Assembly (NCBI GenBank): GCA_947034885.2
Contig: OX344752.2
Span: 22,963,386 to 23,027,385 of the forward strand
DNA: 64,000 nucleotides
Source: Thuidium tamariscinum
Taxonomy: Eukaryota > Streptophyta > Bryopsida > Hypnales > Thuidiaceae
Reading direction: 5' to 3'
Under the pieces are notes generated by a model, which was not told the origin of the DNA, ran no database searches, and saw only the letters and a list, made by a program, of their open reading frames with translations. Below are positions 1-64,000 of this stretch, in pieces. Position 1 is the first letter of the stretch, and every line of letters begins with the position of its first letter. Made by a program: the position numbers and the translations under genes.

Positions 1-94
1 TACAGAAAAATGGTGACAAATCGATGGAATCAATGAAGGGTAACCCACTGTGGAAGCAGAATTAAGGAGTCAGGGAATGAAACTTGCTTTGTAC

Positions 95-3000
95 GAGCCC
101 GTAAGAGGCACTGCAAGCATGTGTGTATCAATACGATCACAGTACTTCTTGCGCTCCCTGTAAACAGCCCTGGCACTGAAATGCTTAGGTTGATACTCTG
201 CCAAAAGACCCTTTGCCTGCATAGACAGTGCGATTCAGCCCTTAGATACACTCAACCGACACCATGGAAGCTCCTGAATCAGTCTGCTTGAGATTCAGTC
301 ATTTGCTGGCGCAACATGAAGCTTGCCACCACCAAACAGCAAGAGCACGTGCGTTGGTCCATTTCATAGCAATGAAAGGTGAAAACAGGCCAGATAAAAG
401 GTGAAACATGTTCAGCCATGAGTCATTGAGGTACAAAGACAAGTTATACAATACTCAAAATCAAAACCACAAGCATTCAGAAACTGCACATTGAACGAAT
501 CATCCAAAATTCACAAAAAATCTGGCACTCTGTTTGACAAGACATCTCATACCACCACCCTGACATGCCATGGTATACCCCGTATTGAAGCATGTACAAC
601 ACAGAGAAAGGATGGCCATTTGAAAAATTCAATTTTATTGAACCCCATAAGTGCATCACAATTGGTGGTTGTTTCACTCCTAGACTGACTCTGATAAAAG
701 GGCAAGCAGCCAACCAGGGCACGGCTGACGGAATTCTCAAAACTTTCATATTCCTTCCAAATCTGCTCAACCAGGTGAACAGGGGCCAAAATAGCTTTCT
801 GATAAGCCTTACGCACTGTTGTCATCCTGGATGACTCTTCTTGAGGAGTCACAGCCTGCTCATCACATGGATCCAATACCAAAATCAGATTTGTGAGGTA
901 GCTAAAATCCCTACAACGGCAAAAATAAGAAACCGAACATGGATCTCAAGCTCACCCCTGACAAAAAACAGAAGCAAAGAGAAAGGTTAAAAAGGACCAA
1001 AAGAAACATTCAAACCGATTTCAGGCAACTATGAACTTACAGGAGCAGCTTTCAAAAATGATATATATTCAAGCCAAACGGGGCCTGCATTAATATCAAA
1101 CCCTGTTTCACATCCACATATTATTCTGGTCAGAATGTCCCACCGTGCGCCACCTTGATAAAGTTTCCATTCGAGAACTACAAAAGAATATTTAAGTACA
1201 TTCAGATGACTAAGAACAAAACATCAAGCTTGCGAAGATGAAGAACGGACCAATATGGCCAAGCATAAACTCGAATGCCTTTTTCATCTCGTCGCGCCCT
1301 TCGAGACCTCTACTGTCGTTCACTTTCCGCATATACCGCAGGTAGGCTCTCCTGGAATACCAGCAAATCAATAATTCACTTTCCCTCATCGAACAATTGC
1401 AAGACGCCCCAAACAACAATAATAATACTCATATCCATAGTTTAGACTTCAATGTTCAATTCTGACTTAAACTTCTATGAGCAATTCAAACGGAAAACAC
1501 TCCGGAACTTGCCACATCATAACATTCTAGCAGACCCAGGTCGCTAACAAAAAATATGGCTAATAAATTCAGAAGCTAGATCCTCAAAACAGCGAAACAT
1601 CTAACAGGCCATGCTAAGTGTTACGTCTCAAAGATCTAGGAACGTGATCCGGCCATGTCTAGTTCATAGTCCATGACAACCGTTCATCTATAAACATCGT
1701 CACACTGCGTAAACCTTGAAACCTAATGATTTGAAGTAAGCTCCTTACGAGTGGATTAGAATTAGATTACACTAAGTTAAGGGGAAAATTGGAGAACGGA
1801 ACTAACCAAAGGTCCACGTGCAGACACTGAAGCAAACATCGACTAAATATCTGTTTGACAGCATCGTCATCGTTTGCTGCAAGTTGAGCTTCCACATAAA
1901 GTCTCCAGAACTTCGCCTGCAAATAAACTTTTGTGAGTCTCATCTAATCTCCACTCTAGCCGCAACAAGTAGCTGCAAGTGCTCTTCCAAGACATCATGT
2001 GAGTACTCCTAAGGTTCAATCTCTGATAATGTTCGCTGCTGAAGAATCTCCTCAAATACTTGCTAACTGAATCGCAGACTTTGGACAACGACAGGTGCAT
2101 GGTAAAATATGTAGAACTGTACCGATGTTGGGAATCTGGAAAGCAACTCCTCGTAAATTGGTGCAGCATCACCAATCGCCTTTGTCTGCTCAGACGCACC
2201 ATTCGAGTTGTCACGACCAAAACGTCATCGAATCAAAAAAATATGCACGAATTGTCTCTTGAATATATAGCAAATCACGAACAAATGCTCGTCAAATCCT
2301 TCCAGGAGTGGGATTCAACGGCACAATTATTAAATCTTAAGTGTGTGCATGCTCTGAAATTAGCACATAAAGTCCAAACTACGAAGTCCTCCATAAAATG
2401 ATCAAACAGTCAAATTCATAGCAATGTTCAAATCTCATACCTGAGCTTCGCTACAAAGTGCATTCAAGGCCTCCAAATCGTACGGGTTTGCTTCAAGAGC
2501 CTCCCGTGCACGCCGCTCCTACCATAACCAATGGCAAAAACATCAGATCATCAACCAAACTGATTACGCACACCTCCAGCTCACTCAGTAATTTTGCTAC
2601 AGTAGAATCCGCACAAAATTCATAAAAATTCACAACCTCCAGACCCTTCCACATTCAGATAATATTTTCTTGAAAATTAAAAGCTGTACAAAATAAAGAA
2701 CCCTGAGCGCCACTCAAACCAGAACCAAAAGCAACCACGAAAAACACACACACCAACTCATCAACATAATTGTTACACACACCTCCAGCTCATTCAGTAC
2801 TGCGATTTTAAACTCCTCACAAAATTCAGCAGTTTAGCAGAAAAACTAAGCCCTCGCACATTAAAAACAAAAATTATAACTCACATTTTTTGACATGTAA
2901 ATCGCGCTGTTCGACACCACAGAAGCCCCTCCGCTCGGCGCCAAGGACGCAAGCTGCCCTTCATCCACCGGAGGCACGAAGACATCTGCTGCTGCAGCTT

Positions 3001-3190
3001 CCTCCCCTGCCTCCGACACTACTACCATGGGTGAGGCAACTCCCGGAGACGGCGCTGGCGAAGGCGATGAAGATGCTGGCGCGGGCGTTGCTGCTGCTGG
3101 AGCCCCCGCGGGCGTGGCATTGCCATCATCTTCTTCTACCGGCACCAGCAATGGTGCCGCGGCAGGACTGTCCTCGCCTACTACCATCAT
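95..3190 (-). CDS. CSTF77: Cleavage stimulation factor subunit 77 (CSTF77), 5' part, eight exons
   Basis: CstF-77 is the HAT-repeat scaffold of the cleavage stimulation factor, which with CPSF cuts and polyadenylates pre-mRNA in the nucleus. Exons by GT-AG and phase: 2885-3190, 2441-2518, 2123-2185, 1807-1916, 1251-1351, 1041-1102, 715-855 and 95-216; all phases join, giving about 327 residues before the gene leaves the window. Family signatures are visible: IYEELLSRFPTS, AKFWRLYVEAQ, QIFSRCLL, YMRKVND, KAFEFMLGHIG, GPVWLEYISFLK, VEQIWKEYESFEN and SARAVYRERKKY, i.e. successive HAT helices. The start at 3190 follows an in-frame upstream TGA. The first exon encodes about 100 Ala/Pro/Glu-rich residues before the HAT part, longer than I expect for the family. 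The donor of the last exon (after 95) is the least certain boundary. No nonsense codons were seen, so it is probably functional. Confidence 0.88.
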
Positions 3191-3720
3191 GGCCAGCGCC
3201 TTGCACTCAATCAGTCACCAAAAATTCGCGAGTCAGGGTTCAAACTCGCGGAAGAAAGACAAGGTATCAGATGCGAATGCTGCATCTCCTGCAGGGGAAC
3301 GTCATGCCGTCCGACGACACGACACAACGAAAAGGATGCCGGGCGAGGGTCGAGCTCCCTCGAGGACGGAAAGAAGTGGCCTTTGCACTGTGCGAGTGGT
3401 GTTGGTAAAACCCTAAGCGACGACCGGGACGACGACGGTCGACGAAGACAGACGGAAGTCGTCCGCGACAGAGACGAAGGCAAGGGCCGGGGCGACGACG
3501 GACGATGGAGACATTGGGCAGGGGGAAGGCGACGGATGACGAAGACATCGGGCAGGGGGAGGACATCGGACGATGAAAGGCATGGGGAATGGGGAAGCCG
3601 ACGACGACGAAGACATTGGGAGGACGACGGACGGACCAAGGACGACATTTGAGGGCAAGGGGAGCGACCTCATCCGCAGTCAACGGACCTGTCCTGAGCG
3701 AATTCTTCAAGGTAGCATCC
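3191..3720 (-). promoter_or_regulatory. GC-rich upstream region of CSTF77 with CGACGACGG-like repeats
   Basis: The roughly 500 bases upstream of the CSTF77 start are much richer in G+C and CpG than the flanking AT-rich DNA and contain imperfect short repeats of the type CGACGACGGACG and GACGAAGACATCGG between about 3410 and 3650. This fits a 5' UTR plus unmethylated promoter. Overlapping open frames on both strands here are arginine/serine-rich and look like by-products of the repeat. No TATA box was recognised. Confidence 0.45.
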
Positions 3721-6700
3721 AATTAATATGGGATCAACATCGATCTCAGCAAAAGTGAAATTCAATCTTATTTACTCCATTTTGACTCAAAGGTAATCTT
3801 AAGTATATTCATGATGTACATTTTTTCATCTAAACTGGTCTCACTTAATTTCCTAAAGTGGTCTTGGATCAAGGCCATTTTTTTTAATGGTTTTAAGGTA
3901 GATGTACCCATAACTGATGATAGAATAAGCACATTTGAATATAATCTAGGGTAGTGTAAGGTGAAGCAAATATTTTCAGAGATGCATTGACAAAAATAAT
4001 GGGAATTGCAAAAAAATTGGTAATTTTATCTCTTGAATTGAAATTACTATGAATTTTGAAAGGCAAAAGTTGGACTTGACCTATAACCAACATCTAAAGT
4101 CATCCAATTTTCATCATTCAAGAACACTTTTTCACTAATTACTTCTTACATTTATGCTCACTTATGTGTCATTAACTTATTGGTTCAAGCCTTGAAAAAG
4201 TACAAAGATACACATTCCAAGGAGAAAACGGAAATTCATTCCAATCTTGTTGATGGGGCGTGTGTTAGTAATGGGTACATCTACTTTACATTTAAAAAGA
4301 ATAAGTTTTCATTGTGATCAAAAGTTCACTCTATTATAGTCATTGAAAACTACATTTATAGCAAGTATTCCATGTCAAATATTCAAATCACAATTATACA
4401 AGAATAATTTTTTGAAGTAGTGCATGGTACCCATTTCATGTCTAATACAAAAACAAAATGTTTAGAATGAGTCAATTCTTATGTAAACATTTTTTTTATC
4501 AACAACAAAAAATAATATTAAAAAATATATTGTTAGAATAAAGATTAGGATGAATGAAGAATTTATTAATGTAGTTTGACTAAAATAGTCATTTGTAAGT
4601 GGTATAATTCATGAATTACAATAGTAGATCAAAGAATGTGGAGTTCTTTTCTATGGAGTTTAAATTATTTTATTTGCATTTTTGTAAACAAATTTCAATA
4701 TGAACAACCATAGGTCTTTTGGAAAAAAATTGTGAAAAGCAGCTTAATGAATGTGAGTGATACACATTCTTCTTTTTCTTTTATGCTAAGAAAGTCTCAT
4801 AGGATGTAAATCAAAATGTTTGGGCAAAATTGAACTATTTCTAGCTTTGAGGAGAATTTACAAATACAATATAGAATCTACATAATTATAGCTTAGACAT
4901 ATGATATTATTTGGCAAGTTTTTATTTCTTTGAATTTTCTATTGAACCAATAAAAATTTGGTTCAAAAAATCAAGAAATATTAAGTAACGTAGCTAATCA
5001 CGTCACTTCATTATTTAATAAATTTTTAAAAAGAACCAATTTAACAATCACCAAATTCAAAGATAAACCCTCTAGTTTAAAAAAAAAGAAAAAGATAAAC
5101 CCTCTACAAAGAATTTTGCTTATAAAAAATAATTTTTGAATCCTACAAATTAGACTTGCTTATTTTCTAGACATTTTGTTGTTTTAGAGGGGTGGCATCC
5201 TTAAGGTAGATTATGAGTCTTTTGAAGGATGCACTACAAAAAGATATACAAAATGAATAAAAGATATCTAATAAAACATTAGATTAGAGGGGGCCTCAAG
5301 AATAATGTAAGTTCTTAGACTACAAGAATGCTGAGAACTCTGCCATGTAAGCAATCTAACGTGGTCAAGAAGTTGCCACATTTGGTAGTATTAATTAATT
5401 TTTAATGAAATATTAAATACTTTAGAATCTTTTTTTGAATTTTCTTTTACAATATTAAACCTTGAATCCCTCAAGGACTAAGAAGATACAATGTATCATT
5501 TTCAAATTTTCAATGGCAAATTCTTAGTTGGGTGAAACAAACTTCAATGTTTTATATAGTAGAATTTTGTATAGTACGAAATTGAAATACTTGTTGCATT
5601 TTCCAATTTTCAATATTTCAATGTAAAAAATATTTAAAAATTTACATAGTACATATAATCTAGTAGAAAAAAGGAGTAATATGATTTTTTCAATGAAATA
5701 GGAATAGTTGATGTAGAAAAATCCATTTTTTTGGTATTTACTTTGTACAAATCAAGTAAGTCTAGAAGAAAAAAATTCAAATTTGTTCTATTAGCAAATT
5801 TTAAAATACAAGATTCAAATTAGTGTATTTATGATACAAAATAATTTAAATTATTCCAAATTTTTTGAGGATGTTCCAAACAAAATTCTTTTAATATCAA
5901 TTATTTAATCTCAAAAATTGACACACATATAAATTTTTTAAATTTTGTAGGATCCAATTAGTCAATTTTGGCTTTCTATTCTTTCTATTTGAAAATGTAT
6001 ACAAATTTGAGAGAGTTTTTAAAATCTCATTCTTTTTAATTAAAAAATAATACACTTGGTTTATCAAGATTTTAATACAATTTTTTTCAAAGGTAAATAA
6101 CATTATTCATCTTCTTGTAATTTTTCTTCTATCAAAATTGTATTTTTTGCCTATAAAATTGATTGTCAAAACTGTTGTAATCTAAAAATTCAATAGTCAA
6201 TATTTTCTACAATTAATTCCATGCACACTAGACAAGAAAGTACTCTTACATTTTTTTACAATTGATATTCATATTTTAAGCATATCTACTTACCAAAAAA
6301 AAAAAAAAAGTGGGACAATTTAGTCAAGACCTATATTGTCACAAAGTTGTTAGGCCTTGAGGGTTGAAGCACCAAATGATCAAATTTTGAATAATGAAGA
6401 AATGAAATTTAACAACAATTTAAGTTATAATTTTCTTCTAAAACTACTTATCAAAAATTATCACTATCTTTTGAGCTCATTGTATCATTGTGACAAATTG
6501 TCACAATGAGCTCAAAAAAAATTTTGAATTTACTTCATTACTACAACCCCCAAGCCCCCTATAAGCCCCCAAAAATGATTAAAATTAAGTGAAATCCCTC
6601 CCCCTCCCCTCCCTCCCCTTCTATTTGTAATTTTCAGGTAGGATGGGGTTTGGCATTTGATATCGGATATACCTTAAAGTCCAAATTTGTATTGTAACCA

Positions 6701-6950
6701 TGTAAATATCCCGTTTCTGTAGTAGTATCTATATCCAAATTTATATCCGTATTATATTTGTCTCATACAATATACCATATCCATATTTATATCCCAAATT
6801 TTTAAAGATCAACGACATTGGATGGAGGGGAGAATTCATTTTACAAAAATCAGCAACTTTCAAATTTTCGAAGGTGGTGTAGGGGGAGAAAATGGCAAGA
6901 CAGAACATGTTACCTCTTTCTGGTACATTGTTAATAGCATTCAAACTTCT
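3721..6950. other. AT-rich intergenic DNA, no gene seen
   Basis: Very AT-rich sequence with poly-A/T runs and short open frames that look random. The one structured piece is at about 5286-5395, which shares a degenerate block (TAACGTGGTCAAGAAG and its surroundings) with the inverted-repeat element at 41226-41475, suggesting an old related insertion. A C-rich tract lies near 6595-6620. No exon-like sequence was recognised. Confidence 0.5.
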
Positions 6951-6969
6951 TTAACCCCTAAAAGCCCAA

Positions 6970-7499
6970 TGTCACGGACGTGACATACAAGACAAGGACG
7001 GAAAACAGATGACCAACGATTTAAGACCGACAAACAAAGACGAAGACCATAAGAAACTTCTTAAGAAGTTACACATAGCGGTGGCGGTACCTTTAGGGAC
7101 AAACCACCGCCCTAGTAGAAGTTTCTAGGAAGTTTACAACACCTTGCGGGACAAGTAGATTCGCCTTGAAAGCAAAGCAAGGTAGTTTAATTGACTTGGA
7201 GTACACTCCAAGTCGCCTTAGGCCTCAAGAAAGCTAAGTAACTTGCTCTTGAAGGCGAAGGAGGCTAGCTTACTTCTAGATTAGTATAAATAGAGAGTTG
7301 AGAGACATTGCTCCTCACTCTCGTCAACACCAGTTGTACCTATTCTTATTCCAAGCAATCCAAGCCTTATTCTAGTACTTTTAACTCCAGCCTAGCTCTT
7401 ATTAGAGGAATCCCCTCTGTTCTAATCTTGTTCTTGGTCTTGTTCAAGGAGTCCCCTCGATTCTAATCTCGGTTCCGTCCGAGAGTTGCGTCCGCAACA
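6970..7499 (+). repeat. 5' LTR
   Basis: 530-bp long terminal repeat, TG...CA. It is identical by eye to the 3' LTR except for AAGCTAAGTAA here against AAGCTAGGTAA there. It contains a plant-type TATA box and several GTCCCCT/TCTAATCT short repeats near its 3' end. CCCAA precedes it as the left target-site copy. Confidence 0.95.
7285..7292 (+). promoter_or_regulatory. TATA box of the 5' LTR promoter
   Basis: TATAAATA lies 215 bp before the LTR end, in a position suited to drive genomic transcription of the retrotransposon. The same box is at 13296-13303 in the 3' LTR. Transcription should start about 30 bp downstream, in the GAGAGACATTGCTCC stretch. Confidence 0.6.
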
Positions 7500-7783
7500 G
7501 TTTGACGAGAGTCCCCTTTTATTCTTGTTCTCGTTCGATTACGTTCAAAATAGTTTTCAGTTATCGTATGGACTTGAATCGACTTCCGATTCCAAGTACA
7601 ACAGTTAGTTTACAAACTCATTTTTTGTTCAAATCAAAAACTGAGCTTCGAAATATCATTGTCAACGAGCGTGGAGAGGAATTTTATCTAAATTTTTTGA
7701 GATCTTCACGTCCGATAGTCATTCCGAGAGTTCAGAACGGGAGAATTTGTTATTTTATCTATCTGTGAATCGTGTTGATCAAA

Positions 7784-8770
7784 ATGGGTGACATATCTTC
7801 TATTCCAATGGAAGAAGTCCTCAAAGTCCTTCAACAACTACAGTTGGAGAATGCTAACTTACGGAATGCAGTTGAACAGTTACAAACCGTTCCAAATCCT
7901 GCCCCTGTTCCTTCACCTACAACAGTCGCGAACCAACAAACGACAAAAGAGCCCCGAATTGGTCTACCTGACAAATTTGATGGGACTCGATCGAAGTTTC
8001 GAGATTTCGTGAACCAGATTCGACTCGTCTTTCGACTTCAAGCTCAGAGATATCCAACCGCGGAAATACAAGTTGGATTAATCGGCACCTTGCTAACTGG
8101 AGCAGCATTATCTTGGTTCTCACCGTTATTAGAGAAAAATTCTCATCTATTGACAGACCTCGACGCATTTCTCGAAGAATTCACCAATACCTTTGGTGAA
8201 ACAGATCGAGTTCGTACTGCAACAACGAAATTGCGATCACTCCAGCAACGATCACGGGCAGCTTCAACATACGCCGCAGAATTTCGACTTCTCGCCAACG
8301 ACGTGGATTGGGACGACAATGCACTAATTAGTGCATTTCGATGGGGTTTGCGAGACGATGTGAAAGATTTACTATTAAATCTACCTGATCCAACGTCCTT
8401 ATCAGAGGCCATTACTCAAGCTGTTCGATGCGACAATCGACTATTCGAGCGACGACAAGAACGGCGATCGACTTCCGGACCATATCGAACAGATTCTACA
8501 ACACCAACAAAACCAAGATCCTCGACATCATCTATGCCTGAACCAATGCAGATTGACGCTTCAAGAATCAAGAAGCTCACTATAGAAGAAAAGGAGCGTC
8601 GTCGAAGAGAAGATCTCTGCATGTATTGCGGAGAAAAAGGACATCAAGCTCGCAATTGCCCAGTAAAGGTTGTAAGTGAAAAACCTTACAAATTTCGTTA
8701 TACCTCAACAAACGTGGAGACCAGTCACAAGACTGCAGATTCGGAAAACGGAGACGACCAGCCACATTAG
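7784..8770 (+). CDS. gag: Retrotransposon Gag polyprotein
   Basis: Gag forms the cytoplasmic virus-like particle and packages element RNA. The frame encodes 328 residues from the ATG at 7784; an open stretch from 7772 lacks an ATG. An N-terminal coiled-coil-like segment (VLKVLQQLQLENANLRNAVEQL) is followed by the retrotransposon-gag fold (residues about 70-200, with the WFSPLL and F..F..TFGETDR region) and one CCHC zinc knuckle CMYCGEKGHQARNC at about residues 279-292. The frame ends at TAG 8768-8770. Pol lies in the -1 frame and is open from 8680, so a -1 shift inside the last 90 bases could make Gag-Pol. No perfect slippery heptamer was seen, the nearest being GGAAAAC at 8743-8749. Confidence 0.9.
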   Translation: MGDISSIPMEEVLKVLQQLQLENANLRNAVEQLQTVPNPAPVPSPTTVANQQTTKEPRIGLPDKFDGTRSKFRDFVNQIRLVFRLQAQRYPTAEIQVGLIGTLLTGAALSWFSPLLEKNSHLLTDLDAFLEEFTNTFGETDRVRTATTKLRSLQQRSRAASTYAAEFRLLANDVDWDDNALISAFRWGLRDDVKDLLLNLPDPTSLSEAITQAVRCDNRLFERRQERRSTSGPYRTDSTTPTKPRSSTSSMPEPMQIDASRIKKLTIEEKERRRREDLCMYCGEKGHQARNCPVKVVSEKPYKFRYTSTNVETSHKTADSENGDDQPH

Positions 8771-8775
8771 GGACC

Positions 8776-11700
8776 GTGCGGCTGGCCAATAGCGGGCAGT
8801 CTACAGGTCCTATTCTATCCTCTGAACCTTCTTCTTGTTTTATCATCCCACTTAAATTGAATTACGATAGTCATAGTATAAAAGCTAGTGCTTTATTAGA
8901 TTCCGGAGCGTCAGCCTGTTTTATTGACAAAGACTTTGCGGGGTGTCATAAACTCCCGTTAGTCGCAAAAAAATGTCCAGTATCCGTAGAAGTCATTGAT
9001 GGTAGGCCCCTATTGTCTGGAGATGTAACCCAAGAAACCAAACCTTTAACTATTTGTACAGAAAAACACCAAAGTACTATTGTCTTCAACGTTATCAAAT
9101 CTCCGTCAAATCCCATTATCTTAGGCCTTTCCTGGCTAGATAGATATAATCCCAATATAGATTGGAAAAATCGAAAATTAGAATTTCGATCCAATGAAGT
9201 TCAAAAAATAGAAAGTTTGAATAGTCAAAAGTCTGAACCCTCTAGTCCTCAAAAATCCAAAGTATACCAATCTGTAGCATCCCAGCAAAAATCCATCCTC
9301 ATGGTCGGAGCTAGAGCATTTATAAAAGCTGCCAAGAAGGGATCTACTTATATGATTTTTGCAACCCCGATTGCTGAATCAACCGAAAAATCAAGTGTAT
9401 TACCCGAACAATACAAGGAGTATCGAGACGTTTTCGAAAAGAAGAATGCGGATATACTACCTCAACACCGACCTTATGACTGTGGGATCGATCTTCAAGA
9501 AGGTACTCAGCCTCCATTTGGACCAATCTATAGTCTTTCGCAAAACGAGCTTGCTGCATTACGGGAGTATTTGGACGAGAATCTTGCGAAGAACTTCATT
9601 CAACACTCAAAGTCCCCAGCAGGAGCTCCTATCCTATTCTTGAAGAAAAAAGACGGATCACTTAGGATGTGCGTGGATTATCGTGGTTTGAATAAAATCA
9701 CCATCAAGAATCGGTACCCGCTACCTCTCATTTCTGGACTTTTTGATCAACTCAGTCAAGCAAAGATCTACACCAAGATCGATCTTCGAGGAGCTTACAA
9801 TCTAATCCGTATCAAGGCGGGTGACGAATGGAAGACTGCATTCCGGACAAGGTATGGACACTTTGAGTATAATGTCATGCCTTTCGGTCTTACCAATGCA
9901 CCGGCCATTTTTCAACATCTGATGAACGATGTTTTTCGCGAATTCCTTGATCATTTTGTGGTCATCTATCTTGATGACATTCTGGTCTTTTCAAAAAATG
10001 AGAAGGACCACGAAAACCATGTTCGGTTGGTATTAGAAAAACTGCGCTCTGCTGGACTTTATGCCAAGTTAGAGAAGTGCGTATTTCACCAACCCGAAGT
10101 TGAATTTCTGGGCTACATTATTTCCGGAGAGGGTCTATTGATGGATCCTAAGAAGATCGAAGCGATTATTGGCTGGAAGAGACCATCGACCATTCGAGAC
10201 GTTCAATGTTTCTTTGGTTTTGCCAACTTTTATCGGAGCTTCATCAAGAACTACTCCAAGATTGCTGCACCGTTGACCCGACTCACATGCAAAGACAAGC
10301 TCGAGTGGAGTACGGAGGCGGAGCAAGCGTTTGAGAACCTGAAAAGGGCTTTTACTACAGCGCCAATCTTGACTCATCCTGATTATCAGAAGCCTTTCTT
10401 CCTTGAAAGCGACGCTTCTGACTTTGCCTTGGGAGCAGTTCTCTCGCAATCCAGCGAAGATGGACGTCTCCATCTTGTCGCGTTTCATTCGCGAAAATTC
10501 ACGGCCGCGGAGATCAACTATGAAATCCACGACAAGGAGCTACTTGCGATTGTCGACTCGTTCCAAGAGTGGCGACATTTTCTTGAAGGAGCTCAACATC
10601 CAGTAACGGTCTATACAGACCATAAGAACCTCGAGTATTTCATGTCTGCAAAGATTTTGAATCGACGACAAGCCCGGTGGAGCATATCGCTGTCACGTTT
10701 CAACTTTGTCATCACATATCGTCCTGGGACTCAACAAGTTCGGTCCGATGCTCTATCCAGAAAAGCGTATCTTGCACCAAAGGAAGGAGATGCAGCTTAC
10801 GATCAACAGCAGTCTATCCTACTTAAGCCTGAGCAACTCCAACTCAGAACAACGCACATTACAACTTCAGTGGATGTAGCGTTTCTCCAAGATATTCGAG
10901 TAAGTCTTCAATCTGATCCTTTGGCTTTAAAATTCAAGAGCCATTCTGATACTTCAAATTCTGGAGAGATTCAAACTTTGGACTCTCAAATCCCTGATTC
11001 AGTGGTTATAGATTCAGAATCCCTGAATGAAACCACTTCTAGTCCACGAATCCATAGATCACGAGGAAGTGAAATGCCCCAAGATGATACTGATCCAAGA
11101 TTCCAATTTCATGATGGGCTCTTGTACTATGAGGGACTACTTTATGTTCCGGAAGGCCCATGTCGACTTCAAGTGCTTCAGTCTCGACACGATTTTCCAT
11201 CGGCGAGACATTTTGGTTTCAACAAAACCATGGAGCTTATTTCTAGAGACTTTTGGTGGCCACAAATGTGGAAATCCGTCAAAGAATACGTCACAATATG
11301 CGACATTTGTTCCAGGTCGAAGATCCCTCGACATCGTCCATATGGGTTATTACACCCACTTCCAGTTCCAGAAAAACCATGGTCTTCCATATCCATGGAC
11401 TTCATTGTGGACCTTCCAGAGTCCAGATCCTTTGATTCGATTTTTGTTGTCGTGGACCGTCTAACAAAGATGGCACACTTCGTGCCTTGCAACAAGACAA
11501 TCACGGGCGAAGAAACGGCAAGACTTTTCATGGAGAATGTGTACAAATATCATGGACTCCCCGATGATATCATTTCAGATCGTGGTACGCAATTTACATC
11601 CAAGTTTTGGCAATCTTTATTCAAGATTTTACAAGTACAAATCAAGTTATCTTCGGCATATCATCCTCAGACAGATGGGTAGACTGAACGAGTTAATCAA

Positions 11701-12453
11701 GTGTTGGAGCAGTACTTGAGGTGCTCCATCAACTATCATCAAGACAATTGGGTGGAGTTACTTCCAATTGCCGAGTTTGCCTACAATAATACGTTTCAGG
11801 AGTCAATTCATCAAACTCCGTTCTTTGCAAACTATGCTTATCATCCACGATTCGACTCCCTAAACCTTAGTCTCGCGAAGAATCCGGCTGCAGAAGACCT
11901 TGCTACTACACTTTCGGAGATTCACAAGGAAATGAAGACGAGACTTGCCGAAGCTCAAGAAAGACAGAAGATGAATGCAGACAAATCTCGAAAGCAACAT
12001 CCGAACATATCAGTTGGAGATCAAGTATGGCTGCTTCGTTGCAATTTGAAGACTCGCTGCCCAAGTGATAAACTTGACTATCGTCGCCTTGGACCGTTTT
12101 TTGTGACTAAGCAAATCAATGAGGTCGCATATCGGTTGGACCTACCAACATCCATGAAGATTCATCCAGTATTTCACGTTTCTTTACTTGAGCCTTATAA
12201 AGAGTCGACTATTCCAGGACGACTACAAGTACCTCCGCCACCAATTGAAATTGATGGAGAAGAAGAATTTGAAATCTCTGAGATCCTTGATTCCCGCATC
12301 AATCGAAGAAAGTTGGAATATCTTGTACATTGGCAGGGCTATGAAATCAGCGAACGAACTTGGGAGCCTACCGCTAATCTTGATAATGCTCCTGAAATGA
12401 TCATGGAGTTCCATCGTCAATATCCAACCAAGCCCAGCGCAAAAGATGTTTGA
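8776..12453 (+). pseudogene. pol: Retrotransposon Pol polyprotein with one in-frame stop
   Basis: Pol copies the element RNA and inserts the DNA. In one frame, counted from 8776, are an aspartic protease (DSGA, about residue 42), reverse transcriptase (YLDD at about 398), RNase H (ESDAS at about 546), an integrase HHCC zinc region and core (first Asp about 875, second about 935), and a C-terminal chromodomain (about 12286-12420, with LEYLVHWQGY and RTWEP). The chromodomain identifies a chromovirus. A TAG at 11680-11682 (residue 969) interrupts the frame two codons before the expected catalytic Glu, at the usual DD-35-E spacing, where relatives carry Gln. The frame is otherwise open to TGA at 12453. 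The natural start is presumably by frameshift from gag. Unless read through, this copy makes no active integrase. Confidence 0.92.
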
Positions 12454-12599
12454 GTCCAAGACATCTGGACCAACACCAACACCGAATCTTGCTTTGATAT
12501 CGGTGTAGGTGCAGATGCAGAAGTTTTGGAAGGAAACAGTGAAAAGAAGGGGGTACCGACGATGCAACAGTCAAGGATTAGCTCAGTCTCTTTAGGGAT

Positions 12600-12685
12600 A
12601 GGGGCCAGTGCGCAAGCGGAATCGAACTCACGCCGCTTACTTCAATCGGTGCCATCCGACCACTACCTCGTCGGTGCTCCCACCT
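12600..12685 (-). repeat. tRNA/SINE-like pol III promoter remnant in the retrotransposon 3' region
   Basis: Read on the minus strand, GAGGTAGTGGTCGG (complement of about 12656-12669) resembles an A box and GAGTTCGATTCC (about 12618-12629) a B box, about 30 bp apart and in the right order for a tRNA-derived SINE head. No A-rich tail or flanking duplication was identified. The 12454-12980 segment has no other recognisable coding content. This may be a captured SINE or chance. Confidence 0.35.
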
Positions 12686-12980
12686 GCCTGAACTACGCTA
12701 TTATACTAGCCGCCTACTGTTGTCTCGACTTGACCACTGTACTCTACCTACCGCTCCGACTACACTCCTACCGCCGACTCCGATATTGTTCTCGACCAGA
12801 TTCCGCCGTCCTTCGATCGTTTTCCGCCGCCTTCCAAACATTCTCTGCTAACGGAATTCCGACAAACCGTTAGTATTTTAGCGCAATCCACGTGAATCCA
12901 CGTGGGTTCCCATGTGGGTTACTATCAAGTAATTGGACAACAAAGGGACTCGTGGAACTCGCCCCTTGAAGGGGGGGTGA

Positions 12981-13510
12981 TGTCACGGACGTGACATACA
13001 AGACAAGGACGGAAAACAGATGACCAACGATTTAAGACCGACAAACAAAGACGAAGACCATAAGAAACTTCTTAAGAAGTTACACATAGCGGTGGCGGTA
13101 CCTTTAGGGACAAACCACCGCCCTAGTAGAAGTTTCTAGGAAGTTTACAACACCTTGCGGGACAAGTAGATTCGCCTTGAAAGCAAAGCAAGGTAGTTTA
13201 ATTGACTTGGAGTACACTCCAAGTCGCCTTAGGCCTCAAGAAAGCTAGGTAACTTGCTCTTGAAGGCGAAGGAGGCTAGCTTACTTCTAGATTAGTATAA
13301 ATAGAGAGTTGAGAGACATTGCTCCTCACTCTCGTCAACACCAGTTGTACCTATTCTTATTCCAAGCAATCCAAGCCTTATTCTAGTACTTTTAACTCCA
13401 GCCTAGCTCTTATTAGAGGAATCCCCTCTGTTCTAATCTTGTTCTTGGTCTTGTTCAAGGAGTCCCCTCGATTCTAATCTCGGTTCCGTCCGAGAGTTGC
13501 GTCCGCAACA
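12981..13510 (+). repeat. 3' LTR
   Basis: 530-bp long terminal repeat nearly identical to 6970-7499, preceded by the G-rich polypurine tract at 12968-12977 and followed by the right CCCAA target copy at 13511-13515. Its TATA box is at 13296-13303 and could drive transcription outward into the piggyBac-like remnant. Confidence 0.95.
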
Positions 13511-14053
13511 CCCAAGGGGTTAGGACAAAACACAAAAGTGTTATAAAATATAAGTGTTACAACTTTTTTGAAGTTATTATCAAAGAAGATAATGTAAAGC
13601 ACAAAAAGTAGAAAGTATCCATATGATCAAAATTAAAAAAATATTTATAGATTCTCTTCAAATGAATTTTGAAGATATAACTTCAAAAATTCACCAAAAA
13701 TACAATTTCTATTTTTATGATTTGAAATTTTTTTTTGATTGGTCAAAATTGTGTTTTTTATTGATTTGTTAAAAAATAAAAAGTATTTACTAATGAGAGC
13801 ATCAGTACTTCCCCCAAATAGTAAGTTTTTCAACACTAAGCAATTTTAGACACTTTGTACTATTTCTCCTTTTTTTTGCTATAACTTTTTTTTGACTGTA
13901 CTGATCTTAGTTTTGAATATCAATGTTGAAAGAAAACCCAATTTTTTCAAAACTGAAAACAAAAAATTTGAAAAAAGTTTTTTTTTTGCCCGAAAATTTT
14001 GCCCGAAGTCAGGCAGCGACCAAAAAATGGTCGTTTGAGCGCTTAGGGGTTAA

Positions 14054-16346
14054 AGGAAAAGTACTTCCAAGTGTGTTTTCAATTGGTCTAAAGTGACCTA
14101 TATTGAGATTAAATTTATGTTGGATTTAGAAAAATTTATTCTAGCTCTGAATCTCTGATCTTCTTCTTTTGTTCTTGATTGGCAACAATGACTACTTTCA
14201 AAATAGAATTTTCAAGTGCATTTTCTAGTTCAAAAAAATAAAAATGTAGAAGTCTCATTTTCCAACATAAAGTGTAGCCTATGGCTCAAAATAATATTTC
14301 AAGGTACACAAAAAGACTCAATAGTACTACTTTGGGGCCATATTGCCTCCAATCTCTCAATGTAAACTATTTTTTATGGCAAATTAAATCATGCTATCTA
14401 TCCTAGCCTTCCAATTATGAACATTACAAGTTGTCAAAATAGTAGATTTGAAATCTAATCCACCATTGAGATTTCATATTCAATGCCCCTAATAGTACTA
14501 AAGGTGACTAGTGGTACAAAAAGTACTAAAATGATGAAAATAAAAAACGCAACAAATAGCACAAGTGTTTCTTGCAAACACCCATGGCTTTCTACAAGAT
14601 CCTACCATTAGTTTTGTTTAATGAATGATTCATTGACCTCTGAGCTTTAACTCTATGTAAATTACAAAATTAGGATCCAAAACACCTTGAAAATTGCTGA
14701 AAATTTTAAGGATTAAGCTTACAGTCAAAGATAATTAGTGTAGGATTCTAATAAATACTACATTCAATATCCAAAACATACCCTAAGTGGATGCTTACAA
14801 CACAATTGCATGAAGTTGTTGCAATGCATTATTTGAAAAACTTTATATAGATGGTAGACTAAGGTATATAGGCCACACTTATAGATCAATAGCTTAGTTG
14901 ATGGGTGCCATATTTGCTTCTAGCATTTGTCACTAAAGGATCTTTCAATAGGTGAAGGAAGGTGAGCCATGTTGTAGGTTGGATGCTAAAGGCATTCTAC
15001 TTAGGCATGTGCAATCCTAACAACCTTTGTATTAATGAATATTTAGCAATATACAATGCACATGGACATTAAATAATGTAATATGATGCAATTACCTAGA
15101 CATATCCTAAATGGTTTGCTTGATGTTGTCAGTACTCCATAAAAGATCTTCTAGTGAGACTCTACCTCAATCCTTATTTTCAAGAGGTACCATTCATATG
15201 ATAATTTTGAGCTAATGTCTATGACTTTTGAATTCAATATTTTGAGTTTTTATTGACCTCTTGAGATACCATATCTTTGAAACAATGTAAGACATCATAT
15301 TTAATTGTAAAATGACATGTATTGTTATAGATGAATTTAGATATCAATTACACACTATTGGATAGGAATGAAATTGTATCACTTCAACATCATTCATTCT
15401 ATTACGACATTTGAACTTTAAGCAAAAATCTTAGTAAGAGGGGTTATCCTAGAAAAACATTTTTCTGAAGATCTTTCAATCCAATTATGTAAAATCCTAC
15501 ATAGTTGGGGATTCTATGAGAGACTTCTAAGGTAGATTGAACAATAAATATATTCCCTCATTTCAAAATGATAATCCTATTGCCCTTAATTTTTTTATTT
15601 ATTTAAAATGATCTTCCTACTATACTTTGTAACATTGAAAAATGTAAGATTCAAAATTCAATTGCTATTTGAAAGCAAGAAATAAAACCCTAAGAAGTAG
15701 TTTCTCCTCCATCTATGCAATCATCAATCAAAAAGACAAATGAAATGACAGAAGGAGTTAATCAATACTATTCGTGATTTTTTTACATCTCTCTAAATGT
15801 TCCCTAATTGAAAGAGATGAAACTCTAAAGGTGAAATAGAAGTCTACATATAGGCTTAGGCCCGTACTAACTACCCACAAAATGATGACCTTACACTCAA
15901 CAATTAAGTACTCATTAGTGTTCCTCGAAAATGCTTAAAAATTACACATTTCAATACTCCAAAATTACACTTTAAAAAGGGCTTCAAAATTCAAAGTTTT
16001 CAAGACAATCATAAGGAGTGAAGCAAACTCTATTTACAATGTGAAATGGGTTCTTAATATATTATTTTTAGCCTTATTTTGGAATATTTTGTTCAACAAA
16101 AAAATCATTTTGAGACCATGGGGAGTATAATTTTTCTCAATTACAAGCATACAAAAGCACTTTTTGCAGCACTTAACCCTTGAAGAATGGACCGGTGGCC
16201 ACAGAAACCATGCATTTTGATATTGTGTGACATCACCTACTTTAAAAAAGCCAAATATATGCATTGGAAGTCAAAGTACCGTAGAAGATCTTCCCTTTCG
16301 ACCCCCAATACCAAGGATGAAAAGTTGCATTTCTGTCTTGGGAGGA
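14054..16346. other. AT-rich intergenic DNA, no gene seen
   Basis: No convincing exon on either strand. The sequence is AT-rich with stop codons in all frames. A TTAACCCTTGAAG string at about 16165 resembles the piggyBac-like ends elsewhere in the window, but no partner end was found nearby. CTTGGGAGGA at 16337-16346 is the left flanking duplication of the giant element that follows. Confidence 0.5.
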
Positions 16347-16702
16347 CAAGGTTGCTAGCAGGCGAGTGTAGGAGCGTGAGCTTGGAAGCCTAGGAGCTTG
16401 TGAGCAAGAAAGAAAAAATTCTAAAAAATTGATGAAGGTCCTATGACCGTGGTTACAGAAACATACATTGTATGTGCTTGATTGTTGATTGTTTTTGAAT
16501 TTGTTGTAGAACACCTTCAGTTCATTGTAAGAAGTTTGGTTTCCGAATTTAATGTGACTAATTCTTTTCCAAAAAGCCAGCCAATTGATTATACTTTAGA
16601 CCTACATGTGATATTTTTTTGCTCTCACATTCCAGGGGATAAAGTTTCAAAGGAAATGATTTCTATTTCATTCACCATTTTTGTGGTAGGAATTTTCTTT
16701 GA

Positions 16703-16935
16703 GTGAACTTTAAATTACTCCCCATTTTTTTTCATAGAGACTTTCTTTGAGGTGAACTTTAATTTCACTCCCCATTTTTTTGGTAGAGCCTTTTTTGGTG
16801 GTGAACTTTAAATTCACTCCCCATTTCTTTTGTAGAGCCTTTTTTTGTGGTGAACTTTTAATTCACTCTTCATTTCAATTCTTAGAGATTTACTTTGTGC
16901 TGAATTTTAATTGCGCTCTCCATTTTTTGGGAGGG
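16703..16935. repeat. Five imperfect ~49-bp tandem repeats, subterminal in the giant element
   Basis: Copies start near 16703, 16752, 16801, 16850 and 16900. Each has the plan GTGAACTTTAAATTCACTCC, then CCATTTTTT and TAGAGCCTTTTTTTG, with the last copy the most diverged. The palindromic GTGAA..TTCAC core could be a repeated protein-binding site near the transposon end, but that is a guess. Confidence 0.7.
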
Positions 16936-19015
16936 AAGAAATTGTGCTTAATATGAATAAGGTACTTTTCTAACTTGCACTTTTATAGTCCGCGTGCACA
17001 CCCATATGATTTCTTAATTTCAAATTTTGTTTATTCGCTAGCAAATGTGAGGTGTGCATTTAGGGTTTTTAAATTTATTTCTGGGTGGAATTCAAGTACA
17101 ATTTTTTGAGAGAAATTAAACAATTCAAAAATGAAAAGAGATGAAGGGACGTCCAAGAAGTAGCCATAAAACACACAAATCCAATCATAAAAAAAAAAAA
17201 ACACAATAGTTTGGTTCAAGAGATTTGTGGATCTCATGAATCTAAGTTGCTATCGACTCGATCACGGAATCAGAACCCATAGATGACTCAAAGGATTCCC
17301 TACCCTCAGATGCAGACACATCTACATACTGCAAGACATTTAAAGTATAGGTGTCTTTGCGGTGTTTTGGTTTAGAGCAACCAAACCCCGCAAAGGCACT
17401 TGCCAATTGCTCGGCATAAACTGGAAGCTCAAAAGACTTTTGTGGACTGATGAGAAGACTTCGTTTTGACAGGATGGCATTAGGGGCCATCAATTCACGA
17501 TCCCTGTAGAAAATAACAACATGAAGTTAGGTTCTTGAAACACAAATGTACATTAGAATGCAAACAAAGAACTTATTTTATTGTCAACTTACTTACTAGA
17601 TTTCCCCTTGCGAACAAATTTGCGAGGCACCACAGGCATGTCCTCTAAGTCTTCCGAAACCTCAACCACAAGTGCTGGCGTTGGTTTAGGGTCTATAGAT
17701 GCTTGTGACTTCTTCATTGGCTTCAGAATAGCATTGAAAATGTCTTTGTGCCCCTCCAAAGCCACAATGTGGCGTCCAGTGCCACGACATGCCGTAATGC
17801 ATGCACCTGAAGTCAATGAAATTTTTATTTAATTATTTTGTGATTGAGTGACGTTGAAATACTATTGGAATGTAAAAGGTTTGATTTAAACGCTAACCTG
17901 TAGATGCGGTGCAATCCAAAATCAAATCTCCTTCGATGCTAGTCGTTTCGAGGAGGATGGTGAAGAACCTTGGATCTTTTTCGCGTCCTCCTCTCCAAGG
18001 CCACTCCCCATTCATTGCCATGTCATATGGATGGGTGTAGTTCATGAGCATGTCATCCTCTGCAACATCAACCCCAGTCTTTGCCATAGTGCTGGTCCGT
18101 TTGAAGGAAAATTTGGATTTCCCTTTGGAACCAAGGTCCTTCACAAGTAGAGTCACTCCAAACTTCTGTGTCTGCAGTATGGACATCAAATGTGAATTAA
18201 AATGCATTGAATAGATTGCACTATGATTATATAATGAAAACCAAGAGATTTGAAAGGAATATACCGTCTTAGTCTTCTCTACTGCGGAGGTGAGGTGCAT
18301 GCAGTTCATCCCCATCCACTCTTTCTTCCGCACCAAATTGTAAGTCTCACACACTCCAGCAATGCTCTCCCTTGCCTTCATACTATACGAGTGAAAGATG
18401 ATGATGCAACCATCATCATGCAAATGTTCTGCAGCAAAGCTACCTGCTGATTGCAATGCCTCATCTTCTGGATATGAATTCTAGAGTGGTACATCGGTTG
18501 GCAAAGAAGAGAGCCCTGGTACGGGTAAGTTCTCCGGGCAATCAAAGAAAATGACATCAACCCCTGCCTGGGCATTGAGCACACCCTCAAACATGTGAGC
18601 CTTTCCATTTGACATCTGCAAACATGCAGTGTAACAAAAAATTAATCATGAACATCATTAAGATAACAAAATTTGAAGGTCAAACAAAGAAATTAGAACA
18701 ATTAAGATGAAAATGGTCACCTTCTCCATGAAATCCACCACCTCATTGTAAGAAGTTGGTTTGTCTTCCTCCATGTCGTTCACAATGTCTTGAATGGAGA
18801 CATTGAGGATCAAATCCTCGGTCTTTGCTGCAACATCTTCGGTCAAGACCATTGCTTGTGTGACGTGACAGATGACCTGCTCAGTGAGCTGTGATAACGT
18901 GAGTTTTTGTCTCATTTTGCTCTCCATCTCAGAACCTTGATCTATAGTGGAAGATGGTACCATACCAGTACCAGCATTGTCCTTGTTCTTGCCCTTGCCC
19001 TTACCCTTCTCTTTA

Positions 19016-19238
19016 CTAGAAGAAAAGCCTCAAAATCTGCGTTTGTTTCAACATAATGTGTCAAGTGAGTTATGTTGAAACAAACGCAGAAAACGCAGTG
19101 AAAAAGTGGGAAAATGCAGAAAAAACGCATTTTCCTGCGTTTTCTCACTTTTTCACTACGTTTTCTACGTTTGTTTCAACATAATTCACTTGACACATTA
19201 TGTTGAAACAAACGCAGATTTTGAGGCTTTTCTTCTAG
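19016..19238. mobile_element. 223-bp foldback MITE inside an exon
   Basis: An almost complete inverted repeat: CTAGAAGAAAAGCC at 19016 is mirrored at 19225-19238, and the arms continue through AAATCTGCGTTTGTTTCAAC and further, leaving a short centre near 19120-19130. It interrupts the coiled-coil exon of the ParB/methyltransferase-like pseudogene, between the codons for KDKEA and SKEKGKG. A clear target duplication was not found; the CTAG/TA at both edges would fit a TA-inserting element. Confidence 0.75.
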
Positions 19239-20739
19239 TGCTTCCTTGTCCTTCTCTACTTTCTTGGCCGCTCTCTCGGCCTCCTTCTTTTCCTTATTTT
19301 GCAACATAACTTGGGCTCGAGCTTCCTTCTTTCGATCAAGTGCATCCCTCCTCATAATGGCCTTCTTCCTTGCATTCTGATCAAGGCCGTCAAACTCATC
19401 AATGTTGCAATCGACGACCCCTTTGCCGTCCAAAGATCTCCTAAGCTCAATCTCTGAAAGATGAGTGAAATCGAGTGTACAGTCCAGGTACCATCCCCCA
19501 CCAGAAAGATGAGCCCTGGTATAAGTGCGGAGTTGGTGCAGGCTAAACATGCAAGCCGTTGAACCCCAATCAAGAAATGATGCCAAAAATGGGGGAAGAT
19601 CTAAGCTAGCAATTGCTCCTTTGCCTTCAAGCTTGAACTTGAAATACCTGAAACACAACCATAGAAATTCATAAGGGATAATTTTCATAATGCTAATACA
19701 ACTACAAAAATACATTACAGTGGAAAATTACTATTGTCTACCTGGTCACAACTTTTCACAATAGTAGAAGCAATACAAATATCAAAGAGGAAAAATAATT
19801 CTCCCCAAAAATAGAATTACTATAGATTATTGAAACCCACATCTTCTAAACCTCAATGATGTACAAGTAAGGATTTAGAGGTATTTGGATGTCCATTTTG
19901 CCTAATATAAAATACCTCACAGCAAGTAGTGATGATTTGTAAACATAAAAACTTATAGATTGAATTCGTAAGTCATTAGAAATATACAAAACCTTTAGAA
20001 TTTTTTTACCTATTAAAACTAGTTCATGGCACTTACCGATAAAGAACTCTTTGCATTGTAGCACCTGAACCTTCATACGCCATGAAAGAATCTCCTTTCT
20101 TGAAATAAGTATGGCCCTTCAAATAATTCAAGAAGCCATGATCCCAAATCTTGCACCTCCACCCTTCAATGTGTACTCAGGTTTAGTTGGGAGCTTGTAG
20201 TTGACTGTAATGTTATCTTGCTTCACCACTCCATCAAAGTACTCAACGGCTGCATCTTCAATCTGAAAAACCCAGGAAAATATTAGAATTTAAACTATAA
20301 TATTTCTAAAACTGACTTGAAAAGCCATCATGAAATATTCAATACCAATGAAGGAGGAAAAAAAATATGAATTTGTAAAATTCATCACTCACCCCCGCAT
20401 ACCAAATGCATTTTGCAAGAAATTAGGGAAGAAGAAGCTCTGAAATAGGCTTGGGTGGAAACTTGCGTGCTTTACGAGTTAGAAGAGACGAATTCCACCA
20501 CTTCAAGATTTTAATCTTGTGTGCTGCACTCACATTGCACATGGCCACCAACTGCAGCTTCTCCAACGTCATTTCCGAAACTTCGTTTGTATTCCAATTT
20601 CCAATGCCGCTCCACCTAACCAACAATCCTCCACAATTTAGTTAATTATCAAAGTACAGAAAACCAGAAGCATAGACATGCAAAACCTTTGAACTTAACT
20701 CACCTCTTCTAAGAAGCCTGGACCATTAGAAGGATGAAC

Positions 20740-21082
20740 ATAAGAGGATTTCTGGGCCCCCAAGAGATCGTTTCAGGGGTGTTCCCCGAAATTGTTCCCA
20801 CTGCTGCAGACCAGCACCTTGCTGGTCTGAATTTTTGAATTTTGAAAAAAAAAAATTAAAAATTTTTTTTTTCCAAAAAACTTCAGAATGTATTAAAGAG
20901 AGAAAAAACGATTTAAAAAAATATTTTAAAAATATTTAATATTTAATTAAAATTAATAAAAAAATATTTTTTTCTGACGTGGCAGTCGCTCGACCACATC
21001 AACATCACGTTCCCAGCGTTCCCAATGCGTTCCCAGCGTCTGGGAACTCGTAGTCTCTTATTGCAGCTGAAAATCCTCTTAT
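20740..21082. mobile_element. 343-bp inverted-repeat insertion inside an exon
   Basis: ATAAGAGGATTT at 20740 is mirrored by AAATCCTCTTAT at 21071-21082. The interior has an A/T-rich centre and several copies of GTTCCCAGCG (21005-21050). It separates exon sequence encoding KMGKLLAVA from that encoding NGPGFLEE in the pseudogene, so it is a later insertion. No clear target duplication is visible. Confidence 0.6.
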
Positions 21083-22986
21083 GCCACTGCCAAGAGTTTT
21101 CCCATTTTCCCCATCATGAGTTTGGTTTTTTCTTTTGCTCTAGATCTCATGGCATAGGCAATCTCTGCTGCCTTCCTATCATCCTCAGGTATTGCATCTG
21201 TATACTTTCTCACTGCAGAGTCTGCAGCTTGAGAAATCTCATGCTGTAATACCATCCACATATTTAAATTAGTCATGATAATATTAAAAAAAGATGCTAC
21301 TTTGGAAGATGATGAAGGCTCAAAAAACAAAAAAACTTACCCTGAAAATGAATGATGTGAAGACCTCCACTGGTATACTACACCATTTCCTTGAAACCTT
21401 GTTCTCAAGGCACCATTTTTTTTCTGAAGGCCTTAATAAATTAGTAAACCGTTCAATGGGCAAGAGTCCATACTTTTGCACTTGGTACAAAGTGTATACC
21501 AAGTTAGTCTTCACATGACCATCCTCAATAGATCTGCAAAACATCAACCACATTTATTATAATGAGCTTCTAGCCATACATTAGATACTTTATAAAACAA
21601 CACAACACACTGATAATCAAATAAACAAATAAATAAAAAGACTCATTTGTTGATGTGGTGCATCACTTGCATCACTAGCTCTGTTCGCCCTTTTGTGTCC
21701 AGTAGAATGCAATCCATGACACAATGCATCTTTGGGACCAGGGTATAGCACCTGTCAATAAGATTCATCCATGCAATGCGACGATGATTTCCGTCACATA
21801 TGAAGAACTTCAAGTTCTTCAAGGATCAGAGCTCGGGTTTGGACTCTAGGTGTCGGAGAAACACATCATTCTTCTCTCTCCAAATTGGATCCCACTTCGC
21901 CATCTCATCCTCCGTGAATTTCGAGTTGTATCCTTCTTCATTTGTGGTGGAGACATAAAAGGCTGTTGCACCATCTCTATATCCACCCGCAAACTCCTGC
22001 TCCAATTTGGTAATATCGCAGGACAATGTAGGCCTGACCATAGGCATAGCAACAAGTCTGTAGAGGGGAATTTTCAACCTATAGAGCTCATTTGGCTTCA
22101 TATGGAAAGTAGAAAGAATATCCACTGAGTCTCCTTTTTGAACACGACGGAACTCGTCCTCAAGATTTTCTTCTCTTCCTCATCTTCAACAAGATCAATT
22201 TCCATAGCCTCATCTCCTTCCTCTACTGGACCTCCATGTTTGAATCTTTCTCTTCCCTCAATGTATGGTTGACGTATCTCATTTGTGCCTGGCGTTTCCA
22301 TGATGGTCTCCTTTTGAGTTTCTTTAATGGCGACACATCAATCTGCAATAAAAACAATCATAAGCAAGGAGCCTTGAAATATAATTTGAATTCAAAATAC
22401 ACTTTGAAAAAATTTACTTAGAATATGTAATAACACTTGGAAAATAGTAGACCATTGAGAATGTTGATCAAAACCAACCCTTTAGGCTTTAGAGTATTAA
22501 GTCAAAAATGGAATATCACTAGGAAACTTGATTCTAGAGATATCAATCTCACTCTATGATGTCAACATCCTCCTCCTCGGAATCTGAGCTCAATATGATA
22601 ACTTGGTAAAAATAAACTTTTCCAGTATGATACGATTCATGTAACTCCTCAAAAGGAGGACTAGAGCTAGCATTTGAGAGCTCTACAGCTGAGGAGTATT
22701 CTGTCTCAGAACTCTCAGATGAAAACCAAGGACCAGGTTCATGATTCCAACTAAGCCTATCTCCCTCAAAGTCATTTGTTGCACGCTCTGCAGCATCCAT
22801 GATATCATTGAAACTCACCAAATTTCTCTCATCATCACTGGAGTCACTTGGTATGGGCATGCCAGGCTGAGGCCACATCTTCTTTTGGGATGGTCCTTCC
22901 ATATCTAGAGCTGGAAAAGTCTTCTCTTTTGGGACTTGAACCTTAGAGGAAGAAATCTTAAGACGCTTGCCTTTGTGTCGTCCATC

Positions 22987-24012
22987 CTAATGAGATAATG
23001 ATTCCCAAATATGAAGTTTAGAATCAATTCATGAAAACAAAAATACCAATGAGATTCAAGAGAATTTACAAGACAATACACCTTTTAAATAATCTTAAAG
23101 AAAATTTTCAAAGTTCAAAATCTTTGAGAGCGATTATGGCAAAGAGATGATTATAAAAGACAAAGGACATTCATTACAAAAGAGAGATAATTATTGTAAG
23201 AAAAAGAAATCATGTGGCAATTAAGAAACAATGAAGAGGTCCACATGCCAAAATGTGACAAGACCAATAATTAAAGCCAACTCAATGATGAAATTTCAAA
23301 TGGAAGTAATTGAGTGACCCTTACCTGATCAAGGTTTGACTGAGCTCTTCTTGCAGACCCAATTCAAACGTTGGAAATCTGAAAAATTTAGAAGCTTAAC
23401 AAACAACATCAGTATGGATCAAAGAGGCTCTCACATAAGGACCCAACATTCAGTTTAGGATTTATCCAAACAAGATCGTTACAAGTAAAAGAAAACCCGT
23501 TTAGGGTTGATAATGAACCTCAAAAAACGGAATCTCACAGCCATCGAAAGCTACTGAACAGTTCAATCTTCTAAACATGTAAACAAAGTTATTCTTCACG
23601 TTTGAATATATTCATTGTGATGATCATATTCACAAACTGAAGTCTCAAAAAAGAGATCCATATTCGAAACATGAAGACCAAGAATAAACAGTTACCTCCA
23701 ACCGAAACTAAAACGAAGGTCAGTCTCATAGAGGAGAGATCTTAACATAGCAAAAACTGGAGTAGCACGACCTACAGGCAAAACCCTCGTCGGATCCGAA
23801 GGGGTTCCAACAGGTGAGTTGTGCTACCCCATTTTTCTACATGTCGTGAGACATTGATTCGCTTTTTCCTTGAAGTTCAGTGATCTACACCAAATTCAAC
23901 ACTTGAGGTCAAAATAATCAGGAATCGGCGCTATATAGACTAATTCGAAGGATCTGAATCACAAGATGTATCAAAAAATCAGAAAACTTGGCTTCCAAAC
24001 GTGTGCAAGGAT
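22987..24012. other. Intron-like and spacer sequence of the giant element
   Basis: AT-rich. A possible small minus-strand exon (about 23336-23380) is flanked by CAG and GTAAGG and may belong to the ParB/methyltransferase-like gene. At 23760-23832 an imperfect inverted repeat (GGAGTAGCACGACCT against GGTGAGTTGTGCTACCCC) surrounds CGTCGGATCCGAAGG, related to the GGATCC palindromes of the following repeats. Confidence 0.35.
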
Positions 24013-24893
24013 ATCAGTTTCTGGATCACTTCATTACGAAGGCAAGTCGCTCATTGAAGCAAGGAATCCTCAGCGTGTGGATTTCTGGGGTACCGTGACC
24101 CCATCAAGAAATGTCCTTCGGATCCGAAGGCCTCCGGAGGATGAGGTCGCGGTACTCTAAAAAACCACATGTTGAGGAATTCGTGGACACTCAGACGCGT
24201 GACATTGAATGCCATATCTTCGACGAATGGAATTCTACACCCTCTTGAGTCTTTCTTATGCTTTCAACAATCCTAAAAACCCGAATGAGCTCCCCGAAAC
24301 TCAGTCTTCAGAAAGCTACGAGATCAGTTTCTAGATCACTTCATTACGAAGGCAAGTCATTCATTGAAGCAAGGAATCCTCAGCGTGTGGATTTCTGGGG
24401 TACCGCGACCCCATCGAGAAATGTCCTTCGGATCCGAAGGCCTCCGGAGGATGAGGTCACGGTACTCTAAAAAACCACATGCTGAGGAATTCGTGGACAC
24501 TCAGACGAGTGACATTGAGTGCCACATCTTTGACGAATGGGATTCTACACCCTCTTGAGTCTTTTTCATGCTTTCAACAATCCTGAAAACCCGAATGAGC
24601 TCCCCGAAACTCAGTCTTCAGAAGGCTGCAACTCGTCAAAGGAGAGACTGTTTACAGTCACTGATACCACGGTCACTGCCTGCGTGGAGAAATCAGAAAA
24701 ACAAATTCCATACATTCAATTATTCATCAATATCCAGACTAACGGAATCGGTGGGGGAATCTGTCATTATGAAAACAGACTCTCGGCACATGGATTCTGA
24801 GAGTACCGCGCCCCCAGTGTGGTGATCCCGTCGGATCCGACGGACTCCGAGAGCGACAATCGCGGTACCCCCAAAAACTACATGTCGAGATTA
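24013..24893. repeat. 310-bp tandem duplication plus a partial third copy
   Basis: Copy 1 (24013-24322) and copy 2 (24323-24632) are about 95% alike over their length, both starting ATCAGTTTCT and both containing the palindrome CCTTCGGATCCGAAGG. A diverged partial copy at about 24788-24893 has CCGTCGGATCCGACGG in the same place. Open frames of 64-88 residues repeat with the DNA and do not resemble a known protein. The unit may be part of an older repeat in the giant element. Confidence 0.8.
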
Positions 24894-24901
24894 TTTCGTG
24901 A

Positions 24902-25771
24902 CAGGGCTGTGCGGACGTCCGGGCGTCCGCGTCCGCGTCCGGCACCCCGCGGACGTCCTATGACATTTGATTTTCATAATTTACTGCGCCCGGTAAAAAC
25001 TAAGGCGGACAGCCTTCCTGTTCATTGGCCGTCCGCCCTGACCGTTGGCGTCGGAGGTCCTGTCCGACCGCCCCTCTGCCCCGACTGCCAACATTCGACT
25101 TGTCGTCCGCCCTGTCCACCCGCCGTCTACCCGCCGTCCGCCCACCGTCCGCCCCGTCCGCCAGCCGTCCGCCAGGGTTGTCATATCGGACGGAATAAGG
25201 TTGACCGGCTGCGAACTTCGAACGGCTGTAACTTTTGCAAAAAGTCTTCAAATTGGGTAAATAAGATGTTTTTTGGCATCTACAGAAACTGTAGATGCTA
25301 AAAAACATCTTATTTACCCAATTTGAAGACTTTTTGCAAAAGTTACAGCCGTTCGAAGTTCGCAGCCGGTCAACTCTATTCCGTCCGCCATGAAACCGCC
25401 TGTCCGCCAGCCATCCGCCCCGTCCGCCCCGTCCGCCAGCTGTCCGCCATAAAATCGCCTGTCCGCCAGCCATCCACCATAAAACCGCTTGTCCGCCAAC
25501 CATCCGCCATAAAACCGCTTGTCCGCCAGCCATCCACCAACTGTCCGCCATAAAATTGCCTGTCTGCTAGCCATCCGCCAACTGTCCGCCATTCAACTGC
25601 TTGTTTGCCAGCCGTCCGCTAGTAAAAGCTGTCCGAAATTTGTTTACCGAGCGTTTTACCGGGCGTTTTACCCAGCGTCCGCTATGTCTGCCAGTGTCTA
25701 GACGTCTGGACGTCCGGACGTCCGATTTTTGGATGCATTTTTGGAAAAATGCGGACGTCCGCACAACCCTG
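24902..25771. mobile_element. GC-rich 870-bp non-autonomous hAT element
   Basis: The element starts CAGGGCTGTGCGGACGTCC and ends with the complement of CAGGGTTGTGCGGACGTCC; the CAGGG start is typical of hAT ends. An exact 8-bp duplication TTTCGTGA lies at 24894-24901 and 25772-25779, the hAT target-site length. The interior holds repeated GTCCGCC(AGCC) units (25045-25180 and 25381-25620) and a large hairpin. No transposase is encoded; apparent open frames are repeat translations. It is far richer in G+C and CpG than its surroundings. Confidence 0.88.
25187..25387. repeat. Near-perfect hairpin, ~99-bp arms with 3-base spacer
   Basis: Arms 25187-25285 and 25289-25387 are inverted copies with about three mismatches, separated by AAA. 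Arm content includes CGGACGGAATA, GGTTGACCGGCTGCGAAC and AAATAAGATGTTTTTT. A transcript would fold into long double-stranded RNA, a possible small-RNA source. It lies in the centre of the hAT element. Confidence 0.92.
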
Positions 25772-25779
25772 TTTCGTGA

Positions 25780-25975
25780 GGCCCCGCGCCCGTGCCACGA
25801 CTCCCGTGCCCGCGCCGCGACTGCCCTTTAATGGCACGCGCCACGACTTACCGTTGCTGGCCCGCGCGCCCGCGCCACAATGCCCTGCGCCCGCGCCATG
25901 ACGCACGCGCGCTCGGGCCGTGACTGCCCCTTTCTGGCACGCGAGCCCGCGCCACGCGCGCCGCGACCTTAAAAC
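25780..25975. repeat. GC-rich imperfect tandem repeat (GCCCGCGCCACGACT-type)
   Basis: Reiterated GCCCGCGCC, GCCACGACT and GGCACGCG words make this one of the most GC-rich stretches of the window. It directly follows the right TTTCGTGA of the hAT element and was presumably contiguous with 24893 before that insertion. Open frames crossing it are probably spurious. Confidence 0.6.
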
Positions 25976-28194
25976 CGTAAAACTAACTAGGGAATTCAAG
26001 AGAAACGACGGTAAGATTCAAACCTCTATTCTTGTGTCTGGATCCAGTTCCGGAGGTTTTCTCGTTGCGGCAGACTCGACCAAAGCTTCCTTCGCTCGTA
26101 CACGCGTGTGTCGCGCCATGACTGACTGGCTTTACGAGGACAAGCGTCTCCGCCGTCAGCTACCAAAAGAAAGATCAAATGTGCTCATTGCATACACTAA
26201 GAGAGCTGCGCAGGTATCCTCTGATTGATCTGGAAGGTGGGAGTTCATGGACAAACTCGGCGCGGAGACGATGACCATCCCAAAACCTGGACAGCCACAC
26301 GGAAGATCCGCGCGAGAGGCTTGAGAATGAGGACAAAAGAAATCAGTTTTCGGGGAAGCGGAAGGTCCGCTTGAAATTCCCCTCATCCTCGAAATTTGGG
26401 AGGAATCCGACACCACTGAAATCTCTCTGGAAAGTTTAGACTCCTGAGCGGCGCGTTGAGCCAGTTCTTAGCTGGGTGGCGTAATATCCTCTGGGATCAC
26501 CACCCGTAATCCGTATTTGGAAATTGAAGAATTTCAATCTACACTAGTCATGTCCATGCGTATCTCGAGTTGCTTTTGAACTCAGAGAATAAGCGGGGTT
26601 AATTTTCTAAGACGAAGACTCCAATTCCTCGCCATACAGATTCATGTTCTGGTTTTTACTTGAACTTAGTAACGTGGAAAACAGCATGCAAACATGCATT
26701 CAATAAGGTGAGGTTCAAGCATTTTTGCAATACAAAGACCATGTCGGTTTTAATAAGTGACCAAGTTCAACGTACTGTCCTGACACTACCAAGATTCTCT
26801 AGTTTGTCTGTATTCAAGGCTACATGAAAGTTGACCACTTTCTGGATTATTGATTCTTCTGCACGCCAGAAACCATGACAAACATGGCGAATCGAGTATG
26901 GTGACGTTCTGCACTTCCCAAGAAGATGAGTATGACTTTTCTTCTTACACTCAATCACTCATCATCTTTTTGGCTAATAGAGCCAGTACGTTGGTAAAGT
27001 AATTTAAATTTGTCGCCTGCTTTCTCACATGTTGCACTTCTTTGCCTTTTAGTTTTGCTTGTCTCTATTTCATGTTTTGAGTTCCAAGTAGTTTTAAGAA
27101 AAATATAAGGTGAAATCAACCATTAATTGGTTCCAAAGAAAGAAAAAAATAAGATAGGGGATGTAAGAGTGTATCTTTACCAATAACTACTTGATTTCCA
27201 CTTAGGGGGAGCTATTTTTGTTGATACGATTTTTAGTGAATTTTTATGTTTAGGAAAATGGAATTGACTTCGAACCGAACTCCTTTAATACTTTTTAGAC
27301 CTTCATGAAGTTTATTCTGAATTTCTGAAGTTGAAGACATAGTCGATTCTAAAAAGTGATCCCCTCTTGAAATGTACACTTGTAGTATATGTTAGAGGAA
27401 AAACCTACCAAATCCCTTTTTGAATTAAGGTCACAATTACAGCCCCCTACTTTATAAGCCTTTGTTGCATCAAGACATGACCGTGCAAATATGAATATTA
27501 ATTTTCATTATCCTAAAAGACTGATAGCACATACATTAGTAGAAGAAACAAAGTGCAAGGAAAAGGATCCTAAGTATTATTTTCCTACTCAAAGTCCAAT
27601 GAAAAAGCTTTGCAATGTCATACAAATTTGCAAATGGAAGCCCAACATACACTTTGAATATTTTCTTAAAATTGTGTTTGGAACAAAATCCTAAGCTTCT
27701 TTTCTAAATATCCTTGTTGAATGGTTGTACAATAGAGTCAACCTCATTGTAGTTGCATTTGCAAGTTCAGTACCATTCACTTCTATAATATATGCAGTTG
27801 TTGCTACGCACATAAGGATGGAATAGGATTGAAGAGTACTCTACTTATTTTCCTTATTCATGCACTCAATGTAACCTTCATTTTGAAGAGATACAATTGA
27901 CTGTTGTAAACCGCTCTACCAAAATATAGAAGCAATAATATATTTACTCCTTGTCACGTTCAATACGGCCTTGGGTACTCCTACATCTATACTACATCGA
28001 TTGATTTCATACTATGTTTTTCCAAGCACTATAGAGTAATCACTCATAAACACTATACTGAGTTTTTCTAAATTGAAAGAGAGAATACATGGGCCTTTGT
28101 AGCACCCCTAAACTGAAGTTCATTCCTGCAAGATTTATATTGAATTCAAGGTAAACAATCTGGAATGGGCTGCAAGATGCTTACATTTGGATTG
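25976..28194. other. No supported gene; interior of the giant element
   Basis: The 25976-26460 part is moderately GC-rich with overlapping open frames on both strands (for example plus 25920-26228) that match nothing I know. From about 26500 the sequence is AT-rich with frequent stops. It could be intron of the ParB/methyltransferase-like gene if the exon at 28195-28379 is its first. Confidence 0.3.
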
Positions 28195-28379
28195 TCGTTT
28201 GTAGCCGCCACTTGGTGGTCGCCAGCGAGTTGTTGACTCTCCTTACGCAGTGCCTCCGATTCATTGTGCTCAACATCCATGGGCTCGCCACTAGCTCCTC
28301 CTTCAAATCGAAGAGACTTTCGAGTTTCAGCAACTCCAGAATTGTTGGACTTCGATGCAGCCCTCTTGCCTCGTTTCAT
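28195..28379 (-). pseudogene. Possible first coding exon of the ParB/methyltransferase-like gene
   Basis: From the ATG at 28377-28379 a minus-strand frame encodes about 61 residues starting MKRGKRAASKSNNSG, basic then acidic, and ends at a good donor (AAT then GTAAGC) at 28195. The basic start could be a nuclear signal. It lies upstream of, and on the same strand as, the decayed gene ending at 17242, and back-to-back with the transposase gene starting at 30470. Linking it to the 22986 exon is an inference from layout. Confidence 0.35.
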
Positions 28380-28908
28380 CCTTAATCTACTAACAACTCT
28401 ACAAGATAGAAATGAAGAAAACTTCTTATCTTTTGGAATCAACAATGAGTTTTCAAGCAAAGAAGGCGCGTCTTCTAAAAGTCTGAGCTCTAAGAATCCT
28501 AATCCCTAAACCTCCCTTCTTGAACTACCTCCAAGAGGCTAAAGAAGATAACTTCAAATGAACACTTCTAGTCGGGGAAGAAGATAAGTACTTCTCAGAT
28601 TGTAACATTGCATTCATTCTCACATGTAGTACTAGGTAGCTCTGCTAGGCCCTGTGCCCGATATTTCAAAAGTGGTTGAGTTAGGCGGCATTATAAATGT
28701 GCCGTCAATTTAGATCGCAACGGAGATTTGATAGTATCGTTTCAAATCTGACATTGTCCTCTTCATGCGTGCCGCCGACTTTTGAACACATCCAACTTAG
28801 ATCAATTCTGTAACATAGAATCCAAAGCAAAAAATTAGTATATGAATGTGCTATTGAAGTCCCAAATGTCCTACTACTAGAAATGCAATACTAAATAAGT
28901 AATATACA

Positions 28909-30126
28909 CAACGATGCTAGAGTATGAGCGGGGAGCAATGAGCAATGAAACTTAAATGCTCATTGCAAGAATATTTTCTAAAAATAGACATGTTAGAGAA
29001 ATAAATAGTATTATCAAATCCAAAAATAATAATGTCAAAAATTTTAAATTTTTAAATTTTTAAAAAAATCTACAAAAAAATTATATAAAATAGTTGATAT
29101 TATAATGAAAGGTTGCATGAATGAACACCCATTCATTCATGTATGAATGAACTTCATCCATGTCATCCATCCATCATTCATCATTCAATTTCCAAATTGT
29201 TAAAATTTTTGCAACTCATTATAAGCTTTTTTGAACCCAAAGAGGCTTTGAACCATTTGTGCTCTTTAATATCGTCTCCCTAAAAGCTTCTTTGGAATCC
29301 AAAAAAGGCTTCTCAATTCAGAGAGCCCTTCTTTGGAGCCAAAGGGCTCTCCTAGTATAGGCTTTTTTAGAACCTAAAGAATGCTCCTCGGATTCAAGGA
29401 GCTTTTCTTTAGTGCTAAAAGGCTTTTTTTAATAAGGCTTTTTGAATTTATAAAAGGCTCTTTAAATGCAAGGAGCATTTTTTGGTGCCAAAAAGGTCTT
29501 CCATTGAAACCACTTTGGAACTAAAATAAGGGTACTTCAAATCAATGAGCCCTTCATTTGTGCCAAAAAGCTCATTTAGAGCATCCTTGAATTGAAGAGG
29601 CCTTAAAATCATCATTGCTTTTTAATATTGTCTCTCTTCAAGCCTCCTCGGAACCCAAGGAAGGCTCCTCGGATCCAAGGAGCCTTTTTTGATACCCAAA
29701 ACTTCTTACAATGAAGGCTCTTCGGAATCCAAAAAAGGCTCCTCGGATCCGAGGAGCCTTTTTTGGTGCCCAAAACTTCTTGCAACGAAGGTTCTTTTAA
29801 ACTCAAGAAAGAGTCTTTGGATCCAAGGAGCCTTTTGTTGATGCCAAAAAGTTCTTTCAATGAAGGCTCTGTACAGCCCAAAGAATAATCTACATCCATA
29901 GTTCTTAATTTTTTCATCTATATTTTTCATCTACATTCATCTGGTATTATTTTCATCCATCTAAAGTAATGAATGAAATAAGTCATTTACATCTAAAGAT
30001 TTATTTTTTATAAAATTAATTTTTAAATGTTCATTCTTAAATTTTTTTCTTAAAATTCTTAATGCTCAAATCTTCCCGCTCAATGCTCAATGCTCAACGC
30101 TCATTGCTCATACTTTAGCAACCCTG
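28909..30126. mobile_element. 1.2-kb non-autonomous MULE derivative with hairpin-rich interior
   Basis: Left end CAACGATGCTAGAGTATGAGC and right end (complement) CAGGGTTGCTAAAGTATGAGC are inverted repeats. They match, in reverse orientation, the right and left ends of the giant element (CAACGACACTAGCG and CAAGGTTGCTAGC). GTAATATACA (28899-28908) and GTAATATACG (30127-30136) flank it, a 10-bp duplication with one mismatch. GAGCAATGAGC-type subterminal repeats recur at both ends. It encodes nothing evident and sits between the two divergent genes of the giant element. Confidence 0.78.
29285..29880. repeat. Tandem hairpin repeats (GGCTCCTCGGATCCAAGGAGCC type)
   Basis: Successive units of roughly 80-95 bp each contain a palindrome such as GGCTCCTCGGATCCGAGGAGCC cut down by mutation, followed by TTTTTTGGTGCCAAAA. 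The best-preserved palindromes are near 29664, 29738 and 29818. They make up most of the interior of the 28909-30126 element. Confidence 0.75.
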
Positions 30127-30469
30127 GTAATATACGCAGCCTAAATCTTTAATGCAAGCACGCTTATAAGATGCCAGGGTTTTAGAATTTAATGCACTAT
30201 CTTTAAGACTAATGAAATACAAAAAACTATATCATTTTGAAATCCTTGTATGAGACACCCTTAGTTATAAAAGTACAGAGTAAAAGGACAAAACCTACCG
30301 GCAAAAAGCATATCAATGGAAATAATGAGTTCCATAACTTCTGTACCAATAGACAATAATAGTAGGTGGCGCTAAAAACTACAGTAAAACCTCATGTTTA
30401 CAAATACTAAGTACTTCCAACTAAGTCTCTCTTTTGTGTATTGAGGTGCATTGGTTAGTTAATAGAAAC

Positions 30470-33400
30470 ATGGCTTCCATACGCGTTGATGGTCAAGAGG
30501 TTCCCTTGGTCTTTCCGCTTGATGAGAGAGGGTATGCTACAGTTTTCAGCCACTTACTTCATGTAAGGTTCAAGTTCATTGAATCATCTATCTACATTGA
30601 GGAAGAGAGGAAGTCAGAGTCAGGTGAATTAAAGCAATCTATTCCTCTTGTGAAGTCAGCCTCTAATGGAAACCATTGTTGGTATCTGGGTTCGGGAAAT
30701 TTCAGAGTCTATGGTCTCCCTCTACCAATGCTTCCTTTGTCAGTTGAAATAGGAAGTCACCAGTCTGCCAATTCAATAGTGGACATGCCCTTTGTAGTTG
30801 AGGCTTCTACACGAAGTAATAGTCAAGATTGTCTGCCAATGTTCTCTAGAAATGAAAATGAGGTTGTAGTGAAGATAGAAAAAATGGACACTATTGTAGA
30901 TCTATCTAGCGATTTAGAAGGAGACTTTGTACCCTTATCTCTTGACCCGAAACCCTACATTATTATGGGTGTTTCAAGTGAGAAGCCAACTACTCACAAT
31001 GACTCAGAACCCCCAGCTAGTAATATTGCAAAGTCTTCGTTCTGTCATCCTATGCTACAATCAAATCCTAACAAATGCTTGAGTATTATGGAGTGCTTGA
31101 AGAAGCTTTCTACTCTTCAACGTTCAAGGAATGAATTGTCTACTGTGAATCTAGACAGCATGAAACATCATCTAGTAGAGTTTCTTCCACCTACATACAA
31201 CGGGGATGCCATCTTCGAATTGTCACCGTGTCAATGTTCTTCTTCTTCTTCCGCAGCAAAGAACCTAGAGGGGATGGACAAGCGTTATGACGGACATCCT
31301 TGGTGCAAGCTCATAACAACAAACATCCACAATTCAGATCAACTCAAGTTCCGTAAGTCCTACTGCGCTGGTCATCTTGTTTGTGAGAATAGTGACTATG
31401 AGTACTTGAAGAAGGCTTCTAGAAAGAATGAAACAGAGTGGAGCGGTTCTACCATTTTTCCTTTTGTAGTTGGACAAGGTCCTCCTAAAGATTGTAAGCT
31501 TGTTTGCAAAGTCTGCAAAAGTACACCTACTTGCCTTCGCATGTGTGATGCTGAGATGTATTATTGCTATAGTGAAAACCCCAAAATGACTAGAGCCGCT
31601 ATCCACTTTGGAAATCATACTCACCCAGTAGCTAAGGGCATGTATAGAGACTCTGCAAAGGAAATTAGCAATCTCATTGCAGAACAAGTGGCCAAGACTC
31701 CGATAGCTACAAACTCTGCTATAGCGTTGTCTGCTAACAAAGACTTCTTGACAAACCATCTTTTTCACTATGGAGAAGGAGAAAAAGAGATGCTCAAGGG
31801 AGATGAGATGGAAGAGGTTATGGACCGCTTCCAAGTTCTAAGCAGTCCTAGCATACGAAACGTCATCTCTTCTTTCCGCTCAAACAATCGAGGAGGTGTC
31901 ATCGACAACATTATGACTATGAAGAAAGAATCCAAATTTGAATTCATCCACGATAGCGTATTTCCAAGTCAAGGGAAGGAGAAGGTGTATATAATCAAAA
32001 TGCTTACCGAAGGACCTGGAAGTGGAGTCGACCTCGTCAAGCGTATGCAACCTGAGGGGGATCTACAGAACGCGTGGATGATGTTTGACCACGTGAAGCA
32101 CGTGAAGGACTGGACCACTATGGCGTGCCACGTGTACGATTCACTGTACAAAAAGGTAATGACAATTGCAGTATGTGATATGCAGTCTGAAGATACCGAG
32201 ATCCAAGTATAGTTCTGGAGAAGTTTGAATGCTGTCATGACACATTATGGAGTGTCTGACACAAACTTTAAAGGCTTTATGGCAGATAGTGCAATGGCTA
32301 ATTGGAATGTAGTACGTATTGTCTATGGTAGTGGTTCTTCAAATGAGGTCATGGAAAACCAGGAGAGAATTTGCCTATTGCATTGGACATCTTCTCTTAT
32401 CAAACATACACAGAAACACATAAAGCCTGCATTTCAACACCAACACAATATACTATATAAGCAATACAAAGAATCCAAGAGTGTGGACGAAGCAGAGACA
32501 CGCTATCTTTCTATTCGATCATGGTGGTTATCATCTGGGGCTGCAAGCGAGGAGTCACTTCATCACTTGGAGCATTGGCTAGTATTCTGGCACTTTCGGT
32601 ATTTGCAATGGGGAGGCTTTATGACTATGGTAAGCAAAAGCAGTCTTGATTTATAGCTTTATGTTATATTTTCTCCAAAATAGTGGCAAATGTGATTGTA
32701 CTTTTAAACGGTAGGAATGTATTCTTGGCTTTAAGTATTGCTTGTCTAAGTGAAAACATTGGAAATTTAAAATTTGAGAAGAAAACATTATAGAGGTATA
32801 TGAAATGGAGGTATTACAAAAGAATACATATGATTCCGTCGGATTCGACGGAATTTTATGTGTTACCATGGTGTACTCTTTTTTGGAGTAATGATGATGT
32901 AAAAATAATTTTTAGGTTCACTTCTAAAAGTTTATAATTACATTTTCTTGTAAAAAGGTATCTTAGTCTAAAACTTCTCTAATTTACATTTCTTTCGTTT
33001 TCTAGGATAACATGTTTAATCTTTTTTGTTACAGATTTTGTGATTGAAATTGATTAGATTGGATGTACACTTATGCAGGGCTTGAGTTTGGAGGAGATGA
33101 CAAACTTGCCTTTTTGTAATTTTCTGAAACTATTCATAACAAGTGGCTACAAATGTCAGGGAAACGCGGAAACAATTTATTTGACGCCACTTGTGATGAT
33201 AATATTCGTGCTTGGATGCAAATGACGAATTATCGTGCATATCTTAGAGGACATGCATCTGGTTCAGGCCCATCAAAGGGGGAATTGAAGCTGAGAGCTG
33301 CAAGATGTAGTGAATGCCCTAAGAAAATTGTGGAAGTACTGAACACGTTACCAGAAGCCCATGGTGTGGGAACTCGAGTACCACATTTGTAAGGAGAAGA

Positions 33401-34466
33401 AATATTCGGGAGTACAAAGAGGAAGTTGGATGTACCTATTGGTGATGATGGAGATTCACATAGACCTGACAAAGTGAACTTCTCGCAGCCCCGTGTTCAA
33501 ACAAGGTCAACTAAGATATCAGAAGAGCCATTGGAGATCAATGCGTCACAAAAGGAGGTCAATCCTATTCAATATGTAGCAGTAGTATTTGAAAGCGATT
33601 GTGACACATCAAAGTGGCACATTGCTAGGATCAGCCACAAATCGAATGCTAGATGTTCAGCTCAACAACGGACATCCAACATCAAATATACTTCAAAGAT
33701 TTCGAAGGGGAAAAAGGGAACCCCAGCTCCCACCTATCGTGGTAGAAAGGAAGAGTATGGCACTAAACGAGAGGTGGTTGTAGACTTCTGGTTTTGTTGG
33801 GATGATATTGAAAGATGTGTGAAAGGTACCAAGCGCAAGCGGGTCATTGATTGGCCGGAGGTGCCTGACATTTGACCTATTTTGAGTGGGACTTACCTCA
33901 ATCGAGAAGAAACTTTGTTGCTACAACATGCAGGATTCCAACTCCAGGAGAAGCCAACATTATCGCCACATAAACTTTTCACCATGTCTAAGATTTTCAC
34001 GCCTTTTTTTCTCGACCATCCATCACCACCAAACGCCGATGTACATCCAATAGTGAGAAACAACCAGACTATTAGGAGACTTGCAAATGCCCCAACTATT
34101 GAGCAACGAAACAAATGGGAGAGTGCTGGAAATGTTAAAGGACAAATTCTAGAAGTAGCTATTCTCCCATTTCCAAGACTTGGTGCAATATTTGTACTAG
34201 AAACTGGACTGGAACCAAAGAAAAACATATATCGAGTGACAGTGGGTATGTTCCCTTCATGCACTTGTCCGGACTTTGTCAACATGGTTGTGTCTGCTGT
34301 TGGAGGGTGAGCGCAGTATGTGAATTGCAAGCACTTGTACTATTTGTATAGATATTTTTGCAAGATGGACATCCATGATGATAAATTCATTCATGCACCT
34401 AGTTATAGCTTCAATGAGTTGAAGCTACTTTTAGTCCGAGCTAGGATTATTATAGTTTCAGAGTAG
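30470..34466 (+). pseudogene. MULE-type transposase with SWIM zinc finger, decayed
   Basis: Probable transposase of the giant element. The frame runs from ATG 30470 (an open stretch from 30434 lacks ATG) with one intron, 32630-33078 (GTAAGC..GCAG). A zinc-binding CxxC...HxH region (KLVCKVCKS, NHTHPV; about 31495-31630) resembles the WRKY-GCM1-like fingers of MULEs. The catalytic-type core includes MMFDHVKHVKDW, VCDMQSED and FKGFMADSAMANW (about 32075-32310). The C-terminus has a SWIM finger: PSCTCPDF, then NCKHL (about 34246-34345). Disruptions: TAG 32210-32212, a one-base deletion near 33125, TAA 33390-33392, TGA 33873-33875, and TGA 34308-34310 inside the SWIM motif. The final stop is 34464-34466. 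The N-terminal 300 residues match no domain I recognise. Alternative class: KDZ-like. Confidence 0.7.
32836..32851. repeat. Palindrome CCGTCGGATTCGACGG in the spacer of the transposase intron
   Basis: A near-perfect palindrome inside the 32630-33078 intron, extended outward by ACATA/TATGT. It shares its core with the GGATCC-centred palindromes at 23790, 24120, 24430 and 24830, hinting at a small repeat family scattered within the giant element. Confidence 0.5.
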
Positions 34467-35013
34467 ACATGGCTTTTCTTTTTTACTATATCTCATTCAT
34501 ATTGTATCCTTTTATACGTTTAGCAAATGTAATATTATGAAGGACATGGAATAGAAACAAATGTATTTATCACAAAATACAAACCCATATCTTATAAGTA
34601 GGTGACATGGTGGATAGTTTATCTACATATGTACAACATCCACCTTATATCTCATTATGGAAATGCACATTTAAAAGTGACATGAGTTTGTTACACCTAC
34701 AACGGTTTCCAAGTTCTTTGGAGTAATAATATAAATTGTTAAAACTTCGTTTCAGTCTAGAAATCACCATGCCTACCCTAGACAATTTATGGCTATACAA
34801 TATAACACTCTATAACAATCCACGGTCATAGGAGACACGGTCATAGGCCCCAAAATTTACTATAATAGCAATTTTTATTAGAAATTTTGACATATTTTGA
34901 CTGAATTTTTTTTTTCATCAACTTTTTTAATTTAAAAACCTTGTTGGGGCTCACCGCTCACAAGTTTCTTGCTCACAGGCTCACCGCTCCACGCTCAAAC
35001 GCTAGTGTCGTTG

Positions 35014-37162
35014 CTTGGGAGGAAAGATTCTTTGTTATTCAGTGGACGCCAAACGTCCACGGCGTTGTTCAAGGGTTAATGTACAATTTGATGCATGCAA
35101 AATGATAATAGATGGAGAGATCTCCAAACACATCCAAAAAAATATTGAGAGATTTCAGTACTTTTGAATTTTGAACTTTTGAAAGTTCAAAAGTAGCTAA
35201 ATGTAACATATTTCATAATCCTCTTTAGTGATGTGTGTGACATGTAGATGGAAAAGAAGAAGGTGGAGCATCAAAAGGTTGATGATCTTGAAAATCAAAC
35301 AATCTTAACTTAGTCTAGAAGGAAAGGTTTTTGTGACCAATATAATTTGACTTTAGCCTCTTGCCATTGACCAATTATTTTCTGCATAATTAAAAAATCT
35401 ATAGAGTCCAAGGTAAGGAATAGTTGAAGAGACAATCCAAAGCAAAGATGGCAAGGGATATATTGAAACCACCTATTCCCAACCATAGATCCATATCCAA
35501 CCTATAGGTGTAACCTTTCCAACCGAGGCTTGAAGAGATTTTCAATAAAAGTTTGGAATGTGTTTTTTGAAATTTATTTCAAGATTGGGACTAATAAGTT
35601 CATGACATATGTCTTGAAGTAGTGAGGAGGAAAGTAGTTCTTGAATAATTGGAATTAGAAGACTCTTTACATTAGAAATACGTTCAAGTTAGCTTTTGGC
35701 TTCCAAAACTCATGATAATTTAAATTCAAGAAAAAAAAATCACAAAAAATGGCAACTCCCATTCATTCTATCTTTCTACATGGCCAGAAATTTTCATTGC
35801 CTCCTACTGCTCCGCATGCTCCAAAACATGTGCGGAATTTCTTATTATTTGGTTGATGATGGGTGGTTTTACAATGAACTTAACTGTAGCTAAACGAAGA
35901 CCTCCAGTTTCAATGCTGTGTTTGTTTTGATACATTTGTAACTTGCTACCCAAATTAAAAATCTCCTCCCAAGTATGACTGCAAGAACCTTTTCATCCAC
36001 CTGGGAGCTCCTTGCAAGCAAAAGCCATTGGTCTTATGCCTATGATTGATCAAGTGCACTCTTTCATGAAGATCAAGAAAAACTTAGGTCTTGCTTTGTC
36101 CACAGTTTGTAAGGTTTATGTTTTGAATTTTCATAAGTAATTCAATAATGCTTTGAAAAATATGTATTAGATAACGGATGAGTCACTCTAGCTTTAAATT
36201 TACAGATTATCTAATACATAATTGGTTGTACATTTTTCAATCACAACCTTTGATCTTCATGATCCAAGAATGTAGGAAGTAAGTTGAAAGGAAAGAAGCT
36301 TATGAATTGCAACTTGTAATGGCAATGGTGGCAAGTTGTGAATGGGACACTACCACTTTAGCATTGAAAAATCAACAACTGGTAATGGAACCACTTGTGT
36401 TAGATTTTGCATCTATTTATCTTTGTATGGAAAATTAGCTAATCCTAAATGCCTCTTTTGAACTTCTAGGAATTTATTCAAAATTGAACAAAAAGTCAAT
36501 GTATTGATAAGCTTTATCAATTTTTGAAATGTAACCGTACAAATTCAAACTAGATATATTAAAGATCACTTAGGAAAAGGAAACTCAACAATATCACTTG
36601 TGGATTGAAACATTATAATGTTTGATTGTGAGGGTGTTAAAATTGCAAAAGTGAGTTCAAGTCTGTCACCCTTCTTTTCACTTGTCAAATCTATAAAGTT
36701 GGTCATAAAAAAAATATGAGGTCAAAAGGGCCTAGCATGCACAACCCCAATCAATTTATGGCTTCTCAAAATCTACTCTACAATTTTTTCAAATGAATTT
36801 TTAATAAATGTGTTTTTTCCTCCAAGATCTAATGTATTTGAGGCTCATTTTCAAGAGCCCTCAACACCAAGGAAAGTCAAGATTGCAATGGACACCCTTT
36901 TGCAAAATCTTCAATAGAAAAATTGTAATCAATTACTTTCAACATCGGATTTTTGATGCTAAAACCAAACTTTCAAAAAAAATTCAGATCAATAAACTAC
37001 TAAAAATTGTAACTTGTTCAGTTTTATTTACCTCCAAACCTTTGCAAACACCAGATTTTGGTGCCGTGGGCATTTGGGGGTTAAAACAGAATGATCCGAG
37101 GTACTACGCCTCACCGCGCTTCAATAAGAATCAATGTGACCCTAAACCCTGGCGGCCGCCTG
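35014..37162. other. AT-rich intergenic DNA, no gene seen
   Basis: Starts with the right CTTGGGAGGA duplication of the giant element. CAAGGGTTAA (about 35066) and GGGGGTTAAAA (about 37073) resemble right ends of the TTAA/CCCC family, but partners were not identified. Composition shifts to GC-rich within about 80 bp before the cyclase stop codon. No exon was recognised. Confidence 0.45.
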
Positions 37163-39133
37163 CTACATTCCGAAGGACACCACCCGACTGTTCCCGCTCC
37201 TCAGGTTCCGATACCGCGCCATCGCCCACAGAGGGAAGTACCGACGATATCCGTGATATCGCAGATAGAAAACACGCGGATGTCCTGTGCCCGTAAATCG
37301 CTGCTCAGTCCATAGGCCATCTTTGCCCTGAGTCTGAGCGAGGTATGCGACGCCGCGTCCACAAGCCGCATGCTCCACCTCTCCTACCGCCATGAGAGCA
37401 AGCAAGGCCCATGCGGTCTGTGACGCCGTGCTGGGCGCAGGCTCGTAACCCCGATAGTCCAGCTTGTAGCTCGTTGCATCCTCGCCCCAGCCGCCGCCCG
37501 GGTTCTGGATGGAAAGCAGCCAATCGCGGGCCTTTCTCACCATCGATTCACTCGGATCGACGCCCGCAGCGTTGAGCGAACACAATACCGACCAGGTGCC
37601 GTAGATGTAGTTCATGCCCCAGCGGGCGTACCAGCTTCCGTCCGGTAATTGGTCGCGACGCAGCCATTCGACTGCACGCCGCGTGGGCTCTGATGTCGTG
37701 GGACGTTCGCCAAGTTGTGCAAGCAGCGAAAGACAGCGTCCGGTCAAATCTGCCGTCGGCGGGTCGAGCAGCGCACCGCTATCTGCGAACGGTACGCGGG
37801 TGAGATAGTGACACGCATTGTCGGCATCGAACGCGCCGAAGCCACCGTCCTCGCTCTGCAGTCCGACGATCCATTCGCGGGCACGATCAATTGACTTGTT
37901 GAACGTGTTGCCGCGCTCGCGGCGCACGCGGTCCATCGCCATCGCGACGACGGCCGTGTCGTCGAGATCGGGATAGTGCGCATTGTTGTACTGGAACGCC
38001 CAGCCACCTGGCCGCACGTTCGGGCGCTGCACGATCCAGTCGCCCTTGACGTTGAGAATCTGAAGCGGTTTGAGCCAATTGAGCCCGTGGTTCGCTGCCG
38101 CAATTGCCTCCTCGCCGCCGGCTTCAAGCAGCGCATGCGCGGCAAGGCAGGTGTCCCACACCGGCGAGATGCACGGCTGGCAGTAGGCCTCGTCATCCTT
38201 GACGACGAGCAGCTTGTCGAGAGAGGCGCGCGCAAGCTTGCGGTATGGGTGATCCGGCGGGCAACCAAGCCCCGCATACATTTTCACGGCATTTTCCATC
38301 GCCGGGTAGACTCCGCCATGCCCGTCGATGCCATTGAGACGCTCGGTGACCCACGCAACGCACTTGTCGATGGAGCGCTTGCGCAAGTTCTTCGGCATGT
38401 GGTGCTCAAGCGCACGCAACACCATGTCGATGATGCGGAATCCGATGAACCAGGACCATACCTGGTGCGGTGCCTTCACTGGTGCGCCGACCATCTTGGG
38501 GTTCTCATGGAACAGCTCTTCCACCGTGATCCCGCGTGGATTGATCGCCTTGGGCTTGAGCGCCAGAAGCACGAGCAGCGGTATGATCACGGCGCGAGCC
38601 CAGGAGGAGATTTTGTGGATGTGGAACGGGAACCAGCCCGGCAGCAGCATGATCTCGACCGGCATCACCGGCACGCTCTTCCACGGGATCACGCCGTAGA
38701 GCGACAGCACCGCGCGCGTGGCCACATTGGAATTGACTGCACCACCTCGCTCGAGAATCGCTTCGCGCGCTAGCTTCATGTGCGGCGCGTTGATGTCGTC
38801 GCCGATCATCTTGAGCGCGAAGTAAGCCTTCACACTTGCGCTCATGTCAAAGTAGCCTTCGTGGAACAGCGGCCAGCCGCCATGTTTGCCCTGGATGCGG
38901 CGCAGGTAGACGCCGATCTTGCGCTCCAGTTCGAGGTCCGGCGTCTCCCCGAGGTGGTGCACCATCAGCACGTATTCGGCGGGGATGGTGGCATCGGCTT
39001 CGAGCTCGTAGACCCAATGCCCGTCCGGTTTCTGCTCTGCGAGGATGGCACCGGTCGCGGCGCGGATATGCTCCTCGAGCGAACTCTCACTGGCGGTGCG
39101 CGCCGGGGCCGGTTCTGTCAAAGTATCGGTCAT
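37163..39133 (-). CDS. shc: Squalene-hopene cyclase, intronless, alphaproteobacterial type
   Basis: Squalene-hopene cyclase folds squalene into the pentacyclic hopanoids hopene/diplopterol, a monotopic membrane reaction started by an acidic Asp. From the ATG at 39133 the frame gives 656 residues, normal for the family (in-frame ATG 39184 would add 17), with no stop or frameshift. Visible are the catalytic DxDD motif (HYPDLDDTAV, about residues 388-392), several QW repeats (QSEDGGFGAF, DGSWYARWG, NPGGGWGED, GLWTEQRFTGTG), GAHGGWP-like KHGGWPLFHEGYFDMSASVKA, and the C-terminal YFPLWAMARYRN. The sequence reads like Bradyrhizobium/Rhodopseudomonas enzymes. GC is far above the flanks and codon use differs from the neighbouring genes. 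Hopanoid cyclases of bacterial origin are known in mosses and ferns, so a nuclear transfer is credible; bacterial contamination or a chimeric contig is the alternative. Confidence 0.95.
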   Translation of the reverse strand: MTDTLTEPAPARTASESSLEEHIRAATGAILAEQKPDGHWVYELEADATIPAEYVLMVHHLGETPDLELERKIGVYLRRIQGKHGGWPLFHEGYFDMSASVKAYFALKMIGDDINAPHMKLAREAILERGGAVNSNVATRAVLSLYGVIPWKSVPVMPVEIMLLPGWFPFHIHKISSWARAVIIPLLVLLALKPKAINPRGITVEELFHENPKMVGAPVKAPHQVWSWFIGFRIIDMVLRALEHHMPKNLRKRSIDKCVAWVTERLNGIDGHGGVYPAMENAVKMYAGLGCPPDHPYRKLARASLDKLLVVKDDEAYCQPCISPVWDTCLAAHALLEAGGEEAIAAANHGLNWLKPLQILNVKGDWIVQRPNVRPGGWAFQYNNAHYPDLDDTAVVAMAMDRVRRERGNTFNKSIDRAREWIVGLQSEDGGFGAFDADNACHYLTRVPFADSGALLDPPTADLTGRCLSLLAQLGERPTTSEPTRRAVEWLRRDQLPDGSWYARWGMNYIYGTWSVLCSLNAAGVDPSESMVRKARDWLLSIQNPGGGWGEDATSYKLDYRGYEPAPSTASQTAWALLALMAVGEVEHAACGRGVAYLAQTQGKDGLWTEQRFTGTGHPRVFYLRYHGYRRYFPLWAMARYRNLRSGNSRVVSFGM

Positions 39134-40110
39134 CTTACGGTTTCTGTTCCTTACGAATGCAGCGCAAATTGGGCTGTGCTGCATGCCGGACCGATCGAAT
39201 GACACCTTCTGTGTCAATCAAGCCCGGTCCTATCTCCCTATAGTTCCGATATATTGCCAACTGCTGTCTTGGGTCCAAGTTAGATAGAGCCAAACTCTAT
39301 CTAACTTGCCAGTCTTATTGCTTCACTCTTGAGGTGCAAACAACAGACTCAATCAATCAGTACGTGTGGACGGAGATATGTGCAGTTAATTGCATGCATG
39401 CACTTAATTGCATGCGCGCATGGCATTCCCACGCTGAGATGTTCGTCAACACTCTGGCGAGCTGAGGTGTCTGATTCATCAACTAACAAGTGAATGAGTC
39501 CCTCACGACTCAAGAGTCAAGAATTTGTAAGTTATGCTAAGTTATTGCCGAAAATATCATGAACTCCACAGCCACTGAGCAGTTGGCGGAGGATTGGAGT
39601 CAGGCAGTCGGTGCTTTCTGAGAGGTCCAACTCAGATACTCGGTGGGCTGCTTACATCAGGAGTCTCTGATTTGATATTGCTAACTTAACTTCTTATTTT
39701 GAATGAATGTGACTGAGCCAGAAAAATCATGACGTTCATGCAATTCAATACCCTTTTGCGCTCGGTTTCCAGTAATCCAGTGTTCATTGAACGTCAGCAA
39801 GACGGAACAGTTAATAGAAGCTGCAGAACGGCACTGGGGATTGAAGGCGGATTGAATCACGGCAGGCAGGTGGTGTCAGTTGGTTTTTTTCATTGACAGA
39901 CAAACGGTGGGGTGGCCTTCATTTCAAAGGACGGAGCGGGTTTTTTTGCGCCAGAAAATCAAAAGAAAAGAAAGAAGCGGGTTTGGGTCTTTTGTCTGTT
40001 GTGTGTCCCCATACATTCAGTAGCCCATAGAAGGACTGCCTTTCCCTTTGTGAAGTCCCCATCACCTAATTTCATCTGACATTTCTTGAAGTTTGCAACT
40101 TTAGTTACTG
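39134..40110. other. Upstream region of the cyclase gene
   Basis: Base composition falls gradually from GC-rich to about average within 150 bp upstream of the cyclase start. It contains a perfect 13-bp-arm hairpin (39277-39307) and a cluster of RY-like TGCATGCA/TTAATTGCATG palindromes (about 39391-39425). No TATA box could be placed with confidence. Expression in a plant would have to be driven from here. Confidence 0.4.
39277..39307. repeat. Perfect hairpin upstream of the cyclase
   Basis: Arms AAGTTAGATAGAG (39277-39289) and CTCTATCTAACTT (39295-39307) with a 5-base loop. It could be a protein-binding palindrome or the remnant of a small foldback element. Confidence 0.8.
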
Positions 40111-40192
40111 AATGGTGTAGAATATTTCACACCATTTCATCTGCTGGATGGAATGGTGTGGGATATTCCACACCATTTCATCCGCTGGAAGG
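40111..40192. repeat. 41-bp direct duplication, each unit containing a palindrome
   Basis: Units 40111-40151 and 40152-40192 both start AATGGTGT and end with GCTGGA(T/A)GG. Each holds an internal palindrome of the type GGTGTGGGATATTCCACACC. The surroundings to 41225 are AT-rich without recognisable genes. Confidence 0.8.
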
Positions 40193-41225
40193 CAGTGTGA
40201 TAGGTTGCTATTGAATGTTATGCCCACCAGGCCACTCGTGGCTGGTGAGTTTTTTTGTTTTTTTTGTTTTTTGTTTTTGTTTTTTTTAAACAAACAGAAT
40301 AGGCCCGTTGCAAGGTGAGTTATATTTTACCTTTGTCTTTGCAATGAAATTCCATTTCATTTATGAAAAAAAGAAAAAGGAAAAAAAGAAGTGGGTTTTA
40401 GGTTGTCTGGCTCCTTCATTTGTCGGGGAGCTTTATTTTGATGGACAACCTGGGTCGTTGCAAGAAACACCTACCAAAAAGCGTAGTGTTTTGCAACGTA
40501 GTCTTTTTTTTTCCAGGAGTACTTTAAAATTAGAAAAACAAGTTTTAAAAAAAATGAAAAATATGTTTCATGTATAAACCTTTAAGAAGAATATACCCTA
40601 GAAAGGAAAAGCATAGGAAAAATCTCTAAGTAGGAAATCTAGAAAAGTGCAAAATCTCATGAAAATTAGTACTTCGACATTTTAATTTGTAAAAAATAGG
40701 AAAATCAATTTTAAGAAAAAATAAAAATTGTCCATTTGAGGAAAGTTGATTTTGATGAGATTTGACCAAAAGTTCGATCTTAGAACCATTACCATTGTTC
40801 AAAAATTGTGTGCCAAAAAAAAAATTTTGTACTCATGTGGAGGACATAAAAATACATATTCTTAAATTTTTTTTTGGAATTTGTAGGTTTTACACCTATG
40901 CAAATAGACCATGAAAGTTTCGTCATCAAATCATTAAATTTAGACACTGCGAACGTAATGATAACCATAAACGTAATTTTGTGACGCTCAACGAAAATGT
41001 TTTTTAAATATAAAATGATTTTTTTTAATTTCTGAAAAATAAGGGATCTAATAAACTTCAAGTTAGGTATGTTCAATAAAAATTTCATTTTCATTGGACT
41101 TAATCTCCAAAAGTTATTGTAGACAACAAAAAAGTGGTTCAAATTGTGACATGAAATAGGACAGGTGTTTCTTGCAATGACCCACCTATTCAGTTTGAGG
41201 ATGCACTCAATTTTGAGCACGTAAC

Positions 41226-41475
41226 ATTAGAGGAGATTTGAGGGGTGCGGAAGACTACAAGTTCTCAGACTGCAGGAATGTAGAAACTATCGTGGAAACA
41301 GGAATCCAACGTGGTCAAGAGAGTGCCATGTCCTTGATTTTTTTTGGACTTTTTTTCACATCTCAAGACCCATTTTTTTTTTAATTATTGTTGGCCTAAC
41401 AATGGCTAGCAATTTGGGAACAGTTTTAGGAACAAGTCCAAAATGGCCCTTCGGAGGCCTCAAATCTCCCCTAAT
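41226..41475. mobile_element. 250-bp MITE with ~27-bp inverted ends
   Basis: ATTAGAGGAGATTTGAGGGG and its continuation to GCGGAAG at 41226 is mirrored at 41448-41475 (complement ATTAGGGGAGATTTGAGG, then CTCCGAAG). The segment GGAATCCAACGTGGTCAAGA (about 41300) also occurs in diverged form at about 5360. No target duplication was found. Confidence 0.65.
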
Positions 41476-43389
41476 ATTTTTGTATATGATTTTTGTATAT
41501 ATAGGCTTTACATGATATATGAAATGAGATTCCAAAAGCATTGTAGGACCGGTGTGAAAGGCCACAATTATAGTCTAGCATTTTGCAACACATTTACAAT
41601 CATTTTTTTCTCCAAGATTGAAGCTGCCTATTTTAATTGGAGGATATTGGGCATTTTATTACCAAAAACAAACACCCAAGTGGTGTGTGAGCCTCATCAA
41701 AGTATTGGAAAATTGAAAGTCCTCAGCTTCATTGAAAGAGATGAATAAATGGATTTTTTTTCAAATGGAATCAATGGATGGCTTATAAAAAATATATATC
41801 TAGATACAATACAATATTGCTCAAGTATGAAATTGGACACATTTCTTAACCCCTCATCGGTTAAGGCCATAACATGTCTAAAAGTATTCTTTCTTTTCAA
41901 GCCTTCTAAGTTTGAATGTCAAAAAGGTATGAAAATCTCAACCATACAATCTTATAGCGTGCATGTTGTAGATGACATGGATCAAATTTGGAGTCATTTG
42001 GCCACATATATTGCAAGATTATAATGATTTTGTATCGAAGAAAGCCATAGTGAAGATTTCCTAAAAACACATTTAGAGGTGAAATTTGATTTCTAAACCA
42101 CTCAAATGAAAAAAAGTTAAGCTATAAAATGCTTCAAAATCCACATACAAATACATTGGCAAAAAAAATGTCATCCAATTGACTCATTGTATTTGTAAAT
42201 TGACTTTGAAATGCCAAAAATATACCAAATAAGGTTTAAGAAAACAAATCTATGATTAAATCTCTTTCTACTAGAAAGTGTTTCTTTGTCACTTATAACT
42301 TTTTAGATTGATATAAAATTTTAATGACACAAACTAGACTAGTGTGCACAACTTTCGCAAAACAAATTACTAAAAATGGACACTCTATGAAGAAGTAAGC
42401 CGCTCAAGTTTATTGAAATCTAGAAATGTCATAATTTTGAACTTTGAATTACTCCCAAACATTCAAAACAACTTGAACTGATATAAAAATTTTACCACCT
42501 AACTTGACTTCAAGAAAAATATGATCCAAATTACTCTATTTAATTGAAAACTAACATTGCATAAAAAATATACAAGCCCATAAAGTTGTAGCCATTGAAA
42601 TGCACCTTGATAGACTCAAATTTACCCCCTAAAGGCCTAAGGCCATTTTTCTATCAAAAACCACTCAAAACTGTCATTTTTGCTGCATTCATCCAGAAAA
42701 ACAAAAAAAAATGTTTCTATAGAATCTAACCATAGAATCTTGTACTTTGTTTGTTTGAGATCATGTGGTAAAAATTTCATGAAGTTTGACCAAATAGATT
42801 GGAAGATATGAGCATTCAAAGTTGGAAAAAAATAGTTCTTTTAAACATTGTTGTGCAATTTCAAATGACTTTAATTGCCATTTGTTGAATTTTTTTGCAC
42901 TATGGACTTTGAATTAAAAAAGATTTTGTGTTTTGAAATTGAGTTGAAAGTTTAAGAATTTTTTTTAAATGCTTAATTTTCATTCCTTAAAAAATTATTC
43001 CCCACAAGTACTATAGGACCATCTGGGGAGGTTGGGAGCTCAATGCGGATAGCAGGCGGAGCGATGGCTTCAACAATATACAGATCTTCTTACGTTTCTA
43101 GGGCATCAATCGCTTCCAGAAGAAATATGCCAACACAATAGAGTTGCGTATACCAAGGACATGCGGCTGGTGGTTTTGGATTTCGAATCCAACCACTCAA
43201 CAATACACTATTAGCGACTTTAGATCAAGATCTACTTTTGAATCCTAAATGCGGTTTGGTAGAACTAAGTTGGATTAGCTCCCTAAACACCGAGATCTGG
43301 TTTCAGTTGATACCCCATTACCTAGTTCAAGCATCTGTTACGAAATCTCAACATAGGATACCGAGATTTAGATCTAGTTAGATTCAACC
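41476..43389. other. AT-rich intergenic DNA with a piggyBac-like remnant
   Basis: No gene seen. At 42621-42850, TTTACCCCCTAAAGG followed by ACTCAAAACTGTCATTTTT and further patches resembles the left part of the 59466-60419 element (CTTCAAAACTGTCATTTTTT), so this is probably an old truncated copy of that family. TTAACCCCTCATCGG at about 41849 may be another end. Confidence 0.4.
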
Positions 43390-45503
43390 ATGGACTCCTA
43401 CAGGGATGTCGTTAGAAGAGGGAGGTCCTATTCCGCAGAGGAATACTTGGCCCTCTATCGTCAGCAAACTCGTAGATCAGGGCCTAAAAGCGGCTTTAAT
43501 AGGAACAGAGAGTCAATCCAGATGCAAGACAGATCAAATCCACACAACCTCTTGCGTGAGCTATCTCCCATACACAAGCGTCAACAAGGGCCCAACAACG
43601 GATTTTGGTAATACAGCAAAGATATACACAACAAACAACTGGAACCGGACTTCACGTAGCACCAGAATACCTACACTGTGGAGAGAGCATCAGAAACAAC
43701 ATGGATGGCCCAAGTTCTCAATCCGCGAGAAGTTAGAACGGACAAAATTCTTCCACCAACGTTAAGGCGCAACTTGGCAAGTCTACTTCTTAGGAACCAC
43801 CAAGTACTTCCACTCGATGCCATTGACGCTAACTCTCTCGTCCGTAAACGATCTTATCTCCGAGAGCATGTCTTTATTGCTAGCTTCGTTGGAGGTTTCC
43901 TTCTAAAAGAGGCCATAACTGGATGGCTCAAAGATCTGGATAAATTACTATTACTTTTTTGTGTGTGACTCCACAAACCAATAGGGAATGGATTTAGATA
44001 CGTGAAGGTTGATGGCATGGAGGCAGTAGCTAGAGCCACCAACCTCCCAATATATAGATTTTTTGGAGGCAAGGCAGCATACTATAGATGGATTCCTTCA
44101 TTCAACCCTTTCTCTACAAACTGCATTGAACACCTATTCTGGATGACGCTTGACAACCTTCCTCTAGAGTTTATTCCATTCTCCAAAACAATCGCAGACA
44201 TGCTTGGCAAGGTACGGGCCACTAATATTCCAAACCAGCCATTCACCCTCATAGATACTACGTAGATCTAAACATTGAAGGCAGGTGGATTCTAGTGATC
44301 CATATTGTGGGGGGAGCCCTTGAACCACCAAAGATTCTCATAACTTACGAGGATCCAAATCTCAACTGCGAGACATCCCGTCCCAACTAGTCAATGCCCA
44401 AACAAAGGCCAAAGGCATCACATTAGGTATACGCAATCTCAATAGGGAACCAACAACAGGAGAACTCCCTGCAACTATTCAGGAGGTTTAGCTAACAATA
44501 GTAGCAGTAAGCTTCATTATTCAAATCCAAACCGAGTACTGCTAGTCATCACATAGGACGTGACAACAAACAACATCATCCATATATTCCCTCATCATCA
44601 GGGCTTGATAGCAAGGACTTCATTCTTGTAGAATACCAGAGGCGAGGAAAGATGCTTAGAAGGTTGACGACCCCAACAAGCTCGAGCCATTACTAGGCAT
44701 GACATGTCTTGGCGGAAAGATGTAGAGAAGACCAAAAGTGCCAGAACAGGCCGCATGACGAGATTGCTCAAGACTTTGACAAGCTCACCCCAATCAGACC
44801 GAAGCAATTGGAGCATAACTCAGAAGATACTAGTCAAAAACAAGCGTTTGCTTGAGAAGACAGAACCTCTCCTGCACTGGCCTTCAGACTACCATCCCCT
44901 CCAACCATTAGATCGACAAATCACCTAGTTCGCTTCTCAGACACCATTTATTCATCAAGCCCTCCGCCTTATACAAACGCCCATACATCATTGACCCCAC
45001 AACCTCAAGAGAATACTCATACGACCGAACTTCAACCTAGAAACCCAAATTTGAATGCTCCAGATAGTGAGACCATCCCCATCCCTCCACAATCAACCTC
45101 ATCGTCTAACCATATGAATAACCAAAAATCTAGCAGCAATTACGTAACAACACAAAACCACCCCCTCCATCCTCCACCACTTACCATCCAACCACAACCC
45201 GATTACAAAACACTAGAATACACTAAGTACCCTTGCAACCCAACAGACATAGATATAGTACCTCAAATCCAATTATGTCCCATCGATCATCCCAATAACC
45301 TAAGCAATAATCACAACTCATCCAACTGCTTAGATACATCGAACCATGCAAATATACCCCAACACATCGATTATGATTTCTTCCTAGATGTCCAACCCAA
45401 TCTCCCCAACCCCCGAGAAGGTTCCAAGCCCACATCACCAGCTCTAGATGACGATACATCAATGGCGATTAAGGTTTTTAACCAACTATATAGATTTTTA
45501 TAA
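43390..45503 (+). pseudogene. Decayed LINE ORF1-like gene (DUF4283-type)
   Basis: One plus frame is largely open from 43390 to 44265, interrupted by TAA 43609-43611, TAG near 43657 and TGA 43966-43968, and continues after a frameshift near 44255. The part encoding YRWIPSFNPFSTNCIEHLFW, LDNLPLEFIPFSKTIADMLG and, after the shift, GRWILVIHI and ITYEDPNLNC resembles the DUF4283 domain that, with a zinc knuckle, forms ORF1 of many plant L1 retrotransposons. An Asn/Pro/Ser-rich open frame (44991-45503) follows and may be its C-terminal tail. No reverse transcriptase was found downstream, so the copy is incomplete or 3'-deleted. Confidence 0.45.
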
Positions 45504-47896
45504 GATTGAAAAATTGATGTAGAATTAATGAATCTTTCATCTACAGAGTATTATATTACATTTGTAGTATTCCTATTTTTGCAGTAATTCTTGTTGCAAA
45601 ATCCGCCACATTTCAAATCCAATTAAATATCATTCAATTATTTCATCCTACATTGGCAATGAAAATTGACAAGCATTCCTATGCTTTTTTTGCACATGTT
45701 TTCCTATCTCTTGCAAGATTTATATATATAAATTCATTATATATAAGTTTTATATACAAGTTTGTTCTTATTAGTAATTTGAAGAAATAGAATTGTGGTA
45801 TGTTAAAACTTGTAATGATTTAAATGAACAATCATTTGGTAAGGTAGTTAAATGCCTAAGATCATTTCATAGTTGTCCAATTTAGAACGAAAGTTTCTTT
45901 TATTGACAAATTTTCTTAAAGGGCAAATGTCGAAAGACAATATTTGCAAGTACACCATTTGGAAAGAAGCATGAAAGGTCATGCCCATAGAAGCCTAAAT
46001 CATATCAAAATAAAACCAACAAGCACTTCAAAATTGAAATGATTCATGTATCTTTGTAACATGCAGTTGTGACATGGATATTGTGATTTTTTGGGAAATC
46101 AATAGTGATTTTTAAGGGTAAGCATTTTTTTTTGAAAAAATCAATGACTTGTAAATTTTTGAAAAGGGGGGGGGGGCTAATTAATTGACAAGGGTGTGCA
46201 ACCACTTTTCAGGACATTGCATTGTGTGTGCTATAGCACCTACAAAACACAAGTCTCAATTTCTTAAGCAAAAGCACAACCAATTTGAAATCATTATTTA
46301 GTTGCTTTTTGTAGCAAACCATTGAATTACTATCCTCTTGACTAGCATTTTTGGGGTTTAACCAAAATTAATTTGTCTTTGAAACATCAATTGGTGCATT
46401 GCCTTTGTTTGATTTACTATAGAGAGCATTTACTTCATAGTTTTAAAAAAGATTAGAGAGTTGTTGTATACACACTAGTTCTTTAGTATTACTTGTAACA
46501 AGACTGCTACCATTGACATTGTCTCATGGATTTAGTGGTGCACCTTATATTGTCAAAAACTTCACCAAAGTGCTATTGTCTTGAAGCTTGAGAAGGTAGT
46601 TAATGGAAGGATGGTAGACAACATCATTGAAGTCTTGCTTAAGATGTTGAATAAAGTTAGGGACTCATTACAAAACAATTTACTCTTAAAGATTTGTTTG
46701 TTTTGGAATTGATGGAATAAATGCTTCCAAGGATGTGAAATTGGTGACACTAAACAACTTAAAAGCGACCACACTCTTTATATAATTAGTGTCAATTGTG
46801 TTTTTCATAGAACCAATCTTATGATGAAGTCTCTTTTGGCTTTTGCATTTGTGACTCAAATTGAAGATTGGCTCAAAGTCATCCATGGCTAATACAAACT
46901 TGGGGGCATTTTATATGTTAGACTAAGAAAAACACGTGTGTCCAAAGACAGAGACCCAACAAAGAAGTAGAGGGAAAAATTTGAAAACTATACTCTTATA
47001 TTGTTAGGTAACAAGAAAGTCATTTGTATAATTACAATTAATGAAGGCATTTACAATATAATTTGTTTTTCAAACTTTAAAAGTAACACAACACCTACAT
47101 TATTGAAAGTGTTGCCACACAACATCAATAACCAATAATTTTTCAACAAAGTTGGATTGGAAGGGGGAATCTAAAGTATTGAATGTATAATGTTGTAGTC
47201 TTAATTTAATTGCCTAATGGTGGAGTTCTAGACAAACATATGAGTGGTGTGTAATTGTAATGAAACTTCCACCATGTTTCAAAATACATATGCAAATGTA
47301 ATAGTAAAGTTGTATTTTAAAAAGTTGGTGTTGTTATCTTTGTATATCAAAGGAGATTAATAAACTAGAAATTGAAAAAGCATACACCATTCTAAAAGGA
47401 AAAAAAAATGAATAAACAATCCTCAAATTTTAATTATGTTGTGTTAGCATTTTAGTTAATAATAGAATACCTTGTATTCCAAAACAAAAGTAATGCCCCC
47501 TCCTAAAACATCCTTTTGATGTAGATAGTATAAAAAATTTATATGCAATAAGCCCCTAAGACTTCAAGTCCTCATCTAGATAATGCTTGAAATTTAAAAC
47601 AACAATAGAGATCATAGAGATGAGAAATCTAGACAATGTACCTATAGACAATATTTGTCTAATGTTTTTCATTCATATAGAAATTTGACCTTAATTTCCA
47701 TCAAAATGAAGGGGATTATCAATCTTAACATGGTCCATATGAGTATCTTTGAAAGTTCAAGTTTTTTCTCCAACATCATATATTCATTACTATATATATG
47801 ATGCTTCAAATCCTCTTGTGTTTTATCTTCTAATTGTGTACATTATTATCTTACAAACAATCTACTAGTTGAAGTTGATATCTTTGAATGTTAAAA
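45504..47896. other. AT-rich intergenic DNA, no gene seen
   Basis: Many stops in all frames. A G10 run at about 46165-46175 and TATATA-rich words near 45720-45765 were noted. The short minus-strand frames at 46562-46886 are unsupported. Confidence 0.5.
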
Positions 47897-48228
47897 CACT
47901 ATAACAAAACATGGTAAAAATAACTGCACTCATAATCGAGTGCAGTTTTTTTTGCTACATTTTTGTGTATGTGCGTGTAGTAGGCAGTCAACTTTTTTTG
48001 CAATTTCCCACTGAAATTTTAGGAATTTTTTAGCGTGTAATATACCATTGAAAAGTGTATTTTCAATACCTTTTCAATGGTATATTACATGCTAAAAAAT
48101 TCCTAAAATTGCAATGGAAAATTGCAAAAAATGCTGACTATGCGTGTAGTCAACCCACACAAAATCGTGGCAAAAAAAACGCACTTGATTTTGAATGCAT
48201 TTTTTTTTTACCATGTTTTGTTATAGTG
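47897..48228. mobile_element. 332-bp CACTA-type foldback MITE
   Basis: Ends CACTATAACAAAACATGGTA at 47897 and its complement ending at 48228, with an AAA duplication on both sides (47894-47896 and 48229-48231). The arms continue almost to the centre (TTTTCAATGGTATATTACA), so the element folds into one long hairpin. CACTA ends plus a 3-bp duplication are the hallmarks of the En/Spm superfamily. Confidence 0.85.
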
Positions 48229-48309
48229 AAAGATGCTTGTAAGTAGTATTGAGAATTTTTGCTAATTGTTCTTGTAATAAGTTTTTGGTTGATATTCAAT
48301 TGATTAATA

Positions 48310-48431
48310 CTCTTCAAGAAAATGGGTTGATAAATGACTTGTTCACAATGACTACACTGACAACAATTATTGTTTTGTAGTCATTGTAGTCATTGTAGAC
48401 AAGTCATTTATACCTCTATTTTCTTGTAGTG
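48310..48431. mobile_element. 122-bp CACTA-type foldback MITE
   Basis: The right end reads, in complement, CACTACAAGAAAATAG, the classic CACTA terminus; the left is CTCTTCAAGAAAATGG with two changes. ATA flanks both sides (48307-48309 and 48432-48434). Arms include AAATGACTTG and CAAGTCATTT around TAGTCATTG repeats. Confidence 0.8.
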
Positions 48432-48730
48432 ATAGTTGATGTTGGGACTAAAGGAGGTAGGATTAGAATTAGCTTGTGGCTACCTATTTAGGATTGTGAT
48501 TGGCTACTTAGAAGCAAGTGTTGGTCCTTTATCTCTCTCTAGGTTTTCGGTGGATTGAGAAAAGGATGCATTTAAGTGCTAAGTTGTTTGTTTGTTGGTG
48601 ATTCATTATTGAAGGAAGCATTGATGTAAGGAGTTTTGGGTTGGAGTTAATAAAGTTTTGAATTTAAAAAAACCTTTGGATATGAATTTTAGAATAGTTG
48701 ATCTACTGTGATGCTAAGCTTCAAATCTAA

Positions 48731-48763
<33 letters not shown>

Positions 48764-51728
48764 GATAATTTGTAGGGAGATGGAAGCCCATGTAGTAGTT
48801 TTTGGTGGAAGTTTGACTACATTGAATGCTTGTGCAATTTAGAAATGTCACTGAGATTTTTGGTCTCCAAAAAAATTACTTTATTTGTAATGATTTTGCA
48901 ATTTTGTGGATGGCCACGACAATCTTCATCATCAGTATTGCTCATCTCTAATCAACATTGTTCAAAATGGGACACGCCAAATGGATGGCAAAACATCACA
49001 AAAAATAAGGCATTGATTATACCAAATGTGCAGTTGTGCACATGATAAACATGAGAAATATAAGTGCATTATGTTGGTATTTTGGTACATCTAGAGAAAG
49101 TAATTTGAAAACTCATAACTTATTTTTATGGTGTTGAAATAATACATGTTTAAGAATGCCGAAATCCCCAATAAGATTTGATGTAAATGCTTTTTGTTTA
49201 CTACTATGAACTATGTTCAACTATAATGAGTGAAGACTAAAGATGTATATACTTAAAATTGAAGGTTCTATGAAAGTAATAAGTAATTGAATCGGTGTTA
49301 ATTCCTTAAGACCAAAATAATGAATAATAGACATGACTTAGATGTCCTACAAAATACATTTTATACAACCCATTTAAGGAATTTGGATGTAGGGGATTAT
49401 TTGATGCATTATAAATATAAACTATTAATATTGTTCAATTGAAAAAAATATTTATGACAAATTTCCAAATCAATTTCAAAGCATTTCACTTTGATAATTC
49501 ACATAAAATTTTATTTTTATTTTTTATCATGTGATTTATTTGCAGATTGGCCAATTTTTTTAATCTTATACAAATAACTTTAAAGTCAAAAAGGATGTAT
49601 GTCATCATAAAAACATCATTCATTATTCATAATTCAACATAGATGTTTGAGTACATTGTGATAATTTGCTTTTTTTTTTATAGAAAACAATTAGGAATAA
49701 AAAAAGAAGGTCCACATGTCATTATCATATTCATAAAATTCTTACATTCAAAACCTACCCAAGACTTACACCACAATTTTTAGAGAACAGAACACTTCAA
49801 TTCTAAATTCTTGACTATACACTTACTATAGAATCTACAAACCTCTTCGACCGCCAATTGCCTGATCTTATTGCAATGTACAAAAACCTTAAAACATAAT
49901 AAGAAGGTAATAAGCTCAAAAAACATTCTCAAGCAATGATAATACTCTTATTCCACCAACAAGAATGATGCCAAAATCTAAAGCCTAAACTACTAATCCT
50001 CTTCATTAATTAACTAGATTTCAGGCAACAACTCCAATGAAATTGTTGCATTGGCTTTAGGGCTTTTTTTGGCAATCTGGTGCCAAATTGCATCTAAGAA
50101 AATAATATGGAAAAAAATGGCAAAAATCTATGACTTTGAAGGAATCCAAAGATAACTTTGCTCGATATTTAGTTTGTGACAAATTATAAGAGATTTGGCA
50201 AGCTTGTTTTGTTGAATCTAAAGTGCTTTGACATGGTCAAGGAGGCTAAACAAACACTTGACTATTGCCTGGACACATAGGAAGCTGTATTATACAAACT
50301 ATTACTACTTGTATAGCTTTTCACATGAGTGTTAGACGATCATGCATGACAAAGTGGACCATTTTAGAACTACATCCCCGGTCTTCTCTCGCAAGACTAA
50401 AGAATTGGATGGGCTTTTGAAATTGCTTGTTGCTATCATTGGCATGATTGCACATGATCATGGTGATGTTTGATACGCACATTATAGTTTGGATATATTT
50501 CCTAAAGATTTGAACTACATCATTGGCTCTATGGCAAAGTTGTTGTAAGATTTGAAATTGCCACTAAAGTCTTCTTCTAAGCAATTGTTTGTGGGGATAA
50601 GGTCAGTAAATTTGTCAATGGCACTCTTAAAAGGCATGCGTGTGTGTAAAGCCTTACTACCCCCATTGCCAAACAACTAAGTTCCAACAATGCCTTTACT
50701 ACCCATTTTGAATATGCAAACGAATAATGCCACTAGGAACAACAATAAATTGAAGTTGGTATAATAAGAGTCATTTTAGAATAGATGTTTATAAAATTTT
50801 GAAACAAATTGCAAACTTACATAAACTTCATGAAAATACATATATATTTTTCTATCAAGGGTCGAAATTAAAAGTTCTGTTGCTTGAAGTTTCTTAGGTA
50901 GAAAAGGCAACTTTGAACAATAAGTGAAAGAAACTCATCTACTTTTAAAATTTGGCATGTATATAAGTACTAACATATAATAGGCAATGGTAAAAAAAAC
51001 TATGTGTAGTGCAAAATTCTCATTCTATGAGAAATTCTAGCCCTATCCAACAAGGTCCAAAAAATTCTTTTTCTTCTATCAACTTACAATCTACATGATC
51101 AAATGAGCTAAAATTCCCATAGTAGCCATCTAGTACCCTTTCTTATAAGTAAATTTTTGAAAAGAAACTTTTCTGTCATATTTTCTCTCAATGCATTTAA
51201 ACATGACAACTTTTGACAACTTTTGTTAAATGTACTCTCAATTTTGTAGAGATTAACTTCTAAAATTAACACCAAGGCAAGGATCAAAAATCAAATTACC
51301 TAATTTTAAGCACAATAACTAAAGCAACTAGGATATACTCACTAAAGGAAAAAAATAAAAGCTAACATGGTCTTTTCGAAGGAAGGACTTCAAAACAATC
51401 AATTGATATTTCCGTGTGAATAGTCTTCTCAATAAAGAATCCTTGGATTTTGATGTTGCTAGCAGAAGGATGTAAGGTGAATGGTAGAACTACAATCATT
51501 TCTAGAGCTAAATTTGACAACCTTTGATTTGGCACTCTTCACAAAAACAATAGGCAAAGAAAATGCAAGAGGTAAAAACCTTTATGAACATGTTCCTAGA
51601 GTCATTTCCAACCAATGCAATAGTTTTCAATCAATGATCAACGCCATAACATATTCACAAATGATGACAAATTCCAATGAAGAACTCCAAACAACATAGA
51701 CTACAATTGGTCAAGATTGCCAACCTCA
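48432..51728. other. AT-rich intergenic DNA; possible decayed coding remnant near 50300-50700
   Basis: A (TA)n microsatellite lies at about 48730-48752. Around 50330-50700 a plus-strand frame can be followed for short stretches (for example VDHFRTTSPVFSRKTKELDGLLKL region) between several stops, suggesting an old coding sequence of unknown type. Otherwise nothing was recognised. Confidence 0.35.
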
Positions 51729-54700
51729 TCACCAATAATCACCACAAGAACACACGCCATTTTGGAAGTGGTGAAAGCGATTAGCATCCCTCACAACAAT
51801 CTCTCGTTCAGTCGCCTTTGAAATAAACTTGGTTGCTGTATGGCAATCTGAACACACTCGAAGGTTCTTGAACACCCGAATTGGTTCTCCAGAGGGTGTC
51901 CGCATGAGTCCGTAAGCAATAGCCAACTTCTCACTATGGGAGCAGAGAGCAAGTTCTTTCTCCTCCTCCTCAATGTTCCGCAACACTAGCCGGGTATCAG
52001 GAATGTACCCTTCGACCTTAATTTTCTCATTCAATCTCCTCAGCTCAGCATAGATTTCCTTCGCTTCTGAGTGAGAAGTATCCCCTACGACGAAGTCATG
52101 GACCTTGTTATCAACTTCAATCCAGCTACGCCCTGGCTCCTTGCGTACACCTCTCTCCTGCATCATAGTGCGCACCCACAACACCTCCTCCCACTTGCCA
52201 GCTGCAGCATAGATATTTGAGAGAAGCACGTATGCAGAAGCATCCATCGGTTCCAACTTGAGACTCTCATTAGCGGCAAGTTTGCCCAAATCCACATTAC
52301 CGTACGTTCTACAAGCACCAAGTAAGGCTCCCCAAGCTGCCCCATCTGGTTCCACTGGCATGTTCCCAATCAAGAGCTTTGCTTCCTCCAAGTGTCCTGC
52401 TCGGCCAAGAACATCCACCATGCAGGTACAAAGCACAACAGTAGGTTCGATGCCATAATCTTGTGTCATAGCGAGAAACAATCTACGGCCCTCATCCACA
52501 AGGCCAGCATGACTACAGGCCGACAACACTGCAACGAAGGAGATCATATTAGGCTTCACACCGTCTGCAATCATATTTTTGAACACTTCCAGGGCTTCGT
52601 GCCCACATCCATGGTCTCCAAGTCCACCAATCATCACGTTCCATGTGAATACGTCACGATACTCCATCCGGTCGAAAACTAGCCGAGCATCAACCAAACT
52701 GCCACACTTTCCATACATGTGAACAAGCGCATTGCCCACACGCAAATCCGACTCAACTCCCGCTTTCAGGACATGCCTGTGAACCTCCTTCACCCACTCC
52801 AAAGCCCCTGCGCTTGAACATGGATTCAGAATGCTCGCATAAGTGAATGCATCGGGTTTAAAGCCTTCCCTTAGCATTTGCATAAACAGTTCATACGCTT
52901 CTTGCCCACATCCGTGTTCGGCAAGTCCACCAATCATCACGTTCCACGTGATGACATCTCGATCCTCCATCCGGTCGAAAACTAGCCGAGCATCAACCAA
53001 ACTGCCACACTTTCCATACATGTGGACAAGCGCATTGCCCACACGCAGATCCGACTCAACTCCCGCTATCAGGACATGCCTGTGAACCTCCTTCACCCAC
53101 TCCAAAGCCCCTGCGCTTGAACATGGATTCAGAATGCTCGCATAAGTGAATGCATCGGGTTTAAAGCCTTCCCTTAGCATTTGCATAAATAGTTCATACG
53201 CTTCTTGCCCACATCCGTGTTCGGCAAGTCCACCAATCATCACGTTCCACGTGATGACATCTCGATCCTCCATCCGGTCGAAAACTAGCCGAGCATCAAC
53301 CAAACTGCCACACTTTCCATACATGTGGACAAGCGCATTGCCCACACGCAAATCCGACTCAACTCCCGCTATCAGGACATGCCTGTGAACCTCCTTCACC
53401 CACTCCAAAGCCCCTGCGCTTGAACATGGATTCAGAATGCTCGCAAACGTGATTGCATCGGGTTTAAAGCCTTCCCTTAGCATTTGCATAAATAGTTCAT
53501 ACGCTTCTTGCCCACATCCGTGTTCGGCAAGTCCACCAATCATCGCGGTCCACGTGATCACACCACGATCCTCCATCCTTTCAAACACTAGCCGAGCATC
53601 AATCAAACTGCCACACTTTCCATACATGTGGACAAGCGCATTGCCCACACGCAAATCCGACTCAAGTCCCGCTTTCAGGACATGCCTGTGAACCTCCTTC
53701 ACCCACTCCAAAGCTCCAGCGCTTGAACATGGATTCAGAATGCTCGCAAACGTAAATGCATTGGGTTCCAGGCCTTCCTGTTTCATTTGGAGAAGCAGTC
53801 CATATGCTTCGTGCCCACATCCATGGTCTCCAAGTCCACCAATCATCACGGTCCACGTGATCACATCACGATCCTCCATCCTATCAAACACTAGCCGAGC
53901 ATCAACCAAACTGCCGCACTTTCCATACATGTGGACAAGCGCATTGCCCACACGCAAGTCCGACTCAAGTCCCGCCTCGAGGACATGCCTGTGAACCTCC
54001 TTCACCCACTCCAAAGCCCCTGCGCTTGAACATGGATTCAGAATGCTCACATAAGTGAATGCATCGGGTTGAAAGCCTTCCCTTTGCATTTGCATAAAAA
54101 GTTCATATGCTTCGTGCCCAAATCCATGCTCTGCAAGTCCACCGATCATTATGTTCCATGAGATCATGTCGTGTTCCTCCATTCGCCAAAAAACTACTCG
54201 GGCATCATCGATACTGCCACAATTTGCATACATGCGAACAAGCGCATTGCCCACACACACATCTGATTCAAGCCCAGCATGTCTTACATACGCATGAACT
54301 TCTTTGCCCCACTGCAAAGCTGATGGATCGGCACATGCCTTCAGGATGCTCGAGAAAGTAAATGCATTTGGCTGGACCCCTTTTTGGCACATTTGATTGA
54401 AAAGTTCCATTGCTTTTTCAGCATGATTGTGCTTTGCATAACCTCCAATCATAATGGTCCAACTGTACACGTTCTTGTTCAAAATTTTATCAAACACTCC
54501 ACGTGCATCCTCCAATTCTCCACATCTGATATACACACTCACTAGGTTGTTTGCCACATATGTATTCTGCTGCATTCCACTCTGGTTGATGTAGTCGTGA
54601 ACCTGCTTCGCGACATTAACATTAAGGTTTTCCTCCTTCAAGCACCGTCTCAAAACTTCAACATACGTAAATGAGTCGATGGCCATCCCTTGTTCTAGTC

Positions 54701-54755
54701 CATTCTTCAAATTACCAATTGCTTCAGTCGTGCTTCTTGCAGTTTTCAAGGACAT
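51729..54755 (-). CDS. PPR protein with E/E+ and DYW deaminase domains (organelle RNA editing factor)
   Basis: PLS-class pentatricopeptide proteins bind one RNA site in chloroplasts or mitochondria, and the DYW domain deaminates a C to U there. From the ATG at 54755 the intronless frame gives 1008 residues; open sequence upstream has no ATG and reaches an in-frame TGA. About twenty PPR motifs in P-L-S triplets are followed by E/E+ (EPGRSWIEVDNKVHDF) and DYW: HSEKLAIAYGL carries the catalytic HxE, CSDCH the zinc CxxC, and the chain ends GDYW. Residues 230-734 are five in-frame 101-residue blocks, nearly identical in blocks 3 and 4. No clear targeting peptide was seen, so the true start could lie in an upstream exon. 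Its style is close to moss DYW proteins. It is intact and probably functional; the closest neighbour, an OSB-like gene, is also organelle-related. Confidence 0.93.
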   Translation of the reverse strand: MSLKTARSTTEAIGNLKNGLEQGMAIDSFTYVEVLRRCLKEENLNVNVAKQVHDYINQSGMQQNTYVANNLVSVYIRCGELEDARGVFDKILNKNVYSWTIMIGGYAKHNHAEKAMELFNQMCQKGVQPNAFTFSSILKACADPSALQWGKEVHAYVRHAGLESDVCVGNALVRMYANCGSIDDARVVFWRMEEHDMISWNIMIGGLAEHGFGHEAYELFMQMQREGFQPDAFTYVSILNPCSSAGALEWVKEVHRHVLEAGLESDLRVGNALVHMYGKCGSLVDARLVFDRMEDRDVITWTVMIGGLGDHGCGHEAYGLLLQMKQEGLEPNAFTFASILNPCSSAGALEWVKEVHRHVLKAGLESDLRVGNALVHMYGKCGSLIDARLVFERMEDRGVITWTAMIGGLAEHGCGQEAYELFMQMLREGFKPDAITFASILNPCSSAGALEWVKEVHRHVLIAGVESDLRVGNALVHMYGKCGSLVDARLVFDRMEDRDVITWNVMIGGLAEHGCGQEAYELFMQMLREGFKPDAFTYASILNPCSSAGALEWVKEVHRHVLIAGVESDLRVGNALVHMYGKCGSLVDARLVFDRMEDRDVITWNVMIGGLAEHGCGQEAYELFMQMLREGFKPDAFTYASILNPCSSAGALEWVKEVHRHVLKAGVESDLRVGNALVHMYGKCGSLVDARLVFDRMEYRDVFTWNVMIGGLGDHGCGHEALEVFKNMIADGVKPNMISFVAVLSACSHAGLVDEGRRLFLAMTQDYGIEPTVVLCTCMVDVLGRAGHLEEAKLLIGNMPVEPDGAAWGALLGACRTYGNVDLGKLAANESLKLEPMDASAYVLLSNIYAAAGKWEEVLWVRTMMQERGVRKEPGRSWIEVDNKVHDFVVGDTSHSEAKEIYAELRRLNEKIKVEGYIPDTRLVLRNIEEEEKELALCSHSEKLAIAYGLMRTPSGEPIRVFKNLRVCSDCHTATKFISKATEREIVVRDANRFHHFQNGVCSCGDYW
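52554..54068 (-). repeat. Five tandem 303-bp blocks inside the PPR gene
   Basis: Exactly 1515 bp, five times 303, each block encoding one L-S-P triplet starting PDAFT/PNAFT and containing NPCSSAGALEWVKEVHRHVL and NALVHMYGKCGSL. Neighbouring blocks are nearly identical at DNA level (compare 52843-53085 with 53146-53388), so expansion was recent and always in frame. Confidence 0.95.
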
Positions 54756-55160
54756 ACTAACGCCACCACCCGGTACAATGTGCCTCGACTCTCTTGCAGT
54801 ACTAGGCACAATGAATCCTCTTCCAATGTAGCGCTTAGATAGCCTGATTCATCAATAGATTCTTCAATAGAAATCCCTTTGAAAGAAGAACACTGATACA
54901 CAGTGAAAGGGTGCAAGACCACTAATGCCCAGTACTCACATATTTCAACGTTCACAAATTTGCATCCATCCACTTGAATTCTTAGTATCTCACACACACA
55001 GCAATTCATTGCAAATCATTCCACTTTAAGTGCACCCAATAACCAAAAGGAAGAACAGAGCATATTGCACACACAAAAATCCATAAACTCATCCAAAATC
55101 ACATATTTCTAGATGCAACTACTCTAGTCACTAGACAAGGTAGCCAACTCAATTCTAAAG

Positions 55161-55684
55161 TTACCTGTCTCCTTGTGTTGTGGCTTGAGAATCTTTGGAG
55201 CGATAATCAACAGGAGGTTGCATTCTCCCTTCAGTTGTCAAGTTGAGCATTGCCTTTACCCATGGTGGAGTTGACCAGCCATATATCCAAAGTGCTTTCC
55301 TTGCCACCTTATGCCTAAAGTCAGGTGATCTAGTATTCCTCTGTAGGCACCACAACCCATGATCAGATCCTAAAAAACTGTCTCATATTCATTTTGCATC
55401 TAACAATCAATATTCCAGGAATTTTGTTGATGACACTGCAATGATCTGAGCAGTGTTCACTCCACTCCATGGCAGCAAACAACGCAATTTCATACTTGTT
55501 ACTTTACGAAGTGCCCACAAGCGCCCATGGCCTTGTACAAGCAAGAAACGTCCCGTCACTTGTTGAGCCGAGTATTGTATCCGCTTTCTTTTATCTAGTC
55601 ATACCTTGTCAGTTCTGTTGTCCCACCACAGCGTAGGATCCGCAAAGTACTCTTTCCAAAGTTCTTCAACCGACTGTAGTTCAC
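55161..55684 (-). CDS. C-terminal exons of an OSB-like organellar single-stranded DNA-binding protein
   Basis: Two exons join in phase: 55605-55684 (ELQSVEELWKEYFADPTLWWDNRTDK, donor GTATGA) and 55161-55340 (acceptor CTACAG; RNTRSPDFRHK then KALWIYGWSTPPWV, stop TAA 55161-55163). WWDNR, the basic residues and PDFxHK with ALW form the PDF motif of plant OSB proteins, which bind single-stranded DNA in mitochondria and plastids and limit recombination. An OB-fold should be encoded upstream, between about 55700 and 56900, but I could not place those exons; open frames exist on both strands there. Only one PDF motif is seen. It lies about 350 bp upstream of the PPR gene, on the same strand. Confidence 0.6.
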
Positions 55685-56916
55685 CTGGATCCACCGCAAC
55701 ATGCTTTACCCATGTCAGTCACATTCTCACCAGGAGAGGCCAACTCTTTCTGTGACGATGGGCACATGATACATACCTGAAGCATTGGAACTCGAAGGTG
55801 ATCTCTTCCAAACTGATGAAAATGGTGAACACCGGATTGGTCCACTGCCTCGTATGTGGGAGGACAAGGGCAGGGATAAAGAAGGGCAGATAGGCCATGG
55901 AGACCTGAAGACTGAGATTGCACAGATATCCTGGGTACACAAACGTCAACACTCTGTTATTAAGCAACTTCGTACCATTCAAAGCGCTCTTCCCATCAAT
56001 ACCGGGGTTTAGGGATCGGTCGACCATGTTCATATCCGCTTACGTTTGGAGAAATGTGACAACCTATTTATCAAACATTGCTGTAAAGGAGACCTCATAA
56101 TTCAACACATTTGTTGTCAGCATGACCACAGTGGTCCAACCCATGTCACAAGTCATCCACTGGTTCACTCACCTGTGCACCACCTAGTCCATGCACCGAC
56201 AAACAGCTTCTCTGTTCTCTCCTGCACTGCAATTGTTGTCTACAATCTAAATCCCACGACACCAATTGAGGTGGCAGTCCCATCACTATCTGCCTGCATT
56301 ACAGAAACCAATTCACACTTAATGTTACTAAGAAGAACATCAAAAAGAACAACGCCGGAATGGACCTCAGAATTGAACCTGTGGACAGAAACACGTCAAA
56401 TTGAAAAGAAACTACATGTGCGAAAAGTCTGCTACTACCTCCAATCCTGAAAACCCGAACACATTAACCCTTAAACGTCGGGCCGGGCACCGTCGGAGAA
56501 AGCGGGCTGCGACTAGTGTTGCTGACCGCAGGTGGACGCACTGTTCACGATCTATGAAGAGTGTTACGGAAATGATGCAGGTGAGCTGCCCGGCGTCTGC
56601 AAGAGGGGAACAAAGGAAACGGTGGTTGACCAGGTTACCAATGCCCTTCTCACACGATTTTCATCTGTGTGTCCGACACCAGTGGAATCAACGAACACGT
56701 TTGTAGCTACATGTGCCGTTTGTCCACAGTCAGTGGCGTCCTTTCTTCCTTCCTAGCAGTAATGTAACAGCTATTTTGTGTAATTCGCCACTTTGCAAAG
56801 ATTACAAATTGTGTTTGCTCGAGCATGTGAAGAACTACTGAGACAAGCACTAGTGTAACATGTGGAAGCAGAACATTACTCTACTTCAATTGAAGGCTTA
56901 TATTTATATGGGAAGT

Positions 56917-57584
56917 TCAGAGCTTGCATCCCAACTCTTTGGTACAAATCACTTTCTTGCTGCGGCATTCTCTCCGCCTGATGAACAGAAACGATCATAC
57001 CTAAAGACTGAATGAAGCACATTCACGTAGCATTCTATTCCACACGCTTTCCAGGTCATGTTCTTATTGACCTGCATATACGATACAGTGCACATGATGA
57101 GAACAAGAAAGTCATGTCCACGTTTCTACAAGCTCCTTGATAATGATCCACATGTGGAAAACAACACAAACAAATTGGGAAAATGATAGGAGGGGAACCA
57201 GAACACAAAAGATGACATGGTGAGCACCAATGACTGCTCTCACCTTCTGAAACCGCTGGAGTGCATAACACAACCAATTACTACGTTCACTGAGGTACAG
57301 AATGAGACCACGGGAGCTCATTACCCTGAAATGTACATTGCTATCTACTCGTGAACATGACAATGACCATGGACATTGCTGAACTCACATTGAGGTCTGA
57401 AATTCTCTTCCGATTGTTCCGCCTCATGAGCTAAAGTCGAATTTCAGACACAAGAGACTCACATCGCTATGAAGAGGACAGTGCTGTCATTGAAGAGAAG
57501 GAAAAATTCTTCCAAGTCATGGACCTTCACGAAGAGCACATCGTGCTGCAGCACAAGAAGCGACATATCCCGCTCCACTGCCGC
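56917..57584 (-). CDS. Unidentified gene, last four exons of a consistent splice chain
   Basis: Exons 57463-57584, 57244-57325, 57001-57071 and 56917-56977 join in phase with GT-AG borders (donors GTGAGT, GTGAGA, GTATGA) to encode AAVERDMSLLVLQHDVLF..., ...VMSSRGLILYLSERSNW..., NKNMTWKACGIECYVNVLHS and a basic end before TGA 56917-56919. I do not recognise the protein. The plus strand is also fairly open here (for example DLHEEHIVLQHKKRHIPL at about 57520-57570), so strand is not certain. It might instead be the upstream part of the OSB-like gene if the terminal stop is wrong. Confidence 0.35.
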
Positions 57585-58350
57585 CTGCCGCAATCAAATT
57601 CGTCAGTCAAAGTTCGGAAATTATGACAACAATCAAGAACTTGAGGAATTTCCCCAGATTCCCAAAAGCACTGTAGACAAAGTGGGGAAAATGCACAACT
57701 CATAATGGAGCCACGCTGGAGTGACTCAAGTTCCTCCTTCTCTCTCAGCAACCCAAGAAGTGTCTGCCTGCACAGTAAAGGTGAAGCGAAGCTGAATGAC
57801 TTTGACAATCACAGCAAACGCTAATGTAAAAGCCCAATTGACGTACCTTCTTCATGGCTCAGTAAGTCTCCCACAGATTCACTGACTACGTTGGCTACTT
57901 ATTCTCCCCCTACATCTGAGCCTCCATTGTCCCTAGTATCGAGCTGCCACGAAGCCATACCAGCGAGTTCTCCTCAGCGCAGATGGCACTAACATTATTC
58001 ACAAGGTGATTGTCTGGAAAACACGTCCACTACTTAGCACACAGTCAGCATCGTCTGCCAGGCATTTCCCGTCTCCTTCGAATCCTTCCTGTGTTCTCTT
58101 TCTCAATTGATGCAAACAGCGGAAGAAATGAAGGCGAAGAGAAGTGGTAGTGAAGTTTTGAAAGTCGGAAATGTCGAACAAGTCTGGAGTCTTCCAGGCA
58201 CAATTCATTTCCTCCTCATGCAGCAGTTGCCGCAATTCGTTCGCCAGCAAGTGATTCCGTCACTAGTGAGAGAAATGACCGCTAACCACCGGCTGAAAAT
58301 GCTACGGCGAACAGTCCTTCACCTCCCGCAACAGGGCACTGAAGGAGCGA

Positions 58351-58359
58351 TTAGGGTTT
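58351..58359 (-). promoter_or_regulatory. Telo-box AAACCCTAA in a probable minus-strand 5' UTR/promoter
   Basis: AAACCCTAA on the minus strand, just upstream of exon-like GC-balanced sequence extending to about 57440. Telo-boxes of this form are common in the 5' regions of plant genes. It marks the likely 5' end of the 55161-58370 gene or genes. Confidence 0.35.
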
Positions 58360-58717
58360 CATGATAAACCCTTCCGTGGCAGGGCCGAGTGAATCGACCC
58401 CTCGTTCGGTCACTTGGAATCCACGCATGGAATGCTTTGCAAATTCTGAACTCATATACGTCCAAAATTAGTTGGGAGGCATCTAGCAGCTAATCCAACA
58501 CCGTAGTTGAAGTTCAAAGCATACTTCCGAATACAGTAAACGCGAAGTAAATGAGAATTAAAGTAAAGAGGAGGTTCATGAAGTGCCCATCTACAAGGAA
58601 AAAGGTTTATATAGGACAGAAAGCTGATGTGATTTTGCTACAGAGATTTTCTAGAGAAAGAAAAGTAAAGAGCAGTTCTGATGCAGGTGAAATTGGATTT
58701 TTTGGACTCACATAGAA

Positions 58718-59149
58718 TTAGGGCCACTTCACACCATGGCCGATCAAGTCGAGAGGCCATGGGAGTGAGTGACCCAAACTTTGGCGAGAGTTCGAAGAAA
58801 TGAACTATTAAAAGGCAATAAAAATTAGGATTTAAAGCCTTTGGCCTATCATAGTGTGAAGCCTCCAAAGGCCAAGTCCAAAGTCCAAACCCTTGAAAAT
58901 GAACTCCCACGGCCTCTCAACTAGAGTTTGGATCTCCATTTTTGCTTGATCCAAACTCTAGTCAAGAGTCCGTCGCCATGTAAGCATTTGGTTGCCATAT
59001 AGGCAATTTTGGGGACATCAAATTTTGATGACTTTGGATTGTGCCGCGTAGTATGAAGAATCGAGAGTCGGAACTCATGGTTTCTTGAAATTTGATTGGT
59101 GGAAACTGAAGGACTCTCAACCTTTGGCCATAGTATGAAGTGGCCCTAA
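58718..59149. mobile_element. 432-bp TIR element
   Basis: TTAGGGCCACTTCACACCAT at 58718 is mirrored by the complement of TTAGGGCCACTTCATACTAT ending at 59149, a terminal inverted repeat of about 24 bp with two mismatches. Inside, ACTAGAGTTTGGATC (58920-58934) and its complement (58948-58962) form a hairpin. No target duplication was recognised. Confidence 0.7.
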
Positions 59150-59465
59150 GTTGCCATGATGGTCTATGATGACTTCATTTCAACCTATGAATAGAGTGAG
59201 TGACTCCAAGATTTGATTACAAGCATTGTGGGAATGATGCTTCATCAATCTTTAATGTAGGCGCTACATTCTTTAAATGGAAGAAGGCAGTAGTAAAAAG
59301 CATACAAAACATGGTGCTAATTCATTCTTAGTAAAGCCTGACATGTTTTCTAAGTTAATTGTCATTATTGTGGAATCTTTCTATTTTATAATATTTAAAT
59401 AATACAAAATTGCACATCTTCATCCTAATCAGTAACCACTCTCAAAAAGAATTCTATATACCCCA

Positions 59466-60419
59466 TTAACCCCTAAAGTTTTTTCACTATGTTTTCACCA
59501 AAACCGCTTCAAAACTGTCATTTTTTAGACAACTACCAAATTCTAAGAAAAAAAACATTTTTGGACAAAAGTAACCGTAGGATCTTTTAGAGCACAGGTT
59601 TAAAAAGATGTGGAAAAAATTTCAGCAATTTCCGCCATGTAGATTACAAGATATTAGTGTTTGAAGTGACAAAAATCCTTTTTTCACCACTGTGGAAATC
59701 CAGGCAGCTGCACTTCATAAGATTACATTTGTATGAAAAAAAGTTCAAATTGGTGGTTACTCTCTGGATTCATTCTTAAAGGCAAGTTGGCTATATGCAA
59801 AAAATATTTCAAATCATTTGGATTTGTAAAGCATACAGGAAAAAAATAACAAGTACAAAGAAGTAGAAAATGAGCCAAACACTAAATTGTATACAATTTA
59901 TTTATAGAATTGAAAAATTCTGATTCCAATGGTTAAAATGTTGTAATAAACAATCTTCACCTATTTCAATTATTTTTATCCAAAAATATTAAAAATTCAA
60001 TTAAATAAAGGATTTCAAACTTTTTTTGTAATGTAGGAATTTTGTAACTAGCCACAAACTACCTCAAACTAAACCTCATCATAACTTTTGACTCACTAAT
60101 CCAAATGGAATGATTCAAAGATTTCTGCATATACAAAATTCTAAATAAAATATTTCAATTTTTCATTTTTTCAAAAAATTATTTTTAAGGAAGTTTTTTT
60201 ATCTGCCCAGGCTGCCCAAAGATCAAAGAAAATCACATATCATGCAATAACTTTTTGACTATGTAGTCAAATGTTATGAAACTTGTTGGACCTTAAAGCT
60301 ACTCCTTGGGCGCATGTTGTGTGAAAATTTCAACAAAAAAGAATAAAAACTTCATTTGTAGTGAGCTGCCTAAAATCACTATGTTGCCAAAAAGTACAGT
60401 TTGGTCCTTTAGGGGTTAA
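59466..60419. mobile_element. 954-bp piggyBac-like non-autonomous element
   Basis: TTAA then CCCCTAAAG at 59466, mirrored by CTTTAGGGG then TTAA at 60407-60419. The interior is AT-rich and non-coding; its first 200 bases resemble 42621-42850. A piggyBac transposase relic begins 230 bp to the right, supporting the family call, although the inverted repeat is only about 9 bp. Confidence 0.55.
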
Positions 60420-60649
60420 GTGCACTTAATTATGCAATAAACTTCAATTAAGGTTGATTTTGCAAACTTGTTTCACCACTTGACTATTCAAAGATTGTAT
60501 ACAGAGGACCATCCTTTTTTCTGCCCCTCAAACAATTCTATTTTCACATCCCTCTGCACTATTCATAGCACTTTTGTAAAAGCAGTTCCAAAAGCCTAAG
60601 CGTTTTTTGAACGAACATCCTCTTGTAATTACTATCTTCTAATTGGAGA

Positions 60650-61800
60650 TCATAGTAGCTTAGACCAATGATTTGTCTGGTTACAAGGATATTCACATAA
60701 GTGAATTCCTTTACATCTTAGACATAGGCACGAAGTTTTTTTCTTGCAAACTTTGCACAACATTCCAGTCTTCTCCATAGACCACAATCTATGAGTTGCA
60801 CATACATGGAGGACAATATTCAATAAACTTGTCACTCTATCCAACCATTTCAAAGTCAACTCTTTTGCCAATTTCATTTAGAATGAAAAATCAGTCATAG
60901 GATCCATTCGGAATTTGAAACTCAAGTCACTGTATATGATCCAAGAGTTTACAATGGTTATGTCTAAAAAAAATGAAAGAGACAATGCTACCATTTGTAG
61001 CTACTTGTTAAGGTGCTATAATACCCTTGAAGTTGGTTAGCATTGTCGACACTTCTCATATTTCTTTGATACTATAAGTGCATTGGGCTTGTTTGAATAG
61101 GCTTTTTCCCCCCTTTACCCTTTCTCTACACAATGTCTTCTTCTCTCCATCTTATAAATGTGCCTCAACATGCACGGATAATAGCAAAATAAGAACTCTA
61201 TAATTTCAAACTATACAACAAATTTGCCATGATATGCGCATGAAAAAATCCATCCATCCCATGTCCTTCTTGATAATGTTTTTGTTCCACATTTTTTAGG
61301 CACATATTTGGGATTTGACTTCAAAGTCCCTATTGCCATGGACCCCTAGTCGAATAATTGCAAAAAATAAAGGTACAGATGTAAAAAAAACTATCCATTG
61401 TGACAATGTGGCCTAGACCATGTAGAGTTCTCATGAGATTCAAGACCAATTATGCTCCTTGCATTCCAAATTCCTTTCTTTTTTGGGCCACAAATTATAA
61501 ATGTTGCATAGATTGTGAAAGCGAGGCACTATATTCAAAGTCTTTTTCACATTAAACCCAAAAAGTCCAGATGTACTTTACAACATCTACCATTGCCTAA
61601 ACGTTTATGCCAAATTATACTAGTTTTACTCACATGTATTGCCTTATTGGACTATATTGGCCCTTATATCTAACCATGGATTCATCAATAGTGACTTTTT
61701 AATGAGGCTTCCACGAATTTTGAGATAAAAAAGGCATAGCTTCATGTAGCCAACGCACTTTTTTTATTTTATTAGCCCTATCCTATGCCCTGTTTGCTAC
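60650..61800 (-). pseudogene. Decayed piggyBac transposase (DDE_Tnp_1_7)
   Basis: Minus-strand fragments in family order: TIDESMVRYKGQYSPIRQYM near 61700-61640 (DE.M..KG region with the first catalytic Asp), GTLKSNPKYVP near 61320, AYSNKPNALIVSKKY near 61090, DITIVNSWIIYSD near 60970 followed by FSF.MKLAKELTLKWL near 60870, and a C-terminal cysteine-rich finger (CKVCKKKTSCLCLRCKGIHLC, about 60680-60760) ending at 60650. These correspond to the DDE core, the VNxxxxY segment and the terminal zinc domain of piggyBac transposases. Many stops and frameshifts separate them, so it is dead. Termini of this copy were not determined. Confidence 0.7.
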
Positions 61801-64000
61801 ATGCAAACATCATGATATGCTCTCAAATTATTCTCTACTAAATTCTTTTGATATTATTGGACAAAGCAACAAAGGTTCTTCTTTTGTCCAATAACATCTC
61901 ATATTTGGCATTTTCTTGACACCCATATAATATGAGGTGAAATCACTTATTTATGTAGTTAAAGTTGAAGATAAGGTGGAAAATAAAGAAGAATTTTTTA
62001 AAAATTTCTCATAGTTATTTTGTGTAGGCCAAATATTTAAAGAGTCACAATGTAATGTATGTTATGAATTGAAAATGAAATTTGTAAAATTGAAAACAAA
62101 ATGAAGAGTTGTGTGCATAGTTTTTTGGTTTGGTTATTGCAAAAATTTATGATTTGTTCTATTTCTAGTTTGTATGAGAAAGTTACACTTGAAGAATTGT
62201 AAGGGAAATTATTGTTTTGAAGTTTGAAGGCATAATTTTTGAACATTCATTATTGTTTGGTGGAAAAGTGTCTACTATCAAGCCTAAAGATGTTGTATTG
62301 TTGTGTATTGTCTTGTTTGTTTTTTTAATAAAAATATTACACATTTAGTTTGGAATCAAATTGTAAAAGTTATAGACCTGGGAGTAAAATAATCTAACGC
62401 TAGCTTCTAAAATTGAGAATGTTAACTTTAACAAGGCTATAGCTTACCAACAATATTTTTTATGCAGTTGAATTTTGGAATAATTGTAGATTATTTTTTT
62501 AACTTTTAAAAAAGCTATTATATTTGTAACTTAAAATTATTAAATTAGATAAAAGGTATAGGCTTTAAAGTAGAAGTATGTACAGTTGCCTTTAGAATTG
62601 ATGAGTTATAACTTATCAAGAATATTTTTTTAGTATTGAAATTTGAAGGGTTTGTATGATATTTTGTTAGTTTTCTATGAACTTAAGACACATTTGAATT
62701 GGAGTTTTAGAGCAACCGTAACACTCATTCAAAGTGTGAACGTTTTCAAGGATTTTATAGTACTTATATGATTTTTTGTATTTGACTTATGCAACATATA
62801 TATACAACATATATGATTATGAATACATGTATAATACATATAATATTTGTATTTGCATATAATATTTATACAAATAGCATATAAAGCTTTAACTTATGAA
62901 TACAAAGTTATATATATTTCATATTATATGACTATAAGTGTAATAAAGGATGCACTTATTTTGCTTTAGTGTGATAACCTTTATTTCTTGTACTACTATA
63001 TTTTTCATATTTTAGGCTAAATTTGGTTATAATCACAAGTCCAAAGTTTTTCCAAAAGCAAAACTTCTCACCACAACAATGTAAGGCAGTAGGGGTCATT
63101 AGCATTATAATAGATTAGGGGATGACTTTTATACTTGGGGGGGGGGGGGGGCCAATGTGTTAAGAAAAATGAGGATATAGGTGCAAACAATAACCTTTTT
63201 ATAGGAAGATATTACTTTTTTTTAAAACAAGCTATCATTATGTAATTTTTGGCTTTGGATGATTAGAAAAGAATATTGCATGACTTATAATTCTAAATGG
63301 ATATGAATAAATGATATGATAATTTAGATTATAAAAAAATCCTACTTCAATGTTGTCCTATAGTAAATTCTATTCAAACCTTTTTTCTCCACCACTAATG
63401 ATTGACCACTTACAACTAGAACTTAACAAAAAAGTGTAGCCAATAATACTATTGCATCTTCCATAAAAATTGTCAATTACATTCATTTACTAGGAAGGTA
63501 TGATATTATTCATTGCTATCAATTGAATTTTAGGTTTGTATCATTTTTACATAGTTGATACGAATGATATAGAGGTTGCTTTTTTATATCAATTTTACTT
63601 TAACCTACATTGTTTGATTCAATGTACATGTCTTCACATTATACACAATAATATGTAGGAATTGTTTTTGCACTATCATGGTAGTATGAAATCATAGTAT
63701 AAAATACAATGTAAGAAGTATTTGTGTACAATTATGGTAGTATGAAATAGTAGTGTGAATGGTAGTATGCAATGGTAGTATGAAATAGAATGTTCTCATT
63801 GTGTTTACAAACAAAATGATTAAAACAAAATATGCATATCATGTCTAGTTATAGAGACTTGAACAAAACTGAGCTTGTACACCTAAACCCAAACATGCAC
63901 TATTGTATGGTAGTGTACTCTAAAACCAATCCTCTTCTTCAAACCATCATATCCTTTAGGTGGCTCAAAAGTGGATACATGATGGACTATTGATTATGTC
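61801..64000. other. AT-rich intergenic DNA with simple repeats
   Basis: No gene recognised. A run of 15 G lies at 63137-63151. From about 63679 to 63789 the word TGGTAGTATGAAAT recurs imperfectly about five times. TATA-rich and ATATAC-rich stretches fill 62790-62940. Confidence 0.5.

Follow-up and report, generated by a model that had tools for sequence, protein, structure and literature searches.

Architecture of the locus

The window, a 64,000-nucleotide stretch of the Thuidium tamariscinum genome, contains a single transposon of 18,667 bp (16347-35013) lying just inside two exact 10-bp target-site duplications, CTTGGGAGGA, on the left (16337-16346) and on the right (35014-35023). On the plus strand of the window CTTGGGAGGA occurs at these two places only, and on the minus strand once, at 35964; among random 10-mer pairs drawn from the window, 1 in 20,000 was identical. 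The terminal inverted repeats are short and imperfect. The left end begins CAAGGTTGCTAGC and the right end, read on the complement, begins CAACGACACTAGC; TGTGAGCAAGAAA and CCTATGACCGTG are common to both ends in inverted orientation, and TTGATGAA can be read in both. The left terminal region (16347-16460, plus strand) comprises the CA start, GCTAG, GAGC-rich words and CCTATGACCGTG, and the right terminal region (34821-35013, minus strand) the CA start, CTAG, GAGC-rich words and two occurrences of CCTATGACCGTG. Alignment of one end to the other scored 33, whereas 500 dinucleotide shuffles gave 30 at most (0/500 reached 33). Two genes, whose model was drawn by eye, diverge within the element. 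Read through their stops, the cargo frame extends to 17242, leaving 895 bp to the left terminus, and the transposase frame to 34466, leaving 547 bp to the right one. The original prediction, made from the letters alone, had described identical 10-bp flanks 18.7 kb apart, CA-starting ends sharing inverted words, and two divergent genes each ending within 1 kb of a terminus, and all of this held.

Other copies in the genome

The prediction had also proposed a search of the host assembly for further copies bearing these ends and both genes. All three other copies that were read to both ends (14.5, 15.7, and 16.4 kb long) have matching ends, terminate at bases homologous to those of the window element, and are flanked by exact 10-bp duplications that differ in sequence (AATGTAGACA, GTTCTAAAAG, and TACATTCATG), so that an exact 10-bp duplication is present in 4/4 copies with the window included. 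Both ends are conserved: the left-end query was matched over bases 1-214 (L036), 1-196 (L037), and 1-186 (L038), and the match to the right terminal region included its final base in L031, L033, and L035. Cargo exons lie beside the transposase, in divergent orientation, in each of the 10 copies examined (window included), as expected for the giant cargo-carrying MULE-type element originally envisaged. Of the 62 genomic copies scored, 36 have a stop-free first transposase exon. No further copy of the element was present in a blind 200-kb stretch downstream.

The transposase

Transposase exon 1 (30470-32632, plus strand) encodes 721 aa with one in-frame TAG at 32210. Its product comprises an N-terminal ubiquitin-like fold, a WRKY-GCM1-like zinc domain, and an RNase-H core with residues D540, D606, and C635-x2-H638. 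In the predicted fold the first core strand carries D540, and D606 follows shortly after the fourth; among relatives with a residue at the position, C635 is kept in 85/89 and H638 in 86/89. Exon 2 (33080-34466, plus strand; in-frame stops at 33117, 33390, 33873, and 34308) carries a candidate catalytic E at 33126-33128, replaced by K in one copy out of four, and a SWIM-like CxC...CxH pattern near 34260-34335, which is intact in copies C1, C3, and C7. SWIM zinc fingers are frequent among plant MULEs; here the SWIM profile PF04434 gave E values of 0.02-0.03, under its cut-off.

When the predicted fold was searched with Foldseek, PDB ranks 1-4 were all ISCth4, an IS256-family transposase, a match by fold only. 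Apart from ISCth4, the VIA-align list consisted mostly of small single domains. A PDB sequence search with the transposase profile returned only a spidroin (E 0.73), and no viral relative was confirmed among 236 pattern stretches in IMG/VR. The Pfam MULE profile PF10551 matched 0/30 transposase sequences, although elsewhere in this genome it matched at 33 places. A Cx2H between the second D and the E is a MULE feature. Because D, D, and Cx2H are conserved and a SWIM-like pattern is present, the transposase is best read as a divergent MULE lineage. A divergent member may escape the PF10551 profile.

The cargo gene

The cargo is a many-exon gene on the minus strand encoding a protein of about 1,200 residues. 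Exon 1 (segment NT1, MKRGKRAAS..., 28185-28379) is followed by GTAAGC and was matched in L030 and L032, and weakly in copy C7 (28%). Exon 2 (NT2) lies at 22618-22986, and exon 3 (PAR, 21647-22342) contains a ParB-like motif, CDGNHRR; it is interrupted by an in-frame TGA (about 21826), and a frameshift lies upstream. These are followed by segments E4 (21342-21533), E5 (21084-21243), MID (20394-20615), and E7 with E7b (20037-20262, frameshifted in the window). E8 (19240-19647) and E9 (18721-19018) are the first and second parts of an exon that a MITE splits in the window; in C3, C7, and C1 they are spaced by 5-14 bp. E10 (18265-18615, one in-frame TAG) holds the presumed methyltransferase motif IV (VIFFDCPENLP), E11 (17898-18171) the motif X/I-like stretch PWRGGREKDP...GDLILDCTASTG, and E12 (17593-17806) ACITACRGTGRHIVALEG, the end of a SAM-site-like region. 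The last exon, E13, lies at 17242-17503.

The N-terminal part is long and mostly unrecognised in profile searches. A ParB-like identity, as first suggested, was not established: the likeness consists of the one motif, ParB/sulfiredoxin profile searches gave nothing at E <0.09 (no Pfam match, best E 0.15 in a further search), a structure model of the ParB-like exon had a pLDDT of 35, and a PDB sequence search of this part gave nothing under E 0.98. The methyltransferase-like character of the cargo is supported, but weakly. Its C-terminal part resembles beta-class DNA methyltransferases and is similar to CcrM-type and phage methyltransferases. PF01555 gave E values of 6e-4 and 1.5e-3 in two of eight relatives, under the 26.7-bit cut-off, and 0.19 on the window cargo. 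A PDB search with the methyltransferase profile gave nothing under E 0.6; with the window methyltransferase part the best match was 6g6o ‘Ika8’ (E 8.5e-4 over 33 residues), followed by unrelated chains from E 0.2 upward and by DpnA at E 0.66. Relatives of this part were confirmed for 0/4 candidates in IMG/VR and 0/36 in GTDB. In the first homology search with the cargo, scoring was confined to the 8,000 candidates with the most words in common.

In beta-class amino-methyltransferases the catalytic tetrapeptide is (D/N/S)PP(Y/F/W), and its aromatic residue holds the flipped base. In the motif I-like LDCTASTG, the L, D, C, A, S, and final G are invariant in 10/10 rows of distant relatives. At the presumed catalytic site DPPY is absent from all 12 alignment rows that hold the site, which is missing from a further 7 of the 19; the site reads mostly DCPE, otherwise DCPK, DFPK, DIPE, or DVPE. 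The cargo is therefore not filed as an active enzyme. Its dN/dS is 0.12 over 1,046 codons (two copies, no stops in the segments read), with values of 0.11, 0.16, and 0.28 for E10, E11, and E12, and it is under constraint similar to that on the transposase.

Interpretation and alternatives

It is very probable that the element at 16347-35013 is a decayed member of an abundant family of two-gene DNA transposons, which would form a lineage of the Mutator/MULE (IS256-related) superfamily invisible to Pfam; this assessment concerns the identity of the element, and the function of the cargo is graded separately. We suggest that a DDE transposase with WRKY-GCM1-like and SWIM-like zinc domains binds the GAGC-rich ends and moves the element by cut and paste, which would leave the 10-bp duplications. 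The divergent second gene has probably long accompanied this family's transposase; its product has a C-terminal domain probably derived from a beta-class DNA methyltransferase, with a motif I-like region kept and DPPY lacking. Such a protein could bind DNA and S-adenosylmethionine without ordinary N-methylation, and might either keep the element expressed or aid its transposition.

Anti-silencing is a tentative guess, one of two that lead and that we place level. In its specific form, rather doubtful as a whole, a plant MULE lineage unseen by current Pfam profiles would long have carried a methyltransferase-derived protein that has lost its methylating tetrapeptide and now serves, at the ends of the element itself, to read or block DNA or its modification. 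Neither for VANC nor for elements with TET genes did our literature search show an anti-silencing factor of such an origin. The original supposition that DNA methylation is what the cargo acts on or recognises was not established. Equally conceivable is an accessory transposition protein (a targeting, integration, or nuclease partner) linked in no way to DNA methylation. The adjacency to the transposase in 10/10 copies, the similar constraint, and the long, mostly unrecognised N-terminal part fit this role, and in maize the function of mudrB is unknown but it is apparently required for integration (PMC6446971); the methyltransferase-like C-terminus fits it less well. Less probable is an active DNA methyltransferase (N6-adenine or N4-cytosine) in which motif IV is non-standard and whose mark on element DNA could protect the element, time its excision, or label newly replicated DNA. 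The invariant motif I-like residues, the CcrM-type and phage similarity, and the constraint on E10 to E12 would agree with such an enzyme, whereas the absence of DPPY from 12/12 rows, and with it of the aromatic residue that holds the flipped base, argues against it.

Turning from the cargo to the element itself, we think it quite improbable that the transposase belongs to a separate superfamily merely resembling MULEs, such as a KDZ-like type with a SWIM finger. The failure of the Pfam MULE profile in all 30 sequences would suit that reading, and DNA-modification genes have been taken up elsewhere too, by TET-carrying KDZ elements (PMC12730594), but the 10-bp duplications, ISCth4 as best fold match, the Cx2H between the second D and the candidate E, and the WRKY/GCM1-like domain all favor a MULE. 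A chance 10-bp match enclosing a mosaic of unrelated repeats, which the several later insertions in the window copy might bring to mind, is ruled out for practical purposes by four of four copies having homologous ends and exact duplications of differing sequence.

Relation to known transposons

MULE target-site duplications are 8-11 bp long (PMC6446971), a range that includes the exact 10 bp of all four copies and the 9-of-10 match around a nested element in the window. The VANDAL entry of the same survey lists 9-bp duplications and a SWIM finger (PMC6446971). VANDAL/Hiun MULEs of Arabidopsis, which encode the anti-silencing protein VANC, are likewise plant MULEs with genes beyond the transposase (PMC6446971; PMC5735166; PMC10398659), whereas the cargo described here has a methyltransferase-like domain. 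MuDR of maize also has two genes, mudrA and mudrB (PMC6446971); the elements here, in contrast, are 14.5-18.7 kb long and their second gene has many exons and about 1,200 residues. Other MULEs carry SET, PMD, or ovarian-tumour (OTU) domains (PMC6446971, Table 1), and the words methyltransferase and Physcomitrella are absent from the main text of that survey. Our literature search brought up no account of a MULE whose cargo is a ParB or a methyltransferase.

In fungi, TET/JBP genes are carried by KDZ, EnSpm, hAT, Harbinger, IS3EU, Plavaka, Helitron, and other transposons, where a DNA-modification-type gene was also acquired and is proposed to aid against silencing (PMC12730594); MULEs are not named among these lineages in the abstract of that paper. 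These differ from the present element in transposase, in host kingdom, and in the chemistry of the cargo, a dioxygenase in the fungal transposons as against a methyltransferase-like protein. Bdelloid rotifers are reported to have N4-cytosine methylation, a bacterial-type amino-methyl mark in a eukaryote (PMC8885841). That is a host mark, whereas here a transposon gene lacks DPPY. The rotifer enzyme is of bacterial origin.

In the Thuidium family a methyltransferase-derived gene has stayed with a DNA transposon through deep divergence inside a single plant genome, the two being under similar selection. The family also brings to light a transposase lineage that would go unnoticed in Pfam-based annotation. 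Many of its copies have a stop-free first transposase exon. It offers a testable system for the way in which transposons meet DNA-modification defences, and may show how such elements handle those of the host. Decayed and undecayed copies form a natural series for asking what the cargo is for.

Decay and later insertions in the window copy

The window copy is decayed, with stops in both genes and, in the cargo, frameshifts and later insertions as well; the label “autonomous-type” once given to it was therefore wrong for this copy. A later insertion of about 346 bp (20738-21083) is repeated elsewhere, with three further matches (76-91%) within 200 kb downstream. The MITE inside the cargo gene (19015-19239) is a hairpin with 110-nt arms that are 95% complementary. 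Between the two genes, a nested element of 1,218 bp (28909-30126) has CA/GCTA/GAGC ends and a duplication matching at 9 of 10 positions (GTAATATACA and GTAATATACG). Its ends match the outer right end, with a score reached by 0/300 shuffles, and fail to match the outer left one, where 61/300 and 62/300 shuffles reached it. Copy C3 appears to be free of the nested element, since its two genes start 866 bp apart as against 2,090 bp in the window.

Element Boundaries and Genomic Copies

The transposon at 16347-35013 is bounded by the identical 10-bp flanks described in the original prediction: in the whole window, CTTGGGAGGA occurs on the plus strand at 16337-16346 and 35014-35023 only, and once on the minus strand (35964). 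CA-starting ends lie directly inside both flanks and align in inverted orientation with a score of 33, which was reached in 0 of 500 dinucleotide shuffles (shuffle maximum 30), and the inverted words predicted to be shared by the ends were found in the window sequence. Two long genes, a transposase and a second gene on the minus strand (hereafter the cargo), diverge from the middle of the element, and their frames, read through stops, end 895 bp from the left end and 547 bp from the right end, both within the predicted 1 kb.

The window belongs to contig C4 of the host assembly (363 Mb, 19 contigs), in which a search with transposase exon 1 gave 62 matches scored among 1,080 candidates, each over nearly the whole query at 71-100% identity; the exon was without a stop in 36 of the 62 scored copies (hand count from the table). 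Three copies, the closest at 94% identity and two others at 81% and 73%, were chosen for reading of their surroundings. All three have the ends of the window element, located at the homologous positions, and exact 10-bp duplications of differing sequence. They lie, by spans computed from locus positions, on contigs C3 (36821863-36838273, 16,411 bp, AATGTAGACA), C1 (46868811-46884551, 15,741 bp, GTTCTAAAAG) and C7 (28508768-28523245, 14,478 bp, TACATTCATG), and are named here after these contigs. Three further copies with both ends and 10-bp duplications rule out a chance match of the window flanks. Near the C7 element (C7 28504641-28523756; loci L034, L035, and L037) there is another copy of the transposase, together with one more match to the right end, so that copies here are clustered or nested. 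Contig C11 (17.5 Mb of the assembly) is over-represented in the scored set, with 15 of the 62 transposase copies; it may be a repeat-rich or sex chromosome.

Conservation of the Two Genes

The C3, C1, and C7 copies all have the cargo on the strand opposite to the transposase and upstream of it, with the same exon order. Six extra copies were taken at every eighth row of the exon 1 match table (rows 5, 13, 21, 29, 53, and 61; rows 37 and 45 were omitted, one having been read before and the other being its neighbor), a stepwise sampling meant to avoid choice by eye, and 3.2 kb was read at the expected cargo site of each. Cargo exons in divergent orientation were present in 6/6, with several in order in four. 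The stretch read in the row 13 copy shows only the methyltransferase end of the cargo, beyond which lies a transposase exon of another element, and that in the row 29 copy shows cargo exon 2 plus a 38-residue part of exon 3. The co-occurrence check proposed in the original prediction thus finds cargo exons with the transposase in 10 of 10 copies, window included, complete genes not being proven for all 10.

No stop was found in any of the 13 segments read in the C1 and C7 copies. Between these copies cargo dN/dS was 0.12 over 1,046 codons, with dS near saturation (1.18), in a sum that excludes exon 1 and both exon-7 segments (segment MID alone yielded no dS), and that of transposase exon 2 was 0.09 over 446 codons; the decayed sisters, C3 vs. 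window, gave 0.54 and 0.32. Substitutions were counted from tblastn alignments by a basic script using the Nei-Gojobori method. These values suggest long-lasting selection for function on both genes, the C3 and window copies probably being relics.

The window transposase has five stops (32210, 33117, 33390, 33873, and 34308) and its cargo two stops and frameshifts, so that "autonomous-type" does not describe this copy. Later insertions include a hairpin MITE inside the cargo gene (19015-19239; 110-nt arms, 95% complementary), which splits one cargo exon and, by E8-E9 spacing, is absent from C3, C7, and C1, and a 346-bp repeat (20738-21083) that matches three other places nearby. A third is a nested element of 1,218 bp (28909-30126), which sits between the diverging genes and has a duplication matching at 9/10 bases. 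The nested ends match one another as well as the right end of the outer element (0/300 shuffles reach the score), with no match to the outer left end (score reached in 61 and 62 of 300 shuffles). The start-to-start distance of the two genes is 866 bp in the C3 copy vs. 2,090 bp in the window, which fits a C3 copy without the nested element.

Nature and Possible Role of the Cargo

By-eye reading gives the cargo about 12 exons and about 1,200 residues. A first homology search (8,000 candidates scored) found one relative of its middle part (P0001, 53%), and the last search found 18 relatives of the methyltransferase-like part; viral or prokaryotic relatives of this part were not confirmed in the two collections scanned. 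The predicted methyltransferase likeness persists weakly: the LDCTASTG and following RHFVAMEG region matched PF01555 at 6e-4 and 1.5e-3, below cut-off, in two of these relatives, whose best match to phage DNA-methyltransferase profiles was at 2.8e-5. The window cargo itself gave 0.19 (PF01555), 8e-4 (phage profiles), and 0.015 (CcrM). The ParB likeness consists of the motif CDGNHRR; profile searches and a structure model of low confidence (pLDDT 35) speak neither for nor against it.

The transposase would bind the GAGC-rich ends and cut and paste the element. Selection on the cargo resembles that on the transposase, which argues that the cargo would be required in the same life cycle. At the presumed DPPY position, which we assigned by the motif order of beta-class enzymes, D-x-P-E or D-x-P-K stands in 12/12 rows including that site; of the genomic copies, C1 and C7 read DCPE and the decayed C3 copy NCPK. 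With the methyltransferase scaffold apparently retained and the tetrapeptide that holds the base apparently gone, a DNA- and SAM-binding protein protecting or regulating the element is favored. Such an anti-silencing role is our tentative preference, and an accessory transposition factor is just as plausible; an active methyltransferase, suggested by the profile matches and opposed by the absence of DPPY, is rather unlikely. This ranking, with the first two level and both ahead of the third, is a matter of judgment, not measurement.

Second genes are already known in MULEs, among them mudrB and the vanB/vanC of Hiun, and SET, PMD, and OTU domains are listed for MULEs in table 1 of PMC6446971. 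In fungi, TET/JBP dioxygenases are carried by transposons from many superfamilies (PMC12730594). Our literature search, covering open-licence papers, turned up no MULE whose cargo is a methyltransferase or ParB gene.

Neighboring Features

On the minus strand at 37163-39217, an uninterrupted 684-aa frame in a stretch of 59-62% GC (window mean 39%) encodes what we take to be a bacterial-type squalene-hopene cyclase, possibly horizontally acquired. A second minus-strand frame (51729-54848; 1,039 aa) has GDYW at its end and a 303-bp tandem array (91% matches, 5.5 copies); it resembles a PPR-DYW protein, which points to a land plant as host. Open gag-pol-like frames of 333, 1,000, and 256 aa on the plus strand (7769-12453), the second and third separated by one stop, resemble a Ty3/Gypsy retroelement.
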